Below are positions 1-64,000 of a stretch of 64,000 nucleotides of DNA, one piece after another (within the stretch, counting starts at the first letter, position 1; each line of letters opens with the position of its first letter). The stretch spans positions 62,001-126,000 of the forward strand of contig JAQMWT010000548.1 of NCBI GenBank assembly GCA_029834535.1, read 5' to 3'. Position numbers and translations under genes: made by a program. Source of the stretch: Chrysophaeum taylorii (Eukaryota > Sar > Pelagophyceae > Pelagomonadales > Pelagomonadaceae). Under the pieces are notes generated by a model. It was not told the DNA's origin, searched no databases, and saw only the letters and a list, made by a program, of their open reading frames with translations.

Positions 1-979
1 CCAACGTCGGATCGCTGGACTTGCCACTAGTGCGACCTCGTCGCAGACGGCCCCGCAAACAACCGGCACGTTCTAGGAGTCGGAACTTCTGCGCCGAGGA
101 CTTCTTCCACGTGACACCATCAATCTAAGCTACCAGGCCTGGTGTTTAGGAGTTGTTACTGTGAGTTCAACTCGTCAGATGCCTGCAGACTGGTAAGCGT
201 GATCGACTCAAATTTGCAGCACACATGTTCATCTCGCGAGGTTGAACTGTGGAAAATTGGAGCTAGAGGGAGTGATCGACGCGCACGCACTTCTAAAGAC
301 TGCGCTCCTGCGGTGCGCAGCCGTCGGAGCTTCTTTGGTGCGTGTGGTCATTCGCCCAGCGTTTCAGCGCTTGTGGGGTCCGATCACGTCGTCGATGTCT
401 CGAGAAGCGTGTTTCTGCTACACACTAACTACGGGAGCGAACTGGGGCTAAGGATCTGTAGGGACGACCAATTCCTAATTTCGCGCATTGTATGCTCGCG
501 CTCGCCTCGGCCGAGCGCGACCGTTCCGAATACAATGTAGTCGACGTCCATACCATCGTGAATACTGCCCCCCCGCCGTGGGGCGTCACCCAGGCGCTTG
601 ATCCAGCGGCTCGTTCATGGTAAAGCGAAAGGTTTTTTTTCCTTCCATCTCCCGATCTATGACTCCTTGGACCGCCCCGCGATTATCCGCACTCAACTTG
701 GCTGTAGGAACTGTGATAGTTTGTGCCAGCGTGCCGACGAGCTACAGCAGGCTACACAACTCAATTACAATCAAATTAAAGAAGTAGCCCTTCATCAACC
801 ATGTGCGCCTAAAAAGCATCGCGAGCGTGCTATCTGCGCCACATTTGGCTGCGGGTGATCGAGAACCGAGTCGTTACACTGTTCTGTACTACAGCAGAAC
901 ACACTAGCGCGTGGTAGCACGCACGAAAGATTCTTCGTACGCACTCGGTCGAGCATACGGTGCAGTGCCGACGAGCGAC
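1..979. other. Non-coding leader upstream of the HORMA gene
   Basis: The first 330 bases or so continue the degenerate satellite-like sequence that ends the preceding unit. Small open frames here (for example 142-540) lack any recognisable composition or motif. From about 540 to 979 I see a C-run, a T-run near 633-640 and no convincing gene. The HORMA promoter should lie here, but I cannot point to a TATA-like element with confidence. Confidence 0.5.
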
Positions 980-2116
980 ATGGCCGAGGAGATGCTTCGA
1001 GCGTCGCGTGGCGAATCGAGACCCGAGCGGTGCACAATGGCGAGCGAGGCGCAGTCGGTTGATATTGTGACCAAGTTCATCGAGCTTACCGTCTACACGA
1101 TTCTTTACCTGCGCAAGATCATTCCCGAGGAGTGCTTCGAAACAATGGACCTTGGAGGTGGCCACGCGTGTCCGTGTCTTGAACTCAACGCAGGCGGGCA
1201 AGCTGGTGCGAATGCCCGAGTGATCCAATCGTGGATTTGTTCTGGGCTCCGGACGGCCATTGCAATGAGGTACCTCAAATCTGCCACGTTCATCATTGCG
1301 GACGACCAAGAGTGCTCTCAAGAGCAGTATACTTTTCGCCTTGCATACCCGTGCAGCGAAAAGATCCAAGTGTCGATGAGCGGACCACGCGTCACTGGAC
1401 GAGAAGTACTCCTGGACTGCGCGCCCGTGTTCAAACAACTTCGACAAATATGGCTTGATCTGACCTTGCTGACGAGCGGTCTGCCACTACCAACCGACGA
1501 AGAGCGCCTCGTTACGATGAAACTCTCGTACACAAGTATCACACCGCCTGGTTACAACCCGCCCTGCTTTCGCACGTGCGCCTCCGATGCATTTGACTTC
1601 GCCAATTCGGGCCCCGCGGCGTCAGTCGCTGTCGGAGGAGAAGGGTTGCACGGCCCCCGCCACAGCTGCAAGTTAGTGTACAAGGGACCTCAAATAAGCC
1701 TGTCGGACTCATTACGCGATGGTCAACCGAGCTCTTCCTCGAAAGACACACCACTCGCGAGCTATTGGCCTAGAGACAATAAGACGTGCAATTGGGGTGA
1801 CGGCACAGGTGCCGACGACAACAAGAACGGGAAGGACGATGACGAGGACGACGAAAAAACGCACGTCTCAGCAGGCCCGGACACCCTAGAGGTCTACGGG
1901 CAGGTGTCGGAATCAAGCTCGTCGAGAAAAAGGCCCCGCGACTTGGCTGGCAAACTGTCGTCACCGCCATGTTCAAAGCGCTTCGAGTGCTCGTATACCG
2001 ACACACAAGACGCCTATTACCATGTCGTGAGTTCGCAGGATTCACGAGTCACGACGTACAAGCGCTACACCATGTGTCGAGAGCCCGTCTCCTTCACACA
2101 ACCCGGCCTCTGCTGA
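980..2116 (+). CDS. HORMA-domain meiotic axis protein (Hop1/HORMAD type), copy A
   Basis: Intronless, 378 residues from the first ATG of the open frame. Residues about 22-225 read as a HORMA domain: the early helix with TILYLRKIIPEECF matches the Hop1/HORMAD ILYLRGIFPEDAF pattern, and the domain ends with LVTMKLSYTSITPPGYNPP, matching the family's LTMKLxYYDDVTPPDYQPP. Hop1/HORMAD proteins load on meiotic chromosome axes, promote double-strand breaks and bias repair to the homologue. The C-terminal third is low complexity: a Ser/Gly linker, an acidic block (DDDEDDE) and a basic nuclear-signal-like KRPRDL. I do not see a clear zinc finger. In this unit it is followed 2.2 kb later by shugoshin-like and RAD51-like genes. 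The protein is identical in copies A and B. Mad2 or Rev7 are less likely because the PPGYNPP end is Hop1-like. Confidence 0.9.
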   Translation: MAEEMLRASRGESRPERCTMASEAQSVDIVTKFIELTVYTILYLRKIIPEECFETMDLGGGHACPCLELNAGGQAGANARVIQSWICSGLRTAIAMRYLKSATFIIADDQECSQEQYTFRLAYPCSEKIQVSMSGPRVTGREVLLDCAPVFKQLRQIWLDLTLLTSGLPLPTDEERLVTMKLSYTSITPPGYNPPCFRTCASDAFDFANSGPAASVAVGGEGLHGPRHSCKLVYKGPQISLSDSLRDGQPSSSSKDTPLASYWPRDNKTCNWGDGTGADDNKNGKDDDEDDEKTHVSAGPDTLEVYGQVSESSSSRKRPRDLAGKLSSPPCSKRFECSYTDTQDAYYHVVSSQDSRVTTYKRYTMCREPVSFTQPGLC

Positions 2117-2947
2117 CCCTCTATCGGTGACACTGGGTTCTCATTCAATCCCTTCGAGTGGTGCGTCTCTTGTAAACTAATCTGCCCTCCTGCCCCGACA
2201 CTCCCCAACCACATCTGGCGGCTCAGACAACGCGCCTCTACCGGCGTCTCTCCTTACAGAAACGCCAACGGCCTACGTCTCTCGGCCGCCGGGTCCCTGG
2301 CGGCGCCCGGACGGTTTGGCCAACGCCTTGCCGTCTCCCTTAAACCCACTCACCCCACTCTCATTTCCGCTCGACGCTCTCACCCCCGCCAGTCTAAGCT
2401 GCTTTGATCAGCGCACGTTCGCTAACCTTTGAGTTTACTCCCAACCATATCCATGCCCTGCGTGATCTGTCCCGTAGCTTTAAGCGCTCGAACTTTAGCA
2501 AGAATAATTTTTCGAACCGAGGCTTGCAGCCAATGTCATGCTTTGTTGCACGACATCGTACACCACGGGACTGGCTAGCAGGGGTGCTTTGCGCGTGATC
2601 CGAAGACGAAATCTCGGCTCGAACGCTGAACTCATATACGTCCCCCACAGTCGCAATCAACCTATTTTGAGCACGCACCCTCCGTTTCATAACGATTCTT
2701 CGCGGTTTACGGTCGACTGCGAGCTCTTCGGTTATACTTAAATGGCTCGAGCGATCTGGTGCGTATAGGGTGCGGCGACACTTCGCAGGGGTAATCCAGC
2801 AGTTGCCTGGCTCGGAGTTGCACGTCAAACTTGGACGTTTGGCACTCGCTGCGCTACCCAGCTCTCGATGTTCGGATTAGGATTTTGTTTGCCCTCGAGA
2901 TTCTTCGGTGGCACCGAGGATTGTACTTTACAATAGATTGGTGAACT

Positions 2948-3302
2948 GCATTGAGCTTTGCCTGTAGAGATGAAATATCAAGTCATCGGAACTATATTCT
3001 AGATAGCGAGTCGCTACCAGTCTTGCTGGAATCAGCTGGTTCGAGATGGCCGGTCAAAACTTTAATTCTAAGCGACCCCCAGCACTCACAGCAGACGAAC
3101 TTTTTCCGACATCCCTCTGTACACATTCTACAATCTTCGATCCTATACTCACACGAGCTTTGACGATGAGTGACGCGACGTTGTGACGCGAGAGTCTCTT
3201 GCGCAGAATCAACTTCCCTGCAGCAAGCAAGGCTTCTGACACAACTCGCAAACACCCCTCCATGGCAACGCGCATGGCTTTGAACGTTTGGCGACGAGCC
3301 AT
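2948..3302 (-). CDS. Candidate small helical protein, possibly spliced (weak)
   Basis: A minus-strand ATG at 3302 opens a helical frame with a GCLRVVSEALLAAGKLIL stretch followed by RLSRHNVASLI, loosely reminiscent of a histone-fold helix-loop-helix. Two strong donor-like GTGAGT sites follow, with acceptors giving introns of about 36 and 54 bp, the size normal here, and an open frame to a stop near 2948. Against it: copy B lacks one base in the C-run inside the first exon, which shifts the frame, so at least one copy would be broken. I do not recognise a family. It may be chance. Confidence 0.2.
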
Positions 3303-3630
3303 AGAGTGTCAACAGCGCGGATGAGTCGTCGAGTCGACGTCAAAGAGGGCCACCGTTCGTTTCTAACTTACATAAATGTCAATTGACAGTTGTTCGGTGG
3401 AGCACGTTGCGGCTTCATGCAGAGGCGCGCTCAGACATCATTCGAATCGAGTCATTCCCGCGAGTGGCGCATGGATTGGTGGCCTGTGGGTGTCAGGAGC
3501 CGAGTAGAAATACGTGCGCGGATTAGAGGTGCGGCGTTTCAAGAGCCCGACTATCACTCGCAAGTTGCGCGCCCGCCTTGTGTTCCGAACTGATGGATTT
3601 ACACAATGTTTTGACTAAATTAGCTTCGGA

Positions 3631-4110
3631 ATGAGCAAAGCGAGTGGTGCACGCGCGCGTCGGCTGCTACGGAGCATGAACTTCGACCCTACGTCGTTCG
3701 AAGACTACGGGAAGCTTGGAGACGGAGCTGGATCGTCACGTGCGCAAGATAATGACATCCGCGGTGCGTGCTTCATTCGAGAAGATCAACAATGCAAGCA
3801 AAGCGAACGCGAGGCCAAGAACGTCACTAAGAGTGCCAAATCAGGCAAGTCAAAACGCAAGCTCACCGCGCCTCTGGGTCAGGCTAAAAAGAATACCGGC
3901 CCCAACGAGCCGAAATGACCATGCGCGGGATTGAACGCGAGACTCGAACAGACCGCGCGGTCACTCGCCCAACAAGGTACGCGAGATTGTCCGTCGGATT
4001 GCTGCCGGTGGAATATTTGACGACCTTACACCTCCGCCATTCCCGCCTTTTTGATTGTCCTGTAGACCTGTTCTCGATGCCTCGACGACCTCCGGCATCC
4101 CGCAGAAGGG
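3631..4110 (+). pseudogene. Possible decayed coiled-coil gene between HORMA and shugoshin-like genes (weak)
   Basis: From the ATG at 3631 a short basic protein of 95 residues can be read, but protein-like sequence switches frame: the second frame (from 3716) reads METELDRHVRKIMTSAV, and near 3930-4060 two other frames give ARLEQTARSLAQQ and REIVRRIAAGGIFDDL. Charged, heptad-like composition suggests one coiled-coil protein broken over three frames, or an intron pattern I cannot solve. Both full units carry the same arrangement. No family assigned. Confidence 0.25.
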
Positions 4111-4286
4111 TAGCTGATTATTTTACTCGGCTAGCCACCTCTTGGTCGAAGCTAATAAGACGGTGTCAGAAGGGCGCCTTAGTAGTACTTTCCGATAACT
4201 CTCTCAGCTCGAACGACGGTCGCAAGGCCTTCGGTCCAGCTTCCTCGAGGGTGTGAACGGGCGCGCCACGATTCCCGAACGCCACG

Positions 4287-4658
4287 TCAGGGTTGCCTCA
4301 TCTTGACTTTGAGCGACGGCTCCGCGTACGACACGACGCGCGTGCTTCTGGCTGGTCTATGAAGGGCTGCGGCGGATAGTGGATGCGTCGGATGCTCGTT
4401 GAAAGAGCTGGCTCTTTCGGAAGCGCTGATAGATTCGGATTGGATTGTCTTGTTCGAGCGCTCGCTAGTTGTGCGCACCTTGAGAAGCTCTCTTGTCAGG
4501 GCAGAAATCTGGCGTTCGTATCGGATTCTTTCTAACTTGAGACGCGCGACTTCTGCGGCAAGCTCCTTGTTGTTCGACTGGAGCGAAGCTAGTCGAACTT
4601 CATTCACGGTGGTGGAGGGCGCCGTGAGGTCACGTCGTCGTCGTCGCCGAACGATCAT
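4287..4658 (-). CDS. Shugoshin-like protein, copy A
   Basis: Single-exon, 123 residues. After a basic N-terminus, residues about 22-65 form a heptad-rich coiled coil (ASLQSNNKELAAEVARLKLE and onward), the position of the shugoshin N-terminal dimerisation/PP2A-binding coil. The C-terminus ends with RSTRVVSYAEPSLKVKMRQ, which fits the shugoshin C-terminal basic motif (R..R..V.Y..PSL..K.R). Shugoshins protect centromeric cohesin from separase through PP2A and bind phosphorylated H2A via the basic box. The protein is shorter than most shugoshins, with only about 35 residues between coil and basic box. It is divergent from the recombinase gene with 227 bp between starts. Copies A and B differ by one residue (N/K near position 19) and a few silent changes. 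Confidence 0.75.
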   Translation of the reverse strand: MIVRRRRRRDLTAPSTTVNEVRLASLQSNNKELAAEVARLKLERIRYERQISALTRELLKVRTTSERSNKTIQSESISASERASSFNEHPTHPLSAAALHRPARSTRVVSYAEPSLKVKMRQP

Positions 4659-4885
4659 TGGCTTCAGTCCAATGTGTACCAGACACGTGATGTTCTACTA
4701 CTGTTGTCAAGCAGGATCACCCAATATTATCACCATCCGGCGTGGAAAAATACATCCACAAAATTACGTGGATGTACGCAGTTAGACGTTACAATTCGTA
4801 ACTCCCAGAATTGGTACTACCAAGGCGACATCAACGGCCAAACATCACAACTGTAATAAAGCTGGTTGCTCATTAATCAACGACG
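4659..4885. promoter_or_regulatory. Divergent promoter between shugoshin-like and RAD51-like genes, with inverted repeat
   Basis: This 227-bp gap separates the two divergent start codons. It contains a perfect 9-bp inverted repeat at 4751-4776 (TACATCCAC, 8-nt spacer, GTGGATGTA), repeated at 13737-13762 in unit B. A palindrome midway in a divergent promoter is a natural candidate for a dimeric regulator site shared by both genes. That is inference; no known site is recognised. Confidence 0.45.
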
Positions 4886-6248
4886 ATGGACGTCAACGCC
4901 GGAACCCTGTCTGAGACGGAGACTGCGCTCGCACGCGCCGAACCAGTTCAGCAAGCTGATGCCAGCAACCACTTGGTCAACGAAGAAGACGTGCTCGAAG
5001 ACGAGGACGACATCGACACGCCCGTCACGTTCCTGCACGTCGAGGACCTCGCCGCCCACGGTGCACACGCAGGAGAGATTTCCAAGCTGCGAAAGGTGCG
5101 CTCTTGTCTTCTTGCTGACTGCTTGCCCGACAGAGAGCGCGCAGCGCGGACTGACGACGGTCGGGCTCGTCGCAAGCGCGTCGATGAGAGAACTGATCGA
5201 GGTGCCAGGGCTTTCGACCGAGCGCGCCGACTTCTTGCGCAAGAAAGCCAAACTAGTCGACGGCAAGTCCGGCGTCGTCTTCGCCTCGGGTCTGGACCTC
5301 GTGCGGTCGATGAAGACCAAGATCACGACCGGGAGCGCCGCCCTCGACGCACTCATCGGTGAGATTGGACGCGAGGCTGGACGTGTCAAAATCCAACGAG
5401 CTGTTACAGGTGGCGGCGTTGAGACGAAGACTATCACCGAGCTGTACGGCGACAGCGCAACTGGCAAGACCCAGCTCTGTCACGCGCTGTGCGTGCGGAC
5501 TCAGTTCGCTCGAGACCAAGGCGGCGCGGAGGGCTGCGCGCTGTACATCGACACAGATCAGACGTTCCGTCCAGACCGAATCCAGCAGATTGCGGAGGCC
5601 GTCGGTTTCGGTGAGGATCGCCGTGACATGCTGTTTCGTCTGAGAGTGCCACCGCGCAGACCCACAGCAAATTCTGGGGAATATCGTCGTGATCAAAGCC
5701 ACCAGCTTCGATCATCAATGCGAAATCGCCACCGCGGCGACTCGCGTGCTTGCAGACCCACCGAGTGGCGAGTTTCGTCTCATCATCGTAGACAATCTCA
5801 TGACCCACCTGCGCGCCGAATATGCTGGCCGCGGAGAGCTCGCGGCACGACAGCAAGCCCTAAACAGTCACCTCCGTTGGCTCAAACAGCTCGCCGACGA
5901 GTTCGACTGCGCCGTCGTGGTCACGAATCAGGTCTCCACAGTCCCCGAGGCCTTCGCTATGGGCGGGGCCACCGTCAAGCCCTGCGGCGGGCCTGTCCTG
6001 GCTCATAACGCCCCGATGCGAATCTGGTTGCGCAAAGGGCGCGCACAGCAAAAAAAAGCCACGCTTGAACATTCGGCCTTCATGCCAAAAGGTAGGACTC
6101 CTCTTGTGTCTATTGCTGCGCCGACCGAGACAGTTAGAAGCGACTGTCGTCGCGTCTGTAACTTTTTGGAAGCATGAGCGCGCGCGCAGGCGACTGCCTC
6201 TTCTCCATCGTAGCCGCAGGGATCGTCGACTCGATTGAAGGAGCTTAA
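4886..6248 (+). CDS. RAD51/DMC1/RadA-family recombinase, copy A (five exons)
   Basis: Modelled as exons 4886-5095, 5136-5358, 5410-5610, 5660-6091 and 6190-6248 (introns 40, 51, 49 and 98 bp), giving 374 residues. An acidic N-terminus precedes a helix-hairpin-helix region (GLTTVGLVASASMRELIEV). The core has Walker A GDSATGKTQ, YIDTDQTFRPDRIQQIAEAV, DPQQILGNIVV, Walker B FRLIIVDNL, GRGELAARQQ, VTNQV and GGPVLAHNAP, and ends CLFSIVAAGIVD like the family's FAIT..GI.D terminus. Joining exons restores conserved motifs at every junction, which supports the splice sites; only the first acceptor (5134-5136) is uncertain. The family forms filaments on single-stranded DNA for strand exchange. Walker A is unusual: GDSATGKTQ instead of GEFRTGKTQ. 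I cannot decide between RAD51 and DMC1. Copies A and B differ by one residue (T7A). Confidence 0.9.
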
Positions 6249-6899
6249 GCGCCCGTCCCTCGCTGGTGAAAGAGCAGAATGAAATTTGACGTGCTGGTGC
6301 TTGTTAACAGCGTGGTTCGTCGTGCTGAATGTCCCGAAGAACTCGTTCTCGCTCTCGAGTCCAAAATTGTCCGCCTGTCTGGCTCGCCGATGTCTAACTT
6401 AACGCGACGATTTCATCGCGAATGAGTTCACTCCACATCGATCAAGACCGCACAAACCCTTGAAGACGCGCAGAAGAAACCGTCGCGGCCCACCCTCGCA
6501 CGACTGCGCCACACTGTTTCGAACACACGAGACCACTCGTCGGAGCGACGACCGCCTCTATCTATCGTTATAAAAAATGGTCCACCACTGCGCGAAGAAT
6601 AAAGGCAACGAGACGGCGCGCAGATGCACAGCTAAGTAGGTCTCAGTGATTCATCAGTTGTGGCTGCTAGCACATGTGGGAGCATATCGAGCATAGATGA
6701 GACCTTAGGTGTCGATGGTTTGAATAAAACACTCGAGGGATAGCAGCACTCACAATAAGCATACGTTGTTGCGTGTCGGTTCGCGTGCCACAAACGTAGT
6801 GGACTCAGTTCAAGACGACCAGGCTTTGGCCGACTTTGGAGCGTGCAATACATCCGTTGGTTATCGATATACTCGTTCAGATGTGGTCTATGATGCATA
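6249..6899. other. Region downstream of the recombinase gene
   Basis: No gene recognised. A minus-strand frame at 6632-6898 has no motif and overlaps the start of the satellite-like region. The sequence TATAAAAAATGG near 6568 is A/T-rich but has no identifiable gene behind it. Confidence 0.4.
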
Positions 6900-9330
6900 T
6901 CAGGCCTTGGACTGATGGATTTCGCACTAGTTAACCCCGCAGTTTATGATCCCTGCGCGCGGAGCACGCACGCCATGCGTATGAACTTTGGGCTGCGGAT
7001 TCTGCGCGTGATGGCATCGCTCCAAGCTGCTAGGCGATGCGTCGATAAGGTGCGCGAAGCCACTCAGAATTCTGAAGACTTGGACCGTTGCGAATACATG
7101 TCATCGTCCGAAACCTTCGCGCGCGCACAGAAACCGCGGGAGTTGAAGCTTGGAGCTTTTAGCAGCGCGTGCATCTTTAGATTGAGCGCCAAGAACCCGC
7201 GGTCGTTGGACTTGCTTTGATGTGTGTTCACGTTCGAGGTCTGCCCGCATTGTCAGCCCAAATCGTATCTGTAGAATCGTGCGCAAAGTCGAGAGTAGCA
7301 GATTGTGGCGACGACGTATGAGTGAATCTCTACTCATTCCATTTCGCTCCTAATGCCGTCGCCCTGATGCTCGAAACGATTCCGACCCACCGGGTTGGAC
7401 TTTAGCTTGTCAGATTGTCTGGCGTCTTCGCGCGCTGCAACTTGTAGAAGTCTCAGTTTGGTGGTTCGAGACATCAACCCGAGGGTAGAAAACTCTGCAA
7501 CACGTACCGTAATTAGGGTGTAGGCTCTCAATTGTCTTACCACGTAATATTAGGCTGTGTTCGGTTATCTAGATCCAAGCTGCTTGGATCGCTGGATTTG
7601 CCACTAGTCTGCGGCGCGATTGATTACGGTTACGCGCGCGCGCGCACACTATGCACGCACGTGACCGAAATGCTAGGCTGCGGACTCGGGACGCGTGACA
7701 CCAACACTCCTAGGTACTAGGAGAGGCGTTTAGGGGTCGCTTAGGTGTGGTCAGCCGTTCGCATACTTTTGAAGTCTATTCCGAATAATTGATGGAATAT
7801 GGTTTGACACCCGTGTCGCGAGCGCGCGAACTGCTCGACTTGGAGCTTTGGGTAATTAAGCGCACATACTGACTTCTAGAGTTCGTGTTCTAGCGAGTCG
7901 CAATCGTTAAAGTTGCGTTGACATGCATGGTCATTCAGTCTCGGACGTCTCTGTGCGCTCTCAGCTCCGAACGTTTTTAGTGTCGGGCACGCAGCGTCGA
8001 GCATATCAGGTTGTGGCGACAACGTGTGGGTAATTCACTAGTCTTTTCCCTACGCCTGGAGTGAGTTCGCCGTACTGTTCGAAACGAGTCCGACCCGGCT
8101 GCGAACACAATCGTTCGACTCTGCGTGTCGGTTTGTCGGATGTTTGTTCGCAAGTGTGTTTGTGCGAAAACTGTAGTGGTCTCAGTGAGAGACGTCGGTC
8201 CGTGCGCATTCGCCTCTACAGCGTCGAGCCTATCTATAACTTATCCTTTCACTCTTTTAGATGAGTTCGGCCATGCAGATCCAACCTTGGATCGCTGGGT
8301 TTGATACTAATCCGGGCTCCATTGATGATTTCTGCCGCAGGATGGCTGCGCGCGCGGACTCCACGTGACCAAAGTTCTATGCTGTGGACTCCCGAGACGT
8401 GACAGCAACACTCCAAGCTACTACTGAGATGCATTCATGCGGGGCTCGCTTACCATGTGCTCAGCCCTTGACATGGAACCGAGGAATTCCGCGCTATTGA
8501 CTCTAAGCGTTATTATCCACGCGCAAGCCGCGGAAGTTGGAGCTCGAGGTCCTAAACGGCGCGCGCACTAGTCTACAGCGTGTGATGTTGCGATGCACAG
8601 CTGTAAGCCCCGAGCTGGCGTTCGCAATCATTCGGGCCCCAGGTCTTCGCTGGATTTGCCTTTTTGAGTCCACCGCATCCAAGGACGGGTCTGAACGGTT
8701 GTACGCACGCGCGCGCGCAGACTCCAGGAGTCAGATCTTCTGGACCGAGGACTCCGTATTTGTGACACCATCAACCCCAACTACTTGGCGGTGCGTTTCG
8801 GAGTTGGTTCGATGTGTCGAGCTGTTTACATGTCTCGGGGCTCGTGCGCCCGATCAACTGGTAAAGTGTTCGTTCGCGAGTGGTAACGGTCACGATGCGA
8901 GAGGTCAGCCGAGCGTAGAACTTCGACAGTGTGCATTCTATCTGTGGGCTATTAAGATACTGGTTTACACGGTTCGTTCATTCAAATCCAACGTCGGATC
9001 GCTGGACTTGCCACTAGTGCGACCTCGTCGCAGACGGCCCCGCAAACAACCGGCACGTTCTAGGAGTCGGAACTTCTGCGCCGAGGACTTCTTCCACGTG
9101 ACACCATCAATCTAAGCTACCAGGCCTGGTGTTTAGGAGTTGCTACTGTGAGTTCAACTCGTCAGATGCCTGCAGACTGGTAAGCGTGATCGACTCAAAT
9201 TTGCAGCACACATGTTCATCTCGCGAGGTTGAACTGTGGAAAATTGGAGCTAGAGGGAGTGATCGACGCGCACGCACTTCTAAAGACTGCGCTCCTGCGG
9301 TGCGCAACCGTCGGAGCTTCTTTGGTGCGT
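6900..9330. repeat. Degenerate satellite-like repeats, period about 0.7 kb (sub-period about 0.35 kb)
   Basis: Variants of one sequence recur: the anchor GGATCGCTGGATTTGCC at about 7588, 8289 and 8997, a half-step version near 8650, and a weaker one near 6913. A second anchor (TTGGAGCT) recurs at about 7147, 7845, 8535 and 9247, and TGTGGCGACRACGTRTG at about 7302 and 8012. Between anchors the monomers share a CG-alternating tract and GTGACACCA-like words but are heavily diverged. This nested array straddles the junction between 9-kb units, so it is older than the unit amplification. Open frames here (8537-9115 for instance) look accidental. Confidence 0.75.
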
Positions 9331-9966
9331 GTGGTCATTCGCCCAGCGTTTCAGCGCTTGTGGGGTCCGATCACGTCGTCGATGTCTCGAGAAGCGTGTT
9401 TCTGTTACACACTAACTACGGGAGCGAACTGGGGCTAAGGATCTGTAGGGACGACCTATTCCTAATTTCGCGCATTCTATGCTCGCGCTCGCCTCAGCCG
9501 AGCGCGACCGTTCCGAATACAATGTAGTCGACGTCCATACCACCGTGAATACTGCCCCCCCGCCGTGGGGCGTCACCCAGGCGCTTGATCCAGCGGCTCG
9601 TTCATGGTAAAGCGAAAGGTTTTTTTTCCTTCCATCTCCCGATCTATGACTCCTTGGACCGCCCCGCGATTATCCGCACTCAACTTGGCTGTAGGAACTG
9701 TGATAGTTTGTGCCAGCGTGCCGACGAGCTACAGCAGGCTACACAACTCAATTACAATCAAATTGAAGAAGTAGCCCTTCATCAACCATGTGCGCCTAAA
9801 AAGCATCGCGAGCGTGCTATCTGCGCCACATTTGGCTGCGGGTGATCGAGAACCGAGTCGATACACTGTTCTGTACTACAGCAGAACACACTAGCGCGTG
9901 GTAGCACGCACGAAAGATTCTTCGTACGCACTCGGTCGAGCATACGGTGCAGTGCCGACGAGCGAC

Positions 9967-11103
9967 ATGGCCGAGGAGATGCTTCGAGCGTCGCGTGGCG
10001 AATCGAGACCCGAGCGGTGCACAATGGCGAGCGAGGCGCAGTCGGTTGATATTGTGACCAAGTTCATCGAGCTTACCGTCTACACGATTCTTTACCTGCG
10101 CAAGATCATTCCCGAGGAGTGCTTCGAAACAATGGACCTTGGAGGTGGCCACGCGTGTCCGTGTCTTGAACTCAACGCAGGCGGGCAAGCTGGTGCGAAT
10201 GCCCGAGTGATCCAATCGTGGATTTGTTCTGGGCTCCGGACGGCCATTGCAATGAGGTACCTCAAATCTGCCACGTTCATCATTGCGGACGACCAAGAGT
10301 GCTCTCAAGAGCAGTATACTTTTCGCCTTGCATACCCGTGCAGCGAAAAGATCCAAGTGTCGATGAGCGGACCACGCGTCACTGGACGAGAAGTACTCCT
10401 GGACTGCGCGCCCGTGTTCAAACAACTTCGACAAATATGGCTTGATCTGACCTTGCTGACGAGCGGTCTGCCACTACCAACCGACGAAGAGCGCCTCGTT
10501 ACGATGAAACTCTCGTACACAAGTATCACACCGCCTGGTTACAACCCGCCCTGCTTTCGCACGTGCGCCTCCGATGCATTTGACTTCGCCAATTCGGGCC
10601 CCGCGGCGTCAGTCGCTGTCGGAGGAGAAGGGTTGCACGGCCCCCGCCACAGCTGCAAGTTAGTGTACAAGGGACCTCAAATAAGCCTGTCGGACTCATT
10701 ACGCGATGGTCAACCGAGCTCTTCCTCGAAAGACACACCACTCGCGAGCTATTGGCCTAGAGACAATAAGACGTGCAATTGGGGTGACGGCACAGGTGCC
10801 GACGACAACAAGAACGGGAAGGACGATGACGAGGACGACGAAAAAACGCACGTCTCAGCAGGCCCGGACACCCTAGAGGTCTACGGGCAGGTGTCGGAAT
10901 CAAGCTCGTCGAGAAAAAGGCCCCGCGACTTGGCTGGCAAACTGTCGTCACCGCCATGTTCAAAGCGCTTCGAGTGCTCGTATACCGACACACAAGACGC
11001 CTATTACCATGTCGTGAGTTCGCAGGATTCACGAGTCACGACGTACAAGCGCTACACCATGTGTCGAGAGCCCGTCTCCTTCACACAACCCGGCCTCTGC
11101 TGA
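9967..11103 (+). CDS. HORMA-domain meiotic axis protein (Hop1/HORMAD type), copy B
   Basis: Same 378-residue protein as the copy at 980-2116, with identical predicted sequence, HORMA core (TILYLRKIIPEECF at the start, TPPGYNPP at the end), acidic block and basic tail. Upstream sequence is also nearly identical, so both copies are likely to be expressed alike unless silenced as repeats. Confidence 0.9.
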   Translation: MAEEMLRASRGESRPERCTMASEAQSVDIVTKFIELTVYTILYLRKIIPEECFETMDLGGGHACPCLELNAGGQAGANARVIQSWICSGLRTAIAMRYLKSATFIIADDQECSQEQYTFRLAYPCSEKIQVSMSGPRVTGREVLLDCAPVFKQLRQIWLDLTLLTSGLPLPTDEERLVTMKLSYTSITPPGYNPPCFRTCASDAFDFANSGPAASVAVGGEGLHGPRHSCKLVYKGPQISLSDSLRDGQPSSSSKDTPLASYWPRDNKTCNWGDGTGADDNKNGKDDDEDDEKTHVSAGPDTLEVYGQVSESSSSRKRPRDLAGKLSSPPCSKRFECSYTDTQDAYYHVVSSQDSRVTTYKRYTMCREPVSFTQPGLC

Positions 11104-13272
11104 CCCTCTATCGGTGACACTGGGTTCTCATTCAATCCCTTCGAGTGGTGCGTCTCTTGTAAACTAATCTGCCCTCCTGCCCCGACACTCCCCAACCACA
11201 TCTGGCGGCTCAGACAACGCGCCTCTACCGGCGTCTCTCCTTACAGAAACGCCAACGGCCTACGTCTCTCGGCCGCCGGGTCCCTGGCGGCGCCCGGACG
11301 GTTTGGCTAACGCCTTGCCGTCTCCCTTACACCCACTCACCCCACTCTCATTTCCGCTCGACGCTCTCACCCCCGCCAGTCTAAGCTGCTTTGATCAGCG
11401 CACGTTCGCTAACCTTTGAGTTTACTCCCAACCATATCCATGCCCTGCGTGATCTGTCCCGTAGCTTTAAGCGCTCGAACTTTAGCAAGAATAATTTTTC
11501 GAACCGAGGCTTGCAGCCAATGTCATGCTTTGTTGCACGACATCGTACACCACGGGACTGGCTAGCAGGGGTGCTTTGCGCGTGATCCGAAGACGAAATC
11601 TCGGCTCGAACGCTGAACTCATATACGTCCCCCACAGTCGCAATCAACCTATTTTGAGCACGCACCCTCCGTTTCATAACGATTCTTCGCGGTTTACGGT
11701 CGACTGCGAGCTCTTCGGTTATACTTAAATGGCTCGAGCGATCTGGTGCGTATAGGGTGCGGCGACACTTCGCAGGGGTAATCCAGCAGTTGCCTGGCTC
11801 GGAGTTGCACGTCAAACTTGGACGTTTGGCACTCGCTGCGCTACCCAGCTCTCGATGTTCGGATTAGGATTTTGTTTGCCCTCGAGATTCTTCGGTGGCA
11901 CCGAGGATTGTACTTTACAATAGATTGGTGAACTGCATTGCGCTTTGCCTGTAGAGATGAAATATCAAGTCATCGGAACTATATTCTAGATAGCGAGTCG
12001 CTACCAGTCTTGCTGGAATCAGCTGGTTCGAGATGGCCGGTCAAAACTTTAATTCTAAGCGACCCCCAGCACTCACAGCAGACGAACTTTTTCCGACATC
12101 CCTCTGTACACATTCTACAATCTTCGATCCTATACTCACACGAGCTTTGACGATGAGTGACGCGACGTTGTGACGCGAGAGTCTCTTGCGCAGAATCAAC
12201 TTCCCTGCAGCAAGCAAGGCTTCTGACACAACTCGCAAACACCCTCCATGGCAACGCGCATGGCTTTGAACGTTTGGCGACGAGCCATAGAGTGTCAACA
12301 GCGCGGATGAGTCGTCGAGTCGACGTCAAAGAGGGCCACCGTTCGTTTCTAACTTACATAAATGTCAATTGACAGTTGTTCGGTGGAGCACGTTGCGGCT
12401 TCATGCAGAGGCGCGCTCAGACATCATTCGAATCGAGTCATTCCCGCGAGTGGCGCATGGATTGGTGGCCTGTGGGTGTCAGGAGCCGAGTAGAAATACG
12501 TGCGCGGATTAGAGGTGCGGCGTTTCAAGAGCCCGACTATCACTCGCAAGTTGCGCGCCCGCCTTGTGTTCCGAACTGATGGATTTACACAATGTTTTGA
12601 CTAAATTAGCTTCGGAATGAGCAAAGCGAGTGGTGCACGCGCGCGTCGGCTGCTACGGAGCATGAACTTCGACCCTACGTCGTTCGAAGACTACGGGAAG
12701 CTTGGAGACGGAGCTGGATCGTCACGTGCGCAAGATAATGACATCCGCGGTGCGTGCTTCATTCGAGAAGATCAACAATGCAAGCAAAGCGAACGCGAGG
12801 CCAAGAACGTCACTAAGAGTGCCAAATCAGGCAAGTCAAAACGCAAGCTCACCGCGCCTCTGGGTCAGGCTAAAAAGAATACCGGCCCCAACGAGCCGAA
12901 ATGACCATGCGCGGGATTGAACGCGAGACTCGAACAGACCGCGCGGTCACTCGCCCAACAAGGTACGCGAGATTGTCCGTCGGATTGCTGCCGGTAGAAT
13001 ATTTGACGACCTTACACCTCCGCCATTCCCGCCTTTTTGATTGTCCTGTAGACCTGTTCTCGATGCCTCGACGACCTCCGGCATCCCGCAGAAGGGTAGC
13101 TGATTATTTTACTCGGCTAGCCACCTCTTGGTCGAAGCTAATAAGACGGTGTCAGAAGGGCGCCTTAGTAGTACTTTCCGATAACTCTCTCAGCTCGAAC
13201 GACGGTCGCAAGGCCTTCGGTCCAGCTTCCTCGAGGGTGTGAACGGGCGCGCCACGATTCCCGAACGCCACG

Positions 13273-13644
13273 TCAGGGTTGCCTCATCTTGACTTTGAGC
13301 GACGGCTCCGCGTACGACACGACGCGCGTGCTTCTGGCTGGTCTATGAAGGGCTGCGGCGGATAGTGGATGCGTCGGATGCTCGTTGAAAGAGCTGGCTC
13401 TTTCGGAAGCGCTGATAGATTCGGATTGGATTGTCTTGTTCGAGCGCTCGCTAGTTGTGCGCACCTTGAGAAGCTCTCTTGTCAGTGCAGAAATCTGGCG
13501 TTCGTATCGGATTCTTTCTAACTTGAGACGCGCGACTTCTGCGGCAAGCTCCTTGTTGTTCGACTGGAGCGAAGCTAGCCGAACTTCCTTCACGGTGGTG
13601 GAGGGCGCCGTGAGGTCACGTCGTCGTCGTCGCCGAACGATCAT
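13273..13644 (-). CDS. Shugoshin-like protein, copy B
   Basis: 123 residues, the same N-terminal coiled coil and C-terminal VSYAEPSLKVKMRQ basic motif as copy A. It differs by Lys instead of Asn near residue 19 and by silent changes, including one in the codon for Ala of ISALT and one for Arg of VRLAS. An open frame kept with mostly silent differences argues for function. Confidence 0.75.
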   Translation of the reverse strand: MIVRRRRRRDLTAPSTTVKEVRLASLQSNNKELAAEVARLKLERIRYERQISALTRELLKVRTTSERSNKTIQSESISASERASSFNEHPTHPLSAAALHRPARSTRVVSYAEPSLKVKMRQP

Positions 13645-13871
13645 TGGCTTCAGTCCAATGTGTACCAGACACGTGATGTTCTACTACTGTTGTCAAGCAG
13701 GATCACCCAATATTATCACCATCCGGCGTGGAAATATACATCCACAAAATTACGTGGATGTACGCAGTTAGACGTTACAATTCGTAACTCCCAGAATTGG
13801 TACTACCAAGGCGACATCAACGGCCAAACATCACAACTGTAATAAAGCTGGTTGCTCATTAATCAACGACG
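13645..13871. promoter_or_regulatory. Divergent promoter, copy B, inverted repeat conserved
   Basis: Same 227-bp divergent gap. The 9-bp inverted repeat is retained at 13737-13762. One A/T change just upstream of it separates the copies. Confidence 0.4.
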
Positions 13872-15234
13872 ATGGACGTCAACGCCGGAGCCCTGTCTGA
13901 GACGGAGACTGCGCTCGCACGCGCCGAACCAGTTCAGCAAGCTGATGCCAGCAACCACTTGGTCAACGAAGAAGACGTGCTCGAAGACGAGGACGACATC
14001 GACACGCCCGTCACGTTCCTGCACGTCGAGGACCTCGCCGCCCACGGTGCACACGCAGGAGAGATTTCCAAGCTGCGAAAGGTGCGCTCTTGTCTTCTTG
14101 CTGACTGCTTGCCCGACAGAGAGCGCGCAGCGCGGACTGACGACGGTCGGGCTCGTCGCAAGCGCGTCGATGAGAGAACTGATCGAGGTGCCAGGGCTTT
14201 CGACCGAGCGCGCCGACTTCTTGCGCAAGAAAGCCAAACTAGTCGACGGCAAGTCCGGCGTCGTCTTCGCCTCGGGTCTGGACCTCGTGCGGTCGATGAA
14301 GACCAAGATCACGACCGGGAGCGCCGCCCTCGACGCACTCATCGGTGAGATTGGACGCGAGGCTGGACGTGTCAAAATCCAACGAGCTGTTACAGGTGGC
14401 GGCGTTGAGACGAAGACTATCACCGAGCTGTACGGCGACAGCGCAACTGGCAAGACCCAGCTCTGTCACGCGCTGTGCGTGCGGACTCAGTTCGCTCGAG
14501 ACCAAGGCGGCGCGGAGGGCTGCGCGCTGTACATCGACACAGATCAGACGTTCCGTCCAGACCGAATCCAGCAGATTGCGGAGGCCGTCGGTTTCGGTGA
14601 GGATCGCCGTGACATGCTGTTTCGTCTGAGAGTGCCACCGCGCAGACCCACAGCAAATTCTGGGGAATATCGTCGTGATCAAAGCCACCAGCTTCGATCA
14701 TCAATGCGAAATCGCCACCGCGGCGACTCGCGTGCTTGCAGACCCACCGAGTGGCGAGTTTCGTCTCATCATCGTAGACAATCTCATGACCCACCTGCGC
14801 GCCGAATATGCTGGCCGCGGAGAGCTCGCGGCACGACAGCAAGCCCTAAACAGTCACCTCCGTTGGCTCAAACAGCTCGCCGACGAGTTCGACTGCGCCG
14901 TCGTGGTCACGAATCAGGTCTCCACAGTCCCCGAGGCCTTCGCTATGGGCGGGGCCACCGTCAAGCCCTGCGGCGGGCCTGTCCTGGCTCATAACGCCCC
15001 GATGCGAATCTGGTTGCGCAAAGGGCGCGCACAGCAAAAAAAAGCCACGCTTGAACATTCGGCCTTCATGCCAAAAGGTAGGACTCCTCTTGTGTCTATT
15101 GCTGCGCCGACCGAGACAGTTAGAAGCGACTGTCGTCGCGTCTGTAACTTTTTGGAAGCATGAGCGCGCGCGCAGGCGACTGCCTCTTCTCCATCGTAGC
15201 CGCAGGGATCGTCGACTCGATTGAAGGAGCTTAA
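13872..15234 (+). CDS. RAD51/DMC1/RadA-family recombinase, copy B (five exons)
   Basis: Exons 13872-14081, 14122-14344, 14396-14596, 14646-15077 and 15176-15234 by offset from copy A; all splice signals are preserved. The 374-residue product has the same Walker A (GDSATGKTQ), Walker B and terminal GIVDS motif. The only residue change seen is Ala for Thr at position 7, in the poorly conserved N-terminus. Confidence 0.9.
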
Positions 15235-15889
15235 GCGCCCGTCCCTCGCTGGTGAAAGAGCAGAATGAAATTTGACGTGCTGGTGCTTGTTAACAGCGTG
15301 GTTCGTCGTGCTGAATGTCCCGAAGAACTCGTTCTCGCTCTCGAGTCCAAAATTGTCCGCCTGTCTGGCTCGCCGATGTCTAACTTAACGCGACGATTTC
15401 ATCGCGAATGAGTTCACTCCACATCGATCAAGACCGCACAAACCCTTGAAGACGCGCAGAAGAAACCGTCGCGGCCCACCCTCGCACGACTGCGCCACAC
15501 TGTTTCGAACACACGAGACCACTCGTCGGAGCGACGACCGCCTCTATCTATCGTTATAAAAAATGGTCCACCACTGCGCGAAGAATAAAGGCAACGAGAC
15601 GGCGCGCAGATGCACAGCTAAGTAGGTCTCAGTGATTCATCAGTTGTGGCTGCTAGCACATGTGGGAGCATATCGAGCATAGATGAGACCTTAGGTGTCG
15701 ATGGTTTGAATAAAACACTCGAGGGATAGCAGCACTCACAATAAGCATACGTTGTTGCGTGTCGGTTCGCGTGCCACAAACGTAGTGGACTCAGTTCAAG
15801 ACGACCAGGCTTTGGCCGACTTTGGAGCGTGCAATACATCCGTTGGTTATCGATATACTCGTTCAGATGTGGTCTATGATGCATATCAG

Positions 15890-18320
15890 GCCTTGGACTG
15901 ATGGATTTCGCACTAGTTAACCCCGCAGTTTATGATCCCTGCGCGCGGGAGCACGCACGCCATGCGTATGAACTTTGGGCTGCGGATTCTGCGCGTGATG
16001 GCATCGCTCCAAGCTGCTAGGCGATGCGTCGATAAGGTGCGCGAAGCCACTCAGAATTCTGAAGACTTGGACCGTTGCGAATACATGTCATCGTCCGAAA
16101 CCTTCGCGCGCGCACAGAAACCGCGGGAGTTGAAGCTTGGAGCTTTTAGCAGCGCGTGCATCTTTAGATTGAGCGCCAAGAACCCGCGGTCGTTGGACTT
16201 GCTTTGATGTGTGTTCACGTTCGAGGTCTGCCCGCATTGTCAGCCCAAATCGTATCTGTAGAATCGTGCGCAAAGTCGAGAGTAGCAGATTGTGGCGACG
16301 ACGTATGAGTGAATCTCTACTCATTCCATTTCGCTCCTAATGCCGTCGCCCTGATGCTCGAAACGATTCCGACCCACCGGGTTGGACTTTAGCTTGTCAG
16401 ATTGTCTGGCGTCTTCGCGCGCTGCAACTTGTAGAAGTCTCAGTTTGGTGGTTCGAGACATCAACCCGAGGGTAGAAAACTCTGCAACACGTACCGTAAT
16501 TAGGGTGTAGGCTCTCAATTGTCTTACCACGTAATATTAGGCTGTGTTCGGTTATCTAGATCCAAGCTGCTTGGATCGCTGGATTTGCCACTAGTCTGCG
16601 GCGCGATTGATTACGGTTACGCGCGCGCGCGCGCACACTATGCACGCACGTGACCGAAATGCTAGGCTGCGGACTCGGGACGCGTGACACCAACACTCCT
16701 AGGTACTAGGAGAGGCGTTTAGGGGTCGCTTAGGTGTGGTCAGCCGTTCGCATACTTTTGAAGTCTATTCCGAATAATTGATGGAATATGGTTTGACACC
16801 CGTGTCGCGAGCGCGCGAACTGCTCGACTTGGAGCTTTGGGTAATTAAGCGCACATACTGACTTCTAGAGTTCGTGTTCTAGCGAGTCGCAATCGTTAAA
16901 GTTGCGTTGACATGCATGGTCATTCAGTCTCGGACGTCTCTGTGCGCTCTCAGCTCCGAACGTTTTTAGTGTCGGGCACGCAGCGTCGAGCATATCAGGT
17001 TGTGGCGACAACGTGTGGGTAATTCACTAGTCTTTTCCCTACGCCTGGAGTGAGTTCGCCGTACTGTTCGAAACGAGTCCGACCCGGCTGCGAACACAAT
17101 CGTTCGACTCTGCGTGTCGGTTTGTCGGATGTTTGTTCGCAAGTGTGTTTGTGCGAAAACTGTAGTGGTCTCAGTGAGAGACGTCGGTCCGTGCGCATTC
17201 GCCTCTACAGCGTCGAGCCTATCTATAACTTATCCTTTCATTTTTTAGATGAGTTCGGCCATGCAGATCCAACCTTGGATCGCTGGGTTTGATACTAATC
17301 CGGGCTCCATTGATGATTTCTGCCGCAGGATGGCTGCGCGCGCGGACTCCACGTGACCAAAGTTCTATGCTGTGGACTCCCGAGACGTGACAGCAACACT
17401 CCAAGCTACTACTGAGATGCATTCATGCGGGGCTCGCTTACCATGTGCTCAGCCCTTGACATGGAACCGAGGAATTCCGCGCTATTGACTCTAAGCGTTA
17501 TTATCCACGCGCAAGCCGCGGAAGTTGGAGCTCGAGGTCCTAAACGGCGCGCGCACTAGTCTACAGCGTGTGATGTTGCGATGCACAGCTGTAAGCCCCG
17601 AGCTGGCGTTCGCAATCATTCGGGCCCCAGGTCTTCGCTGGATTTGCCTTTTTGAGTCCACCGCATCCAAGGACGGGTCTGAACGGTTGTACGCACGCGC
17701 GCGCGCAGACTCCAGGAGTCAGATCTTCTGGACCGAGGACTCCGTATTTGTGACACCATCAACCCCAACTACTTGGCGGTGCGTTTCGGAGTTGGTTCGA
17801 TGTGTCGAGCTGTTTACATGTCTCGGGGCTCGTGCGCCCGATCAACTGGTAAAGTGTTCGTTCGCGAGTGGTAACGGTCACGATGCGAGAGGTCAGCCGA
17901 GCGTAGAACTTCGACAGTGTGCATTCTATCTGTGGGCTATTAAGATACTGGTTTACACGGTTCGTTCATTCAAATCCAACGTCGGATCGCTGGACTTGCC
18001 ACTAGTGCGACCTCGTCGCAGACGGCCCCGCAAACAACCGGCACGTTCTAGGAGTCGGAACTTCTGCGCCGAGGACTTCTTCCACGTGACACCATCAATC
18101 TAAGCTACCAGGCCTGGTGTTTAGGAGTTGCTACTGTGAGTTCAACTCGTCAGATGCCTGCAGACTGGTAAGCGTGATCGACTCAAATTTGCAGCACACA
18201 TGTTCATCTCGCGAGGTTGAACTGTGGAAAATTGGAGCTAGAGGGAGTGATCGACGCGCACGCACTTCTAAAGACTGCGCTCCTGCGGTGCGCAACCGTC
18301 GGAGCTTCTTTGGTGCGTGT
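15890..18320. repeat. Degenerate satellite-like repeats, copy in unit B running into unit C
   Basis: Same nested 0.35/0.7-kb degenerate monomers as at 6900-9330, spanning the B/C unit junction. The CG dinucleotide run near 16622 is 2 bp longer than in unit A, and there is a one-base insertion near 15949. Confidence 0.7.
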
Positions 18321-19085
18321 GGTCATTCGCCCAGCGTTTCAGCGCTTGTGGGGTCCGATCACGTCGTCGATGTCTCGAGAAGCGTGTTTCTGCTACACAC
18401 TAACTACGGGAGCGAACTGGGGCTAAGGATCTGTAGGGACGACCAATTCCTAATTTCGCGCATTGTATGCTCGCGCTCGCCTCGGCCGAGCGCGACCGTT
18501 CCGAATACAATGTAGTCGACGTCCATACCATCGTGAATACTGCCCCCCCGCCGTGGGGCGTCACCCAGGCGCTTGATCCAGCGGCTCGTTCATGGTAAAG
18601 CGAAAGGTTTTTTTTCCTTCCATCTCCCGATCTATGACTCCTTGGACCGCCCCGCGATTATCCGCACTCAACTTGGCTGTAGGAACTGTGATAGTTTGTG
18701 CCAGCGTGCCGACGAGCTACAGCAGGCTACACAACTCAATTACAATCAAATTGAAGAAGTAGCCCTTCATCAACCATGTGCGCCTAAAAAGCATCGCGAG
18801 CGTGCTATCTGCGCCACATTTGGCTGCGGGTGATCGAGAACCGAGTCGATACACTGTTCTGTACTACAGCAGAACACACTATCGCGCGGTAGCACGCACG
18901 AAAGATTCTTCGTACGCACTCGGTCGAGCATACGGTGCAGTGCCGACGAGCGACATGGCCGAGGAGATGCTTCGAGCGTCGCGTGGCGAATCGAGACCCG
19001 AGCGGTGCACGATGGCGAGCGAGGCGCTGTCGGTTGATATTGTGACCAAGTTCATCGAGCTTACCGTCTACACGATTCTTTGCCT
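17976..19085. repeat. Truncated tandem unit C, right end of the array
   Basis: Follows the unit consensus for about 1.1 kb and departs from it between 19081 and 19087. Its last 200 bases carry more substitutions against A and B than the A-B pair shows (for example near 18884, 19011 and 19028), as expected for an edge copy less well homogenised. The break lies inside the HORMA gene and abuts retrotransposon sequence. Confidence 0.9.
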
Positions 19086-19215
19086 GCTTGGGATGCAATC
19101 CGGAGGGATATGTTTCTACACCTGTGTAAGACGTTTACAGGAAAAGTTGGAGACAGCGACGCGCGCAACGGCTTCTGCCACGCTGAACCGCACCCGACGC
19201 AACGAATCGGGTTGA
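18955..19215 (+). pseudogene. 5' fragment of the HORMA gene, array edge
   Basis: Retains the start codon and about 42 residues (through VYTIL) of the HORMA protein, with Gln replaced by Leu in the SEAQ segment. After about 19083 the frame runs into unrelated retrotransposon-side sequence and stops at 19213-19215. No HORMA core remains. Confidence 0.85.
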
Positions 19216-21182
19216 TTCGCAGCTGCAGCTTAGATTCCATCACCCCTTTTTCAAGCGTGCAACTCGGCATTCGCAGCGTTCACGCAGCATCCTCGGCCGC
19301 CGCGCTTCGCTTGCTCCTTACTCCTCTGCGAGTTGCTCGTCGTGCCGTTTCCATGGCGGTGGTACAGGCAAATAACGCTGCATCTGCTCGATGTGTGACG
19401 GGCGGAATGCCGGGTGCGAGTCGCTTGGTGGCGCGTCGCGATATTGGGAGATTATCGGCTTTCTCAAGAGCGGTTTGTCCAAGGTTAGATAGTCACGTCA
19501 GACGATCATGCAAAAGGCAGATGGTGCGCGCTGTTCAACACCTCAGGGGCATGGCGAAGTGTTCCGTGTACACCCTGCGAAACTATGCAGCCGACAACCT
19601 TGTTTTGACGCAGGAGTCATTAAGGATATAGCACTGCGGCCAATCGGTGATGAAATTGTTGTTGTACCGTCAGATGACGAGATAAGTCGCGCTGTACGGC
19701 AACTTAGTCTTTCAGCTACTGGAGCATCAGGCGTTCGTACGGAGATATAGCGGACGCTCGCTGCTCGAAAGAGCACGTTAAGGACCCTCAGAACTAAAGT
19801 GCATGATTTCTGTTCGTCCAAGAAAAAACAACCGGAAGAATGGGATATCGGCCTTCTTTGTATTTTGCCGAAGAAAGGTGACCTTTCGCTGCCAGGTTCT
19901 TATCGCGGCGTCATGATGTTCGAGGTCACGGAAAAGATTGTCTCCAACATCATACGCGTTCGTCTCGGTGTCATATCCGCTGAGCTAGAACACGAATCGC
20001 AGTGCGGCTTTCGGCCGGAACGGGGGACTGCCGACGCAGCCTTCAGCCTGAAGATGGCATTGAAGAAGCGTTGTGAGGATGGCATGGAAACGTGGGTTTT
20101 ATCCATTGATTTCGTAAGGGCGTTCGACCGGGTCCCGCGGGAACTACCATGGCAAGTGCTATCGAAGTTCGGCGTTCCAAAGAAACTCGTACGCCTCATT
20201 ATAGCGCTCCACAATACATAAAAGCTGTTCTCCGTCTCCGGCGCTGCCGCTTCGATGGACTCACTCATCGGCGTTAAGCAGGGTTGTGTCATAGGTCTGA
20301 TTCTTTTCGTTCTATACATGGCGGCTTTGACCATCTCGTGGTGTCGACGCGAAGGTCGGGAACCAGTATGCGTTTTCAAGACGAAGCAAGACGAAGTACT
20401 CACTGGACGTCGCTACAACGCAAACGCGTCATCGAGCGAAGTTGTACTCGAAGAGGCAGCGTGTGCAGATGAAGTGGCGTTTCCGTTTCCCGATCAACGT
20501 GCTGTGAACGAGGAGATGGCCCGTCTCATCAGGCACATTGCCAGATTTAGTATGGAAATCCATGTGGGTGACCGCCAGTCAGGGAAAAAGTCGAAATCCG
20601 AGATACTGTTTGTTGCCAAGCCAGGCATTTTCTTCAAGGACCCGGAAACCTGCGATGGTGCCGACCTCTCCGACATAGACGTGACGGTTATTCATATCCT
20701 CGTGGTGGCGACGTTCAAATACCTGGGCTCGGTACTCTCTCGCAACTGTAGTGACTCTGAAAATGTTGACTCTCGTCTGAAGAAGGCGGCAGCGGCTTTC
20801 AGTGCGCTCCGTCACCAAGTTTTCGCCTTGAGACACGTTTCTGCTCGAGAAAAGCGAATTGTCTACTTCGGTCTCATCCTCCGGTGTGGAATTATGGTGC
20901 CCGATAGAGTTGTCTACAATCGCCTACGATACTTTCACGCATCAAAACATCAACCCTCCTCTGGTGCCCTGGCCTGGAGACTATCGATACATACATCTCT
21001 CGCGACAACTACTCTAGGCAGGCCATGTTGCCCGGATGTCTTGGAATCGCCTCATTCGAAAGGTGCTCTCCTCCTGGTGCGCTTCCAAACGTCCACAGTT
21101 AACTTACAAGCCGGTTTCTCAACAAGGCACTCCACAAATTCCACGAACTAACGAAGACCTTGTACTAACTAACTAACTAACT
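19086..21182 (+). mobile_element. Decayed non-LTR retrotransposon (LINE), reverse-transcriptase part
   Basis: Frames on the + strand read as the RT half of a LINE: a pre-RT segment (19508-19749), LPKKGDLSLPGSYRGVM, CGFRPERGTADAAFSL and FVRAFDRVPRE (19799-20221), then GVKQGCVIGLILF, a corrupted catalytic box CADEVAF where YADD is expected, and a thumb-like region to about 21150. In-frame stops at 19749 and 20219 and a frame change near 21000 show it is dead. No endonuclease domain is recognisable; sequence from 19086 to 19500 is of unclear origin. The 3' end is a short CTAA tail shared with the next repeat. Clade not determined. Confidence 0.8.
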
Positions 21183-21522
21183 TCAGACCTCTCCCGAGCA
21201 TGGGAGCCAGGCCGGACCGACAGGAGCCTGTCCTGAATCACGGGCCTGTATACGAGGAGCGCCGAAATGTCGGTCGGCGGAGAGCGACCATCAAGCTTGT
21301 CGCCATGCGACGAGGAGACCGCGATGTGACTGACAACCAACTCGTCGATAACCTTCCGCCTTCGCCCCCCGGCCATACCCCGTCCCACTGCGAACGTTCC
21401 GGTTGCCAACCGGCCCGCACGGGAGGCGAATAGGCGCCAACCTACGCCGGGAGGGCGGATGCCCTCGCAAGGCTCAGGATTCATGGGGCACCGTCCTCCA
21501 TCGCAACCGCAGTCGGCGATCA
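21165..21522 (-). repeat. Dispersed TTAG-tailed repeat, copy 1
   Basis: About 340 bp plus a tail, reverse orientation. Closely related copies lie at 58822-59184 (+) and 62656-62973 (-). Each ends with GAGGTCTGAAG followed by TTAG repeats, as in SINEs or LINE 3' ends copied by target-primed reverse transcription. An open frame of about 100 residues (NPEPCEGIRPPGVGW...) is kept in all three, but the complementary strand is open too, so coding is uncertain. Here the CTAA tract is shared head-on with the LINE tail. Confidence 0.8.
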
Positions 21523-22029
21523 GGGAAGACCTGGTACTCCCCCGCTCAAAACCGTGACAACTGGCGAGAGACCATCAACTCGCCCTAAATCCCCCTTTCT
21601 ACTCCCATCGTCTGAACGCCCGGTGACTTTATTTCCACGCGCCGCGGCGCTGGGATTGGCCTATGCCCCATGCACTGGGCTGGCAACTAACGAGTCAGTC
21701 AGTCAGTCAGTCAGTCAGTCAGTCAGTCAGTCAGTCAGTCACTTAGTGTGAAAGTACGCGATTATGTTGATGGGTCATCGAGCTAAACGAGCGGCGACGT
21801 GGTTGGCGCGTCGCTTCTCATTGGCGCGCGCGCCCGCCCGGCCACCCGCCCGCCCATATTGTTTCCTTCTCGCGCCACGACAGCAAGCATCCTCCTCGCA
21901 GTGTACAATGCTACTAGCGGCGACCCCCCATCCTCCTATCGAGGCAGCGGACAAAAGCAACAATTTGAAGAAGAAGAAGAAGTACCGTTGGTGGTGTCGC
22001 GCAGTAGTAGTTTCATTGCATTCAATTGA
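21523..22029. other. Spacer with AGTC microsatellite
   Basis: Contains twelve AGTC repeats at 21693-21740 and CG-rich sequence leading to the next gene. It includes a CCGCCCGCC-type stretch near 21830-21860. No gene seen. The promoter of the 22030 gene is presumably here. Confidence 0.6.
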
Positions 22030-23559
22030 ATGGTGTTGGCCCAACCGACGACGACGACGATGTCCGAGTCGTCGGCGGTGTCCGAGTCGTCGGCGGTGTC
22101 CGAGTCGTCGGCGCGTAAGAAACTGCGGGTGTCGACGTGGAAAGATGTGAAGGCGGCGAAGTATCAGGCCGGGCCAGCGGTGAAGGCCGCCTTGGGCGCG
22201 GCAGAGAGGGCGGCGCGGGCGTGGCTCGAGGCGCACGAGGGCGAGGATTCGGTGGCCCCCGAGAGGGAAACGATTCTAGGTGTGCTGCGCGAGATGAAGG
22301 GTGAGTGGCCGTGCCAGTCGCGGCCGAACGTTACCGACACGGGGAAGCCGGTGCCGGGTATGTGCCTGGGGCTGGTGTTTGCGTTGGGGCAGGGGGCCCA
22401 AGCGAGTCACGCGACCGAGTGCCATCCGGCGTTGACGCGGCTGCTGACGCGGTGGTGCGTGGCGACGCTGCCTCGGACCAAGGCGGGGCGAGTGTTTCCA
22501 TTCTCGAGTCTGCAGGTGAACTACAACTACAGGGCGACGAAGCACGTGGACGCGAACAACATCGGTCCTTCGTACATAATGTCGATCGGAGACCACGAGG
22601 GCGGGGAGCTGTGGACGGCCGACCAGGGTATCATCGACTGCAAGAATCGGTGGTGCCTGTTCGACGGGAACCGCGAGCACGAGACGCAGGATTTTAGGCC
22701 TTTGTCGCGAGCCGACACGGGCGGGTCGGGCGAGCGCATATCGTTCATCGCGTTCGCGCACGGGCAGTACTCTAGGTTGAGCCCGCGAGTCGTCGGGGAA
22801 TTGCGGGCGCTCGGGTTCACAGCGGCGCGGTCGGACGGGGTCGACGACGAGTTCTTCGAGCGGTACCGCATCGAGCGGAGCTATCTGACGGACGAGCACA
22901 ACGAGACGTTCCGGGCGTGCCTCGCCGAGCGCCGGAAGGCGAACGATCCGCGCGCGGGCCTGGCGCGGATCGGGGATGTCGCCGTCGAGTGCTACGGCCG
23001 GCAGGCCGAGCGGGGAGGCGGGTGGATGGCCTTCCGGGGCTGCGGCGGCGAGGCGACGGTCCTAGATTTGAAGGAAAACACGACGGGCATCTGGCTCGCC
23101 GAGCTCGAGTGGAACGAAAAGGACCTCGCGTTGCGGAGCCTCGAGCGTCTGAATTTTTACTCGAATCTCGGGTCCACGACGAAAAAATTCCAGAAGCGCG
23201 TGAGCGAGATGAAGACAGGAACGCCGGTGATTCTGGCGATCGCCGACACGGCCGCCGCCGCGTCGCGGCCGCTGGGCCGGGCGGTCTACGCGACGCTCGA
23301 GGCCCTCGGCGCGCCCGCCGACATGCCGGCCATCGAGTACCGCGCCGCCTGGGCCATGATCGGCTACAAGGGCGCCGACCCGGGCGACGCCCTCACCTCG
23401 ATGGGTACGCGTTCCACGCTTCTGCGTCTCGACGCGACGCTGACGCGTCGGGGCGCCCTCACGAGCCTCGAGAAGCGCGCCCCTCCCGACCTCACGAATA
23501 TCATCGACGTCGTCACGGGCGGCGGCCAGGACGAGCCGGTTTGGGCCGGCGACGCCTAA
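22030..23559 (+). CDS. 2-oxoglutarate/Fe(II) dioxygenase fused to an ILEI/FAM3-like domain
   Basis: 509 residues, intronless. Residues 12-29 are three SESSAV-like repeats. Residues about 95-248 fit a 2OG-Fe(II) oxygenase double-stranded helix: HVD at 172-174 and His217 as metal ligands, Arg236 for 2-oxoglutarate, with GGELW and WCLFDGNREHE around them. That spacing resembles TET/JBP-like and related algal oxygenases. Residues about 330-450 fit the ILEI/FAM3 (PANDER) fold: WMAFRGCGG, a central TGTPVILAIADTA strand and RAAWAMIGYKG near its end. ILEI domains are best known from secreted animal proteins and O-mannose glycosyltransferases. No signal peptide is visible. Substrate unknown. Confidence 0.75.
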   Translation: MVLAQPTTTTMSESSAVSESSAVSESSARKKLRVSTWKDVKAAKYQAGPAVKAALGAAERAARAWLEAHEGEDSVAPERETILGVLREMKGEWPCQSRPNVTDTGKPVPGMCLGLVFALGQGAQASHATECHPALTRLLTRWCVATLPRTKAGRVFPFSSLQVNYNYRATKHVDANNIGPSYIMSIGDHEGGELWTADQGIIDCKNRWCLFDGNREHETQDFRPLSRADTGGSGERISFIAFAHGQYSRLSPRVVGELRALGFTAARSDGVDDEFFERYRIERSYLTDEHNETFRACLAERRKANDPRAGLARIGDVAVECYGRQAERGGGWMAFRGCGGEATVLDLKENTTGIWLAELEWNEKDLALRSLERLNFYSNLGSTTKKFQKRVSEMKTGTPVILAIADTAAAASRPLGRAVYATLEALGAPADMPAIEYRAAWAMIGYKGADPGDALTSMGTRSTLLRLDATLTRRGALTSLEKRAPPDLTNIIDVVTGGGQDEPVWAGDA

Positions 23560-23627
23560 CGAACATCAAGTTCCACGTCGGTTCGGTTTCGGTGGCGATA
23601 AGAGTGTGAGCAATGGCTTAAGAGCAT

Positions 23628-24785
23628 ATGGCGGGGAAGGCGCGCAAGAGCAACGGACACCGGAGTAGTAGCAGCAGCAGCAGCAGCAGTAGTAGTAACG
23701 GGAAGCGCGTGGTGACGCCGCGGCGGTCGTGGGGCCGGCTCGTGGTGTACTGCGGCGCCGCCGTCGGCGCGAGTCTGTGGTGGCGGGTCGACAAGAAGCA
23801 AGAAAAGAGCGCGACGGAGAGCGTGCGCGACCTTCTCGCCAAGGGCGAAACCGAGGCCGCCCTCGAAGCGGCGCAGTCGGCGCTCGACGGCGAAAGGGAA
23901 TGGTCGGAGATGCACTTTCTCAAGGGCCGCGCCTTGATGGCCCTCGAGCCGTCGCGGTGCGCGGGCGGCACGTGCCGGCAGCACGCGGCCGCGGCCTTTG
24001 CCGACGCGCTGCGCACGGCGCCCCCCGGACCCGCGACCGAAGAGGCGACGGCCTGGCTCGTCGATGCGACGACCGACCTCCGCGGCATCGACGGCACGTC
24101 CCCGGAGCGCGTCGCGGCCCTCTTCGACGACTACGCCGAAACCTTCGACGATCATCTCGTCCACGAGCTCGGCTACTCGGCTCCGGCTATCATCGCCGAC
24201 GCCGTCGCCGCCTACGAGAAACAACGCGGCCGCGCGCTCGACCGCATCCTCGACGTCGGCTGCGGCACGGGCCTCGTCGCGCGAGAGCTTAGGCGCCGAG
24301 GTATCGCCGCCGAGCTCGAGGGCGTCGACCTCTCGCCCAAGATGGTCGCGCGCTCGGCGACCCACTACGACGGCGTCCGCGTCTGCGACGCGCGCCGCCT
24401 TTCCGTCGACTGTGCCGTGACTCCTAGACCGGACCTCGTCGTCTTCGGCGACGTTCTAGTCTATCTCGACGACCGAGACGTCGAGCGCGTCCTCCGCGAG
24501 GTCAAGGCCCTCGAGGTCGACCTCGTCGCCCTCACCGTCGAGCGACCCGCCCTCGACACCGAGCGCCGCCTCGTCGACGCCGGTCGCGACTGGCGCTGCG
24601 TCCTCGGCAGCTCGGGCCGCTACTCCCACAACCTATACTGGCTCGCTGACTTCATGCTCGCCCAGCTCCGCTACGAGGTTCACTGGATCGGCGAGCTCTG
24701 CGACGGCTGTCCCTACCCCCCCCTCCGCTACGAGCGCGCCATTCCCGTCCGCGGGGCCGTCGTCCTCTTTCGTCGCCGCCGCTGA
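23628..24785 (+). CDS. Membrane-anchored TPR-methyltransferase (COG4976-like)
   Basis: 385 residues. A poly-Ser stretch and a hydrophobic segment (LVVYCGAAVGASLWW, about residues 39-55) suggest an N-terminal anchor. Then a short TPR-like region (about 60-130), the phrase RVAALFDDYAETFDDHLVHE, and a class I SAM methyltransferase core with motif I LDVGCGTGLVARELR near residue 210 and an acidic GVDLSPKMV motif II. The combination of TPR and this methyltransferase is typical of COG4976. The substrate is unknown. It starts 69 bp after the dioxygenase gene on the same strand. Confidence 0.8.
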   Translation: MAGKARKSNGHRSSSSSSSSSSSNGKRVVTPRRSWGRLVVYCGAAVGASLWWRVDKKQEKSATESVRDLLAKGETEAALEAAQSALDGEREWSEMHFLKGRALMALEPSRCAGGTCRQHAAAAFADALRTAPPGPATEEATAWLVDATTDLRGIDGTSPERVAALFDDYAETFDDHLVHELGYSAPAIIADAVAAYEKQRGRALDRILDVGCGTGLVARELRRRGIAAELEGVDLSPKMVARSATHYDGVRVCDARRLSVDCAVTPRPDLVVFGDVLVYLDDRDVERVLREVKALEVDLVALTVERPALDTERRLVDAGRDWRCVLGSSGRYSHNLYWLADFMLAQLRYEVHWIGELCDGCPYPPLRYERAIPVRGAVVLFRRRR

Positions 24786-25002
24786 CTAGCTCGCACCCGT
24801 ATGTACTTACGCGCGACGATGGGTCTCCCCGCCCTTTTGCATGCTTGCTGTAGACAGCAGCGCATGCACACGACACGGCACGCACGCACCGGGACCGGGT
24901 TGTCGAGACTGATGGTTTTCTCTACTTCTTTCTTTCTTCCTTTCTTTCTTCTTCTTCTTCTTCTAAAAAACTACTACAACAACACCATCATCGTCGGATG
25001 AA

Positions 25003-26061
25003 TCACGGCGCCGTCGTCCGTCGTCGAATTTTGGCCAGCGTGGTGCGGGGCGCGTCTGGATGAAGGCCCTTGCGCTCGGGATGCTTGAACATGAAGCTGC
25101 CGACTTCGCGTCGCAAATGAAAGTGCGATATGTCGTGCTTGGCGCTCTTCGCCAAGTTTTCCGCGTCCCGCTTGGCGATCTTGACGTTGTTCGCGATGTC
25201 GTCGTGGATCTGCTTGTAGGCGTGTCGCGGGCCGATCATGCCCTGGAGGACGTTAAACCCGACCTTGAACTGGAGCTCGGCGGTGTCGCCCACAAAGCCC
25301 GAGGTCTGCCATTTGTTCAAGTGGAGGTGGTGGCCGTAGAGATCAACAGACATGTCGAGGATCTCGAACCGCCCGATACGCCACGTCGCGTCGGGCTTCT
25401 CGCGGAGAATGGCCGCGCGGACGTCGCCCTCGTCGTCGACGCGCCATCTGCGGATAAAATTCTCGGCGAACTTGATTCGTTTCTGGATCTTGTGCTCCCT
25501 AGCGGTCCTGGAATATTGGTCCACTACCGCCTTGGTCTTAAGGAGCGAGACGAAGGCGTTCGGGCGAAACAGCGTCGAGCGTCGCGCGGCGAGACTCTCG
25601 CCGTGGTCGCTCGAACGACTACGCCCCCGCGTCTTCCCCCGGTGTATCTCGTAGACCTCGACGCGCACCCCAGTCATGACGATGGCGTCGACCTCGCGCG
25701 CGGTGAAGCCCGCGCAAAACGGGTGGCGGGGCGTGCCGACCCAGCAGATGCCGCCGAGGCTCGCGAGGCCGAGGGCGCCAGAGGTCCGGAACTCGAGGCT
25801 CGAGATCATCGCGACGCACTTGGAGCCCTCCTCCTCGTTTTTCTCCATCCCGACCTTGCGCAGCGTGATCCCCCGCGCGCGAAGCTCGAGCTCCTCGATC
25901 GACACCTCGAGCAACAGGGATCGACCCATGGCCCGCGCGAGCTCCTCGCACAACGCGCTTTCGAGGGCGCGCCACTGCCGCCGCAGCCACGCGCGGATCA
26001 AGCGCCATCGCCTGTACACTACTGTACACCCGCAGACGACGATCAAGACGCCAGGCAACAT
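25003..26061 (-). CDS. Membrane-anchored protein of unknown function
   Basis: 352 residues with an N-terminal hydrophobic segment (LPGVLIVVCGCTVVY) and then mixed alpha/beta sequence. Two stretches, LLEVSIEELELRARGITLRK and WRIGRFEILDMSVDLYGHHL, look like amphipathic beta strands of the kind seen in chorein/AsmA-like lipid-transfer proteins, but I would not assign the family. The C-terminus is basic. It is convergent with the methyltransferase gene and divergent from the PLAC8 gene, with only 23 bp between starts. Confidence 0.7.
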   Translation of the reverse strand: MLPGVLIVVCGCTVVYRRWRLIRAWLRRQWRALESALCEELARAMGRSLLLEVSIEELELRARGITLRKVGMEKNEEEGSKCVAMISSLEFRTSGALGLASLGGICWVGTPRHPFCAGFTAREVDAIVMTGVRVEVYEIHRGKTRGRSRSSDHGESLAARRSTLFRPNAFVSLLKTKAVVDQYSRTAREHKIQKRIKFAENFIRRWRVDDEGDVRAAILREKPDATWRIGRFEILDMSVDLYGHHLHLNKWQTSGFVGDTAELQFKVGFNVLQGMIGPRHAYKQIHDDIANNVKIAKRDAENLAKSAKHDISHFHLRREVGSFMFKHPERKGLHPDAPRTTLAKIRRRTTAP

Positions 26062-26084
26062 CGTCAGGAAGTGGCGAAATTATA

Positions 26085-27179
26085 ATGGCACGCAATCAGC
26101 ACCACAAGGACGACGTCGAGCTGTCGGTGACCGAGGAGAAGATGGAAGAAGCGCCCGACTGGGAGGTGGGGTTCTGCGACTGCAAGTTCGTCGGGGGCTG
26201 CTGCTGCTGCCTCGCCTTCGTGCCCTGCGTCGGGGACCGCATCGTGATGGCCTACGCGCTGACCGAGATGGAAGGCCAGCGCGGGAGCGTGTGCTTCCAC
26301 GCGTGGTGCGCCTCGACCTGCGTCGCGCGGTCCTACGTCCGCGAGGTCTACGGGATTCGGGGCTCCGCGGGCTGGGACTGTTGCCTAAGCCTGTGCTGCC
26401 GCGGCTGCAACGCCGCGCAACTCCTCGGTCACGTCTACGTCGCCGGCAAGCCCCCCATGCTGCCCGACATGAATCCCGACCTCGCGGCTAACTTCGCCGG
26501 CATACCCGCCGAGTGGCGCGAACTCTGCTGCTTCGATCCTTGCAATGCCCTCCACAACATGTTGTGCTTCCACTGCATGTCGGCGGCGCACGTTTCCGCC
26601 GTCACCGGCCTCCCCATGTGGCTCCCTCTCGCCTACTCGTGCTACTGCTTCAACCACCACATCATCAGAGTCAACTACGGCATCCCCGGCGCCTCCTGGT
26701 GGAGCGACTGCCTCGAACCCGTATTGTGCTCCCTCCTCTACATCCCGCCCGTCACCTTCTTCGGCATCTTTGTCAACTGCTGCTACTACACCCAGATGCT
26801 CGAGTACGAGCGTCAAACCATAATCCGAGCCAACGCCAATGGCCACCCCAGACTATTCCTCAACTCGAACATCAGCGCCGACATCACCACCTCCCAGCCC
26901 CACCGCGCCGACCCCCCGCCCACGGCCGCCGTCGCTGTCCACGACGATCCATCGTCGTCGTCGTCGCCGCCATCCTTGGCCGGCCCGACGACGACGACGA
27001 CGACGAGTACCGCGCAACACCCGGACACCCCGTCCATCGCCGCGTGGCTTTTTCCCTACGCCCTCGTCACCACGCTCGCCACCTGGGTCCACTACCGCGT
27101 CGCGGGATCCAACGACGCAGACGCAGAGACCACCCCCCCACCTCACCCCACCCCCCCCGCATCCATCACTCGTAACTGA
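26085..27179 (+). CDS. Double PLAC8-domain Cys-rich protein
   Basis: 364 residues. Two tandem PLAC8-like Cys-rich modules: residues about 26-125 (WEVGFCDCKFVGGCCCCLAF through CCRGCNAAQLLG) and about 145-250 (WRELCCFDPCNALHNMLCFH through NCCYYTQML). PLAC8 proteins include plant FWL/PCR regulators of cell number and metal transport, and are usually membrane-associated through the Cys-rich hydrophobic stretches. The C-terminal 110 residues are Pro/Thr/Ser-rich with a final hydrophobic segment (AAWLFPYALVTTLATWV). Pfam-level membership is inferred from pattern and composition. Confidence 0.7.
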   Translation: MARNQHHKDDVELSVTEEKMEEAPDWEVGFCDCKFVGGCCCCLAFVPCVGDRIVMAYALTEMEGQRGSVCFHAWCASTCVARSYVREVYGIRGSAGWDCCLSLCCRGCNAAQLLGHVYVAGKPPMLPDMNPDLAANFAGIPAEWRELCCFDPCNALHNMLCFHCMSAAHVSAVTGLPMWLPLAYSCYCFNHHIIRVNYGIPGASWWSDCLEPVLCSLLYIPPVTFFGIFVNCCYYTQMLEYERQTIIRANANGHPRLFLNSNISADITTSQPHRADPPPTAAVAVHDDPSSSSSPPSLAGPTTTTTTSTAQHPDTPSIAAWLFPYALVTTLATWVHYRVAGSNDADAETTPPPHPTPPASITRN

Positions 27180-27203
27180 GTTGTTGCGTTGAAGGAGCAG
27201 AAG

Positions 27204-27818
27204 ATGTCTGGGGCCGCCCTGGAGCCCGTCGTGACGGGGGTCGGGGTCGGGGGGCTGATCTTCGGGGCGTCGTACGTGTTGTTGACGGTGTTCCCCGCGC
27301 TCGGGCAGCAGGAAATGAGCGAGGAGCAGCGCGTCAAGGCGGTGCACTCGAAGATGTACCGATTGGCGGCGGGATTGGGGGCGACGACGTTTTTGCTCGG
27401 AATGCTCGCCGTGGATTTGGTTTTCGACACGACGCAATCCCCGCCGGCGGGGTTCGTGGCGTATTACTGCACGCTTCTGCCGAGCCTTTCAACGTTTCCC
27501 GAGGCGCTGCGCGTCGTCCTTCCTTGCGCGGCCCTCGCGGGGGCCGGGGGAATCAACGCGATGTTACCCTCGAGAACCGTCCCCGACCTCGTCTCGCCCC
27601 TCGTCCTCCTTTCCCTTGGCCTTCCCACCTTGATGCGCTCAGTCTGGGCCGTTTCGGCGATGTGCGACGACGGTGCTGGCCCGGACGAAACTCAGGACCG
27701 CGTCCTGCGGTTGCACCTCCAAATTGGGGCTATCCTCCTCACGAGCCTCTTGTGCCAGCTTGTGTCCTTCGCCGCCACGCTTTCCTCGATGGCGAGGAAG
27801 CAAAAAGATGCCACCTAG
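27204..27818 (+). CDS. Small multi-pass membrane protein of unknown function
   Basis: 204 residues from the ATG at 27204. Four or five hydrophobic helices (GVGVGGLIFGASYVLLTVF, LAAGLGATTFLLGMLAV, a central segment, and AILLTSLLCQLVSFAAT). No family recognised. It starts 25 bp after the PLAC8 stop on the same strand and ends 23 bp before the sialidase 3' end, so the locus is very tight. Confidence 0.6.
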   Translation: MSGAALEPVVTGVGVGGLIFGASYVLLTVFPALGQQEMSEEQRVKAVHSKMYRLAAGLGATTFLLGMLAVDLVFDTTQSPPAGFVAYYCTLLPSLSTFPEALRVVLPCAALAGAGGINAMLPSRTVPDLVSPLVLLSLGLPTLMRSVWAVSAMCDDGAGPDETQDRVLRLHLQIGAILLTSLLCQLVSFAATLSSMARKQKDAT

Positions 27819-27840
27819 TGTTGTTGTTGAGGTTGTTTGC

Positions 27841-28920
27841 TTACTTCCTTTCGCGAGAAGAAGAAGAAGAAGAATGACGACGGTGGAGGGTCGTCGACAG
27901 ATTGATAGTAGCGAAGGCGATCGAGTGCGAGGCGTTCGGGATGCCGGGGACGTCGTCCGAGTCGAGTTCGAAGAGAATGCCGAGGGTATCGAATTCGAGG
28001 GCTTCGTCGTTTCCCCCCTTGAAGAAAGAGAAAAGCGTGGTGAGCTGCGAGTAGCCCGCGGCATCCGGCCAGACGGAAATCGAGGTCGGGTATGTTTTGC
28101 CGCCGTCGGTGGAGACGCTGACGACGAGGTCCCTGCGATCGTGGGAATCTCGGTCGTGGGAGACGTAGTAGGTGTCGGGATGCGCGGGGCTACGGACAAT
28201 GCTGCCCTGGCAGCCCGGGTCGGGGAGGTCGTCGAGGTAGACAACTTCCGAGGGGTGGTAGTCGCCGTCTTCTGGGACCCAAAGCACTTGGGCCCTCTCG
28301 CCCTTGCTCGTGCGACAGTTTGCTAGAATGGTCGTCGCGTTGCCACCACCAAAGGCGAGCGAGCATTCGTTGACGCCCTCGACGCTCGTCGAGCTCGCCG
28401 TCCACGTCGTTCCGGAATCTCTCGACCAGTAGAGGTTTGTTCGGCCGTCGAATCGGGTCGAAAAGAAGAGGCCACCCCGGTCGTCGCAGAGGCCGACCGA
28501 AGGGCCGACGAGGCCGCCGGTGTTTTCGAGCGGCGGGTATTTTAGGGTGGTCGCCGCGCTCCAGGTTCGCCCGTCGTCGCGCGAAACGGCCTCGACGTCG
28601 ACGCCGTGCGAGTCGTCGGTCGGATTGTTTTGCGTGTCAAAGTGCAGGAGTACGGTCGAATCGTTTGCTTGGACGGGATTCGGGTTGGAGGCGGACCCGC
28701 CGCGGTACACCTCGATCACCTCGCCCCAGGTCTCTCCCCCGTCCTCCGACCGGCGCACGACGATCGCATGATCCGTCGAGTCGTCGCTGCACCCCGCGCT
28801 CCGGTCCTCGGCAAAGGCCAGCAGTGTCCCCGTCCTCGTCTCGAGAATCGTCGGAATCCGGAAGCACACGCGCCCGGGCGCCACACCCGAATAAAACACC
28901 GGGGTCAACAACGCCAACAT
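27841..28920 (-). CDS. Sialidase (GH33-type neuraminidase)
   Basis: 359 residues. FRIP motif at residues 20-23 (VCFRIPTIL) and Asp-box repeats SEDGGETW, SRDDGRTW, SRDSGTTW and STDGGKTY spaced along the chain, the hallmark of the six-bladed sialidase propeller. Further Arg residues suitable for the carboxylate-binding triad follow (STRFDGRTNLYWS region). GH33 enzymes release terminal sialic acid or, in algae, possibly Kdn. There is no signal peptide; the N-terminus starts just ahead of FRIP, so a missing upstream exon is possible. It ends in a Ser-rich tail. Confidence 0.88.
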   Translation of the reverse strand: MLALLTPVFYSGVAPGRVCFRIPTILETRTGTLLAFAEDRSAGCSDDSTDHAIVVRRSEDGGETWGEVIEVYRGGSASNPNPVQANDSTVLLHFDTQNNPTDDSHGVDVEAVSRDDGRTWSAATTLKYPPLENTGGLVGPSVGLCDDRGGLFFSTRFDGRTNLYWSRDSGTTWTASSTSVEGVNECSLAFGGGNATTILANCRTSKGERAQVLWVPEDGDYHPSEVVYLDDLPDPGCQGSIVRSPAHPDTYYVSHDRDSHDRRDLVVSVSTDGGKTYPTSISVWPDAAGYSQLTTLFSFFKGGNDEALEFDTLGILFELDSDDVPGIPNASHSIAFATINLSTTLHRRHSSSSSSRERK

Positions 28921-29319
28921 GTGTGGAATTTTTTTAACGGTCTCTAGAATAATGAATTAATTGCCTTGGAGTGTGGTGGTGTCATCTTGGTGAACTTCTT
29001 CCGAACCCGAACTAACCCGAACTACCGAACTACCGAACAATACTGGGGGGGCACATACACGAGGTCCGCCTCGAGGAGGAGCGAACTACAGCAAGCAGCA
29101 GGAGCAGCAGCAGCGTGGAGGGAATAACAAGGCAGCAGCAGCAGCAGCATCGTCTCCCAGTCTTCTGGACGCGCGCGGATTGCGCGGGTATTGTGTACTG
29201 TATCGTCTTGGCTCGGCATCAACCGACCAACCGAGCAACCGAGCAACCGAGGGTGGGTGGTGGAGGAACGAACAAGAAGAAGAAGATGATGATGACGAAG
29301 TGCGGATCACGTCGGGTGA

Positions 29320-29350
<31 letters not shown>

Positions 29351-29447
29351 GAAGGAAGGAAGGAAGGAAGGAAATGATGGGTTTGCGACTGCGCAGCAGC
29401 GTAAGTTGGTGAGTCGGCAGGACGAGGCCGAGAGTACGTCTTGGCGT
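28921..29447. other. Spacer with simple repeats
   Basis: CAG/CTG-rich tracts at 29090-29150 and a GAAA-to-GAAG microsatellite at 29318-29374. Divided between the promoter of the sialidase gene and the 3' flank of the ubiquitin ligase gene. No gene seen. Confidence 0.6.
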
Positions 29448-32400
29448 TCAGTCTTGGCGCACTCGCTCGTGGTGGTTTTGCAACCGAAGGCCGACCAGGT
29501 ACCTCGCGTCGCGGACGGCCTCGTGGACGAAGTCAAACCTGCGAAAAAAAAAGTCGGTCGAACAAAAGCAAAAAAGCGCACCAGTTGAGGAGGGGCTCGA
29601 CGAGGTGGAGAGCCGCCGAGGAGAGGAGGGTGGCTGCGAGCGCGTAGCGATACAAGACGAGGATTTGCGCGCCGAGGTCGGCGGCGGGGTTCTCCTCGAG
29701 CCATCTGCCGATGGAAACGGCGACGGCGGTCGGGAGCGCGGGGGCGAGCGTCAAGTCGAGGAGGTCGAGGACGACGGGGACGGCGAGGTCGTAGAGGAGG
29801 GCCGCGTCGAAGTCGTCGACGGGTTTGGCGATGGCGTCGCGGAAGCGGAGGGCCGCGCGTGGCCAGGAGCCAGCGTCGTCGCGGCGAAACGCGGGGTCGC
29901 GGCGCTCGTCTTCGAGGGCGTCGTCTTCGGGATCGTCGGCGGCGACGCGCGCGGCCGCGAGGGCGAGCGCCTGGAGGACGAGGAGGCCGAGAGCCCAGTC
30001 TCGCAGCCAGTCGAAGGGCGGCACGCGGCGGGTTTTGCCCGAAAAGGGCGGCGACCACGCGGCCCAATCGTCTCGCGAGGCGACGACGGCGACGTCGTAG
30101 AGACAGCCCACGAGGAGGGGAGCTACCGCGAACCAGAGGAGAACGAAGGCCAGAACCTCGGCCCATCGTCGGTCGCGTCGTCTCCGTCGATCCTCCTGCT
30201 GCCTCCGTGGTCTATCGAGGTCGCGGGGCTCGTCGCGCTCGTCTCTCACGGCGTCGAGGGGATCCGAGTCGTCGAGCCAGGGTCCGAGGACGAAGAGGAC
30301 GAGGGCCCAGCCGACGGCCAGGGCGAAGGGGTCGTGCGAGCGCGGCGCACGGAGCAGGTCGAGGACGCACCGGCCGAGCGCGACGGGGCCGACGGCCACG
30401 AGCGCGGTCGCGCCTACCATGAACGCCCAAGAGAAAGCGAGGAGCAAGACCTGCCGGCGGGAGTGAGCAACACAAAAAAAAACAGGACGCCGGGGAGAAA
30501 CCACGCGCGCGGCAAAGAATCTTCGGGGGGCGACGCGGGGGGCGAGAGAGCGCTCGCGGGGACCGGGGGGCTCGTCGCCCCAGGCCCAGCGCGGCGCCGA
30601 CTCGCCGACCTGGCGGTGGTGGTGGTGATGGGCCGCGTCGCCCGGCCTCGGCAGCAAGTAGCCGTCGAGGTCGAGGGCCGCGCACGCCGAGCCGAGCCAG
30701 AGGGTTTGCGCGTCGCGGAGGCGCGTCTTGAGGCGCTCGAGGAGACCGAGGACGCCGAGGTGAACGAGGACGAGCTCGAGGGGAATCTGCGCGCGCGGCG
30801 CGACGTAGCAGAACCGGACCACGAGGCGCGCCGCGCGAGGCGCGAACCGCGGCACGACCGAGCTGTACGCGAGGGCCGGGAGCGCCACGGCGACACCCAG
30901 GAGGGCGCCGTAGATGGCGAGCGACGTCGCGAGTCGCCGCGCGTGCGCTCTCGCCGGCTCGGCCAGGAGCGTCGCGAGCAAGTCTGGCCGATGCTGGTGC
31001 GGTCTCACGTGTCGCGCGAGGACAGCCGGATGCAGGACCTCGCGGAGCTGGAGCACCGCGACGGTCACGACCAACATGAAGCTGATGCCGAGCACCCATC
31101 GGCACAGCGCGACACCGAGCCCGCCGCCCCCGAGTTCGCGCACGGCCTCGGCCACGCCCACCTCCCCGACCACCTCGTCGTTCTCTCGACGACTGCCGGA
31201 CGTCGCGTTCTTGTTCTCCGCGGCCGCGGCGACGACGGCTTTGTCGTTGTTGTTGTTGTTGTTGTTGTTGTTGAGTTCCCCGGCGTCGCACTCGTCGTCG
31301 TCGTCGTCGCGGTCGTCGTCGTCGAGAATGTCGGGGGGAAAATCAGCGCTCGAGGCGTTCGAGACGACGACGACCCGAGGCGGCGGCGCCGAAGCGGCGA
31401 CGACGGGAAAAAGCGTCGTCGCGTTGGACGCGAGGGCCTCGTCGTCGACGAGGCGGCCGAGGTCCAACGAGAGGTAGGTGGACACGGGGACGTGGATCTT
31501 GAACGTGCGGACGGACGAGGGGCTGCTGCCGGGGAAGAAGAGGGGCGGAAATTCGGTCGCGCGGATCGCGAGGAGGGCGCGCGAGCTGAGCGCGGCGTCC
31601 AGGCCGGCGCCGAGGATGGACGGGAGCAAGACCATCTTGAGGGCGAGGAGGGTCGCGACCTTGGCGGCGGCGGCGGCCGCGTCGAGGGCCTTCTCGGCGC
31701 GGCGCCAGGCGCGCGCGGGCGCCCTCCGGCGCAACCATCGGGGCGCCGCTTTGAGCGCGGCGCGCCACACGCACGCGACGACGCCGAGCGCGACGTAGCC
31801 CGCGCCCATCTTGAGGAGGTCGTCGAGCCGGAGGGTGGGCGCGGGTCCCTCGGCGTCGTCGCTCTTTGGCGAGGCGCGCCACGCGGCCCCCAGCACGAGG
31901 TCCATCAAGGCGCGACCGAGGCCATCGAGGCGGCCGGCGACGCCCGCGGCGCCGCGGGCGAGGGCGCGCAGCGAGTCGAGAGCCGCCGCCTCCAACGGCG
32001 CGATCGACCGCGAGAGCCTCGCCCACGCCGTCGCGTCCCCGTTCGTCGCGTCCGCCGCGAGGCGGCGCGTCGTCGCGTTGACGGCCGACGCCGCGGCCGC
32101 GACGGGTCGTCGCCGGTAGATCCACGCGACCGACCGGGCCGCGGCCGCGACGACGAGCCGTCCGCCCGCCGCGAGCCATCGCCCGACGGCCGCGAGCGAC
32201 GAGCTCCGCGGGGCGGGGGGCGGCGGCGCGGCGTTGGGGATCACGACCCACGCCGCCGCCCACGTCGCCGCCGCGAGCGCCGCGCCGAACGACGCGCCGG
32301 CCGCGCGCCTCTCGGCCCACGCGGCGCCGAACGCCGCCGCGACCCTCGCCGCCGCTCGCCGCGTCGTGCCGTTCGCTCGCGCCGCGTCCACCCTCGCCGC

Positions 32401-33422
32401 GAGGTTCGACACGACCGAGCCCACGGCGAACGGCACGAAGGCGAACACCCCCAGGTAGGCCGCGTTGAACACGACGAGCCAGCTCACGTTGCGTGCCACG
32501 TTGACGAGCGGGCCCCGGAGTCCGAGGAGCTCGTCCATGGCGATGTGGAGCTCGATCTCGTCGTCGTCGTCTTGGTTCCCGAGCGCCCCTCCGACGTTGT
32601 TGTTCTGGTCGTTGTTATTCTGGTTGTTGTTGTCGTTGTGTCCCTCCTCGTCGCCGCCGTCGTCGTCGTCATCGTCGTCGTCGTTCGCGAGGGCCGCCGC
32701 AGCTTCCTCCGCCTCGACGTCTGGCGCGACGTCGCGGACCGGGTCCGGGCGCGCGCGACGGCGGGCGCGGCGATTATTCGGGCGCGGGTGGTTATTCTCG
32801 TCGTTCTCCATCTCCATGATTTCCCAGCGCACGCGCATGTAATCCGTAAACGAAAGGAGGGAGAGAAAGCTGACGACGATGGCGACGACGATCGCGAGGC
32901 CCGAGCCGAGTTCCTCGGCGAGACGCCTGGCCGTCCACGCGACGGGGAGCTCCGAGGGTCGGTGGACCCAGGCCCGGTACAACACGCAGGTCGCCAGCGG
33001 AGTCGCGACGAGCCAGAGCAGCACCGAAAGCACGACGCGCGCGACGAAGGGCAGAGCGCGCGCGACGACGAAGCGCGCGCCCGCGACCGCGAGCACGAAG
33101 ACCGACACGCGGCGCGGCGCGTCCTCGGCGTATATGGGGGCGAACTCGAAGGTGTACCCGCAAAGCTCGCACCGGTCGTTCCCCGAGTGCTCCAGCCACT
33201 GCACCAGACACTCTTCGTGGCAGTACATGATCGACCCCCGGCATCGGCACCTGCGCCTCCAAGATAATAACCACCGACGCGAACTGTTACATCCACTCAC
33301 GGAATGTAGAGGGTGCGCGAGCTCTCCGCGACGCCGCGGCATATGCGGCACTCGGGCTCGTTGTCGGCGGCCATTTCGGCCGTCGCCACCTCCCGATCGT
33401 CATCGTCGACGTCGTCCATCAT
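29448..33422 (-). CDS. MARCH6/Doa10-like RING-CH E3 ubiquitin ligase (three exons)
   Basis: Exons 33301-33422, 29582-33250 and 29448-29538, giving 1293 residues. The first intron (50 bp) splits the RING-CH finger: CRICRG..., then PCRCRGSIMYCHEECLVQWL and CELCGYTF after splicing, a complete C4HC3 set. The second intron (43 bp) restores the family C-terminus, ending in RYLVGLRLQNHHE, like the conserved LVGQRLVNYE of Doa10/TEB4. Many hydrophobic segments lie between, as expected for the 14-span ER enzyme of ER-associated degradation. Long Ala/Arg/Asp-rich loops are typical of this GC-rich genome. The antisense strand of this gene is open for over 1200 codons, a by-product of composition. Confidence 0.9.
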
Positions 33423-33561
33423 CGGAACGGGGAGGGAGAGCCTGGCTTGCCTGCTGCGTGGTGGCGAGGTGAGTGAGTGAGTCACCCCGCCTCGCCTGGG
33501 GGAACGAACTCTCTCTTAAAGATTTCAAGCCTCCCGCAAACTCGAAACCCTAATACGGTGC

Positions 33562-34448
33562 ATGATGGGAATCCGCCAAGAGGCCTACGGCTCGCATCCG
33601 TCGCAGTTCCTCCGCCTCCACGTCCCGCCGGGCAGGTCCCTGACGACGATCGTGATTGTCCACGGCGGGTACTGGAAGAATAAATACACCCTCGACAACG
33701 CGGCCATCTCGTCTTTGGCTCCCGCGCTTTCGGAGGCGGGCTACGCCGTCGTCGAAGTCGAGTACCGGCGTCGCGACGACGCCGGGGGCGGCTGGCCGGG
33801 CTCGTGCGACGACCTCGTCGCCGCTCTGCGCCATATCGCGACCGGCGCTGGCGACGCCTGGGGTAGCGTCGACGCTTCGCGCGTCGTTCTCCTCGGCCAC
33901 AGCGCGGGGGGGTACCTCGCGCTCGTCGCCGCGCACCGGGCGGCGGCGAGTGGGGAGTGCCTCGTGCCGCGACTCACGGTGAGGAGAATCGATTGTCGAT
34001 CGACCGACACCGACCTGACAGGTTGCCGTCGCGCCGGTCGCCTATTTCGTCGAGGTTGTCCGCGCTGATCGGCGCGCAGGTCGCCGACCTCGTCGCGGGC
34101 TTCGAGCGACGACTCTCGGACGAGGGCGATGCGGTCGAGCGCTTTATGGGCGTTCCCTACGACAAGGATCCCGACCTCTACCGCCGCGCTTCCCCAATCC
34201 ACGCCATGCTCCCGCTCAAGACCCCCACGCTCATCGTCACGGGCACCGACGACGTCGACGTCCCCGTGGACATGACGCGCGCCTTCGCCACCGCGGCGGC
34301 TGAGGCTGCGCGCCGCGCGCCTGCGGAGGCCGAGGCTCCGCCCCCCCACTACGTCGAGCTCCTCGGTGCCGACCACTACACGCCCCTCGACGCGACCACG
34401 CCCCACTGGGCTACCTTGCTCGCGACCATCGAGGCCGCCTTTGGATGA
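33562..34448 (+). CDS. Alpha/beta-hydrolase, kynurenine-formamidase-like (three exons)
   Basis: Exons 33562-33978, 34022-34036 (15 nt) and 34080-34448; both introns are 43 bp. Product 266 residues. Oxyanion HGG at 34-36, nucleophile elbow GHSAGG with Ser114, acid in TGTDDVDVP and His in GADHY. The pattern fits small esterases such as kynurenine formamidase (arylformamidase). The middle exon encodes only VAVAP and is needed to keep the beta strand before DLVAGFE; its phase-0 boundaries and GT-AG ends support it. Divergent from the ubiquitin ligase gene. Confidence 0.82.
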
Positions 34449-35081
34449 TTGGCTTGACTTGACTTGACTTCGAGGGGGAACGAATGAAAAAACGAGTGAT
34501 AATATGACGGAACCGCCGCCCCCCCCCGCGCGTACAACAATTCTAACGTCTTTAATATGTACTTTTTTCCCGAAACAGGAGGATTTTTCGGGTCGGGGGG
34601 GGGTGTCGAAAAAATGTTCCGTCGGGAGGCCGTTAAACGCTCCCAAAACCGGTGTGTCGTATACATACTGCAAAGTGCCCAATACACTTATTATTATTAT
34701 TATTAAGAATGCTCGCTCACAGAAGAGTGAACAAGACACAAAACAAAACGTTGAGAAGGAGGGCACGCACTGCACTGCCATCATATTAGAACAACAACAA
34801 CAACAACAACAAGGCTGGTGGTGGTGTGCTCCCGGCCGGTCCCAAGATGACGGTGTTGTCGTCGTCTTTGTTGATCGAGGAGGGGATGGGCTCGCGGGCG
34901 GGCGTGGAGGAGAGCTGCGACGAGTCGACCCCGGTGTTGCGCGGGACGATGAGCTGCTGCGAGAGCCAGATTGCCGGTCGGTGGGGATTCGGAAAGAACG
35001 CCGAGATCACGAGCGAATTCATGTGCGAAAAAAGTTTTGGCGTGCTCGCAAACCCCCCCCCCCCATAGGTTTCGGCGGACG
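34449..35081. other. Spacer with A/T-rich and trinucleotide tracts
   Basis: Contains ATT repeats near 34685-34705, a CAA tract at 34791-34812 and C-runs near 34520 and 35050. No gene recognised; frames here are short and without motifs. Confidence 0.6.
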
Positions 35082-37808
35082 ATGGACTGCGGGTCGGAGG
35101 AGGAGCACGAAGGCGACGTCGGACCGGACGCGGAGGACGACGAGCGCGGGAAGAAGCGTCGGCGGAAGCGGCCGTGCGACGGCGAGTACGAGGGGTTCTT
35201 CTCGATATTGCTGCCGGCCAAGTCGCAGCGCAAGGAAAAGCGGGAGGCGGTCGAGTGGGAGTCGAAGAAGGTGTTCGAGACGGTGACGTTTCGGTTCGCG
35301 GACGCCGATGGAGGGTACGAGATCTCGGCCTCGGGGTGCAACGAGTACGGGCCCTTCGACATGACGGGGCGGTGCGCGCAGGACGGGTCGAGTTTGGTGA
35401 TGATCCGGCGGTACCTCCCGCCGATCACGGTGGCCAAGCCCGGCGCGCGGTGCCGGGGTTCGGTGGTCGCGCGCATGCCGCCCGGCGATGACGCCATCCA
35501 GGACGATCGCTCGTCGACGGAGGCCCCGACGACTCGGGCCTCGCGGACGGCGGTCTCGCGCGGAGATAATGCGGGCAACCCCGTCGCGCGCGTCTTCGAC
35601 CTCGCCCGCGAGAGACTCGACCGAGGCGAGGGTCGGCGAGCTCGAACGGTCGGCGTCGAAGAGGCGGCGCGGCTGGTCGGAGAGCTCGTCGCTCCGCGGC
35701 CGGTCCCGCCGCGACGACGCCGCGTTCCGTTTTCCGCCGCCGCCGACGAGGGCCCGGCGCGGCGGGCTTGCTCGGCGACCGAGCGGTCGACGACCCTCGT
35801 CTCGGAGCTCGACTACGAACGTCACGTACGAACCTTCGTCGACGCGTTCGAAAAAGGCCAATTCGCGCGGCTCTGGCCCATCGCTCGGGCCGTGCTCGAG
35901 CGGGCGATCGAGGAGGTCCCCGAGGATCCCGAGCCCCAGATCGTCCGCCTCGTCGTGAGCAGCGACGACAAAAGGTCGGCGCCCGGCGTCCTCCCGCCGG
36001 CGTCGCGCTCGGCCGCGCTCGCGACGGGCCTCTCGTCGCTCGACGGCTCGATCGCGCTTCGCGGCGACGTCGAGCCGACCAACCCGGGGGCCTTCCACGT
36101 CAACACGATCGTGGGCGGGTTTGGGATTCGGGCCTTCGACGGCCTCGACGCCCTCGTCGCCGGCGGCGCCAAGCTCGCGGCCCAGGGGGCGCGCGCGGTC
36201 GTCCTCGACGCCCGGGTCTCGACGGGCTCGGCGACCGAAGCCTACTGCGACGACCTCGCCGAGGTCGCGGGCATGCGCGCGATCTGCCCCGCCCGCGCCG
36301 GCTGGCGCTTCGGCCCGATGGGCCTCACCCTCGCGGGCGGCGAGGACCGGCGCCACTACCTCATCCTCGGCTGGGAGGGCGGCCTCACGCCCACGCACTG
36401 CGACTTTGGCGTCCAGACGGTCCTCTACAACACGCTCGGCGGCTGCAACCGCGTCCTCGGCGTGCCGCGCGAGGTCGCCGTCGTCCTCCACGCCCTGCGC
36501 GAGAGCCTCGTCAACAACGGCCTCGGCTGGTCCAAGGAGTGCGACGCGAAGCTCGTCGACTTCGAGGCCACGGCCCTCCACGAGCTCCTCGTCCGCGGCA
36601 AGATCGAGTACGACGAGTTTTACGCTGGCGAGTCCATGCTCATACTCCCGCGCGGCGGCCACGCCGTCCTCACGGGCGCCGGCAACAAGGTCGTCCTCGC
36701 GGGCGAGTGGCACCTCCAGCCCGACGGCAAGGCGGCCCTCGCCCTCCCCACAGCCTTCTACCAAAAAGCGCCCCGGACCCGCGGTCGACGCTCGAGAGAC
36801 GATCGGGAAATGGCCGACGCCGCCGCCGCCGCCGCCGCCGCGCGCCACCCCTCGCCGCGCCGCAAGGCGACCGACGACGACGACGACCTCGAAGACGACG
36901 ACGACGACGACGACGCCAAGCGCCTCCGGCCCATGATCACCAAGGGTCTCGGCCGCCGCGACCCCGGAGCGCCGACCTGCCGCGATCGCGCGCTCTCGTC
37001 GCTTTGCGACGACGACGACGCCGCCGCCGACGACGCTGGTGCGGAGGGGCCGGCGACCAAGGAGGGGCCGGCGACGAAGGAGGGGTCGCTGTCTTCGTCG
37101 CCGCCCGAGGATACCCTCCAGCAGTCCGACGGCGGCGACCACGGCGACGAGACCACCCCGCGAGTCCGGCGCGTCGCCTCGAGCCTACGAGAAGCGCTCG
37201 AGGTGGTGGTCGTCGCGAGGCCGTCGTCGCGCGTCCGACTCGACCTCCGAACGGAGGCTCCCGGTTCCCTTCTGATCGTGTGCCAGGCGCTTCGCGCGAA
37301 AGACGCGGACGGCTGCCGGGTGCGCGTCCACCTCCGACCATCCTGGGACGACCATCGCCCGGAGCGATGGATCGACGTGGCGCTATGGGAAAGGGTCGCC
37401 CTCGAGGCAGACGTTGCTTCCGCGCAGACGGCCGGCGCCTCGGCGGTCGTCGTAGGCTTCGTCAAATCTCGTCGTTCTTCTCTAGATGGAGGCGTTGTTT
37501 TCGACGACGAGCAGCTCGCACGAGTTTCAGACTCGGCTCGCCCCGCGCGCGTCGTCCTCGCCGCGCCCTCCTTCGACGCCGTCGTTCTCGGCGACGCCCC
37601 CCGCGCGCGCCGCCCGCTCCTCGATTCCGAAGATGTTGCCAGGATCCTCGTCGACGTCGCCGCCGCGATCGACAACCTTGTTTCTCTCGGAGTCTCGGCC
37701 GCCTACACGCGCGCGCTCGCGAACAATCTCGACCTCGTCCAGCGCGCGGCGCGCGACCGACGATTCGACCTCCTCGGTTGCCCCTCGAGCCAGCAGCAGC
37801 AGTTCTGA
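35082..37808 (+). CDS. JmjC/cupin-like dioxygenase protein with possible CutC-like C-terminus
   Basis: 908 residues. An N-terminal region (about 40-120) reads like a small beta domain (VTFRFADADGGYEISASG, EYGPFDMTGRC). The middle carries a JmjC/cupin-like metal site: His439 and Asp441 in THCDFG and a distal His527 in ILPRGGHAV, flanked by YNTLGGCNRVLGVP and VVLAGEWHL. This suggests a 2-oxoglutarate Fe(II) hydroxylase or demethylase. After an Asp-rich, Ser-rich linker, the last 190 residues (ASSLREALEVVVVARPSSRV, RVRVHLRPSWDD, GASAVVVGFV, DNLVSLGVSAAYTRAL) resemble the CutC TIM-barrel pattern. The CutC call is tentative. Start chosen as the ATG at 35082; upstream in-frame sequence is low-quality coding. 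Confidence 0.7.
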   Translation: MDCGSEEEHEGDVGPDAEDDERGKKRRRKRPCDGEYEGFFSILLPAKSQRKEKREAVEWESKKVFETVTFRFADADGGYEISASGCNEYGPFDMTGRCAQDGSSLVMIRRYLPPITVAKPGARCRGSVVARMPPGDDAIQDDRSSTEAPTTRASRTAVSRGDNAGNPVARVFDLARERLDRGEGRRARTVGVEEAARLVGELVAPRPVPPRRRRVPFSAAADEGPARRACSATERSTTLVSELDYERHVRTFVDAFEKGQFARLWPIARAVLERAIEEVPEDPEPQIVRLVVSSDDKRSAPGVLPPASRSAALATGLSSLDGSIALRGDVEPTNPGAFHVNTIVGGFGIRAFDGLDALVAGGAKLAAQGARAVVLDARVSTGSATEAYCDDLAEVAGMRAICPARAGWRFGPMGLTLAGGEDRRHYLILGWEGGLTPTHCDFGVQTVLYNTLGGCNRVLGVPREVAVVLHALRESLVNNGLGWSKECDAKLVDFEATALHELLVRGKIEYDEFYAGESMLILPRGGHAVLTGAGNKVVLAGEWHLQPDGKAALALPTAFYQKAPRTRGRRSRDDREMADAAAAAAAARHPSPRRKATDDDDDLEDDDDDDDAKRLRPMITKGLGRRDPGAPTCRDRALSSLCDDDDAAADDAGAEGPATKEGPATKEGSLSSSPPEDTLQQSDGGDHGDETTPRVRRVASSLREALEVVVVARPSSRVRLDLRTEAPGSLLIVCQALRAKDADGCRVRVHLRPSWDDHRPERWIDVALWERVALEADVASAQTAGASAVVVGFVKSRRSSLDGGVVFDDEQLARVSDSARPARVVLAAPSFDAVVLGDAPRARRPLLDSEDVARILVDVAAAIDNLVSLGVSAAYTRALANNLDLVQRAARDRRFDLLGCPSSQQQQF

Positions 37809-38886
37809 CCAAAAGACGACGGCATGGCGTCCAATATCCTAACTAACTGGGCCGTCTTCTCCTTCTTACTACCCGATTTTTTTCGCGCCCATCGCTTATC
37901 CTTTGATGATGATGATGATGAGACTTCGCTTCTTGGATTTTCTACTAATTTCGCGTTCGATCACTACACCTCGCCTCTTTTTTCGCCACCACCACGACGC
38001 TGAGACGTGGGTTCTTTCTTCTCCTTCTTCTTCTTGTTCTGCTTGGTTCGATGGTGGGCCTCCGCCCGACTCCACCTCGACGACCATCGCAGACGCCCGC
38101 GGCACCGCGCAGTCAGACTGCGCAGGCATCTCGTATTACCGCCCAAGCACCCCTCTCCCGCAGCGAGATATGGGGATCAAGCGGCTTATTTTATAAGCGC
38201 GACGCGCAACATCAAACAACGGCGACGCCGCAGGCTTTTTTGTCCTTGGTGTGAGTCCCTGCGGAAAATAAGATGTCCTTCGGGTTCGCTGGGGAGGATC
38301 TTCGCTCCGAGCTCGCTGTAGGAGCGAGATGGTGGCGGCAAGGCAAGTCTTCCTCTCAATCCCTCTGGGAAAAGATGATGCCCCGAGCAAGCAAGCAAGC
38401 AGGCAAGCGCCTGCTACGAATATAAGGTAGTACGGATACCCCCCCCCCCCCACGGAGCTGGAGGGCGCCGTTAACGAGATAAAACAGTGACAAAGGGGGA
38501 ATTTTTGGCGTGGGGCATGCTGCTCGATAAAACAACAGGCATACCGAAAGAAATTGATGACATGGGGGGAGGGCACTCAAGGTCTCTCGGCGTCGCGGGC
38601 GTGTTGTCGTGATGGTCTAGAGGAGGGCGCGCGGTGGTATAAGAGATCGACCAAACGCGGGTCGAAAAACGAATAGGGGGCAGCGGAAAGAGTCTACGGA
38701 GAGGAGGTTGATGCCGAGACAAAACGAGTAAACGACGACTCGCGTCGGCCGCGGACAACGCGCCTCGAAAGAAACGTGAGATGAAACTTTTTTGTTCTCT
38801 CAAAAACGAGAAACAAGGCGAGCCGGCAGCGGTTACAGTTTGTGCGCACGGCGGACTCGGGGTCAAGGCGGAGACGTTCCGTTCGA
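37809..38886. other. Intergenic region, no gene seen
   Basis: About 1.1 kb between a rightward and a leftward gene end. Contains GAT repeats near 37905, T/C-rich tracts, a GCAA/GCAG run near 38390-38407 and a C-run near 38440. Frames on both strands lack recognisable motifs. Presumably two 3' UTRs plus spacer. Confidence 0.6.
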
Positions 38887-40572
38887 TCAGTCGGCGCGCC
38901 GGTCGCAGAAATAGTTGAGGTTTTCGCGGGCCCTCGCAACGCGAAGCGGGCCCTTGTACTTGGCGTCGCAGGAAAGGAGGAGCGAGATGGTGCCGGCAGT
39001 TATGTAGAGGCAGCGTCCGGGCCTGAGTTCGTACTGGTGGGCGCGAAGGGGCTCCTCGCCGTCGGGACCGGGCGCCGAGCGGGTCGCGCCAATGCCCTCG
39101 ACGCAGATGAGGATCGAGGGTACGTTGAGGGGTGCGATTTTGTACTCGTGTCCGGGCTCGACCGTGGTGACGAGGACCTCAAACTCGGGGACGGGAGGCG
39201 TGTAGCGGAGCGTGTGGGACCCCTCGTCCGCGTGCTCGAGACGACCAAACTCGATGTCGGGCCCGCCCATCGTGTAGGTGAGCATCTCGATCAAGTTCTT
39301 GACGTCCTTTGCTTTCGGGGTGAGACCGGCGCGAACCACGTTGTCCGAGCAGGCCATGCACTCCAAAATCTCGCCAGCGACGTAGGCGTGGGGCTCGTTG
39401 GCGGCCATGAAGAAAGACTCGCCGGGCGCGATGAGGAGGTAGTTGAGGAAGAGGGGGGCCATCGCGCCCGCGTCGCCCGGGAATTGCTCGGCAAGACGGA
39501 GGATGGCGCGCGCGGCCTTGCGCTCCCAAGGTGACTCGACCATATTCAGGGCGCCCGAGGCGTCGCCCGACGGCGGATTGATGTGCGTCGCTCCCGAGCC
39601 TCGGTACGCGCTCGACTGCTCCGAGCGGAGGCGGGCGATCAGAAGGTCGAGCTGGCGCTTGGACACCTCGGGATCGCAGCTCATGAAGCTCTCGAAGACA
39701 GCCATCAGGGCCGCGCGCTGTTCGCAGGGATCGACGGGCGAGGCCGTGAACACCTTGAGCTGCGCCTCGATGTCGACGCACGCGGCAAACTCGCGGTGGC
39801 GGCGCAAGTTGACCGCAATCTCCGAGAGCCGCCGGAAGCCGCACATCGCCTCGAAGGGGGTCAGCGCGATGGCCATCTCCGGCTTGTGGTTCGCGTCCTT
39901 GTACTGCTTGGGATTCTGAAGGTGGAGTTGCCGCGCGCGCTCCTTGTCGGGATGCGCCTGGATACTGAGAGCCTTCCCCGCGCTCAAAACCTTGAACAAC
40001 CACGGGAGCTGGCCGGCAGGGGCGTCCACGACCTTGGCCAGCTCGGTCCCGTCGTCCAACAGACTCGGCCCCGAGGGGTGCGTCCCGAGCCATAGTTCGG
40101 CGTACGGCGCCGACTGATCGATGCTCTGGATCGACGCCGACTCTAACGCGTACCGCGACACGCGGCTGTCCGCGCCGCGGATGCCCCAGGCGTACTGCTT
40201 CACTGCCGGCTTCAACCGGTACACGCGCCCCTGCCGCTTCGCCACGTCGCGCGCCTCCATGTTGTGACCGTTCTCGGCGACGCCATTCGGGGGATGGAGC
40301 ACAGGCGTGTGGTCCCCCGCGATAATTGTCTCGCTCAGACCCGTCGTCGGCTCCTCCTTGGTCTCCTCCGCAATCGTCTTCCCAAACATCGACCCAATAA
40401 TATGCCGCACCAACAGATCGACCTCCTGCGGCTTCTCGCACGCGACTGACTTTTTTTTCGCCGCCTCTCGCACTCTGATAATGTTGGTGCTAATAAAGGG
40501 TTCTAAAAGTAATAAATAATGAGCCGTAATACAATGTGTCTTTTTCATTATTTCTGCCGCCCCGTGACTCAT
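38887..40572 (-). CDS. Mannose-6-phosphate isomerase, type I
   Basis: Up to 561 residues. From about residue 115 it follows type I phosphomannose isomerases: VKQYAWG, AELWLGTHPSGPS, zinc ligands in SIQAHPDK (Gln, His), HKPEMAIAL (Glu) and ANEPHAY (His), then a C-terminal cupin half ending in the family region around ITAGTISLLL. It interconverts mannose-6-phosphate and fructose-6-phosphate, feeding GDP-mannose and glycan synthesis. The N-terminal extension is unusual; the real start may be the Met at 40389 (MFGKTIAEET), which leaves a 54-residue extension. Confidence 0.92.
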   Translation of the reverse strand: MSHGAAEIMKKTHCITAHYLLLLEPFISTNIIRVREAAKKKSVACEKPQEVDLLVRHIIGSMFGKTIAEETKEEPTTGLSETIIAGDHTPVLHPPNGVAENGHNMEARDVAKRQGRVYRLKPAVKQYAWGIRGADSRVSRYALESASIQSIDQSAPYAELWLGTHPSGPSLLDDGTELAKVVDAPAGQLPWLFKVLSAGKALSIQAHPDKERARQLHLQNPKQYKDANHKPEMAIALTPFEAMCGFRRLSEIAVNLRRHREFAACVDIEAQLKVFTASPVDPCEQRAALMAVFESFMSCDPEVSKRQLDLLIARLRSEQSSAYRGSGATHINPPSGDASGALNMVESPWERKAARAILRLAEQFPGDAGAMAPLFLNYLLIAPGESFFMAANEPHAYVAGEILECMACSDNVVRAGLTPKAKDVKNLIEMLTYTMGGPDIEFGRLEHADEGSHTLRYTPPVPEFEVLVTTVEPGHEYKIAPLNVPSILICVEGIGATRSAPGPDGEEPLRAHQYELRPGRCLYITAGTISLLLSCDAKYKGPLRVARARENLNYFCDRRAD

Positions 40573-40735
40573 AATAGTTGTCTAACTGTGTGTCCAACGG
40601 AACTTACCCAACGGTTCTCCAACAACTGACTACCACAAAAAGGCCGGGGGGGTACGGACGGTCGGTCGTTCGGGTACTACTGCTGCTGCTGCTGTCACTC
40701 CCAACAACAACAACAACAACAAAAAAAGCCTGTTC

Positions 40736-42034
40736 TCAGCCACCGGCGGCACCGCCGGCAGCAGGTGATTTCGAAGCAGCATCGTGCGCATGGTGCTGAA
40801 ATTGTTTTTTGGGCGCCGCCGCCGGGAGCGGGATGGTGACCCTGGCGTATTCTTGGAGGAGTTTGTTGGCGATAACGACGTGCTGGATCTCCGAAGTGCC
40901 CTCGTAGATCTCAGTGATCCGGGCGTCGCGGTAGTAGCGCTCTGCGGGCATATCCGTGACGAAGCCCATGCCACCCAAAATCTGGATGGCCTGGTGCGCG
41001 CAGAAGGTGGCGGCCTCGCTCGCGGTCAGCTTGGCCATCGCGGCTTGCTTGGTGAAGTCGAGGCCAGCGTCCTTGTCGGAGGCGGCCTTCCAGGTCAACA
41101 AGCGCGCGCTCTCGAGGCGGCAGGCCATGTCGGAGAGTTTGTGCTGGATCGCGTACAAGGAGGCAATGGGCTTGCCAAAGGCCTGGCGCTCGGCCGAGTA
41201 CTTAGCGGCGACGTCGAGCGAGGCCTGCGCGATCCCGAGGGCCTGCGCGGCGACGCCGATGCGGCCGCCGTCGAGGGTCTGCATCGCGATTTTAAACCCC
41301 TCGCCCTGCTCGCCGATCATATGGTTCTTGGGGATGCGGCAGTCCTCCATGATGAGGTTCGCGGTCGAGCACGCGCGGATGCCGAGTTTGTCCTCGGGGG
41401 CGCCCACCGAAAAGCCCGGGGTATCGGTGGGCACCAAAAAGGCCGAGATGCCCTTGTGTCCCAAAGACTTGTCGGTCGTGGCAAACACGAGAGCCGCGTC
41501 GGCCTCGAGGGCGTTGCTGATCCACGCCTTAGTGCCGAAAAGGACCCACTCGTCGCCGTCGAGCCGCGCCGTCGTCGCGGCCGCGCCCGCGTCCGAGCCG
41601 TTGCCGGGCTCGGACAAGCCAAAGCATCCGAGCTTCTCGCCCATCGCGAAGGGCGCTAAAAACTCGTTTAGAAGGTCCGCGCTCGCATTCTTTTCGACGG
41701 GCGCGCAGTACAGCGAGTTGTTCACGCTCATGATCACCCCCGTCGAGGCGCACCCCCGCGACACCTCTTCCATCGCGATCGCGTACGCGAGGGTGTCCAT
41801 GCCGGCGCCGCCGTGGGACTCGCTCACGCACATTCCCATGAAACCCTGGTCCGCCAGCTCAGCAACGATTTCGGCGGGAAACTTGTGGAGCTGGTCGTTC
41901 GACGCGGCCACCGGAAACAGCCGCTCCTCGGCGAAGCTCCGAGCGACCTCCCGGATCTGCTGGTGCTCCTCGGCGAGCGCGAACTGCGACAGCCGCCGCC
42001 GCGTCGTGCGCCCAATGAGAAACCGACGGAACAT
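40736..42034 (-). CDS. Acyl-CoA dehydrogenase, short/branched-chain type, mitochondrial
   Basis: 432 residues. The N-terminus ([20 protein letters not shown]) looks like a mitochondrial presequence. Family motifs follow: [82 protein letters not shown] and the catalytic-base segment [15 protein letters not shown]-dependent alpha,beta-dehydrogenation of acyl-CoA in beta-oxidation; the sequence is closest in pattern to ACADS/ACADSB. The C-terminal 30 residues are Ala/Pro-rich and family-foreign. Confidence 0.93.
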
Positions 42035-42446
42035 GCTTTTTTTACTTCAAAGCTAAAGAACGGACGACGCTCCTGCTAAGAAGGGGGGGGGGCGGGGGTT
42101 AGTTATTAAACGTCGTCGTCGACAAGGGGGTGGGCGTGCGTGTCTGAGGTTTTAGAGTCAGGCAGCGAGGGTTTGAAAAGTCGAATGGTACGGGTTTGGT
42201 CGAATGATGCGTGGCGACGAGACGCGCTAGGGGTGCCTAGCAGGGCGGAAGAATATTCCCGATCACAGACTTTTTCTTTCCAAAGGTCGCCTGCTAGAGC
42301 ATGTCGTTGTTTGCGCCGCGTGTTGTTGCTCGCATCCATCATCATTTTCACCTTCGGCACGTCTTCGCACGCGTCTTCGTCGACCGTCCTTGGTGTTGTC
42401 GGTCCGTCGAGGGTAGGTGCTTGCTGTTTCCTGGCAAGACATCTTC

Positions 42447-43433
42447 TCAGTAGATGGCCACCGTCCGAACTTCGATGGACTCGCGGGGGGGAGCGTCCGG
42501 GGGCGAGGCGGGGTCTGCCATCGCGGAGTGAAGGACGAAGATGGCACCGTCGCGGCGCGCTTGGGCTCGGAGGTCGCGGACTCCCGAATCCCAGGTCTTG
42601 AGAAGGATCGCCTCTCGAGGGGTCATGTCCGGGAAATAGCGCCAGGCGTGTCTTTCGGAGAACTTTGCAAAGTAATTCTCGCCGACGCGGTCCTTGTAGT
42701 AGATCTTGAAGGTGACGAGATCCTCGTCGCGGACGGTGCTCGCGTCGCAGCAACACAAAGGGAGCTCGCGGACTGGCTGTATAGGGCGCCAAACGTTAAT
42801 GATCGCAAACCGGTCCGCGGCGGCGTCTTGGGGGGAAAGGGGGGTCTGCGCGAGAACATCGTTGACTTTGGGGGGCTCCGCGAGCATCTGGACGCGAAGC
42901 GGCGCGCTGTCGCCGGTGTAGTCGGCGTGGACGATTGGTGCCGGCTTCTGCGGCGTGTCTCCCTTCAACTCGAGAGGCCGATGGCTCCTCACGTTGTGGT
43001 CAAATGCTACCACCTTCCGGGCCCCGGTCGCCGCGCGCACGACCTCTTCGCAGTGCTTGTAGTACTCGCCCACGACGGACGCGCGATCGTAAAAGTCGAC
43101 AGACTCGTCGACGGACGTGTCGACGAGCGCGAACCCGTTCTGCGAGAGCGTGCAGAGGCCGCGGCCGTTGGTGACCTCGACCGTTCGCTCGTCCCACGCG
43201 GCACCTTGGAGCTCCGCGTCGCTACCCGTCACGTCCCGGCGCGTGCTAATGCTTTGCACGTGCGGCTTCACGTAGTTGAGCGCCGTGCGCACCGACGCGA
43301 TCTCGGACCCCTGCCACTCAACGCTCGCCTCGGGCGAGCGAGCGACCCCGGGCCAACCAGACTTGTCGCAGTCGGCCGACGACGCAACCGCGAGGGGGAA
43401 GATGCGGCACCCGAGCCGCGCAGCGAGCTGCAT
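42447..43433 (-). CDS. CmcJ/AsaB-like non-heme iron oxidoreductase
   Basis: 328 residues, single exon. The pattern VVAFDHNVR, then VHADYTGDSAP, INVWRPI, PLCCCDASTV and the late FPDMTPREAILLKTWDS is characteristic of the CmcJ/NvfI/AsaB group, 2OG-related enzymes that modify secondary metabolites in fungi. His/Asp in VHADY are candidate metal ligands. Substrate unknown. Confidence 0.8.
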   Translation of the reverse strand: MQLAARLGCRIFPLAVASSADCDKSGWPGVARSPEASVEWQGSEIASVRTALNYVKPHVQSISTRRDVTGSDAELQGAAWDERTVEVTNGRGLCTLSQNGFALVDTSVDESVDFYDRASVVGEYYKHCEEVVRAATGARKVVAFDHNVRSHRPLELKGDTPQKPAPIVHADYTGDSAPLRVQMLAEPPKVNDVLAQTPLSPQDAAADRFAIINVWRPIQPVRELPLCCCDASTVRDEDLVTFKIYYKDRVGENYFAKFSERHAWRYFPDMTPREAILLKTWDSGVRDLRAQARRDGAIFVLHSAMADPASPPDAPPRESIEVRTVAIY

Positions 43434-43663
43434 TTCCGAAATTATTCATTTTTGAGGCAAGATCGAAGAAGAGACATAAGGACCCGATAAGGGTTTAGGA
43501 TTGGGTGGTTCCTGGTGGGGTCGACTCGACGACGACGCTTGGGGGCGTCGCGCTCCGGAGCTGGTCGACTTGACGTCGTCGTGCACCTGCGAGCGTGGTA
43601 AATTTATGGTGGAAGAGCGGCGGCTTGAGGAAGGAAGGAAGCACGGGCAAGATGGGTTTTTAT

Positions 43664-44200
43664 TTACGCGTCGGCCGTGGTGGATCGGCGGGATGCTATC
43701 GCAACCAAGGCCTCCTCGACAGACTTTCTTCGTTCTTTGGCAATCTTGCGACGTTTGGTCGATAAGTATTTCCCGAGGCCCTTGTCCTTATTCACGTCGA
43801 CGTATGGGTCGTTTCCGTTGCCGTCGCCGTCGCCACGAAGCGCGTAGTCGGTGTCGTGGGATTGTGGTCGCTGGGTGTTCGACCAGCGTCGTTGGACGCC
43901 CGTCGCGTTCGCGAGAGCAGTCTGCGCCAGGATACGAGACGCGAGCACGTCGCGTCGATGCATCACCGACGTGCAGTAGGAAGTGCCGTGTGCCTTCCAC
44001 GACCCGTGTGCACGTGCTGCTTCACAAACCCCCCACAACCGGTATTCGTCGGTGTATGCCGACGAGACGTTGTCGCGCTCGGTGATCTCCTTGGCCACCT
44101 GCTTCTCGGGCGCGCTGTCAATGCCGAACTTTGACTGCTTGCTTCGGCTTCGGCCGAGAAACTTCGCGGCACGGTCGCCGTACCCGAGGCTTACCCGCAT
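43664..44200 (-). CDS. Hypothetical protein, 178 residues
   Basis: Open frame with a mid-region SAYTDEYRLWGVCEAARAHGSW that looks like real protein sequence, a Gly/Asn/Asp-rich linker and a basic C-terminal helix (STKRRKIAKERRKSVEEAL). No family recognised. The start ATG overlaps a GTAAG donor-like sequence, so an upstream exon is possible. Divergent from the SET gene with 149 bp between starts. Confidence 0.45.
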   Translation of the reverse strand: MRVSLGYGDRAAKFLGRSRSKQSKFGIDSAPEKQVAKEITERDNVSSAYTDEYRLWGVCEAARAHGSWKAHGTSYCTSVMHRRDVLASRILAQTALANATGVQRRWSNTQRPQSHDTDYALRGDGDGNGNDPYVDVNKDKGLGKYLSTKRRKIAKERRKSVEEALVAIASRRSTTADA

Positions 44201-44349
44201 TCGCGGCGGGCGCGACGGTGGTTTGCCACGCCCCCTAGACCTAGAAGGGTTTCAAAAGTTGACTTTGGAACACCGAACACCTCACGGAGGCGACGACTGC
44301 TAAGGGGGGGGGTGCTTTTTGGTGCGTTTTGTGTGGGCACAGGGTTATT

Positions 44350-45615
44350 ATGGAGTACATCGCTTGGGCCCGCGCATCGCTCGACGTGAGGGTCGACGAG
44401 AGCGTGAGGCTGCGGCGCGGCGAGGATGAGCACGGGCTTTTTTGCACGGGGAGCGCCATCTCTAGAGGAACGGAGCTGGTGCGCGTGCCGTTCGAGTCTT
44501 TGCTGCATGTGTTGTCTCCGCTGGAGGCGTGGACGGAGAGCGAGTGCCGGTGGGTGACGCTGGTGGCGTCGGTGATCGAGAAGCTGGATCGCGAGGACGA
44601 CATGCTGGCGATCCGACTGCTGTACGAGGCGCGCGAGCGGCGGAAAGATAGCAAGTGGTACGAGCACATTCGGCGGTTCCCGGAGGACGCGCCGCCGCAC
44701 TCGCTGTTGCGGTGGACGGCCGACGAGCTGTACATGCTGCGCGGGCTGAGCGTCGGGGCCATCGCGGGGAAGTGGGAGGCCCAGTTGGAGGCCGACTTCA
44801 AGAGTATTCGCAAGATCGCCAAGAAGGCCTCGGACGACAGGACGATCCCCGGTTGGTTAACGCTGGACAATTACAAGTGGGCAATCGCCATGATCTGGAG
44901 CCGGTGCGTCTCGATCACCAAGCCGGACTCGAGGTACGAGACTTCCTTCAAGGTCTTCGTGCCGGTCTTCGACATGGCAAACCACGACTCGAAGAGGGTC
45001 GTGGCGAAGCACGCCTTCGACGCTTCTGCCGACGCTTTCGTGATGGAAGCGGTCGAAGACGTTGAGCCGGGCGACGAGATCCGGATTTGCTATTCATCAA
45101 CGGATTCCAGTTCGAGGCTCCTGTTGCTCTACGGCTTTGTCGACGCCGACAACGAGGCGAACGAGTCCCTCGACGTCTACGCCCCCCTTCCCGAAGGCGA
45201 GGACGTCCCCAACCGCGAGCGCAAGTACCGGGCGCTCGTCGACGCGGGCTTCAAGGACCAGGCAGACGGCGTCCTCCCGTTTTCGGTGTCGGTCGCAACC
45301 CCGGTGCCTCACGGCCTCCTCGTGAGCCAGCGGATCATGGTCGCCGACGGCCCGGACGTCGACCGCCTCGACCACGCGAGCACGGGCCCCCTCGCCAACG
45401 AGAACGAGCGTCTCGCGGTCGACGCCCTCCGCACCGCCTTCTCCCGCATGCGGGCGGCGATCCCTTACCACGAAGGAGACGACGCCGACCTCATCGACCT
45501 CGAGGACCCCGATCCCAAAGTGTTTCGCGCTTGCGTTGTTCGCCGCGCCGAGCGCCGCATCCTGAACGCTGCACTCGGCGCCATCGCCCCCTCTCCCCCG
45601 GGGGAAACCGACTAG
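44350..45615 (+). CDS. SET-domain protein lysine methyltransferase (SETD3/RuBisCO-LSMT-like)
   Basis: 421 residues. N-terminal HGLFCTGSAISRGTELVRVP is the opening of a split SET domain, an iSET helical insertion follows (about 60-200), then VPVFDMANHDSK (the NH motif) near 210 and EPGDEIRICYSS with LLLLYGFVD near 250-275, followed by a helical substrate-binding tail. Proteins of this class methylate actin His, Rubisco, aldolases or ribosomal proteins. It ends 1 bp before the next start codon on the same strand. Confidence 0.85.
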   Translation: MEYIAWARASLDVRVDESVRLRRGEDEHGLFCTGSAISRGTELVRVPFESLLHVLSPLEAWTESECRWVTLVASVIEKLDREDDMLAIRLLYEARERRKDSKWYEHIRRFPEDAPPHSLLRWTADELYMLRGLSVGAIAGKWEAQLEADFKSIRKIAKKASDDRTIPGWLTLDNYKWAIAMIWSRCVSITKPDSRYETSFKVFVPVFDMANHDSKRVVAKHAFDASADAFVMEAVEDVEPGDEIRICYSSTDSSSRLLLLYGFVDADNEANESLDVYAPLPEGEDVPNRERKYRALVDAGFKDQADGVLPFSVSVATPVPHGLLVSQRIMVADGPDVDRLDHASTGPLANENERLAVDALRTAFSRMRAAIPYHEGDDADLIDLEDPDPKVFRACVVRRAERRILNAALGAIAPSPPGETD

Positions 45616-45616
45616 C

Positions 45617-46902
45617 ATGGGGAGCTTGGACTGGCGGTTGAGTAGGCGTGTGGAATCGTCCGTGGAGAGCCCCGAGGAGCTGAAAGCTGTGATCGCCAAG
45701 CAGCGCGAGCGGATTGACGACCTCGAGGCAGAGAATGCCAGGCTGCGGTCGTTGGTCGAAGGGCGCCACGCGGGGGACGAACGGCGCATCTGCAGCGCGA
45801 CGCGGGCCGAGGCCTCTCGGTCCGAGGACAGGCTCAAGCGGCTGTCCAAGACAGGCCCGCCAGTCGTGTCGTGGCTGACCGACGTCGACACGCCGCCCCC
45901 ACCGGCGACGCCGCCCCCGCCGGCGACGCCGCCCCCCCCCGACGACAAGCCCCCGGCGGACGGCGTGTCGAGTCGCCGCGGGCGACCGCGCCAGCCGCTC
46001 GTCAAGTTGCGACGAGAGCGCGAACACGCGGGTCTCTGGATCGCTCACGACAACCGTCCGCTCGGCTCGGCCGTCGCCGACCTGCTCGCCAAAGGCCGCG
46101 CGGCCGAGATCCTCCTAGAGACCAAGCGGTCTTCGCGGATAGTCTGCGTGGTCTTGGGTCGCGTCGCGTACGCCGGACCCGTCGACGGTGCCGCCGCGCT
46201 CCGGGGCGCGTTTCGAGGGGGCTCGAGGGGGTCTTGGTGCTTCCAGCTCGCGAATTGTGCGTTGGTTCGCTCTTTTTTATGACCCGTCCCGACGCAGGTC
46301 GCGCGCGCGCCGTCGACGTCGACGAGCGCGCGATACCCGGCTCGAGCAGCTTTGAGTGTCTCCCGCTTCGGGGCGAGATGGCACCGTGGCGAACTGCCGC
46401 CGACGCGACGCGATTCTTCGAGGATTGTGTCGGCCGCGTCGACGTCATTCTCTGTCCTCAGAGACTCGGCGACGACGGCCGCGCCGCCGCTCCATCCAAG
46501 TCGGGCGCCGCCGTCGACCTGGCGTACGCTCCGTGGCTCCCGTGCGTTTTTAGGAACTAAAACTTTTCGCGATGATGTCGCAGCTACTGGGATACCGACT
46601 CCCCCCCGCGAAAACTCGCCCCCCAGTTCCGCTCCGCGGGCGTGGGCTACATCTGCCTCGGCGACGACATGTCCAGGAACGGCCTCGCCTTTGTCTCGGC
46701 CGACGGCGCAAACTTCATTCTCGCCGGCGCTGCCGAACCACCCCCGATTCACGCCGCGGCAACTACCCGCCGACAGCGCGCCGCGCGAGACTCCTTCGAC
46801 TCTCTTGCCACCACGGTCGCGCTCTGCGCGACGCCCGTCGCCCCAAAGGATACTTCCCTAAGGCGGGAGCTTCGACGCAGCACCGCGGCTCAAAACTTGT
46901 AA
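45617..46902 (+). CDS. Hypothetical zipper-containing protein (three exons)
   Basis: Exons 45617-46256, 46298-46541 and 46584-46902 (introns 41 and 42 bp, both with GTGCGT donors); 400 residues. Residues about 20-48 form a leucine-zipper-like coil (IAKQRERIDDLEAENARLRS), followed by a Pro-rich hinge of three PPPPAT-type repeats, a basic patch, and a globular domain (RIVCVVLGRVAYAGPVDG to VGYICLGDDMSRNGLAFV). Splicing gives a continuous, hydrophobically balanced frame. Family unknown. Confidence 0.55.
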
Positions 46903-47204
46903 TAACTTGTTTTTCCCGCGGTACAAAAAAAAAACCTCGGGCACGTAACATCATTGGGATTAAGACTAGTGTGTGGGTCCAAGGAGCAGCAGCAGCAGCA
47001 GCAGACGGCGGCGCGACTCGAGGCGCAAAAATAGTAAAGCACGATGGAAAAGAAGCCAGCCACTACATTGTCGCAGCGTTTTGGAGGTTGTGGGGGGGCG
47101 GGTGCTGTTTATTCTTATGCGGGCGGGCGGGCGGGCGGGCGGGCGGGCCGTCAGACACATTCTTTTGCGAGGACGTCCGTCCGTCCGTCGGTCGTCGTGC
47201 TGAA
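46903..47204. other. Spacer with GGGC microsatellite
   Basis: Contains a CAG-type run near 46986-47003 and GGGC repeats at about 47117-47147. No gene. Confidence 0.6.
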
Positions 47205-49538
47205 TCAGGGGGCGCCGTTGGTCGCTTGCGGGTCGCGGAGGAGCGTCAGGGTGATCGCCCTATTCTTGTTGGCTTTGAGCGTGGTGATGACGTCGTTGAA
47301 GGAGCCGAGGGGCTCGCCGTTAATCTCCGTCAGAACATCACCGAGCATGACGCCGGATTGCTGCGCGAGACTGCCAGCACGGAAGCCGCGGGTAACGACC
47401 TTGCCGTTCTCGTCGGCGAGCTGCAAGCCGAGGCCCTGGGCGCCCGCCTGGATCTTGACGTAGACGTAGGGCGAGTTCTGATTTTTTGAGGAGGAGGAGG
47501 AGGACTTGGCCTTGCTGGGGAGGGGTTTGCGCGAGCCTTGGATATTGGCCATGGAGGCGTTGGCCTTGGTGAGTTTGTCGCGCGTGGTCTCGAGGTTGGC
47601 GCGCTTGGCGACGATCGTCGCGTCCTCCGTGAAGAAGGCCGCGAGCTTCTCGTCGTCGTGGACGAGGCGATAGAGGGCCTCCTGCAATTTCCCGCAGAGG
47701 GTCCCGAGGATTCGGTCGTCGAGGACCATGCACGCATTGTCGACGAAGCGCTTGGACGCGAGCGTCCAGTAGGCCTCGAGGATGGCGGACATGTCCTCGG
47801 CGTTGGCTGCCGAACTGACGCCGTGGCTTTCGCGGTACCAGTTTCGGATCGACATGGCGACGTGCTGCTTGGTGGCCTCCCAAGAACCGCCCTGGACCCC
47901 GGGTTGGTTGGCGCCGCCTTGGCCGACGCCGACGAAGGCCATCTCGACGGCGGCCTCGAACCTGTCGTACCTGAGCTTGTTGATGTGGGCCTGGAGGAAG
48001 TCGTTGATGGTGAAGGGGTCCTTCTCGCGGGTGATGAGGCCCTCGACGAGTTTGACGGCCTCGTCCTCGGTTTGTTCGAGGATCGACGCCCCCGTGTGCT
48101 CGAAGGCCTCGCGGAGCGCGGGATACGCGGCGGCGATTTTCCCGATGAGGTCGCGGACGACCTCGTTGGCGAGGGCCCGCGTCTGCGCGGCCGCCATCTT
48201 TGCCGGCGGGCCCCAGGCGTCGATGAATTCCTGAATGAACATGTAGAAGCTCTGGGCACTCATGAACCCGGGGAGTTCGCGGCCGCGAAGCGCTTCCATC
48301 CGCAGCGCGAGGTCCTTGACGAAGTGTTCGTCGCGGAAGCGCGGTGCCGAGGAAACGATCTTCGACTGGAGCTCCTGGAAAATCACGAGGGCGCGCGTGT
48401 AGAGGCGGAGGCTCGGGTTGACCACGATGATGCGGTCGCGGTACTCGCCGCGCACGCAGTCGTTGAGGTGGCGGATGAATTCTTGCGCGAGCGTGACGAG
48501 CAGCTTCTGGCGATCGCCGGGAGTCGCGGCCACCCCGAACGACGCGATGTCGCGGAGCTCGGTCCTCACGCGCGCCAACATCATCTCCACCTGGCGCTTC
48601 ATGGGCGCGAGCTCCTCCTGGATGCGCGCCACCAGAAGCGTCGTCAGCGACGCCGTCAGCCGCTCGGTCCCCAGGAGCCTCGAGTCGATCCTCGAGAAGA
48701 CGCCGTGCGACGCGAAAAAACGTGCCTCGTCGGCGCGTGCCTCGTCGTATGTGATGCCCTGCTTGATCTGCGCCTGGCTCCGGTTCTTCACCATGACGTA
48801 ACCGAGCTTGAGGGGCTTGCGGACGTTAGTCAGGACGGCGACGACCTCCTCCTCGTTTCCGGGCCCGACCAGGTCTGGCTTGGTGAGCACGCCGAGCGTC
48901 CGCTCACCCTCGGGGTCGACCCGCAGCGCGCGCTCCAAGATATCGACCGTCGCGATATCCTGGTTTGCCGGGATCACCGCTAGAATTATCGTCCGCTCCT
49001 GCGACAAGTACTCCCCCAACATCGCGTTGATCTCGTCGATGACCATCGCCTCCTGTCCCGCCATCGTCGTCCGCACGATCCCCGGCAAATCGACTACCGT
49101 CAGATCGGGGGCCTGGTCCGAGGTCAGCCGCACGATGATCGCCTCGCGCGAAAACCCGTTCGAGTTGCGCGTCACGGAATCGGTCAGCCTCGAAATAATC
49201 GACGTCAGCTCCTCGGGCGAGTCGGCCGTGATCGTGTGCGGCGACGACTCGATCGACGCGACGGCCGACCACGCCTTCCCAGGGGCCTCGGACCGCCGCA
49301 TCACGAGCCGCACGGGACACCGCGTCACGAGCCCCGAGCCCCGCGGAAACGGCACCCCGGACAACGCCTCGAGGACCGAGCTCTTGCCGCTGCTCTGGTC
49401 TCCCATCACGCAGATCTGCGGCACGGCGAGCGTGCTGTCGAGCGACAGCACCCGCAGATCCTCGGCGAGCTCCAGCCACGGCCGCACTTGCTTGGCGTAC
49501 GTCAAGTCGAGCGCCGACGACGAATCACCACCGGCCAT
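47205..49538 (-). CDS. Dynamin-family GTPase with C-terminal PDZ domain
   Basis: 777 residues. GTPase motifs: G1 GDQSSGKSS (46-54), G3 DLPG (150-153), G4 TKPD (219-222), with the dynamin-specific LPRGSG-like PFPRGSG and TRCPV. Middle and stalk regions follow to about 640. There is no PH or Pro-rich domain, as in Mx/DRP1-type proteins. Residues about 688-765 form a PDZ domain (GLGLQLADENGKVV, SGVMLGDVLTEINGEPLG), joined by a Ser/Lys linker. Dynamins sever or remodel membranes; a PDZ tail would offer recruitment to a C-terminal ligand and is not part of the standard family architecture. Divergent, 85 bp, from another PDZ gene. Confidence 0.9.
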   Translation of the reverse strand: MAGGDSSSALDLTYAKQVRPWLELAEDLRVLSLDSTLAVPQICVMGDQSSGKSSVLEALSGVPFPRGSGLVTRCPVRLVMRRSEAPGKAWSAVASIESSPHTITADSPEELTSIISRLTDSVTRNSNGFSREAIIVRLTSDQAPDLTVVDLPGIVRTTMAGQEAMVIDEINAMLGEYLSQERTIILAVIPANQDIATVDILERALRVDPEGERTLGVLTKPDLVGPGNEEEVVAVLTNVRKPLKLGYVMVKNRSQAQIKQGITYDEARADEARFFASHGVFSRIDSRLLGTERLTASLTTLLVARIQEELAPMKRQVEMMLARVRTELRDIASFGVAATPGDRQKLLVTLAQEFIRHLNDCVRGEYRDRIIVVNPSLRLYTRALVIFQELQSKIVSSAPRFRDEHFVKDLALRMEALRGRELPGFMSAQSFYMFIQEFIDAWGPPAKMAAAQTRALANEVVRDLIGKIAAAYPALREAFEHTGASILEQTEDEAVKLVEGLITREKDPFTINDFLQAHINKLRYDRFEAAVEMAFVGVGQGGANQPGVQGGSWEATKQHVAMSIRNWYRESHGVSSAANAEDMSAILEAYWTLASKRFVDNACMVLDDRILGTLCGKLQEALYRLVHDDEKLAAFFTEDATIVAKRANLETTRDKLTKANASMANIQGSRKPLPSKAKSSSSSSKNQNSPYVYVKIQAGAQGLGLQLADENGKVVTRGFRAGSLAQQSGVMLGDVLTEINGEPLGSFNDVITTLKANKNRAITLTLLRDPQATNGAP

Positions 49539-49623
49539 AATGAATGTCTGGCGACAGAGCCTTTTCTAGAAGAGTGTTGCGCAGCTTTCCGGCAAAAAAA
49601 CGCCCCCCCGCCGTTAGCGTCAC

Positions 49624-50468
49624 ATGGTCCTCGACGATGATTCGACCCCCGAGAAGATCGACTCGGTCCGCGCGGACGTCGTGCGCTTCTACCGCAAGCC
49701 AGCACTGAGTCCCGGGGAGCGACGCCTCGTGGCGCAGGCCGCCGAGCAACAGATCCTTGCACACTGCCGCAGGAGGCGCCGAGTCCGGGGCGTCCACACC
49801 AGCGATGATTCTTCCACGAGCAGCGATTCCTACGTCTACGACGACGTGAGTCAGGAGGACGTCGAGATTACGTTCGACGAGGGCGAGCCCTTCGGGCTCA
49901 AGCTCAAGCTATTGATGAAGCGCAGGCCTCGGGTAGTCGTGATCTGCCACTTGAAGCCTAACAGCCCCGCTACGAATAGAGTGGGCGTCGGCGACGCCCT
50001 CGTCGCTTGGCGCGTGAACTCGGTCGAGGAGCGCTTCGTTCCCGCCCACCTCAACACAGACTTCTTCGCCGACTTTATCGACAGACTGCTCTTGGCGCCC
50101 AGACCCGTCACCCTCAACTTTCGCCGCGGACGACCGCCTCACAGTGATACAGCGCTCCAGGTGAATTTATACGTTGTGACACGACGCAATCAACGAGAAA
50201 AACGCAGGCCGAGATTACGAGACTCCACGATCGAGCCCCGAAGCAAGACCTCGACTCCCCGACGACCTACTGCCCCATCACCGGCCGATCCGCGCGTTCC
50301 CTCGCGCAGCAAGAAGTCGCCAGAATTCAGCGACAGGCCGCCAACATGCTCGCCCCCATCATCGACACGCCCCCGCAAAACCATCGTCGAGAAGAGGAGG
50401 AGGAGGAGGAGGAGGATGACGACGGCGGCCCAATGGGTCACACCAGGAGCTACGAGATGGACTTCTAG
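49624..50468 (+). CDS. PDZ-domain protein (two exons)
   Basis: Exons 49624-50160 and 50208-50468 (intron 47 bp), 265 residues. Residues about 78-165 form a PDZ-like domain: FGLKLKLL as the carboxylate-binding loop strand, KPNSPATNRVGVGDALVAW and PVTLNFRRG. After splicing the C-terminus reads YCPITGRSARSL, a helix and an acidic Glu/Asp tract, then ends MDF. It starts 85 bp from the dynamin-PDZ gene on the opposite strand, so the two probably share a promoter and perhaps a process. Confidence 0.75.
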
Positions 50469-51653
50469 CTCTTGCCTCCTCCTCGTACCCCCCGCTTCTT
50501 TGTACTCAGGGGCACACGAAAATAGTTTGTGGTACTAAACGGCCGGGGAGCCCCACCAATTTTCCACCTTGGGAGCAAAAAAAGCGCCTTGTCGCGTAAT
50601 CGAGTCAAGAAGGACCGAGGGGCTACTGCGGCATGCCCTTCAACTCCTGCACGGAGGATACACATCTTCGATCTTCGCCATTCTTCTCGACGAACACTCT
50701 CCAGGTCCACAGCCCCTCTTCCGGCACCACAGGACATCCGGCCTCGAGGGGCTATTGAGTCAAGACGGCAGAGTGGCGACATATTCATGTAGTGTCGATC
50801 GGCGTCGCGCTCGGTGGTGAAGGAAGACCTTCACGAAGCGCCGCATCGTCGTTGGCTCGAGAAGGAAGGATGGGGTCCGAGGATAACAGTTAAGTTTTAC
50901 AAGATTTTTTACAGTACTGCACAAGTACGTGGTGACGCGAACAAAAAGGCACGGCCCATGGGAATAAGAGCAGGAATACAAAAGCGCGAAAGAGAGGAAG
51001 AAGACGACACAAGTCCTGTGTAGCGCCTTACGCACGGATTTTTTCAGGGTGTGAGAGCGCAAGGACGTCCAAATACGAGGCTGGATTCTGCCGCGCGCGT
51101 ATTTGGAAGAAGGATTTTCGACCCCTTCACGTCTCGATGTCGGTCGCGAGATTCTTCCATGCTCGAAAGCCCTTGCTTGGCCTTAAAAAAGCACGTCAAT
51201 GAATACCAGACCTCGTGACATACCGTTACGAAGCGTTCTGGTTCGCGCCCTCAACTACTACTCCTCGGAGTCGATTTCCTCCTCGACCTGATGCTAAATC
51301 TTGCATTCTCCGCTGTCGCGACGCAAAGTGCTGCCCCGTGCCGTTCGATGAACCCTGCCGCTTCTTGTCTTGTCGTCCTGGTGCGAACTATGTCATTAAA
51401 CTCGGTCGGTCGTCAGCAGCGACGGGGCACTGCCTAGGACCAGCCCTTCGGTGAGTTAAACTGGATGAAGAGACTGAAAATATGTGCATTGGGGACGATG
51501 ATGTCAGGCTGACAGCAATAAGCTTTGCGAGCCGTTGCGAGGAAGAGTATTGAAGTTCAAGTTGTACGTGTATAAATTACAGCATAATGATTAGGTGGCG
51601 CCACGATTTCGTAACGCTGCGATTACTATTTTCTGGCGGACAGCCAATAGTCG
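50469..51653. other. Intergenic region, no gene seen
   Basis: About 1.2 kb upstream of the beta-helix gene. Short frames on both strands lack motifs. A TAG directly precedes the ATG at 51654 in frame; CAATAG at 51644-51650 could instead be a splice acceptor, so an upstream first exon with a signal peptide is possible. Confidence 0.5.
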
Positions 51654-54600
51654 ATGGAGGTGGTCGCCGTCTTCTTTCCACTCCTCGTCGATGGTCTTGC
51701 ACCAAGCATGGCGCCGACAAGAAACAACCTTGGGAAAGTCGCTGGGCTTGAAGGCATGGCCGGATCGTGCCTGGACGCGTTTTATTTGTATCTCGTCGAT
51801 GGGCGGCCGGGGTTCTACGGCAACGTCGGTGGATCGAGCACCGAGGCCGTCTGGCTCGACGATACCGAATACGTGTCGGGAGTGACGCAGTTCGGCGGCT
51901 GTTTGGGTTATGCTGGTGGAGGCGTCGAGTTTGAAATACGTTCAATCGAGACGGATCGCGTCATGCGGAACTTCACGTTCTCCGGCTGGAACTTGAACGT
52001 GAACAAGATGATATTTTCGGGAGGCGTCCATTGGCCGTGCCAGGTGTGGGGCTTCAACATGTCCACGGTTCTCCACAAGCTGCCGTCGGGCGAAACCAAG
52101 AAGCGCGAGGAGATCGCCGGGTTGCTCGTCGACTGCGATGGTCGTGCGTCGACCTCGTCGTATCCGACACTGGCGCCAACAACCCGCATCCCGTGCTTCG
52201 AGCTCATGGCGACGACGACAACACCGGGGCCAGCAGCATACAGGATTTTGAGGCAGAACGGGGTTGTAGAAAGTTCCGGAACGATGACGACCAATCACAG
52301 CCAAGCGATCTGCGTCGAGGTGCCGTCGTGCTACTTGATTGAGGTCGAAGTCGACACGTCGTGGATGCTTGGCGGAGTACCGGGTAGCGGGACTCAAGAG
52401 TTCTTCGCTTATCCTGGCGGTCGCGTCGTGGTCAATACTTGTTTCTCGTCCGCGCCCACGCGAGCACCATCGCCGATTCAACGAGTACGCGCGCCGCATA
52501 GATCGGCAATCTCCGAGTACGTTGCATTGGTTGGTGCCGTCACAACCGCGCCATCATCATCTTCTTCTCCGATCAATATCGAGGTGGAGGGGTCGATCGA
52601 GTTCGAAGAAGAAATTTTGATCCTGGACGGCAAGAACATCGAAATAGTCGCGAAAGACAAAGGCAACGCAATTTTTGATGGCAGATCTCGAACAAGGCTC
52701 TTCGTGCTCAGCAACCAATCCGCGCTGTCGTTGTCGAATGTCGTGCTCAAGGCAGGCTCTTCGCTCGGATCTGGAGGTTGCGTATCTGCGAGAACCCGCT
52801 CCCACGTTCGCCTAGTTGACTGCGTAGTGTCCTCGTGCGACGCCGACGCTCAAGGTGGGGCTTTTGTGCTTCTCGAAAACAGTCACCTTACGGTAACGAG
52901 CTCAAATTTATCCGCCAACGTTGCGACCATCGGCGGCAGCGTTTTTGCTTCGTCCTCGACGTTGAGTTTCTTGTACTGCAGAATCGAGTTAAATTCGGCA
53001 CAACTCGGTGGAGTTGCGCACGTCGAGGGCTCCTCAGTTAGCGTTGTGAGCAGCACTTTCAAATGGAATTCAGCTCACAAAGGTGGTGTCATCTCCGCGA
53101 GCGATGACTCAGCCTGTAGCATGGTCAGCAGCACGCTCGAATCGAACTCGGCTCTCTATTGGGGAGGTGTAGCGTTCATCGTGGACTCGTCTTTGAGCCT
53201 CGCTGACGCATGTTCGCTCGCGTCAAATTTTGCCGTGCTCCGGGGTGGCGTCGCATACGCGCACTCGAGCACGTTGAGCGTCGCGGAAGGCATGTTCGAG
53301 TTGAACGCGGCAGTACGTGTCACGCGCAAATTCGAACGATCAATTGATTCCACTCGTTTCAGGAAGAAGTGAGCTGACCGGCGCCACAAAACGTTCTTAG
53401 CTGGCCGGAAATATCTTCTTTTTGTCCAGTTTAGTGGTGGTGTCATCTACGCGGTGGGTTCAACGCTGCGCATCGACAACAGCTCGTTCGCGTTCAATTC
53501 GGCAGTGAGACAAGTCCTTCTCGAAAGAAATTGGCTTGACAACGACGACCCGCAGGGAAGTGTGCATGATCCAGACAGTGTCATCAGGACCATGATGGAC
53601 TTCTTTTGCCGAACTCGCACCGGCGTCTACAGGATGGCGGCGTGGTTCACCTTGCTGACTATTCGTCCATCGCGATCGCGGCGAGCAACCTCGTGTCAAA
53701 CGAAGCTGTACTCGCGAAACCAGCGTCCATCGTCGAGGCCTGCTGGGGTCGACTCCTCTCTCCGCAGGGAAGAGTCATCCGTCCCGCGTTTCGATATTCT
53801 CTGACGCACTCGACCAGCCCGCTCTGTAGAATGGTGGCGCGGTTTACGTGTACTTCCGTTCTGACTGCAACGTGACTAGCAGCAACATCTCGTCGAACTT
53901 TGCCGTGCGACAGCGCAGTATCTCTGGAAAGAATGAAGTTGTGGCTGATGATGCTTCTCGCAGGGGAGTGTGCGCCGACCAGCGCCGAGACTGATATATT
54001 GGTGGGGATCTTTCTCTGCCGTAGTCGGGTGGCGCCGCATTTGTCGAGGGCAGCCGCGTCGTCGCAACGCGGACAATGCTTGCGTCGAATTGGGCGGTAG
54101 GTAGTGTCGCTTTTGGTGTGCACAACACCACCCTCGTAGGGCAACGCGCGTCGGCCTGCGCCGTATACTGCACACCCTCGTGTCTAGATTGGATACACAG
54201 GCCGGCGGTGCATTTAACATCATGCGAGACCCGTCGATACTCAGCATTGCGACGTGCACGATGGAGTCGAATTTTGCAAATGTCCACCCGGTGTTCGACA
54301 ATGCTCTCATCCTGGCGACGCGCCCGTAGAACGCAGGAGGCGCAGTCTTTTTGGAAGTCGGCAGTATCGCCGAACTGTACGAGGCAGCATTTGTAAGGAA
54401 CGTGGCGAACACGTCAGGAGCTCTTCGCTGCGAGGTACGCGCGTCTTTCCGTCGTTGATCCCAAAAAAATCGTCAGACATCGAGCACTGTCTACGCCGCA
54501 CGAACGACGCTCGATTCGTGGACTCAGCGATTCGAGTTAGATGAAACTTGTGTCATGTTTTTCTACCAAGCGAACAACGATGGTTCATCGGAATTCAAAC

Positions 54601-57600
54601 AGAGCGTCCTCGACAAAGCGATCAGTGACACTGGCATCACCGATCTTCGATATTGGACATATCCCTGTGCAGCAGGTAGAAACCGCGTCGTATTTCGTTT
54701 GGATTGTCCGACGTCACAAAGGCCGCTATTCGTCTGACGGGCTCGAACATGGCCACGTGGAACAATATGAGGACGCGAAAGGACATACGATAGACAACAA
54801 TGGTCGGTATTGTTGGGTCGCATTTTTCGGGCGTGATGCTCTCTCAGATCCAAACTGTGGAACTGCATCGTCACCCAATATGATAAGTTGCTCGAAGAGC
54901 TGCAAACCTTGTCATCCTCCCGCTGCAGCGTCGTTGCTCTTCGCGTTGAACCTAAACGTGTTTCATTCGCGGCGCTCGCAGGTCCGAGCGGCAAGTACTC
55001 TTACTTATCGCTCGACCGCTACGCGCTCGTTGGCATCGGCTCGTGTGACGACTGTACGTGTTCGTGGAACGCCGACAATCTGGATTTGGTATCAATCGTC
55101 AACAGGCCCAATTGGACGATTTCTTTCCGACACCGGCATAGATTCGTCGCTTCATGACGATGTGTCCGATTGCGAGTTATGTGCGTTTCGCTTTCCTTGG
55201 TTGAGACTTCCAAGTGTTATTCAGCATAACCTTCCTTAGGTCCTGCGGGCAAGTTCGGGGACACGGTCGCTGCGAGAACGTGCACTCTGTGCCCTGCTGG
55301 TGACTTCCATTGTCACTTAACATCCTGGTTGGGTGGCAAAAAAGAAAGCAGCATTTACATCGCACAGGATCATTTGCGTCTGAGGCTGGGAGTTTCTTTT
55401 GCGCTTCGGCTGAACCGGGCCAATATCTGCGTCAAACTCAATTGTGCGCTCCCTGTTCCAACTGATTTCCGCGCAGGCCGCTACGTCAACGCTTCTGGCG
55501 CAAGCGAGCAATTCGATTGCGACGCTGGAAAATACTCGGTTGGAGGCGCGAGTGAATGTTCTGAATGTGAAATCCAGGGTCGGAGGAGATCACTTCCTCG
55601 ACATGACTTGGCGCAATATCAGGCCAGCCTGGTGAATATCAGCCCTTGAGAGGGCAAAGCTCATGCTGGTAGCTGCTTTCGCGAGGTACGCTGATATCCA
55701 GTCTAGGTTGGCGTCGCCTGGGCACATCGTGAACATTTCTGGGTCCACGAACCAATCTTTGTGTTATGGAGGGACGTATGCTGCTGGGTCGGCGAACACC
55801 AGATGCGTACCGTGATGTCCCGCGTCAAAAAAATCAAAAAACAGGAGACTCCAAGAGCGCGATCTGGCGCAGGTGTTCTCTTGGGTCCTTCAACAACGAA
55901 CTCGCCAGAGCGGCGTGCAGGTGCTTTCGCAGCCCCTCCATGAACGGACGATGTGAACAATCAAACGTAGGATTTGCCCGAGCCCTTTGTCAACAACACT
56001 GGTTGGGAGCACGGCTTGCGAGGCGTGCGAGGTGCGCGTAAGCCACGCACACTTCTACACAGCCGTGAACACAGGCGTCCTACTACTGGGACTCGGTGCA
56101 CTACGCTAGCCACGAGCAGCAAGACGAGGCACAGTGTACCGAGTGCTGTTTACGATGCCATGATGCCTGTCCTGAGGACGACGACGCGTGTCACAATTGT
56201 GACGATTGGCACGCGGTTACCCTTGAAACATATCCTGTCAACCGAGGGTATTGGCGCGCGACGTCGTTGTCGACGAAGGTCTACAAGTGTGAACTCAGCG
56301 ACGCTTGCGTCGGAGGCAATGGCACGCGAACGGACTCACAGTGCAGTCCTGGCCACCGTGGTGCTCTTTGTGGCGCGTCGTATTCACTTCTAGCACTTGG
56401 CTTTTCCTCACTGAAATCATCTAGGGGCATGTCGCTCGGGTTTCTATCTGTCGCCGCTCCGGAACAAATGCGTGTGTGCCAAAAGTTAGGCATCATCGCG
56501 AATATCGCCATGACCTCAGGTAAAATGCGGACCCGCAGTAAGCGCCGTCTGCTCTGTTGGCAACATCATCGTTGTTTCGCTCTTCGTTGTTGTTGTTTGC
56601 TGCGTCCTCGCACGTAGGTGCGGGCTGTATGTCGCATGTTCACGCACGGTGATCAACATCTTAACTGATCGCTTCGACATCTGGAGCTGCGCCGAAGGGA
56701 CTTTCGAAGAGTACAAGGAGGAAAAGAAAGGCGACGAGAGCGCCGCAGCGCGCAAACGGCGAGATCTCTACCGATCATTCATGACCAAGCTGAAGATCGT
56801 TGTCGCATGTTCCCAAATTGCTTCATCAGTAGTCTGGACTATGCCGCATGTGCAGTTCCCGGAAATCTTCGAGATCATCCTCGCGACGAGCAGTGCGTCG
56901 GGTCGCAGTGTCGAAATCAAACACGTGTTGAGGCCTGAAAACATTTAACGCTCCAATAAGCTGAGTTGGCGGCTTGCTTTAGGTTGGGTCTCGGTTTCTT
57001 GGAGCTCGGATCATTCGATTGCTTTTGGCACTTGTCGTATATCTACAAAATTGCCCTGTTTGTCGCCTTTGTTCCGTTTTCGGTTGCGCTTGTTATCGTA
57101 GCAGTCTACACTTTCACGGTAATACGCTTGAATCTGGGCCACCACGAAAATTTAGATATTCGCAAAGAGCGCGCGACGTCGATGGCTACGTATTGCTTGT
57201 TGGTATTGTTCTACGTCGCCCTGCCGAGTTGGTCGCAGTGTCCGAAGATGTGCTCGGGCATGAAAGTCGATGCGAAAGGTAACAAGGTGTCTTCTCGCAG
57301 GTTGCTCTTCATACACCTTTATATATTTTTCTTGCGCGAAATACGATCGCGGTGTCGGACGGGGCGATCTCAAAGTGCTCATCATGTCACCTGACATCGT
57401 TTGTACTAGCCCAGCCTACCGAGGCTGGCTGTGGTTTGTGGCGTTAATGGTGCGTGCCTTTCGAAAAGCATGCTGTGGTCCTAAAGCCGCCATATTGGAC
57501 AGGTGGTCGTGTGGCCGATCGGCGTGCCACTCTCAATCGCCGTGCTTCTATGGTCGTATCGCTACCGCCTCAATCCGCCGTTGCCAGATGTCCCCAATGA

Positions 57601-58481
57601 TGATTCTTCTGCAGATCAGTTACCTCTTCAAGTAAAAAACGAGGAGCATCAAAAAATAGAAATTCGCAATAAAGATGAAAAGCTGCGCCGTCTCGAGTTC
57701 ATTTATGAGGATATTCGGCCTCGAGCATGGTTCTTCCCGGTATTTGAGCTGGTTCGGCGTGTCTTCCTGTCCGCGGTTCTTTCTATGTGCGACGGAAGTT
57801 GCACGCACGTGCTGCAGCTCGTTCACAGGTTTTATCCTGGCTCGATGAGCCAGGTCGCCGTCGGCCTGCTTGGAGCCTTCGTCTCGTATCGCGCCTTTCT
57901 CTACTACCAGCCATACATCAACGACGACGACAACATTATCAGCGAAATCGCTCAGACTCGTGAGTGCGCACCGCGTGTTGAATGACTTTTTGTTTGCGAC
58001 AGAGCTCGTCCTAATTTACTTTGCTGCCGTGGTGGTATATGCGAGCAAAGAGGCCAAAGAAAAGGACGGCTTGTTTTCGAGTGAAACATTTGGCGCTTTG
58101 CTCGTCGCGATCTACATGTCGTCAATTTTAGTCTCGGCCTGGGTTGTTTCGATCGAGATGTACGGGCGTGTTGAGCTCAAGACTTGCGGTGCTACGATAA
58201 AGGCTGCGTCAGCAAGAGTGAGCGCAGTGGCTAAGGCCAAGTATTTCCAACTTGTCTCGTGTTTTACGTTACCCAGTGCCCAGGATACTGTGTGGGCAGT
58301 CGATGGGACTATGCAAGCTGTGTGGGATAACGAGAATTCCTCGGTAAGTGTTTCCCCGGAGGAGGCTAAATCTTTTCGATCCGATATGTCGCTGCTGGAA
58401 TTGGCGTACGACGAGGTGTGGCAGGAACCCCGCACACAAGACGCCACACCAGACCCCCCAACAAAACCTGAGAGCGACTGA
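51654..58481 (+). CDS. Large surface protein: lectin-like, parallel beta-helix, Cys-rich stem and multi-pass membrane tail (many exons)
   Basis: The first large exon (51654-53312) has a jacalin-like segment (LDAFYLYLVDGRPGFYGNVG, TEYVSGVTQF), then rungs of a parallel beta-helix with N-x-A...GGV repeats (NSAQLGGVAHV, NSAHKGGVISA). Further rungs are separate exons: 53430-53504, 53633-53707, 53830-53904, 54025-54096, then about 54201 onward. Around 56090-56370 is an extracellular Cys-rich module (NRGYWRATS, CELSDACVGGNG, CSPGHRGALCG) like GCC2/EGF-like stems. Downstream exons encode membrane helices (KIALFVAFVPFSVALVIVAV) and the motifs LRRLEFIYEDIRPRAWFFPV and YQPYINDDDNIISEIAQT, spliced at 57959 to a last exon ending 58481. 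The middle (54450-56090) could not be fully resolved. Architecture resembles pectin-lyase-fold plus TRP-like proteins of protists. Role unknown; surface sensing or adhesion is inference. Confidence 0.7.
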
Positions 58482-58821
58482 AGACACCGCCTGCTCAGGC
58501 AGGAGTCGGCCTTAAATTTCGACTTGCGTTGAGTCGATGCCTTCTCCTTCTTCTTCTTCTTCTTAATCTTCTCACCCACAACAAAATTTTATCTCGTGAT
58601 CGGGAGTGTCGGATTATCCTCGCCGTTCGCACGCTGGGTCGCGATTTCCATCACAGCAGGTCAGTGGAAAATCCGGTTACCTGTAAACCTTGAGCTATGA
58701 CCTTAGGGGTATGAAAGCCTAGACGTCCGCACGAGGACGCGCCGATGGCCGACGCTGTGGTTATCAACTGACTCGCGGCGCCTGGGTTGGCCGACCAGGG
58801 TTTTTTATGGCATAGTGGGCA
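58482..58821. other. 3' flank and spacer
   Basis: Includes a CTT run near 58545-58563 and sequence leading into the dispersed repeat. No gene. Confidence 0.5.
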
Positions 58822-59184
58822 CCCTGATCGCCGACTGCGGTTGCGATGGAGGACGGTGCCTCATGAATCCTGAGCCTTGCGAGGGTATCCGCCCTCCCGG
58901 CGTAGGTTGGCACCTATTCGCCTCCCGGGCGGGCCGGTTGGCAGCCGGAACGTTCGCAGTGGGACGGGGTATGGCCGGGGGGCGAAGACGGAAGGTTATC
59001 GACGAGTTGGTTGTCAGTCACATCGCGGACTCCTCGTCGCATGGCGACAAGCTTGATGGTCACTCTCCGCCGACCGACCTTTCGGCGCTCCTCGTCTACA
59101 GGCCCGTGATTCCGGACTGGCACCTGTCGGTCCGGCCTGGCTCCCATGCTCGGGAGAGGTCTGAAGTTAGTTAGTTAGTTAGTG
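58822..59184 (+). repeat. Dispersed TTAG-tailed repeat, copy 2
   Basis: Forward-orientation copy of the repeat at 21165-21522, ending GAAGTTAGTTAGTTAGTTAG. Similarity covers the whole element, starting CCCTGATCGCCGACTGCGG. The roughly 100-residue frame is open here as well. Confidence 0.8.
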
Positions 59185-59818
59185 GGCACATGAATTGGCA
59201 CAAGAAGCACCCCGACATTCAAGAGACCTGCTCGAAGTTGTGCAAGGACCTTTTTGAACACCGCGCAGAGCGCGGCGTTCGTCGGTCGTGTTCGCTGGTA
59301 TCTCGCACGGCGATGGCGATCAACCCACCGCGTAGCGCCTTGACGGGGCTGGGTCTATAAGTCTTTAAAAGTCGACATTCTCAACGCGAGGGCACCAGAC
59401 GGATATCGCTTCCGACGACGTTCTTTCTGCGTGTCGGGTAGCCACCCGAGTTAGCAACAGCAACACGAATGTATGTCCTGGGGGTGAAATGGAGAAGTGC
59501 GGCTCGATGGCGTTCTTGTTGAGCCTGATAATGAAATGGATGCGGACGCGTGCGCCACTCAGTGCAAGGCCACCGGAAATCATCGCATTGGCAGAATTCT
59601 AGTTCATCGCGTTTCGCAGAACCGCCGCACACACTCTTTACTCGTCGATCACGCCAGATCCCCGCGCCCATCCATTCACTCACTCACGAGGAGGCCGCTG
59701 GCCCATCTAGCTTTCTATTATGTCTCGCGCGTGTTTGGTGTTGATGCGTCGAATAATCAAGGCTTTGTAGTTTCGAATCACTGGCGACGCGCCTTTAAGG
59801 GAAGGGGTGCATACGAGG
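59185..59818. other. Spacer, no supported gene
   Basis: A 56-codon frame beginning at 59188 (MNWHKKHPDIQETCSKLCKD) is the only protein-like stretch, too short to assign and adjacent to repeat sequence, so it may be a transposon scrap. Otherwise nothing. Confidence 0.4.
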
Positions 59819-61562
59819 TCAGGGTGGCGCCGCTGGTTCGGTCGGTTGGGCATCGGGTTGGGGGAGAATGCTGGCGTCGACGGGGCTGGCGTCGACGGGG
59901 CTGGCTCGGAGCGCGTAGACGCGACCTGAAGGCGCGACATCGAGCGCGCGAAAAAGTGGAGTCAGTACGCACGTTCGTCGGCGCGGAGAATCTCGAAATC
60001 GTAGTTTGCGACCTGCGGCGGGGAAAATGAGCGCGAGCGAGCAGGCGAGGCAAAGAGAGATACGAATACGTGGTCGCCGGTGGCAGGTATTTCGCCGGCG
60101 TAGTAGCAAACAAAGCCGGCGGCCGTGGTGACGTCGGGGATCGCGTCGACGTCGACATCCTCGGCATCGATTTCGAGGCTACGATATCGGTCGGGGAGCG
60201 AGACATCCAAAAAACTTACGCGGAGACGAGGGCGTCGATGGAGGCGGTACCCCTAACGTGAAAGGTGCTGTCGAGGTCGTTGCGGAGAATGTCGTCGGCG
60301 TGGTCGAGCTCCTGGTCGTCGTCTTCGTCGTAGATTTCGCCGACGACGAGCTCGAGGATGTCCTCGAGTGTAACCATACCGGCCGTACCTCCGAACTCGT
60401 CGACGACGATGGCCATATGAACGCGCCGGCGGCGCATCTCCTCGAGGACTTTCCAGGCCGGCATGGTCTCGGGGACAAAGTAGGTGGGCTCGCAGCACTC
60501 CTTAATAGTTGCCTCGAGGAGGAGAGGGCGTTTCGCGGAGGAGGTCGAGGACTGGACGAAATCGAGGAGCTTCTTGGCGTTGACGACGCCGACGATGTTG
60601 TCGATTTCGTCGTCGTACACGGGGATGCGCGAGTGGCCGGTCGCGTTGACGAGGCGCAGCAGCGAGAGCATCGTGTCGTTTTGTTCGAGCGCCTTGACCT
60701 CGACGCGCGGTCGCATGATCTCGCTGACTCTCGTGTCCTGAAGATCCAGGACTCCCTCGATCATAGTTCCTTCGAGACTCTCGATCCCGCCAGACTTGGT
60801 CGCGCCGCCCACGATGAGCCGGAGCTCTTCCTCGGAGACGGCCGTGCCGACGCCCTCCAACCGCACGCCAAAAAGATGCTTCAACGCGTTCTTGGCCGTC
60901 TTGGAAAAGAGGGAACCGACGGGCCCGAGGACGAGGGTCATCGCGTTGACCGTGGGCGCGAGGATCCTCGCGATCCGCTCGGCGTTGTTGACGCCCATCG
61001 CCTTGGGGAGCAGCTCGCCGAAGAAGAGCGTGAGCGCCGTGAGGGCCGCGGTCGCGTACGCGAAATGACGCGGCGAACCGTCGCAAAGCGGACCGGCGAC
61101 GCTCGTGAATATGGCCGTGCTGCACACGTTGCAGCACGTCGTCGCCACCAGGATGGCCGTCAACGCTCGCGTGATGTCGAGGTCCAGCATCGCGAACGGC
61201 GACCGCGGGCCCTCCTCTTCGGCAAACTCCTTCACCTTCCACGGGTACAGCGTCGTGATCGCGACCTCGGCCGCGTGGAGCATCGCGCTGCACACGAACA
61301 ACGCCCCGAACGCGGCGACGCGCCGACCGACCCACACCCCCTCCAACGACGATGCGCCGACGCTCTCCACGATGGCGGCGCCGACCATGGTGGTCGTCGT
61401 CGTTCTTGTTCTTGTTCTTGGCCCTCGAACAACGACAACCCCAGCGGACGCGTCGCGCAATCGCGTCACATGCGCCGGGACCACCGCGAATCCGTTCGCG
61501 CACTGGCCGGCCAACAACCACACGCCCACGAATCTTCTGAGCGGCGGCGGCGGCCTCCTCAT
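59819..61562 (-). CDS. CNNM/CorC-HlyC-type transporter with DUF21, CBS pair and C-terminal domain (four exons)
   Basis: Exons 60220-61562, 60064-60178, 59973-60012 and 59819-59925 (introns 41, 51 and 47 bp); the sum is exactly 535 codons, 534 residues. The N-terminus looks like a signal or targeting sequence (FVGVWLLAGQCANGFAVVPA). A DUF21 membrane domain follows (about 75-230, with FFGELLPKAMGVNNAERIA), then a CBS pair (IMRPRVEVKAL, GHSRIPVYDDEIDNIVG, HMAIVVDEFGGTAGMVTLED) and the CorC C-terminal domain rebuilt by splicing (FEILRADERRVYALR). Homologues act in magnesium, cobalt or sodium transport at plasma, mitochondrial or plastid membranes. Confidence 0.92.
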
Positions 61563-62050
61563 CGCGATTGAGTGAGTTCACTCCCTAAGGCTTGTTGTAA
61601 TAATAAGGACCACCATCGTGTCTGTCGTCAATGACTCCGAAAGAAACCCTCCTGTTGTACTTGAAGTTATTATTATTACAAGTGCAGGCCAGTAAGTTCA
61701 CCTAGTCCCAATCTCTCACCCCAGCATTTTCACCCCGTTAAGTTCACCTAGTCCCAATCTCTAACCCCAGTAAATTCGGTGTAAACCCAATCTCTTTAGT
61801 TCGGCGTAAACCCACACCCACTCACCCCACTCTCCTTTGAGCTCGTCGCTCTCACCCCCGCCAATCTAAGCTGCTTTGATCCGCACACGCCGCTAAGCTT
61901 TGAGTTCACTCTAAAAGCCCCAGTAAGTTCGCACTTGGTCTCAGTAAGTTCACCTGGTCACTAAGTTCACCTAATCCCAATCTCTAACGCCAGTAAGTTC
62001 ACCTGGTTCCAGTAAGTTCACCCGGTCCCAGTAAGTTAACCTATAGTGCG
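61563..62050. repeat. Cluster of short AGTAAGTTCACC repeats plus a segment shared with the 9-kb unit
   Basis: From about 61685 to 62045 variants of CAGTAAGTTCACCTGGTCCC and CCCAATCTCTAACCCC recur about ten times, irregularly. Inside it, 61800-61915 closely resembles 2335-2445 of the tandem unit, including CTCACCCCCGCCA and TCTAAGCTGCTTTGATC. No coding signal. A TATTATTA tract lies near 61669. Confidence 0.7.
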
Positions 62051-62072
62051 CGTGTAGACGCCGGGAGGGGGC

Positions 62073-62645
62073 TTATCGGTATTGCGCAGCACGTGTGGGG
62101 TAGGGTGGAGTCGTCGACCCAGAAGAGGATATCCTCGGGGTTGCCGATCGACAGAGAGCCACGTAGAGCTGCACGTGGCAGAAGACGGGCTTCGCCAAGA
62201 GGACGCCGACCTCGCGGGGCGTCTGGCCCTGGCTCTTGGTGATCGTTTGGCGTCGGCGGGCCTTAAGGGATACAGGTTGGAGGAGCCTCGGTGACAACGG
62301 CACGATCGATCATGTATCTGGTACCGTTGCAGTGGCCGTGCGACGGGTCGAGGTTGCGAAGACTTTAAGTCGCGATCAAAGTCAGCATGCCGTTGGTTGT
62401 CGGGGAGTTCAAAACTCGACTGTAAAGAGCGAGGCGTCGTCTTCCGACCCAGCCTAGTCAGCCGAAAAGAACTCCGACGCCTCGTCTCCGGGAAAAAAAG
62501 GCCGCGGTCATGCGCGCGTTGTCAGCATCGACAACATCGTTTCGACGGGGCGTGAGAATGGCGCGCCGAAAGAGCCGCCGCGGGTCGTGGAAATAGTCTG
62601 CGAGGTCGCCGTAGACGGCTTGGAGGATCACTGTCTGGCTCGCGG
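62073..62645 (-). pseudogene. PIF1/Helitron-type helicase C-terminal relic
   Basis: Reading leftward: LQAVYGDLADYF, RAILTPRRNDVVDADNARM, then after a break LRNLDPSHGHCNGTRYMIDR, and RQTITKSQGQTPREVGVLL with QLYVALCRS. These match in order the C-terminal motifs of PIF1-like helicases as found in Helitrons. The frame is interrupted at least twice and the N-terminal helicase motifs (Walker A, B) are missing, so this is a dead fragment. It abuts the tail of dispersed repeat copy 3. Confidence 0.75.
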
Positions 62646-62655
62646 GCCAACCTGA

Positions 62656-62973
62656 TCTAACTAACTAACTAACTTCAGACCTCTCCCGAGCATGGGAGCC
62701 AGGCCGGACCGACAGGAGCCAGTCCGGAATCACGGGCCTGTATACGAGGGGCGCCGAAAGGTGGGTCGGCGGAGAGTGATCATCAAGCTTGTCGCCATGC
62801 GACGAGGAGACCGCGATGTGACTGACAACCAACTCGTCGATAATCTTCCGTCTGCGCCCCCCGGCCATACCCCGTCCCACTGCGAACGTTCCGGCTGCCA
62901 ACCGGCCCGCCCGGGAGGCGAATAGGTGCCAACCTACGCCGGGGGGGCGGATGCCCTCGCAAGGCTCAGGATC
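62656..62973 (-). repeat. Dispersed TTAG-tailed repeat, copy 3
   Basis: Third copy, reverse orientation, tail at 62656-62673. It is shorter at the 5' end than the others (similarity stops at about 62973, after GGCTCAGGAT), the kind of 5' truncation typical of target-primed reverse transcription. Confidence 0.8.
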
Positions 62974-63555
62974 CTTACCCTAAATCGAGGGACAACAGCG
63001 GCTACGTAGCTACGGCACCGTCGCCGGCCTCGTCTTTGGTGCCTTCGGTGAGGCCAGCGCGGCGTGCCACGCTCTCGCCCAAACATGCGCAGAGCGCATC
63101 GCTGCGCGAACCTGGGTGGCAAGCGGCTGCGCCAACTTCACAGAGGCAAAGGCGGCCCAAACTCGCCGCATCTACCGTGAGTGGGGGATCGCCAACGCAT
63201 TAGGCCGGGCTCGCTGTGCCCTCACCGCCCTCACCCATGTCGCCGCCTCGGGGAACCCCACCCAGGCCGCCCGATCGCAGCAGGACGTCACCCTTCGTCG
63301 CACATACGTCCGGCGGCAGCACGCGTACGACCTACGGGCGGGGCCCGTCCTCTCTTCGCCTGCCCCACGCCTCGGCGATGACCCCGACTATTTCCCGCGT
63401 ACTTATCTCCGCCCGTCAGGCACATCCCTCATACCCCACAAACCCACCCACATCCTTCATGCTCCCCACACACACCCCCCTCTTAGCAGTCGACATTTAA
63501 AGACAAACAGACAAACAGACAAACAGACAGACAGACAGACAAACAGACAAACATC
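62974..63555 (+). mobile_element. Possible LINE 3' end with AAACAGAC tail
   Basis: The + strand reads GLVFGAFGEASAACHALAQT and RRIYREWGIANALGRARCAL, resembling the C-terminal end of protist LINE ORFs, followed by a non-coding 3' stretch and a tail of CAGACAAA/CAGA repeats at 63500-63553. The RT itself is absent. This is a moderate-confidence reading based on composition and tail. Confidence 0.4.
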
Positions 63556-63674
63556 TGTCGATTAGTAGTTAGGACAAGGAGGAGGAGGAGCACTCAAACT
63601 TCCAAACCCTCCAACTTCTTTACCCTCACGCCCAAGCTACCCTCATTACCCTCGCACCTCCTAAACCCCCGCAC

Positions 63675-64000
63675 CTAGGCGGGTGGGGCGAGGAGGGGAA
63701 GGACCGGCTCTTCGTTGGAGAAAACCGACGCGAGCGCGTCGACGATAGCATCGAGGGCCGCGATGTCGCCAATGCTCAGCTCCTTGATGTAGACGGGCGA
63801 CAAATGGCCGCCGGGGAGGCGCACGGGCGCCCCCCTTGCCCCGACGGCGCCGACAAAGTCGGTTGTCGAGTCGAGGTCGTCGTTGTCGAAGGAGAGGAAT
63901 CTGGTGGGGCAGGCAGCGCCTCTTCTTAAAATGTCGAGGGTGTCGGAGGGCGACGGCGCGACCTCGATACCCGCCATGGTGGCGCCGGCGATGACCACGT
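63675..64000 (-). CDS. DUF1350-family protein, C-terminal part (cut by window edge)
   Basis: The last 107 residues read APSPSDTLDILRR, TRFLSFDNDDLDSTTDFVG and APVRLPGGHLSPVYIKEL, matching the end of the DUF1350 alpha/beta-hydrolase-like family (SPSPxxTLxLI, LIKFRNDDIDET, LPGNHLTP). The family is found in cyanobacteria and plastid-bearing eukaryotes, which is the main hint that this organism is an alga. The 5' part lies beyond position 64000. Confidence 0.65.
   Translation of the reverse strand, partial: VVIAGATMAGIEVAPSPSDTLDILRRGAACPTRFLSFDNDDLDSTTDFVGAVGARGAPVRLPGGHLSPVYIKELSIGDIAALDAIVDALASVFSNEEPVLPLLAPPA

Follow-up and report, generated by a model that had tools for sequence, protein, structure and literature searches.

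Proteins of the HORMA, shugoshin and RAD51/DMC1 families have roles in chromosome segregation in other organisms, and to our knowledge the genes for Hop1, shugoshin and DMC1-type proteins are single-copy and lie scattered over the genome in the organisms in which they are known. Among the pelagophytes, SPO11, HOP2, MND1, DMC1 and RAD51 were reported in Pelagomonas calceolata, low-GC regions of its genome were read as centromeres, and pelagophyte meiosis was argued from gene content and genome structure; the accessible portion of that paper describes no cluster or tandem array of the meiosis genes (PMC9481584). The published genome of Chrysophaeum taylorii NIES-1699 comprises 71 Mb in 702 contigs built from Illumina, Nanopore and PacBio reads, with a eukaryote BUSCO value of 81.5% in the text and 81.2% in the table, and a term search of the accessible portion of the paper gave no mention of meiosis, sex, ploidy or tandem (PMC10366177). 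At the level of titles and abstract openings, the papers listed in literature searches gave no description of a meiosis gene cluster or linkage like the one presented here.

The assembly used in this study, from the marine pelagophyte C. taylorii, holds 70.8 Mb in 697 contigs. The window, which is the whole stretch of 64,000 bases that was analysed, corresponds to bases 62001-126000 of contig C548 (222,282 bases). It contains most of a tandem array (array A), and a second array (array B) lies on contig C639. The repeated block of about 6-12 kb carries what profile searches identify as the alga's only detectable Hop1-type HORMA and shugoshin genes, together with a divergent recombinase gene and the predicted open reading frames X and Y.

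Extent and layout of array A

Direct repeats at a spacing of 8,986-8,989 bp run through window positions 1-19087, and with 7 kb of upstream contig included the left edge of the array falls 1,862 bp before the window start (Table 1). Each unit contains a Hop1-type HORMA gene, ORF Y, a shugoshin gene and a RAD51/DMC1-family recombinase gene, and the array is 99.5% identical to itself across 11,966 aligned bases. The linkage of three genes in a head-to-tail repeat, proposed in the first-pass annotation, is thus borne out. The same annotation spoke of amplification; its extent is modest, with two full units in C548 and two in C639; in array A, the third HORMA copy is truncated at position 19087. 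The right end of the array therefore falls within a HORMA gene, so the right side has probably been lost or rearranged.

It could be argued that a single cassette was written several times during assembly. Older, error-prone long reads were among those used, according to the accessible part of the genome paper (PMC10366177), and C639 ends within its repeat, where an alignment of the last copy with the preceding one shows a gap of some 500 bases as well as scattered, noisy single-base differences near the contig end. Against such an artefact, the alignment of copies 1 and 2 of array A, about 8,987 bases long, has 24 columns with differences. Non-array sequence flanks this array at both ends and its right end is inside HORMA, so that even the smallest possible layout would require a complete cassette and a further repeat of 3 kb. 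The second array, being 20% diverged, cannot be an assembly product of the first. We consider an artefact highly improbable.

The GC content is 0.53-0.58 in the array part of the window (1-22000) and in a second low-GC stretch (50001-60000), and 0.61-0.72 in the gene-rich part between them (22001-50000). A centromere reading of the array A region was dropped because the low-GC stretch around the array is about 28 kb long (C548 read from base 55001). The unit includes a dispersed repeat of about 190 bp; its copies are mostly 80-94% identical, several lie close together on contigs such as C159, C330 and C508, and none is on C639 among the matches listed. To the right of the array, an open reading frame at 20255-21151 has no Pfam support and bears what we take to be a LINE-like reverse transcriptase motif. 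An element of 316-362 bp is found at window positions 21164-21525, 58822-59183 and 62657-62972, in both orientations and with 95.6-96.8% identity, and also at C639:6457-6725.

Table 1. Features of the two arrays, in window positions unless a contig is named.
Feature	Position	Strand	Remarks
Array A	C548:60138-81087 (window <1-19087)		period ~8,988 bp, 2.33 units, 20,950 bp
HORMA-domain gene (Hop1/HORMAD type), copy 1	980-2116	+	378 aa, single open frame
HORMA-domain gene, copy 2	9967-11103	+	repeat of copy 1
HORMA-domain gene, third copy, cut	18955-19087	+	end is the repeat end; start by offset from copy 1
Dispersed ~190-bp repeat in array A unit	2253-2444		copies on many contigs
ORF Y, copy 1	3631-3918	+	95 aa; conserved in the C639 array
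ORF Y, copy 2	12617-12904	+	by offset
Shugoshin gene, copy 1	4287-4658	-	123 aa, C-terminal SGO motif
Shugoshin gene, copy 2	13273-13644	-	repeat of copy 1
Intergenic stretch, shugoshin/recombinase	4659-4885		227 bp, genes divergent
RAD51/DMC1-family recombinase gene, copy 1	4886-6248	+	371 aa, five exons
Recombinase copy 1, exons	4886-5095, 5145-5358, 5410-5610, 5660-6091, 6190-6248	+	GT-AG splicing
Recombinase gene, copy 2	13872-15234	+	end by offset
Array B	C639 base 8749 to contig end		12,329-bp unit, at least 2.4 units; C639 has 38,346 bases

The encoded proteins and their relatives in the genome

The three families, at first named from motifs, were recovered in profile searches. The HORMA protein matches Pfam HORMA with an E-value of 2.7e-27 (96.1 bits, cut-off 24), the shugoshin protein matches Shugoshin_C with 1.1e-9 (38.3 bits, cut-off 23.3), and the recombinase matches Rad51 in two pieces (5.9e-26 and 3.6e-26). 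Among solved structures, the closest to the HORMA protein is HORMAD1 (E 6.2e-7), followed by the HIM-3 type. A profile built from five HORMA rows gave 5.5e-8 for HORMAD1 and 2.5e-4 to 3e-4 for three HORMA/HIM-3 entries, and the top MAD2B and MAD2A entries reached 0.017 and 0.2. Judged from these comparisons, the array protein is nearer to the meiotic HORMADs than to MAD2 or REV7. Its C-terminal tail is conserved among homologs and may hold a closure motif; an AlphaFold2 model from five sequences only had a mean pLDDT of 36.3, too low for the model to be of use. A viral origin of the gene was also considered and rejected, since none of the 60 viral-contig stretches that fit the HORMA peptide pattern encodes a relative.

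The genome-wide profile searches were intron-blind and were run on an incomplete assembly. Within this scope, Pfam HORMA gave seven matches (7 of 7 candidates scored), five of them in the arrays, and the other two, on C348 and C54, are MAD2 (2.9e-61) and REV7 (1.6e-31 to MAD2B). All four Shugoshin_C matches (7 of 7 candidates scored) lie in the arrays, so that these searches of the incomplete assembly brought up neither a Hop1 nor a shugoshin outside them. Rad51 gave 12 matches (13 of 13 candidates scored), eight of which are the two pieces of the four array genes. A canonical RAD51 lies outside the arrays on C498, so the check for single-copy relatives elsewhere, suggested together with the cassette idea, speaks in favour of that idea, with a separate RAD51 and no further Hop1 or shugoshin found; C36, C309 and C149 carry weaker members of the Rad51 family. 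MND1 has one match in the assembly and TBPIP (HOP2-type) has two rather than one (L056 on C581 and L057 on C78); the presence of these genes supports the meiosis cluster reading given below. The sole TP6A_N match (L055, C52:109257) is an open frame that we take to be of the Top6A/SPO11-3 type, so no meiotic SPO11 was recovered in this search.

The recombinase gene is interrupted by four GT-AG introns of 49, 51, 49 and 98 nt, and its spliced product of 371 aa is 100% identical to the NCBI protein CTAYLR_004732. It was rejected as a pseudogene: the in-frame TGA falls in a 49-nt intron. The earlier description of intact frames accordingly holds for the recombinase after splicing, but not in the sense of one open frame. 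GDSATGKT in this protein is presumably a Walker A-like motif.

Assignment of the recombinase to one of the two eukaryotic types meets with conflicting scores. Compared with solved structures, the best match is yeast Dmc1 (262 bits), followed by yeast Rad51 (246 bits), whereas of the human chains RAD51 (232 bits) scores above DMC1 (217 bits). With the DMC1 equivalog TIGR02238 of NCBIfam it reaches 295 bits, below the cut-off of 447.7 (Balamuthia DMC1 as control, 546.8 bits), and with the RAD51 equivalog TIGR02239 it reaches 285.4 bits, below the cut-off of 478.05, which is passed by the C498 gene (495.0 bits) and by Micromonas RAD51 (526.3 bits). The RadA model PRK04301 is passed with 299.2 bits (cut-off 259), as it is by the RAD51 and DMC1 controls. 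The residues Q244, P274 and G275 (human numbering) are given as DMC1 loop residues in the accessible part of the source (PMC7809202). At these positions the recombinase has Q, P and E, a match at two of three, and the Q and P are also present in RadA and in some RAD51 rows.

A tree of 29 rows was built from 22 proteins chosen among 120 matches listed of 1,556 (the close relatives P0008 and P0010 omitted), the recombinases of both arrays, RAD51 from C498 and four PDB stretches. The recombinase, its array B copy and five further proteins form a clade of seven rows (100/100) on a long stem, which includes a 'DMC1-like' protein of Pelagophyceae sp. CCMP2097. When the tree is viewed from RadA, the 16 RAD51 and DMC1 rows, those without an assigned name being classed as RAD51 or RadA by tree position, unite (97/89) with the recombinase outside, and its grouping with human and yeast DMC1 was not recovered in this tree. 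In AU tests of constrained trees, neither a placement with DMC1 (p 0.151) nor one with RAD51 (p 0.162) was rejected. Because both equivalog cut-offs were failed and the tree was undecided between DMC1 and RAD51, we label the protein RAD51/DMC1-type, and the first-pass wording, 'RAD51/DMC1-like', proved apt. On these profile and tree results it is a divergent pelagophyte recombinase of the RAD51/DMC1 type and no clean DMC1.

The shugoshin and recombinase genes point away from each other across 227 bp in array A and 235 bp in array B, and it is possible that this interval serves as a shared promoter. Among 6- to 8-mers with conservation between arrays A and B, none was common to at least three of the four upstream regions, a count made without a shuffled control, so co-regulation stands without motif support. 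ORF Y has no Pfam match. The part with ORF X is found once in C548, to the left of array A, and within every unit of C639. An HMG-box reading of ORF X, made by eye, was given up for want of Pfam support (one unrelated match below the cut-off).

Array B and divergence between the arrays

In array B the HORMA, shugoshin and recombinase genes have the order and orientation of array A; two units are full, and the array continues off the contig end. Its unit contains a part of 3.7 kb with ORF X that is absent from the array A unit. The gene blocks of the two arrays are 79-82% identical and other matched blocks about 70-76% (39 of 1,670 candidates scored). Since the repeat borders are unlike, one block appears to have been duplicated in tandem separately at each locus.

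By comparing arrays A and B (NG86, codon bootstrap with 1,000 resamples), a dN/dS of 0.077 (95% 0.04-0.13) was obtained for the recombinase, 0.262 (0.18-0.39) for HORMA, 0.331 (0.16-0.65) for shugoshin, 0.300 (0.15-0.58) for ORF Y and 0.444 (0.32-0.63) for ORF X. In each of the five genes, a ratio of 1 or above occurred in no more than 0.001 of the resamples. Within HORMA, the ratio is lower over the first 210 aligned codons (0.12) than over those that follow (0.41). HORMA, shugoshin and recombinase are therefore under purifying selection between the arrays. The coding status of ORF X is the least sure of the five, because an overlapping frame on the opposite strand has a similar ratio (0.40).

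Among 19 dispersed-repeat loci compared, two contig pairs, C6/C268 and C388/C343, match over 3.2 kb (loci L036/L037, 99.5%, and L030/L031, 99.1%) and are probably haplotigs left in the assembly. Such putative alleles are 0.5-1% apart and the arrays about 20%, which sets arrays A and B apart from ordinary alleles and leaves either paralogous loci or haplotypes of great age. The second of these options leads to a sex or mating-type locus, in which the arrays would be versions of a single non-recombining region that diverged long ago and are present together in a diploid heterozygous strain. A similar dS in HORMA, shugoshin and recombinase (0.25-0.31) suggests a single split, the GC content is below that of the gene-rich neighbourhood, retroelement sequence adjoins array B, and the haplotig-like pairs indicate that both haplotypes may be partly assembled. 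On the other hand, the divergence is far from that of the putative alleles, the flanks have in common just the ORF X part and dispersed elements (in the parts compared), and no sex-determining gene was recognised. We therefore regard a sex locus as unlikely.

To the left of array B, C639:19-3678 has two open frames in which domains of the RNase H, integrase zinc-binding and integrase core families were recognised, along with a reverse transcriptase match below threshold, and we take it to be a Ty3/gypsy-like element. A nearby telomere was considered and dropped: doubled TTAGGG or TTTAGGG was not found on the + strand of C639, and on the reverse strand single repeats were counted six times for CCCTAA and zero times for CCCTAAA. 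The retroelement, the tandem copies and the two loci would suit a selfish cassette that gains transmission through recombination or cohesion, as would the action of its member genes on chromosome segregation in other organisms. However, no mobility domain was found in the unit ORFs scanned against Pfam, the genes are under purifying selection, the HORMA-shugoshin linkage appears old, and the sole Hop1 and shugoshin found look like needed host genes. A selfish cassette is very improbable on this evidence.

A relative gives an indication of the age of the linkage. Three HORMA homologs were found among 5,675 candidates (44-48% identity) and exactly one shugoshin homolog, P0124, among 63 candidates with E up to 1 (45-47% identity; SGO motif 28.0 bits). 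P0124 and the nearest HORMA homolog, P0001, share the source lgn, each is on a contig of 38,114 bases, and from the equal contig sizes they probably lie on one contig. The HORMA-shugoshin linkage, in a relative whose proteins are about 47% identical, is then likely to be older than the duplications. It also bears on a rival reading in which a low-GC stretch with mobile elements underwent a commonplace segmental duplication and happened to contain the three meiotic genes, whose linkage would have no functional meaning. Such a duplication would be in line with the failure to find a common promoter motif and with the neighbouring proteins, of which seven of nine scanned had Pfam matches (methyltransferase, BNR, RINGv, phosphomannose isomerase, acyl-CoA dehydrogenase, dynamin and CNNM) and none was meiotic. 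It is decidedly unlikely given the probable linkage in the relative and the duplication of one block at two loci with unlike borders.

A proposed pelagophyte meiosis gene cluster and known systems

The idea of a meiosis cassette holds by families, linkage and repetition. We hypothesize, with moderate confidence, that pelagophytes have in this block a meiosis gene cluster specific to their lineage, which in C. taylorii was duplicated at two loci. The three proteins would act jointly in meiosis, in axis building and partner choice, in strand exchange and in the protection of centromeric cohesion, and co-expression may keep their genes together, with one divergent promoter of 227 bp perhaps driving shugoshin and recombinase. 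Each locus would later have been tandem-duplicated separately, unequal crossing over or gene conversion could keep the arrays homogeneous, and the gene dose would be raised by the duplication. To a further reading we give little weight, namely that the block is a meiotic 'supergene' of pelagophytes whose two diverged array versions are alternative forms (gametologs, or driving and resident) that set chromosome pairing and segregation. If the cluster reading is true, it would be a rare eukaryotic case of meiosis genes that are linked, duplicated at two loci and probably still together in a relative, a handle on sex in pelagophytes, and a natural case in which three meiotic factors have their dose raised together.

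With respect to DMC1 and RAD51, the recombinase is alike in that the N-terminal and the ATPase parts are both present. The shugoshin resembles SGO1/MEI-S332 in its C-terminal SGO motif, and its N-terminal part looks coil-like by eye, with weak coiled-coil family matches that are all below the cut-off; it differs in having merely 123 aa, and yeast and animal shugoshins are longer. The HORMA protein, like Hop1 and HORMAD1, has a long tail after its HORMA domain (residues 26-208), but its similarity to HORMAD1 is weak, and its gene lies in a tandem cluster.

Follow-up and report, generated by a model that had tools for sequence, protein, structure and literature searches.

A HORMA, shugoshin-motif and RAD51-family gene cassette in two tandem arrays of the pelagophyte Chrysophaeum taylorii

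In the genome assembly of the marine alga Chrysophaeum taylorii (Pelagophyceae), we found HOP1-type HORMA and Shugoshin_C genes solely within an amplified unit, which they share with a divergent recombinase of the RAD51/DMC1 family. Meiosis genes are normally scattered and single. Here, the three genes lie together in head-to-tail arrays on two contigs, C548 and C639, and the window analysed is a 64,000 bp stretch of the former (C548:62001-126000). The assembly comprises 70.8 Mb in 697 contigs, and C548 was studied over positions 1-126000. On balance, we favour the view that the cassette in both arrays is the alga's own meiotic module, in which a predicted axis protein, a cohesion protector and a strand-exchange protein would be supplied from co-inherited copies. 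The description of the cassette is solid at the level of the assembly, and its meiotic function is what we infer. Judged by their listings, searches of the literature on linkage or tandem repetition of meiotic genes brought up no paper on such a cassette.

Self-alignment of C548 revealed a head-to-tail array at C548:60138-81087 (window -1862 to 19087), with 2.33 units, a period of 8,988 bp and an identity of 99.5% over 11,966 aligned bases. Window positions 1-10099 and 8988-19087 are 99.66% identical over 10,102 aligned bases, and at least two near-identical head-to-tail units are present at the level of the assembly. Unit 1 (1..7125, + strand) has its first 1,862 bp to the left of the window (C548:60138-62000), unit 2 is whole (7126..16112, + strand, 8,987 bp), and unit 3 (16113..19087, + strand) breaks off within the HORMA gene at C548:81087, where the self-alignment stops, leaving two full units. 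The sequence-only reading had described a repeat of about 9 kb at 1-19085 with approximately 99.8% identity. The head-to-tail repeat and the near-identity are both borne out in the assembly, but the exact figure is not, and the array starts to the left of the window. A spacer at 7282..9144 was found by sequence comparison to contain degenerate subrepeats of ~707 bp that are roughly 70% alike. Directly to the right of the array lies a reverse transcriptase-like sequence (19799..21151, + strand), in which RVT_1 is matched within 19799-20221 at 54.6 bits, while 20255-21151 gives nothing above the Pfam cut-off. No Rfam family was matched within the window at gathering thresholds.

The HORMA-domain gene encodes 378 residues in one open exon with an intact frame (copy 1, 980..2116, + strand). 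Copy 2 (9967..11103, + strand) is identical to copy 1 in DNA within the gene, and copy 3 (18955..19087, + strand) is truncated according to the self-alignment; the intact frames claimed previously thus hold for the full copies and not for the third HORMA gene. When 911-2116 was scanned, Pfam HORMA (PF02301) was matched at 95.9 bits against a cut-off of 24, which bears out the family assignment. A sequence search of the PDB yielded HORMAD1 as the sole match. In a profile search of solved structures, HORMAD1 (5.5e-8), an unnamed HORMA protein (8cxk) and C. elegans HIM-3 (~3e-4) outranked MAD2B (0.017) and MAD2 (MAD2A, 0.2), and by this ranking the protein is nearer to the meiotic HORMADs than to MAD2/REV7. 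As in HOP1/HORMAD proteins, an N-terminal HORMA domain is followed by a long, poorly conserved acidic stretch and a short conserved C-terminal peptide; in contrast to those proteins, no zinc-finger or PHD domain is reported by Pfam, and the gene is present in tandem copies. The peptide that follows the acidic stretch is kept in every one of the five sequences aligned (three relatives and two from C. taylorii), and may represent a closure motif. A structure model based on this 5-sequence alignment had a mean pLDDT of 36.3 and is too poor for use. Neither the protein nor the alignment found a relative among viral contigs, and one scan of genome contigs likewise found none.

The shugoshin-motif gene is located on the opposite strand and encodes 123 residues (copy 1, 4287..4658, - strand; copy 2, 13273..13644, - strand, with N19K relative to copy 1). 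The Shugoshin_C motif (PF07557) is matched at residues 101-121 with 38.3 bits (cut-off 23.3) and by 3/3 members of the aligned shugoshin-motif set, and the shugoshin-like assignment is therefore upheld at the level of the motif. The protein resembles shugoshins in having this conserved C-terminal motif at the protein end. Its N-terminal half, where a shugoshin would have a coiled coil that binds PP2A-B56, shows weak matches to unrelated coiled-coil families only. It differs from them in its length of only 121-123 residues, and in that Pfam reports no N-terminal shugoshin domain; a structure search with the protein matched no shugoshin structure. A further open reading frame, ORF4, encodes 95 residues (copy 1, 3631..3918, + strand; copy 2, 12617..12904, + strand, with no difference from copy 1). 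ORF4 matches no Pfam family, has 73% amino acid identity to the C639 copies, and occurs at four places in the genome, all inside the two arrays.

A gap of 227 bp (4659..4885, from the gene positions) separates the shugoshin-motif gene from the divergently oriented recombinase gene, and is a possible shared promoter of the two. The recombinase (copy 1, 4886..6248, + strand, 371 residues) is encoded by exons 4886-5095, 5145-5358, 5410-5610, 5660-6091 and 6190-6248, separated by four GT-AG introns of 49, 51, 49 and 98 bp; all introns are GT-AG in all four recombinase copies. Copy 2 (13872..15234, + strand) carries T7A relative to copy 1, and corresponds letter for letter to the public protein CTAYLR_004732. 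Pfam Rad51 is matched on two ORF pieces at 91.3 and 114 bits (cut-off 22), and the protein presumably carries the Walker A motif. Full-length alignments gave 255.9 bits to yeast DMC1 vs 240.1 to yeast RAD51, and with the human proteins DMC1 (210.9 bits) falls below RAD51 (226.7 bits). On the NCBIfam DMC1 model, copy 2 scores 295 bits, under the cut-off of 447.7. It exceeds the cut-off of the RadA model PRK04301 (299.2 bits vs 259), which is also passed by the canonical RAD51 of contig C498.

Phylogenetic analysis places the recombinase and its relatives in a clade of their own (100/100), which includes a 'DMC1-like protein' of Pelagophyceae sp. CCMP2097. This tree has 31 rows with 26 chosen database relatives, leaving out P0008, P0011 and the C639 copy among others, all of which were included in a 47-row tree that likewise set the recombinase in a divergent clade. 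In the best tree, DMC1 and RAD51 stand apart from the recombinase clade and archaeal RadA (98/93). Constraining the clade with DMC1 or with RAD51 was weakly rejected (p-AU 0.036 and 0.033, respectively), for groups that were named after the first tree had been inspected and a clade with a long stem. Canonical DMC1 was dropped as an identification, as the protein misses the NCBIfam DMC1 cut-off and does not group with canonical DMC1 in the tree. The RAD51/DMC1-like label given from the letters alone consequently survives as membership of the RAD51/DMC1 family and not as DMC1. Full-length alignment to yeast DMC1 and RAD51 and a Rad51 domain above the Pfam cut-off link the protein to DMC1, RAD51 and RadA, from which it differs by its divergent clade shared with the CCMP2097 protein. 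As judged from sequence comparison, it is not a secure DMC1 and is DMC1-like by best match only; it may be either a fast-evolving DMC1 or a separate lineage. For Pelagomonas, a DMC1 is listed in the paper on that alga (PMC9481584).

A second array is present on C639 (38,346 bp), where positions 8749-38140 repeat with a period of 12,329 bp and 99.9% identity. The contig runs out within the array, and its final 206 bp align instead with a different stretch of the unit (94.8%). The HORMA, ORF4, shugoshin-motif and recombinase genes follow one another in this array as they do on C548, with their orientations unchanged, and are joined by an additional gene, gene5 (255 residues, C639:19273-20040). 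The linkage of HORMA, shugoshin-motif and recombinase genes in one repeated unit, as originally proposed, is confirmed by Pfam and the gene positions. The three-gene description was nevertheless incomplete, having reported neither the fourth conserved ORF (3631-3918) nor the array on another contig. A further copy of gene5, 75% identical, lies just left of the C548 array (C548:58839-59603), and a genome search located gene5 only in or beside the two arrays. The gene5-bearing stretch is thus part of the C639 unit but occurs once next to the C548 array. Amplification may have taken place independently at the two loci with unlike borders, or gene5 may have been lost from the C548 units. No Pfam family is matched by gene5 above cut-off, EBP50_C falling below it at 16 bits. 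An HMG-box protein, guessed from the look of the sequence, was dropped when Pfam gave no such match, and a structure prediction from 2 sequences had a mean pLDDT of 52.8, too poor for use.

Comparison between the arrays shows that the cassette genes are under purifying selection, with dN/dS values of 0.26 for HORMA, 0.33 for the shugoshin-motif gene, 0.077 for the recombinase and 0.30 for ORF4. The corresponding dS values are 0.31, 0.25, 0.29 and 0.46, from which the two arrays are judged to have split long ago. Intact full copies over both loci number five for HORMA, four each for ORF4, the shugoshin-motif gene and the recombinase, and three for gene5. Identity within the arrays (99.5% on C548, 99.9% on C639) greatly exceeds the ~80% found between them over gene stretches. 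Copies 1 and 2 of the C548 array differ at 45 unevenly placed alignment columns. Over the part shared by all three copies, 27 sites set copy 1 apart from the other two, against 7 for copy 2 and 6 for copy 3. Of the 27 copy-1-only sites, 21 lie within the first 1.15 kb of copy 1, at the outer left. Such crowding at the array edge is expected when homogenisation acts on the inner copies but does not reach the edge, and together with the excess of within-array identity it fits concerted evolution. In their head-to-tail units, subrepeated spacer, homogenised copies and diverged edge, the arrays resemble those of rDNA, although here the genes are protein-coding and of meiosis type, and few copies are seen.

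The same differences bear on the suggestion that a single unit was duplicated by the assembler. The C. taylorii genome was assembled from Illumina, Nanopore and PacBio data with an N50 of 157 kb, according to the genome paper (PMC10366177), and C639 ends within its array; both the mixed data and the broken contig would suit an artefact. Against this stand the 45 uneven columns, a truncated third copy with differences of its own, and the existence of the second array with a different period (12,329 vs 8,988 bp), and we regard an artefact as extremely improbable.

The assembly was searched for other meiosis-type genes exon by exon, so that a gene broken by many introns could escape. HORMA is matched at seven places, five of which are inside the arrays; the two others look, in our reading of their sequences, like MAD2 (C348) and REV7 (C54), and no other HOP1-type HORMA gene was found in the assembly outside the arrays. 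Shugoshin_C is found at four places in the assembly, all within the arrays. Of twelve stretches matching Rad51, eight are in the arrays. The gene on C498 is a canonical RAD51 (495.6 bits vs the NCBIfam cut-off of 478.05), and weaker matches occur on C36 (103 bits), C309 (74 bits) and C149 (35 bits). Away from the arrays, a TP6A_N gene (SPO11 or topoisomerase VI A type) is located on C52, MND1 on C487, and one Rad21/Rec8 kleisin on C38; on C581 and C78, TBPIP (HOP2 type) gives weak matches (33.9 and 27.2 bits). The check for genes elsewhere that had been suggested thus returned a RAD51, and no further HOP1-type HORMA or Shugoshin_C gene. As eukaryote BUSCO recovery is only 81.5% in the assembly (PMC10366177), and given the exon-by-exon search, this absence is provisional.

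The proposal that the repeat is a selfish amplicon, gaining transmission through recombination and cohesion proteins that act on itself, is suggested by the multiple copies of the meiosis-type genes and by their repeat-rich setting of low GC. However, transposase, integrase and reverse transcriptase profiles are absent from the nine ORFs of the C548 unit scanned with Pfam, the reverse transcriptase ORF being outside the unit. Moreover, the lack of a second HOP1-type/Shugoshin_C set in the assembly argues provisionally against an extra selfish set beside a normal one; as the sole such genes found, and under purifying selection, they look like host genes. The selfish proposal is accordingly unlikely, and we give it very little weight.

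Could the genes be ordinary neighbours, with an old linkage of no consequence in a locus that was tandemly duplicated by chance? Tandem duplication is common, the array is short, and its surroundings are rich in repeats and retrotransposons. Random linkage of three such genes is rare: with 25 meiosis genes (a number we assumed) placed in random order over 10,810 slots, one for each gene reported in the genome paper (PMC10366177), 139 of 200,000 trials put three of them into a run of five slots. The same simulation gave 10/200,000 with 10 genes and 601/200,000 with 40 genes. Moreover, each of the two loci is an array, their unit borders differ, and in another source two of the genes have relatives that seem to be linked. 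Database relatives were obtained for the HORMA protein (three) and the shugoshin-motif protein (one). P0001, the best of the HORMA relatives, and P0124, the single shugoshin relative, both 47% identical, lie on contigs of 38,114 bp from the same source; the exact agreement in length is indirect evidence that suggests one contig and conserved linkage, and the HORMA-shugoshin linkage is probably old. No recombinase relative on a 38,114-bp contig was present among the best 120 of at least 168. Chance duplication of unremarkable neighbours appears rather unlikely to us.

We return to the preferred reading, that of a host meiotic module. The arrangement likely links parts of the predicted meiotic machinery and provides them in several doses. 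Each array would be expanded, shrunk and homogenised in an rDNA-like manner by unequal crossing-over across the spacer, whose ~707 bp subrepeats are a plausible substrate. The divergent shugoshin-motif and recombinase genes may be driven from their shared gap, and tight linkage would keep matched alleles together and raise the meiotic dose. If confirmed, the cassette would provide a natural test case for selection on the linkage and dose of meiotic proteins, and a marker of hidden sex in pelagophytes; the main text of the C. taylorii genome paper, by word search, does not use meio-, sexual, haploid or diploid (PMC10366177). In weighing the module, we counted for it the Pfam families, the array and unit structure, the intact frames, purifying selection, the HORMA profile ranking, the signs of old linkage and of concerted evolution, the place of other meiosis-type genes elsewhere, and the only HOP1-type/Shugoshin_C set found. 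Counted against it were the recombinase missing the DMC1 cut-off and standing apart from DMC1 in the trees, a copy number taken from one incomplete assembly in which C639 ends inside its array, the lack of a shugoshin structure match, and the recombinase relatives lacking the 38,114-bp contig among the best 120 of at least 168.

The main bolder rival is a sex or mating locus. In this view, a single region with suppressed recombination would have captured meiotic genes, and the arrays would be its diverged haplotypes (or gametologs). The same gene order occurs in two versions with dS of about 0.25-0.46, while the canonical RAD51, TP6A_N, MND1 and the kleisin have one place each. Both arrays are in low-GC sequence: GC is 0.546 over C548:56-84 kb, vs 0.613 to the left and 0.652 to the right, and 0.535 for C639. 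The GC3 of the five cassette genes (0.58-0.73) is also lower than that of the unlinked RAD51, TP6A_N, MAD2 and REV7 genes (0.72-0.91); rarely recombining sequence is expected to show such low GC and GC3. The centromeres of the pelagophyte Pelagomonas calceolata are marked by troughs of low GC (PMC9481584). However, the two sets of GC3 values meet, with 0.73 for the recombinase and 0.72 for REV7, and as the retrotransposon stretch of C548 is likewise low in GC, the setting is a hint only. Furthermore, the 8.7-kb left flank of C639 shares no collinear unique stretch with C548:1-126000, the matches being to a retrotransposon and dispersed repeats, no recognised sex-determining gene is present, and gene5 matches no Pfam family above cut-off. 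We consider a sex or mating locus conceivable but doubtful. The likeness to supergenes and sex or mating loci lies in functionally related genes, tight linkage and low-GC sequence; the difference is that no known sex-determining gene is seen here. An unlikely further step would make the cassette a meiotic supergene, in which an axis protein, a cohesion protector and a third, pelagophyte-specific RAD51-family recombinase reside in amplified non-recombining arrays that are two diverged haplotypes of the sex or mating locus. The locus controlling sex would then also carry meiosis machinery.

In phylogenetic trees, the recombinase encoded at window positions 4886-6248 was found to group with relatives retrieved by protein searches (P0005-P0011) in a single well-supported, divergent RAD51-family clade, which lies separate from canonical DMC1, RAD51 and RadA and includes a pelagophyte protein among its members. 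The second copy of this recombinase is publicly annotated as a hypothetical protein. The searches for relatives of the HORMA gene (980-2116) and of the shugoshin-motif gene (4287-4658) returned no public C. taylorii protein in either case, and both genes are perhaps silent in vegetative culture.

Several repeats occur on the contig. A dispersed repeat of ~190 bp (2253-2444) is located within the array unit and is carried by at least 34 other contigs, with none of the matches listed falling on C639, the contig bearing the second, diverged array. A second dispersed repeat, of ~320-360 bp, is present in both orientations as near-identical copies at 21164-21525, 58822-59183 and 62657-62972. In contig coordinates, a ~1.04-kb satellite is tandemly arranged at the start of JAQMWT010000548.1 (1-5242; locus L028) and occurs once more near 124 kb (123678-124657), with roughly 90% identity among copies.

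The left flank of the C639 array consists of LTR-retrotransposon-like ORFs (locus L024; 19-3678, perhaps extending to 4523), with RT_RNaseH, integrase zinc-binding and rve domains and a weak RVT_1 match.

Elsewhere in the window, positions 50000-60000 form another low-GC island, the longest ORF of which (51651-53369) has a beta-helix as its sole match, below the cut-off. A Dynamin-family ORF at 47208-49565 carries a PDZ domain at its C-terminal end, a pairing that appears unusual.
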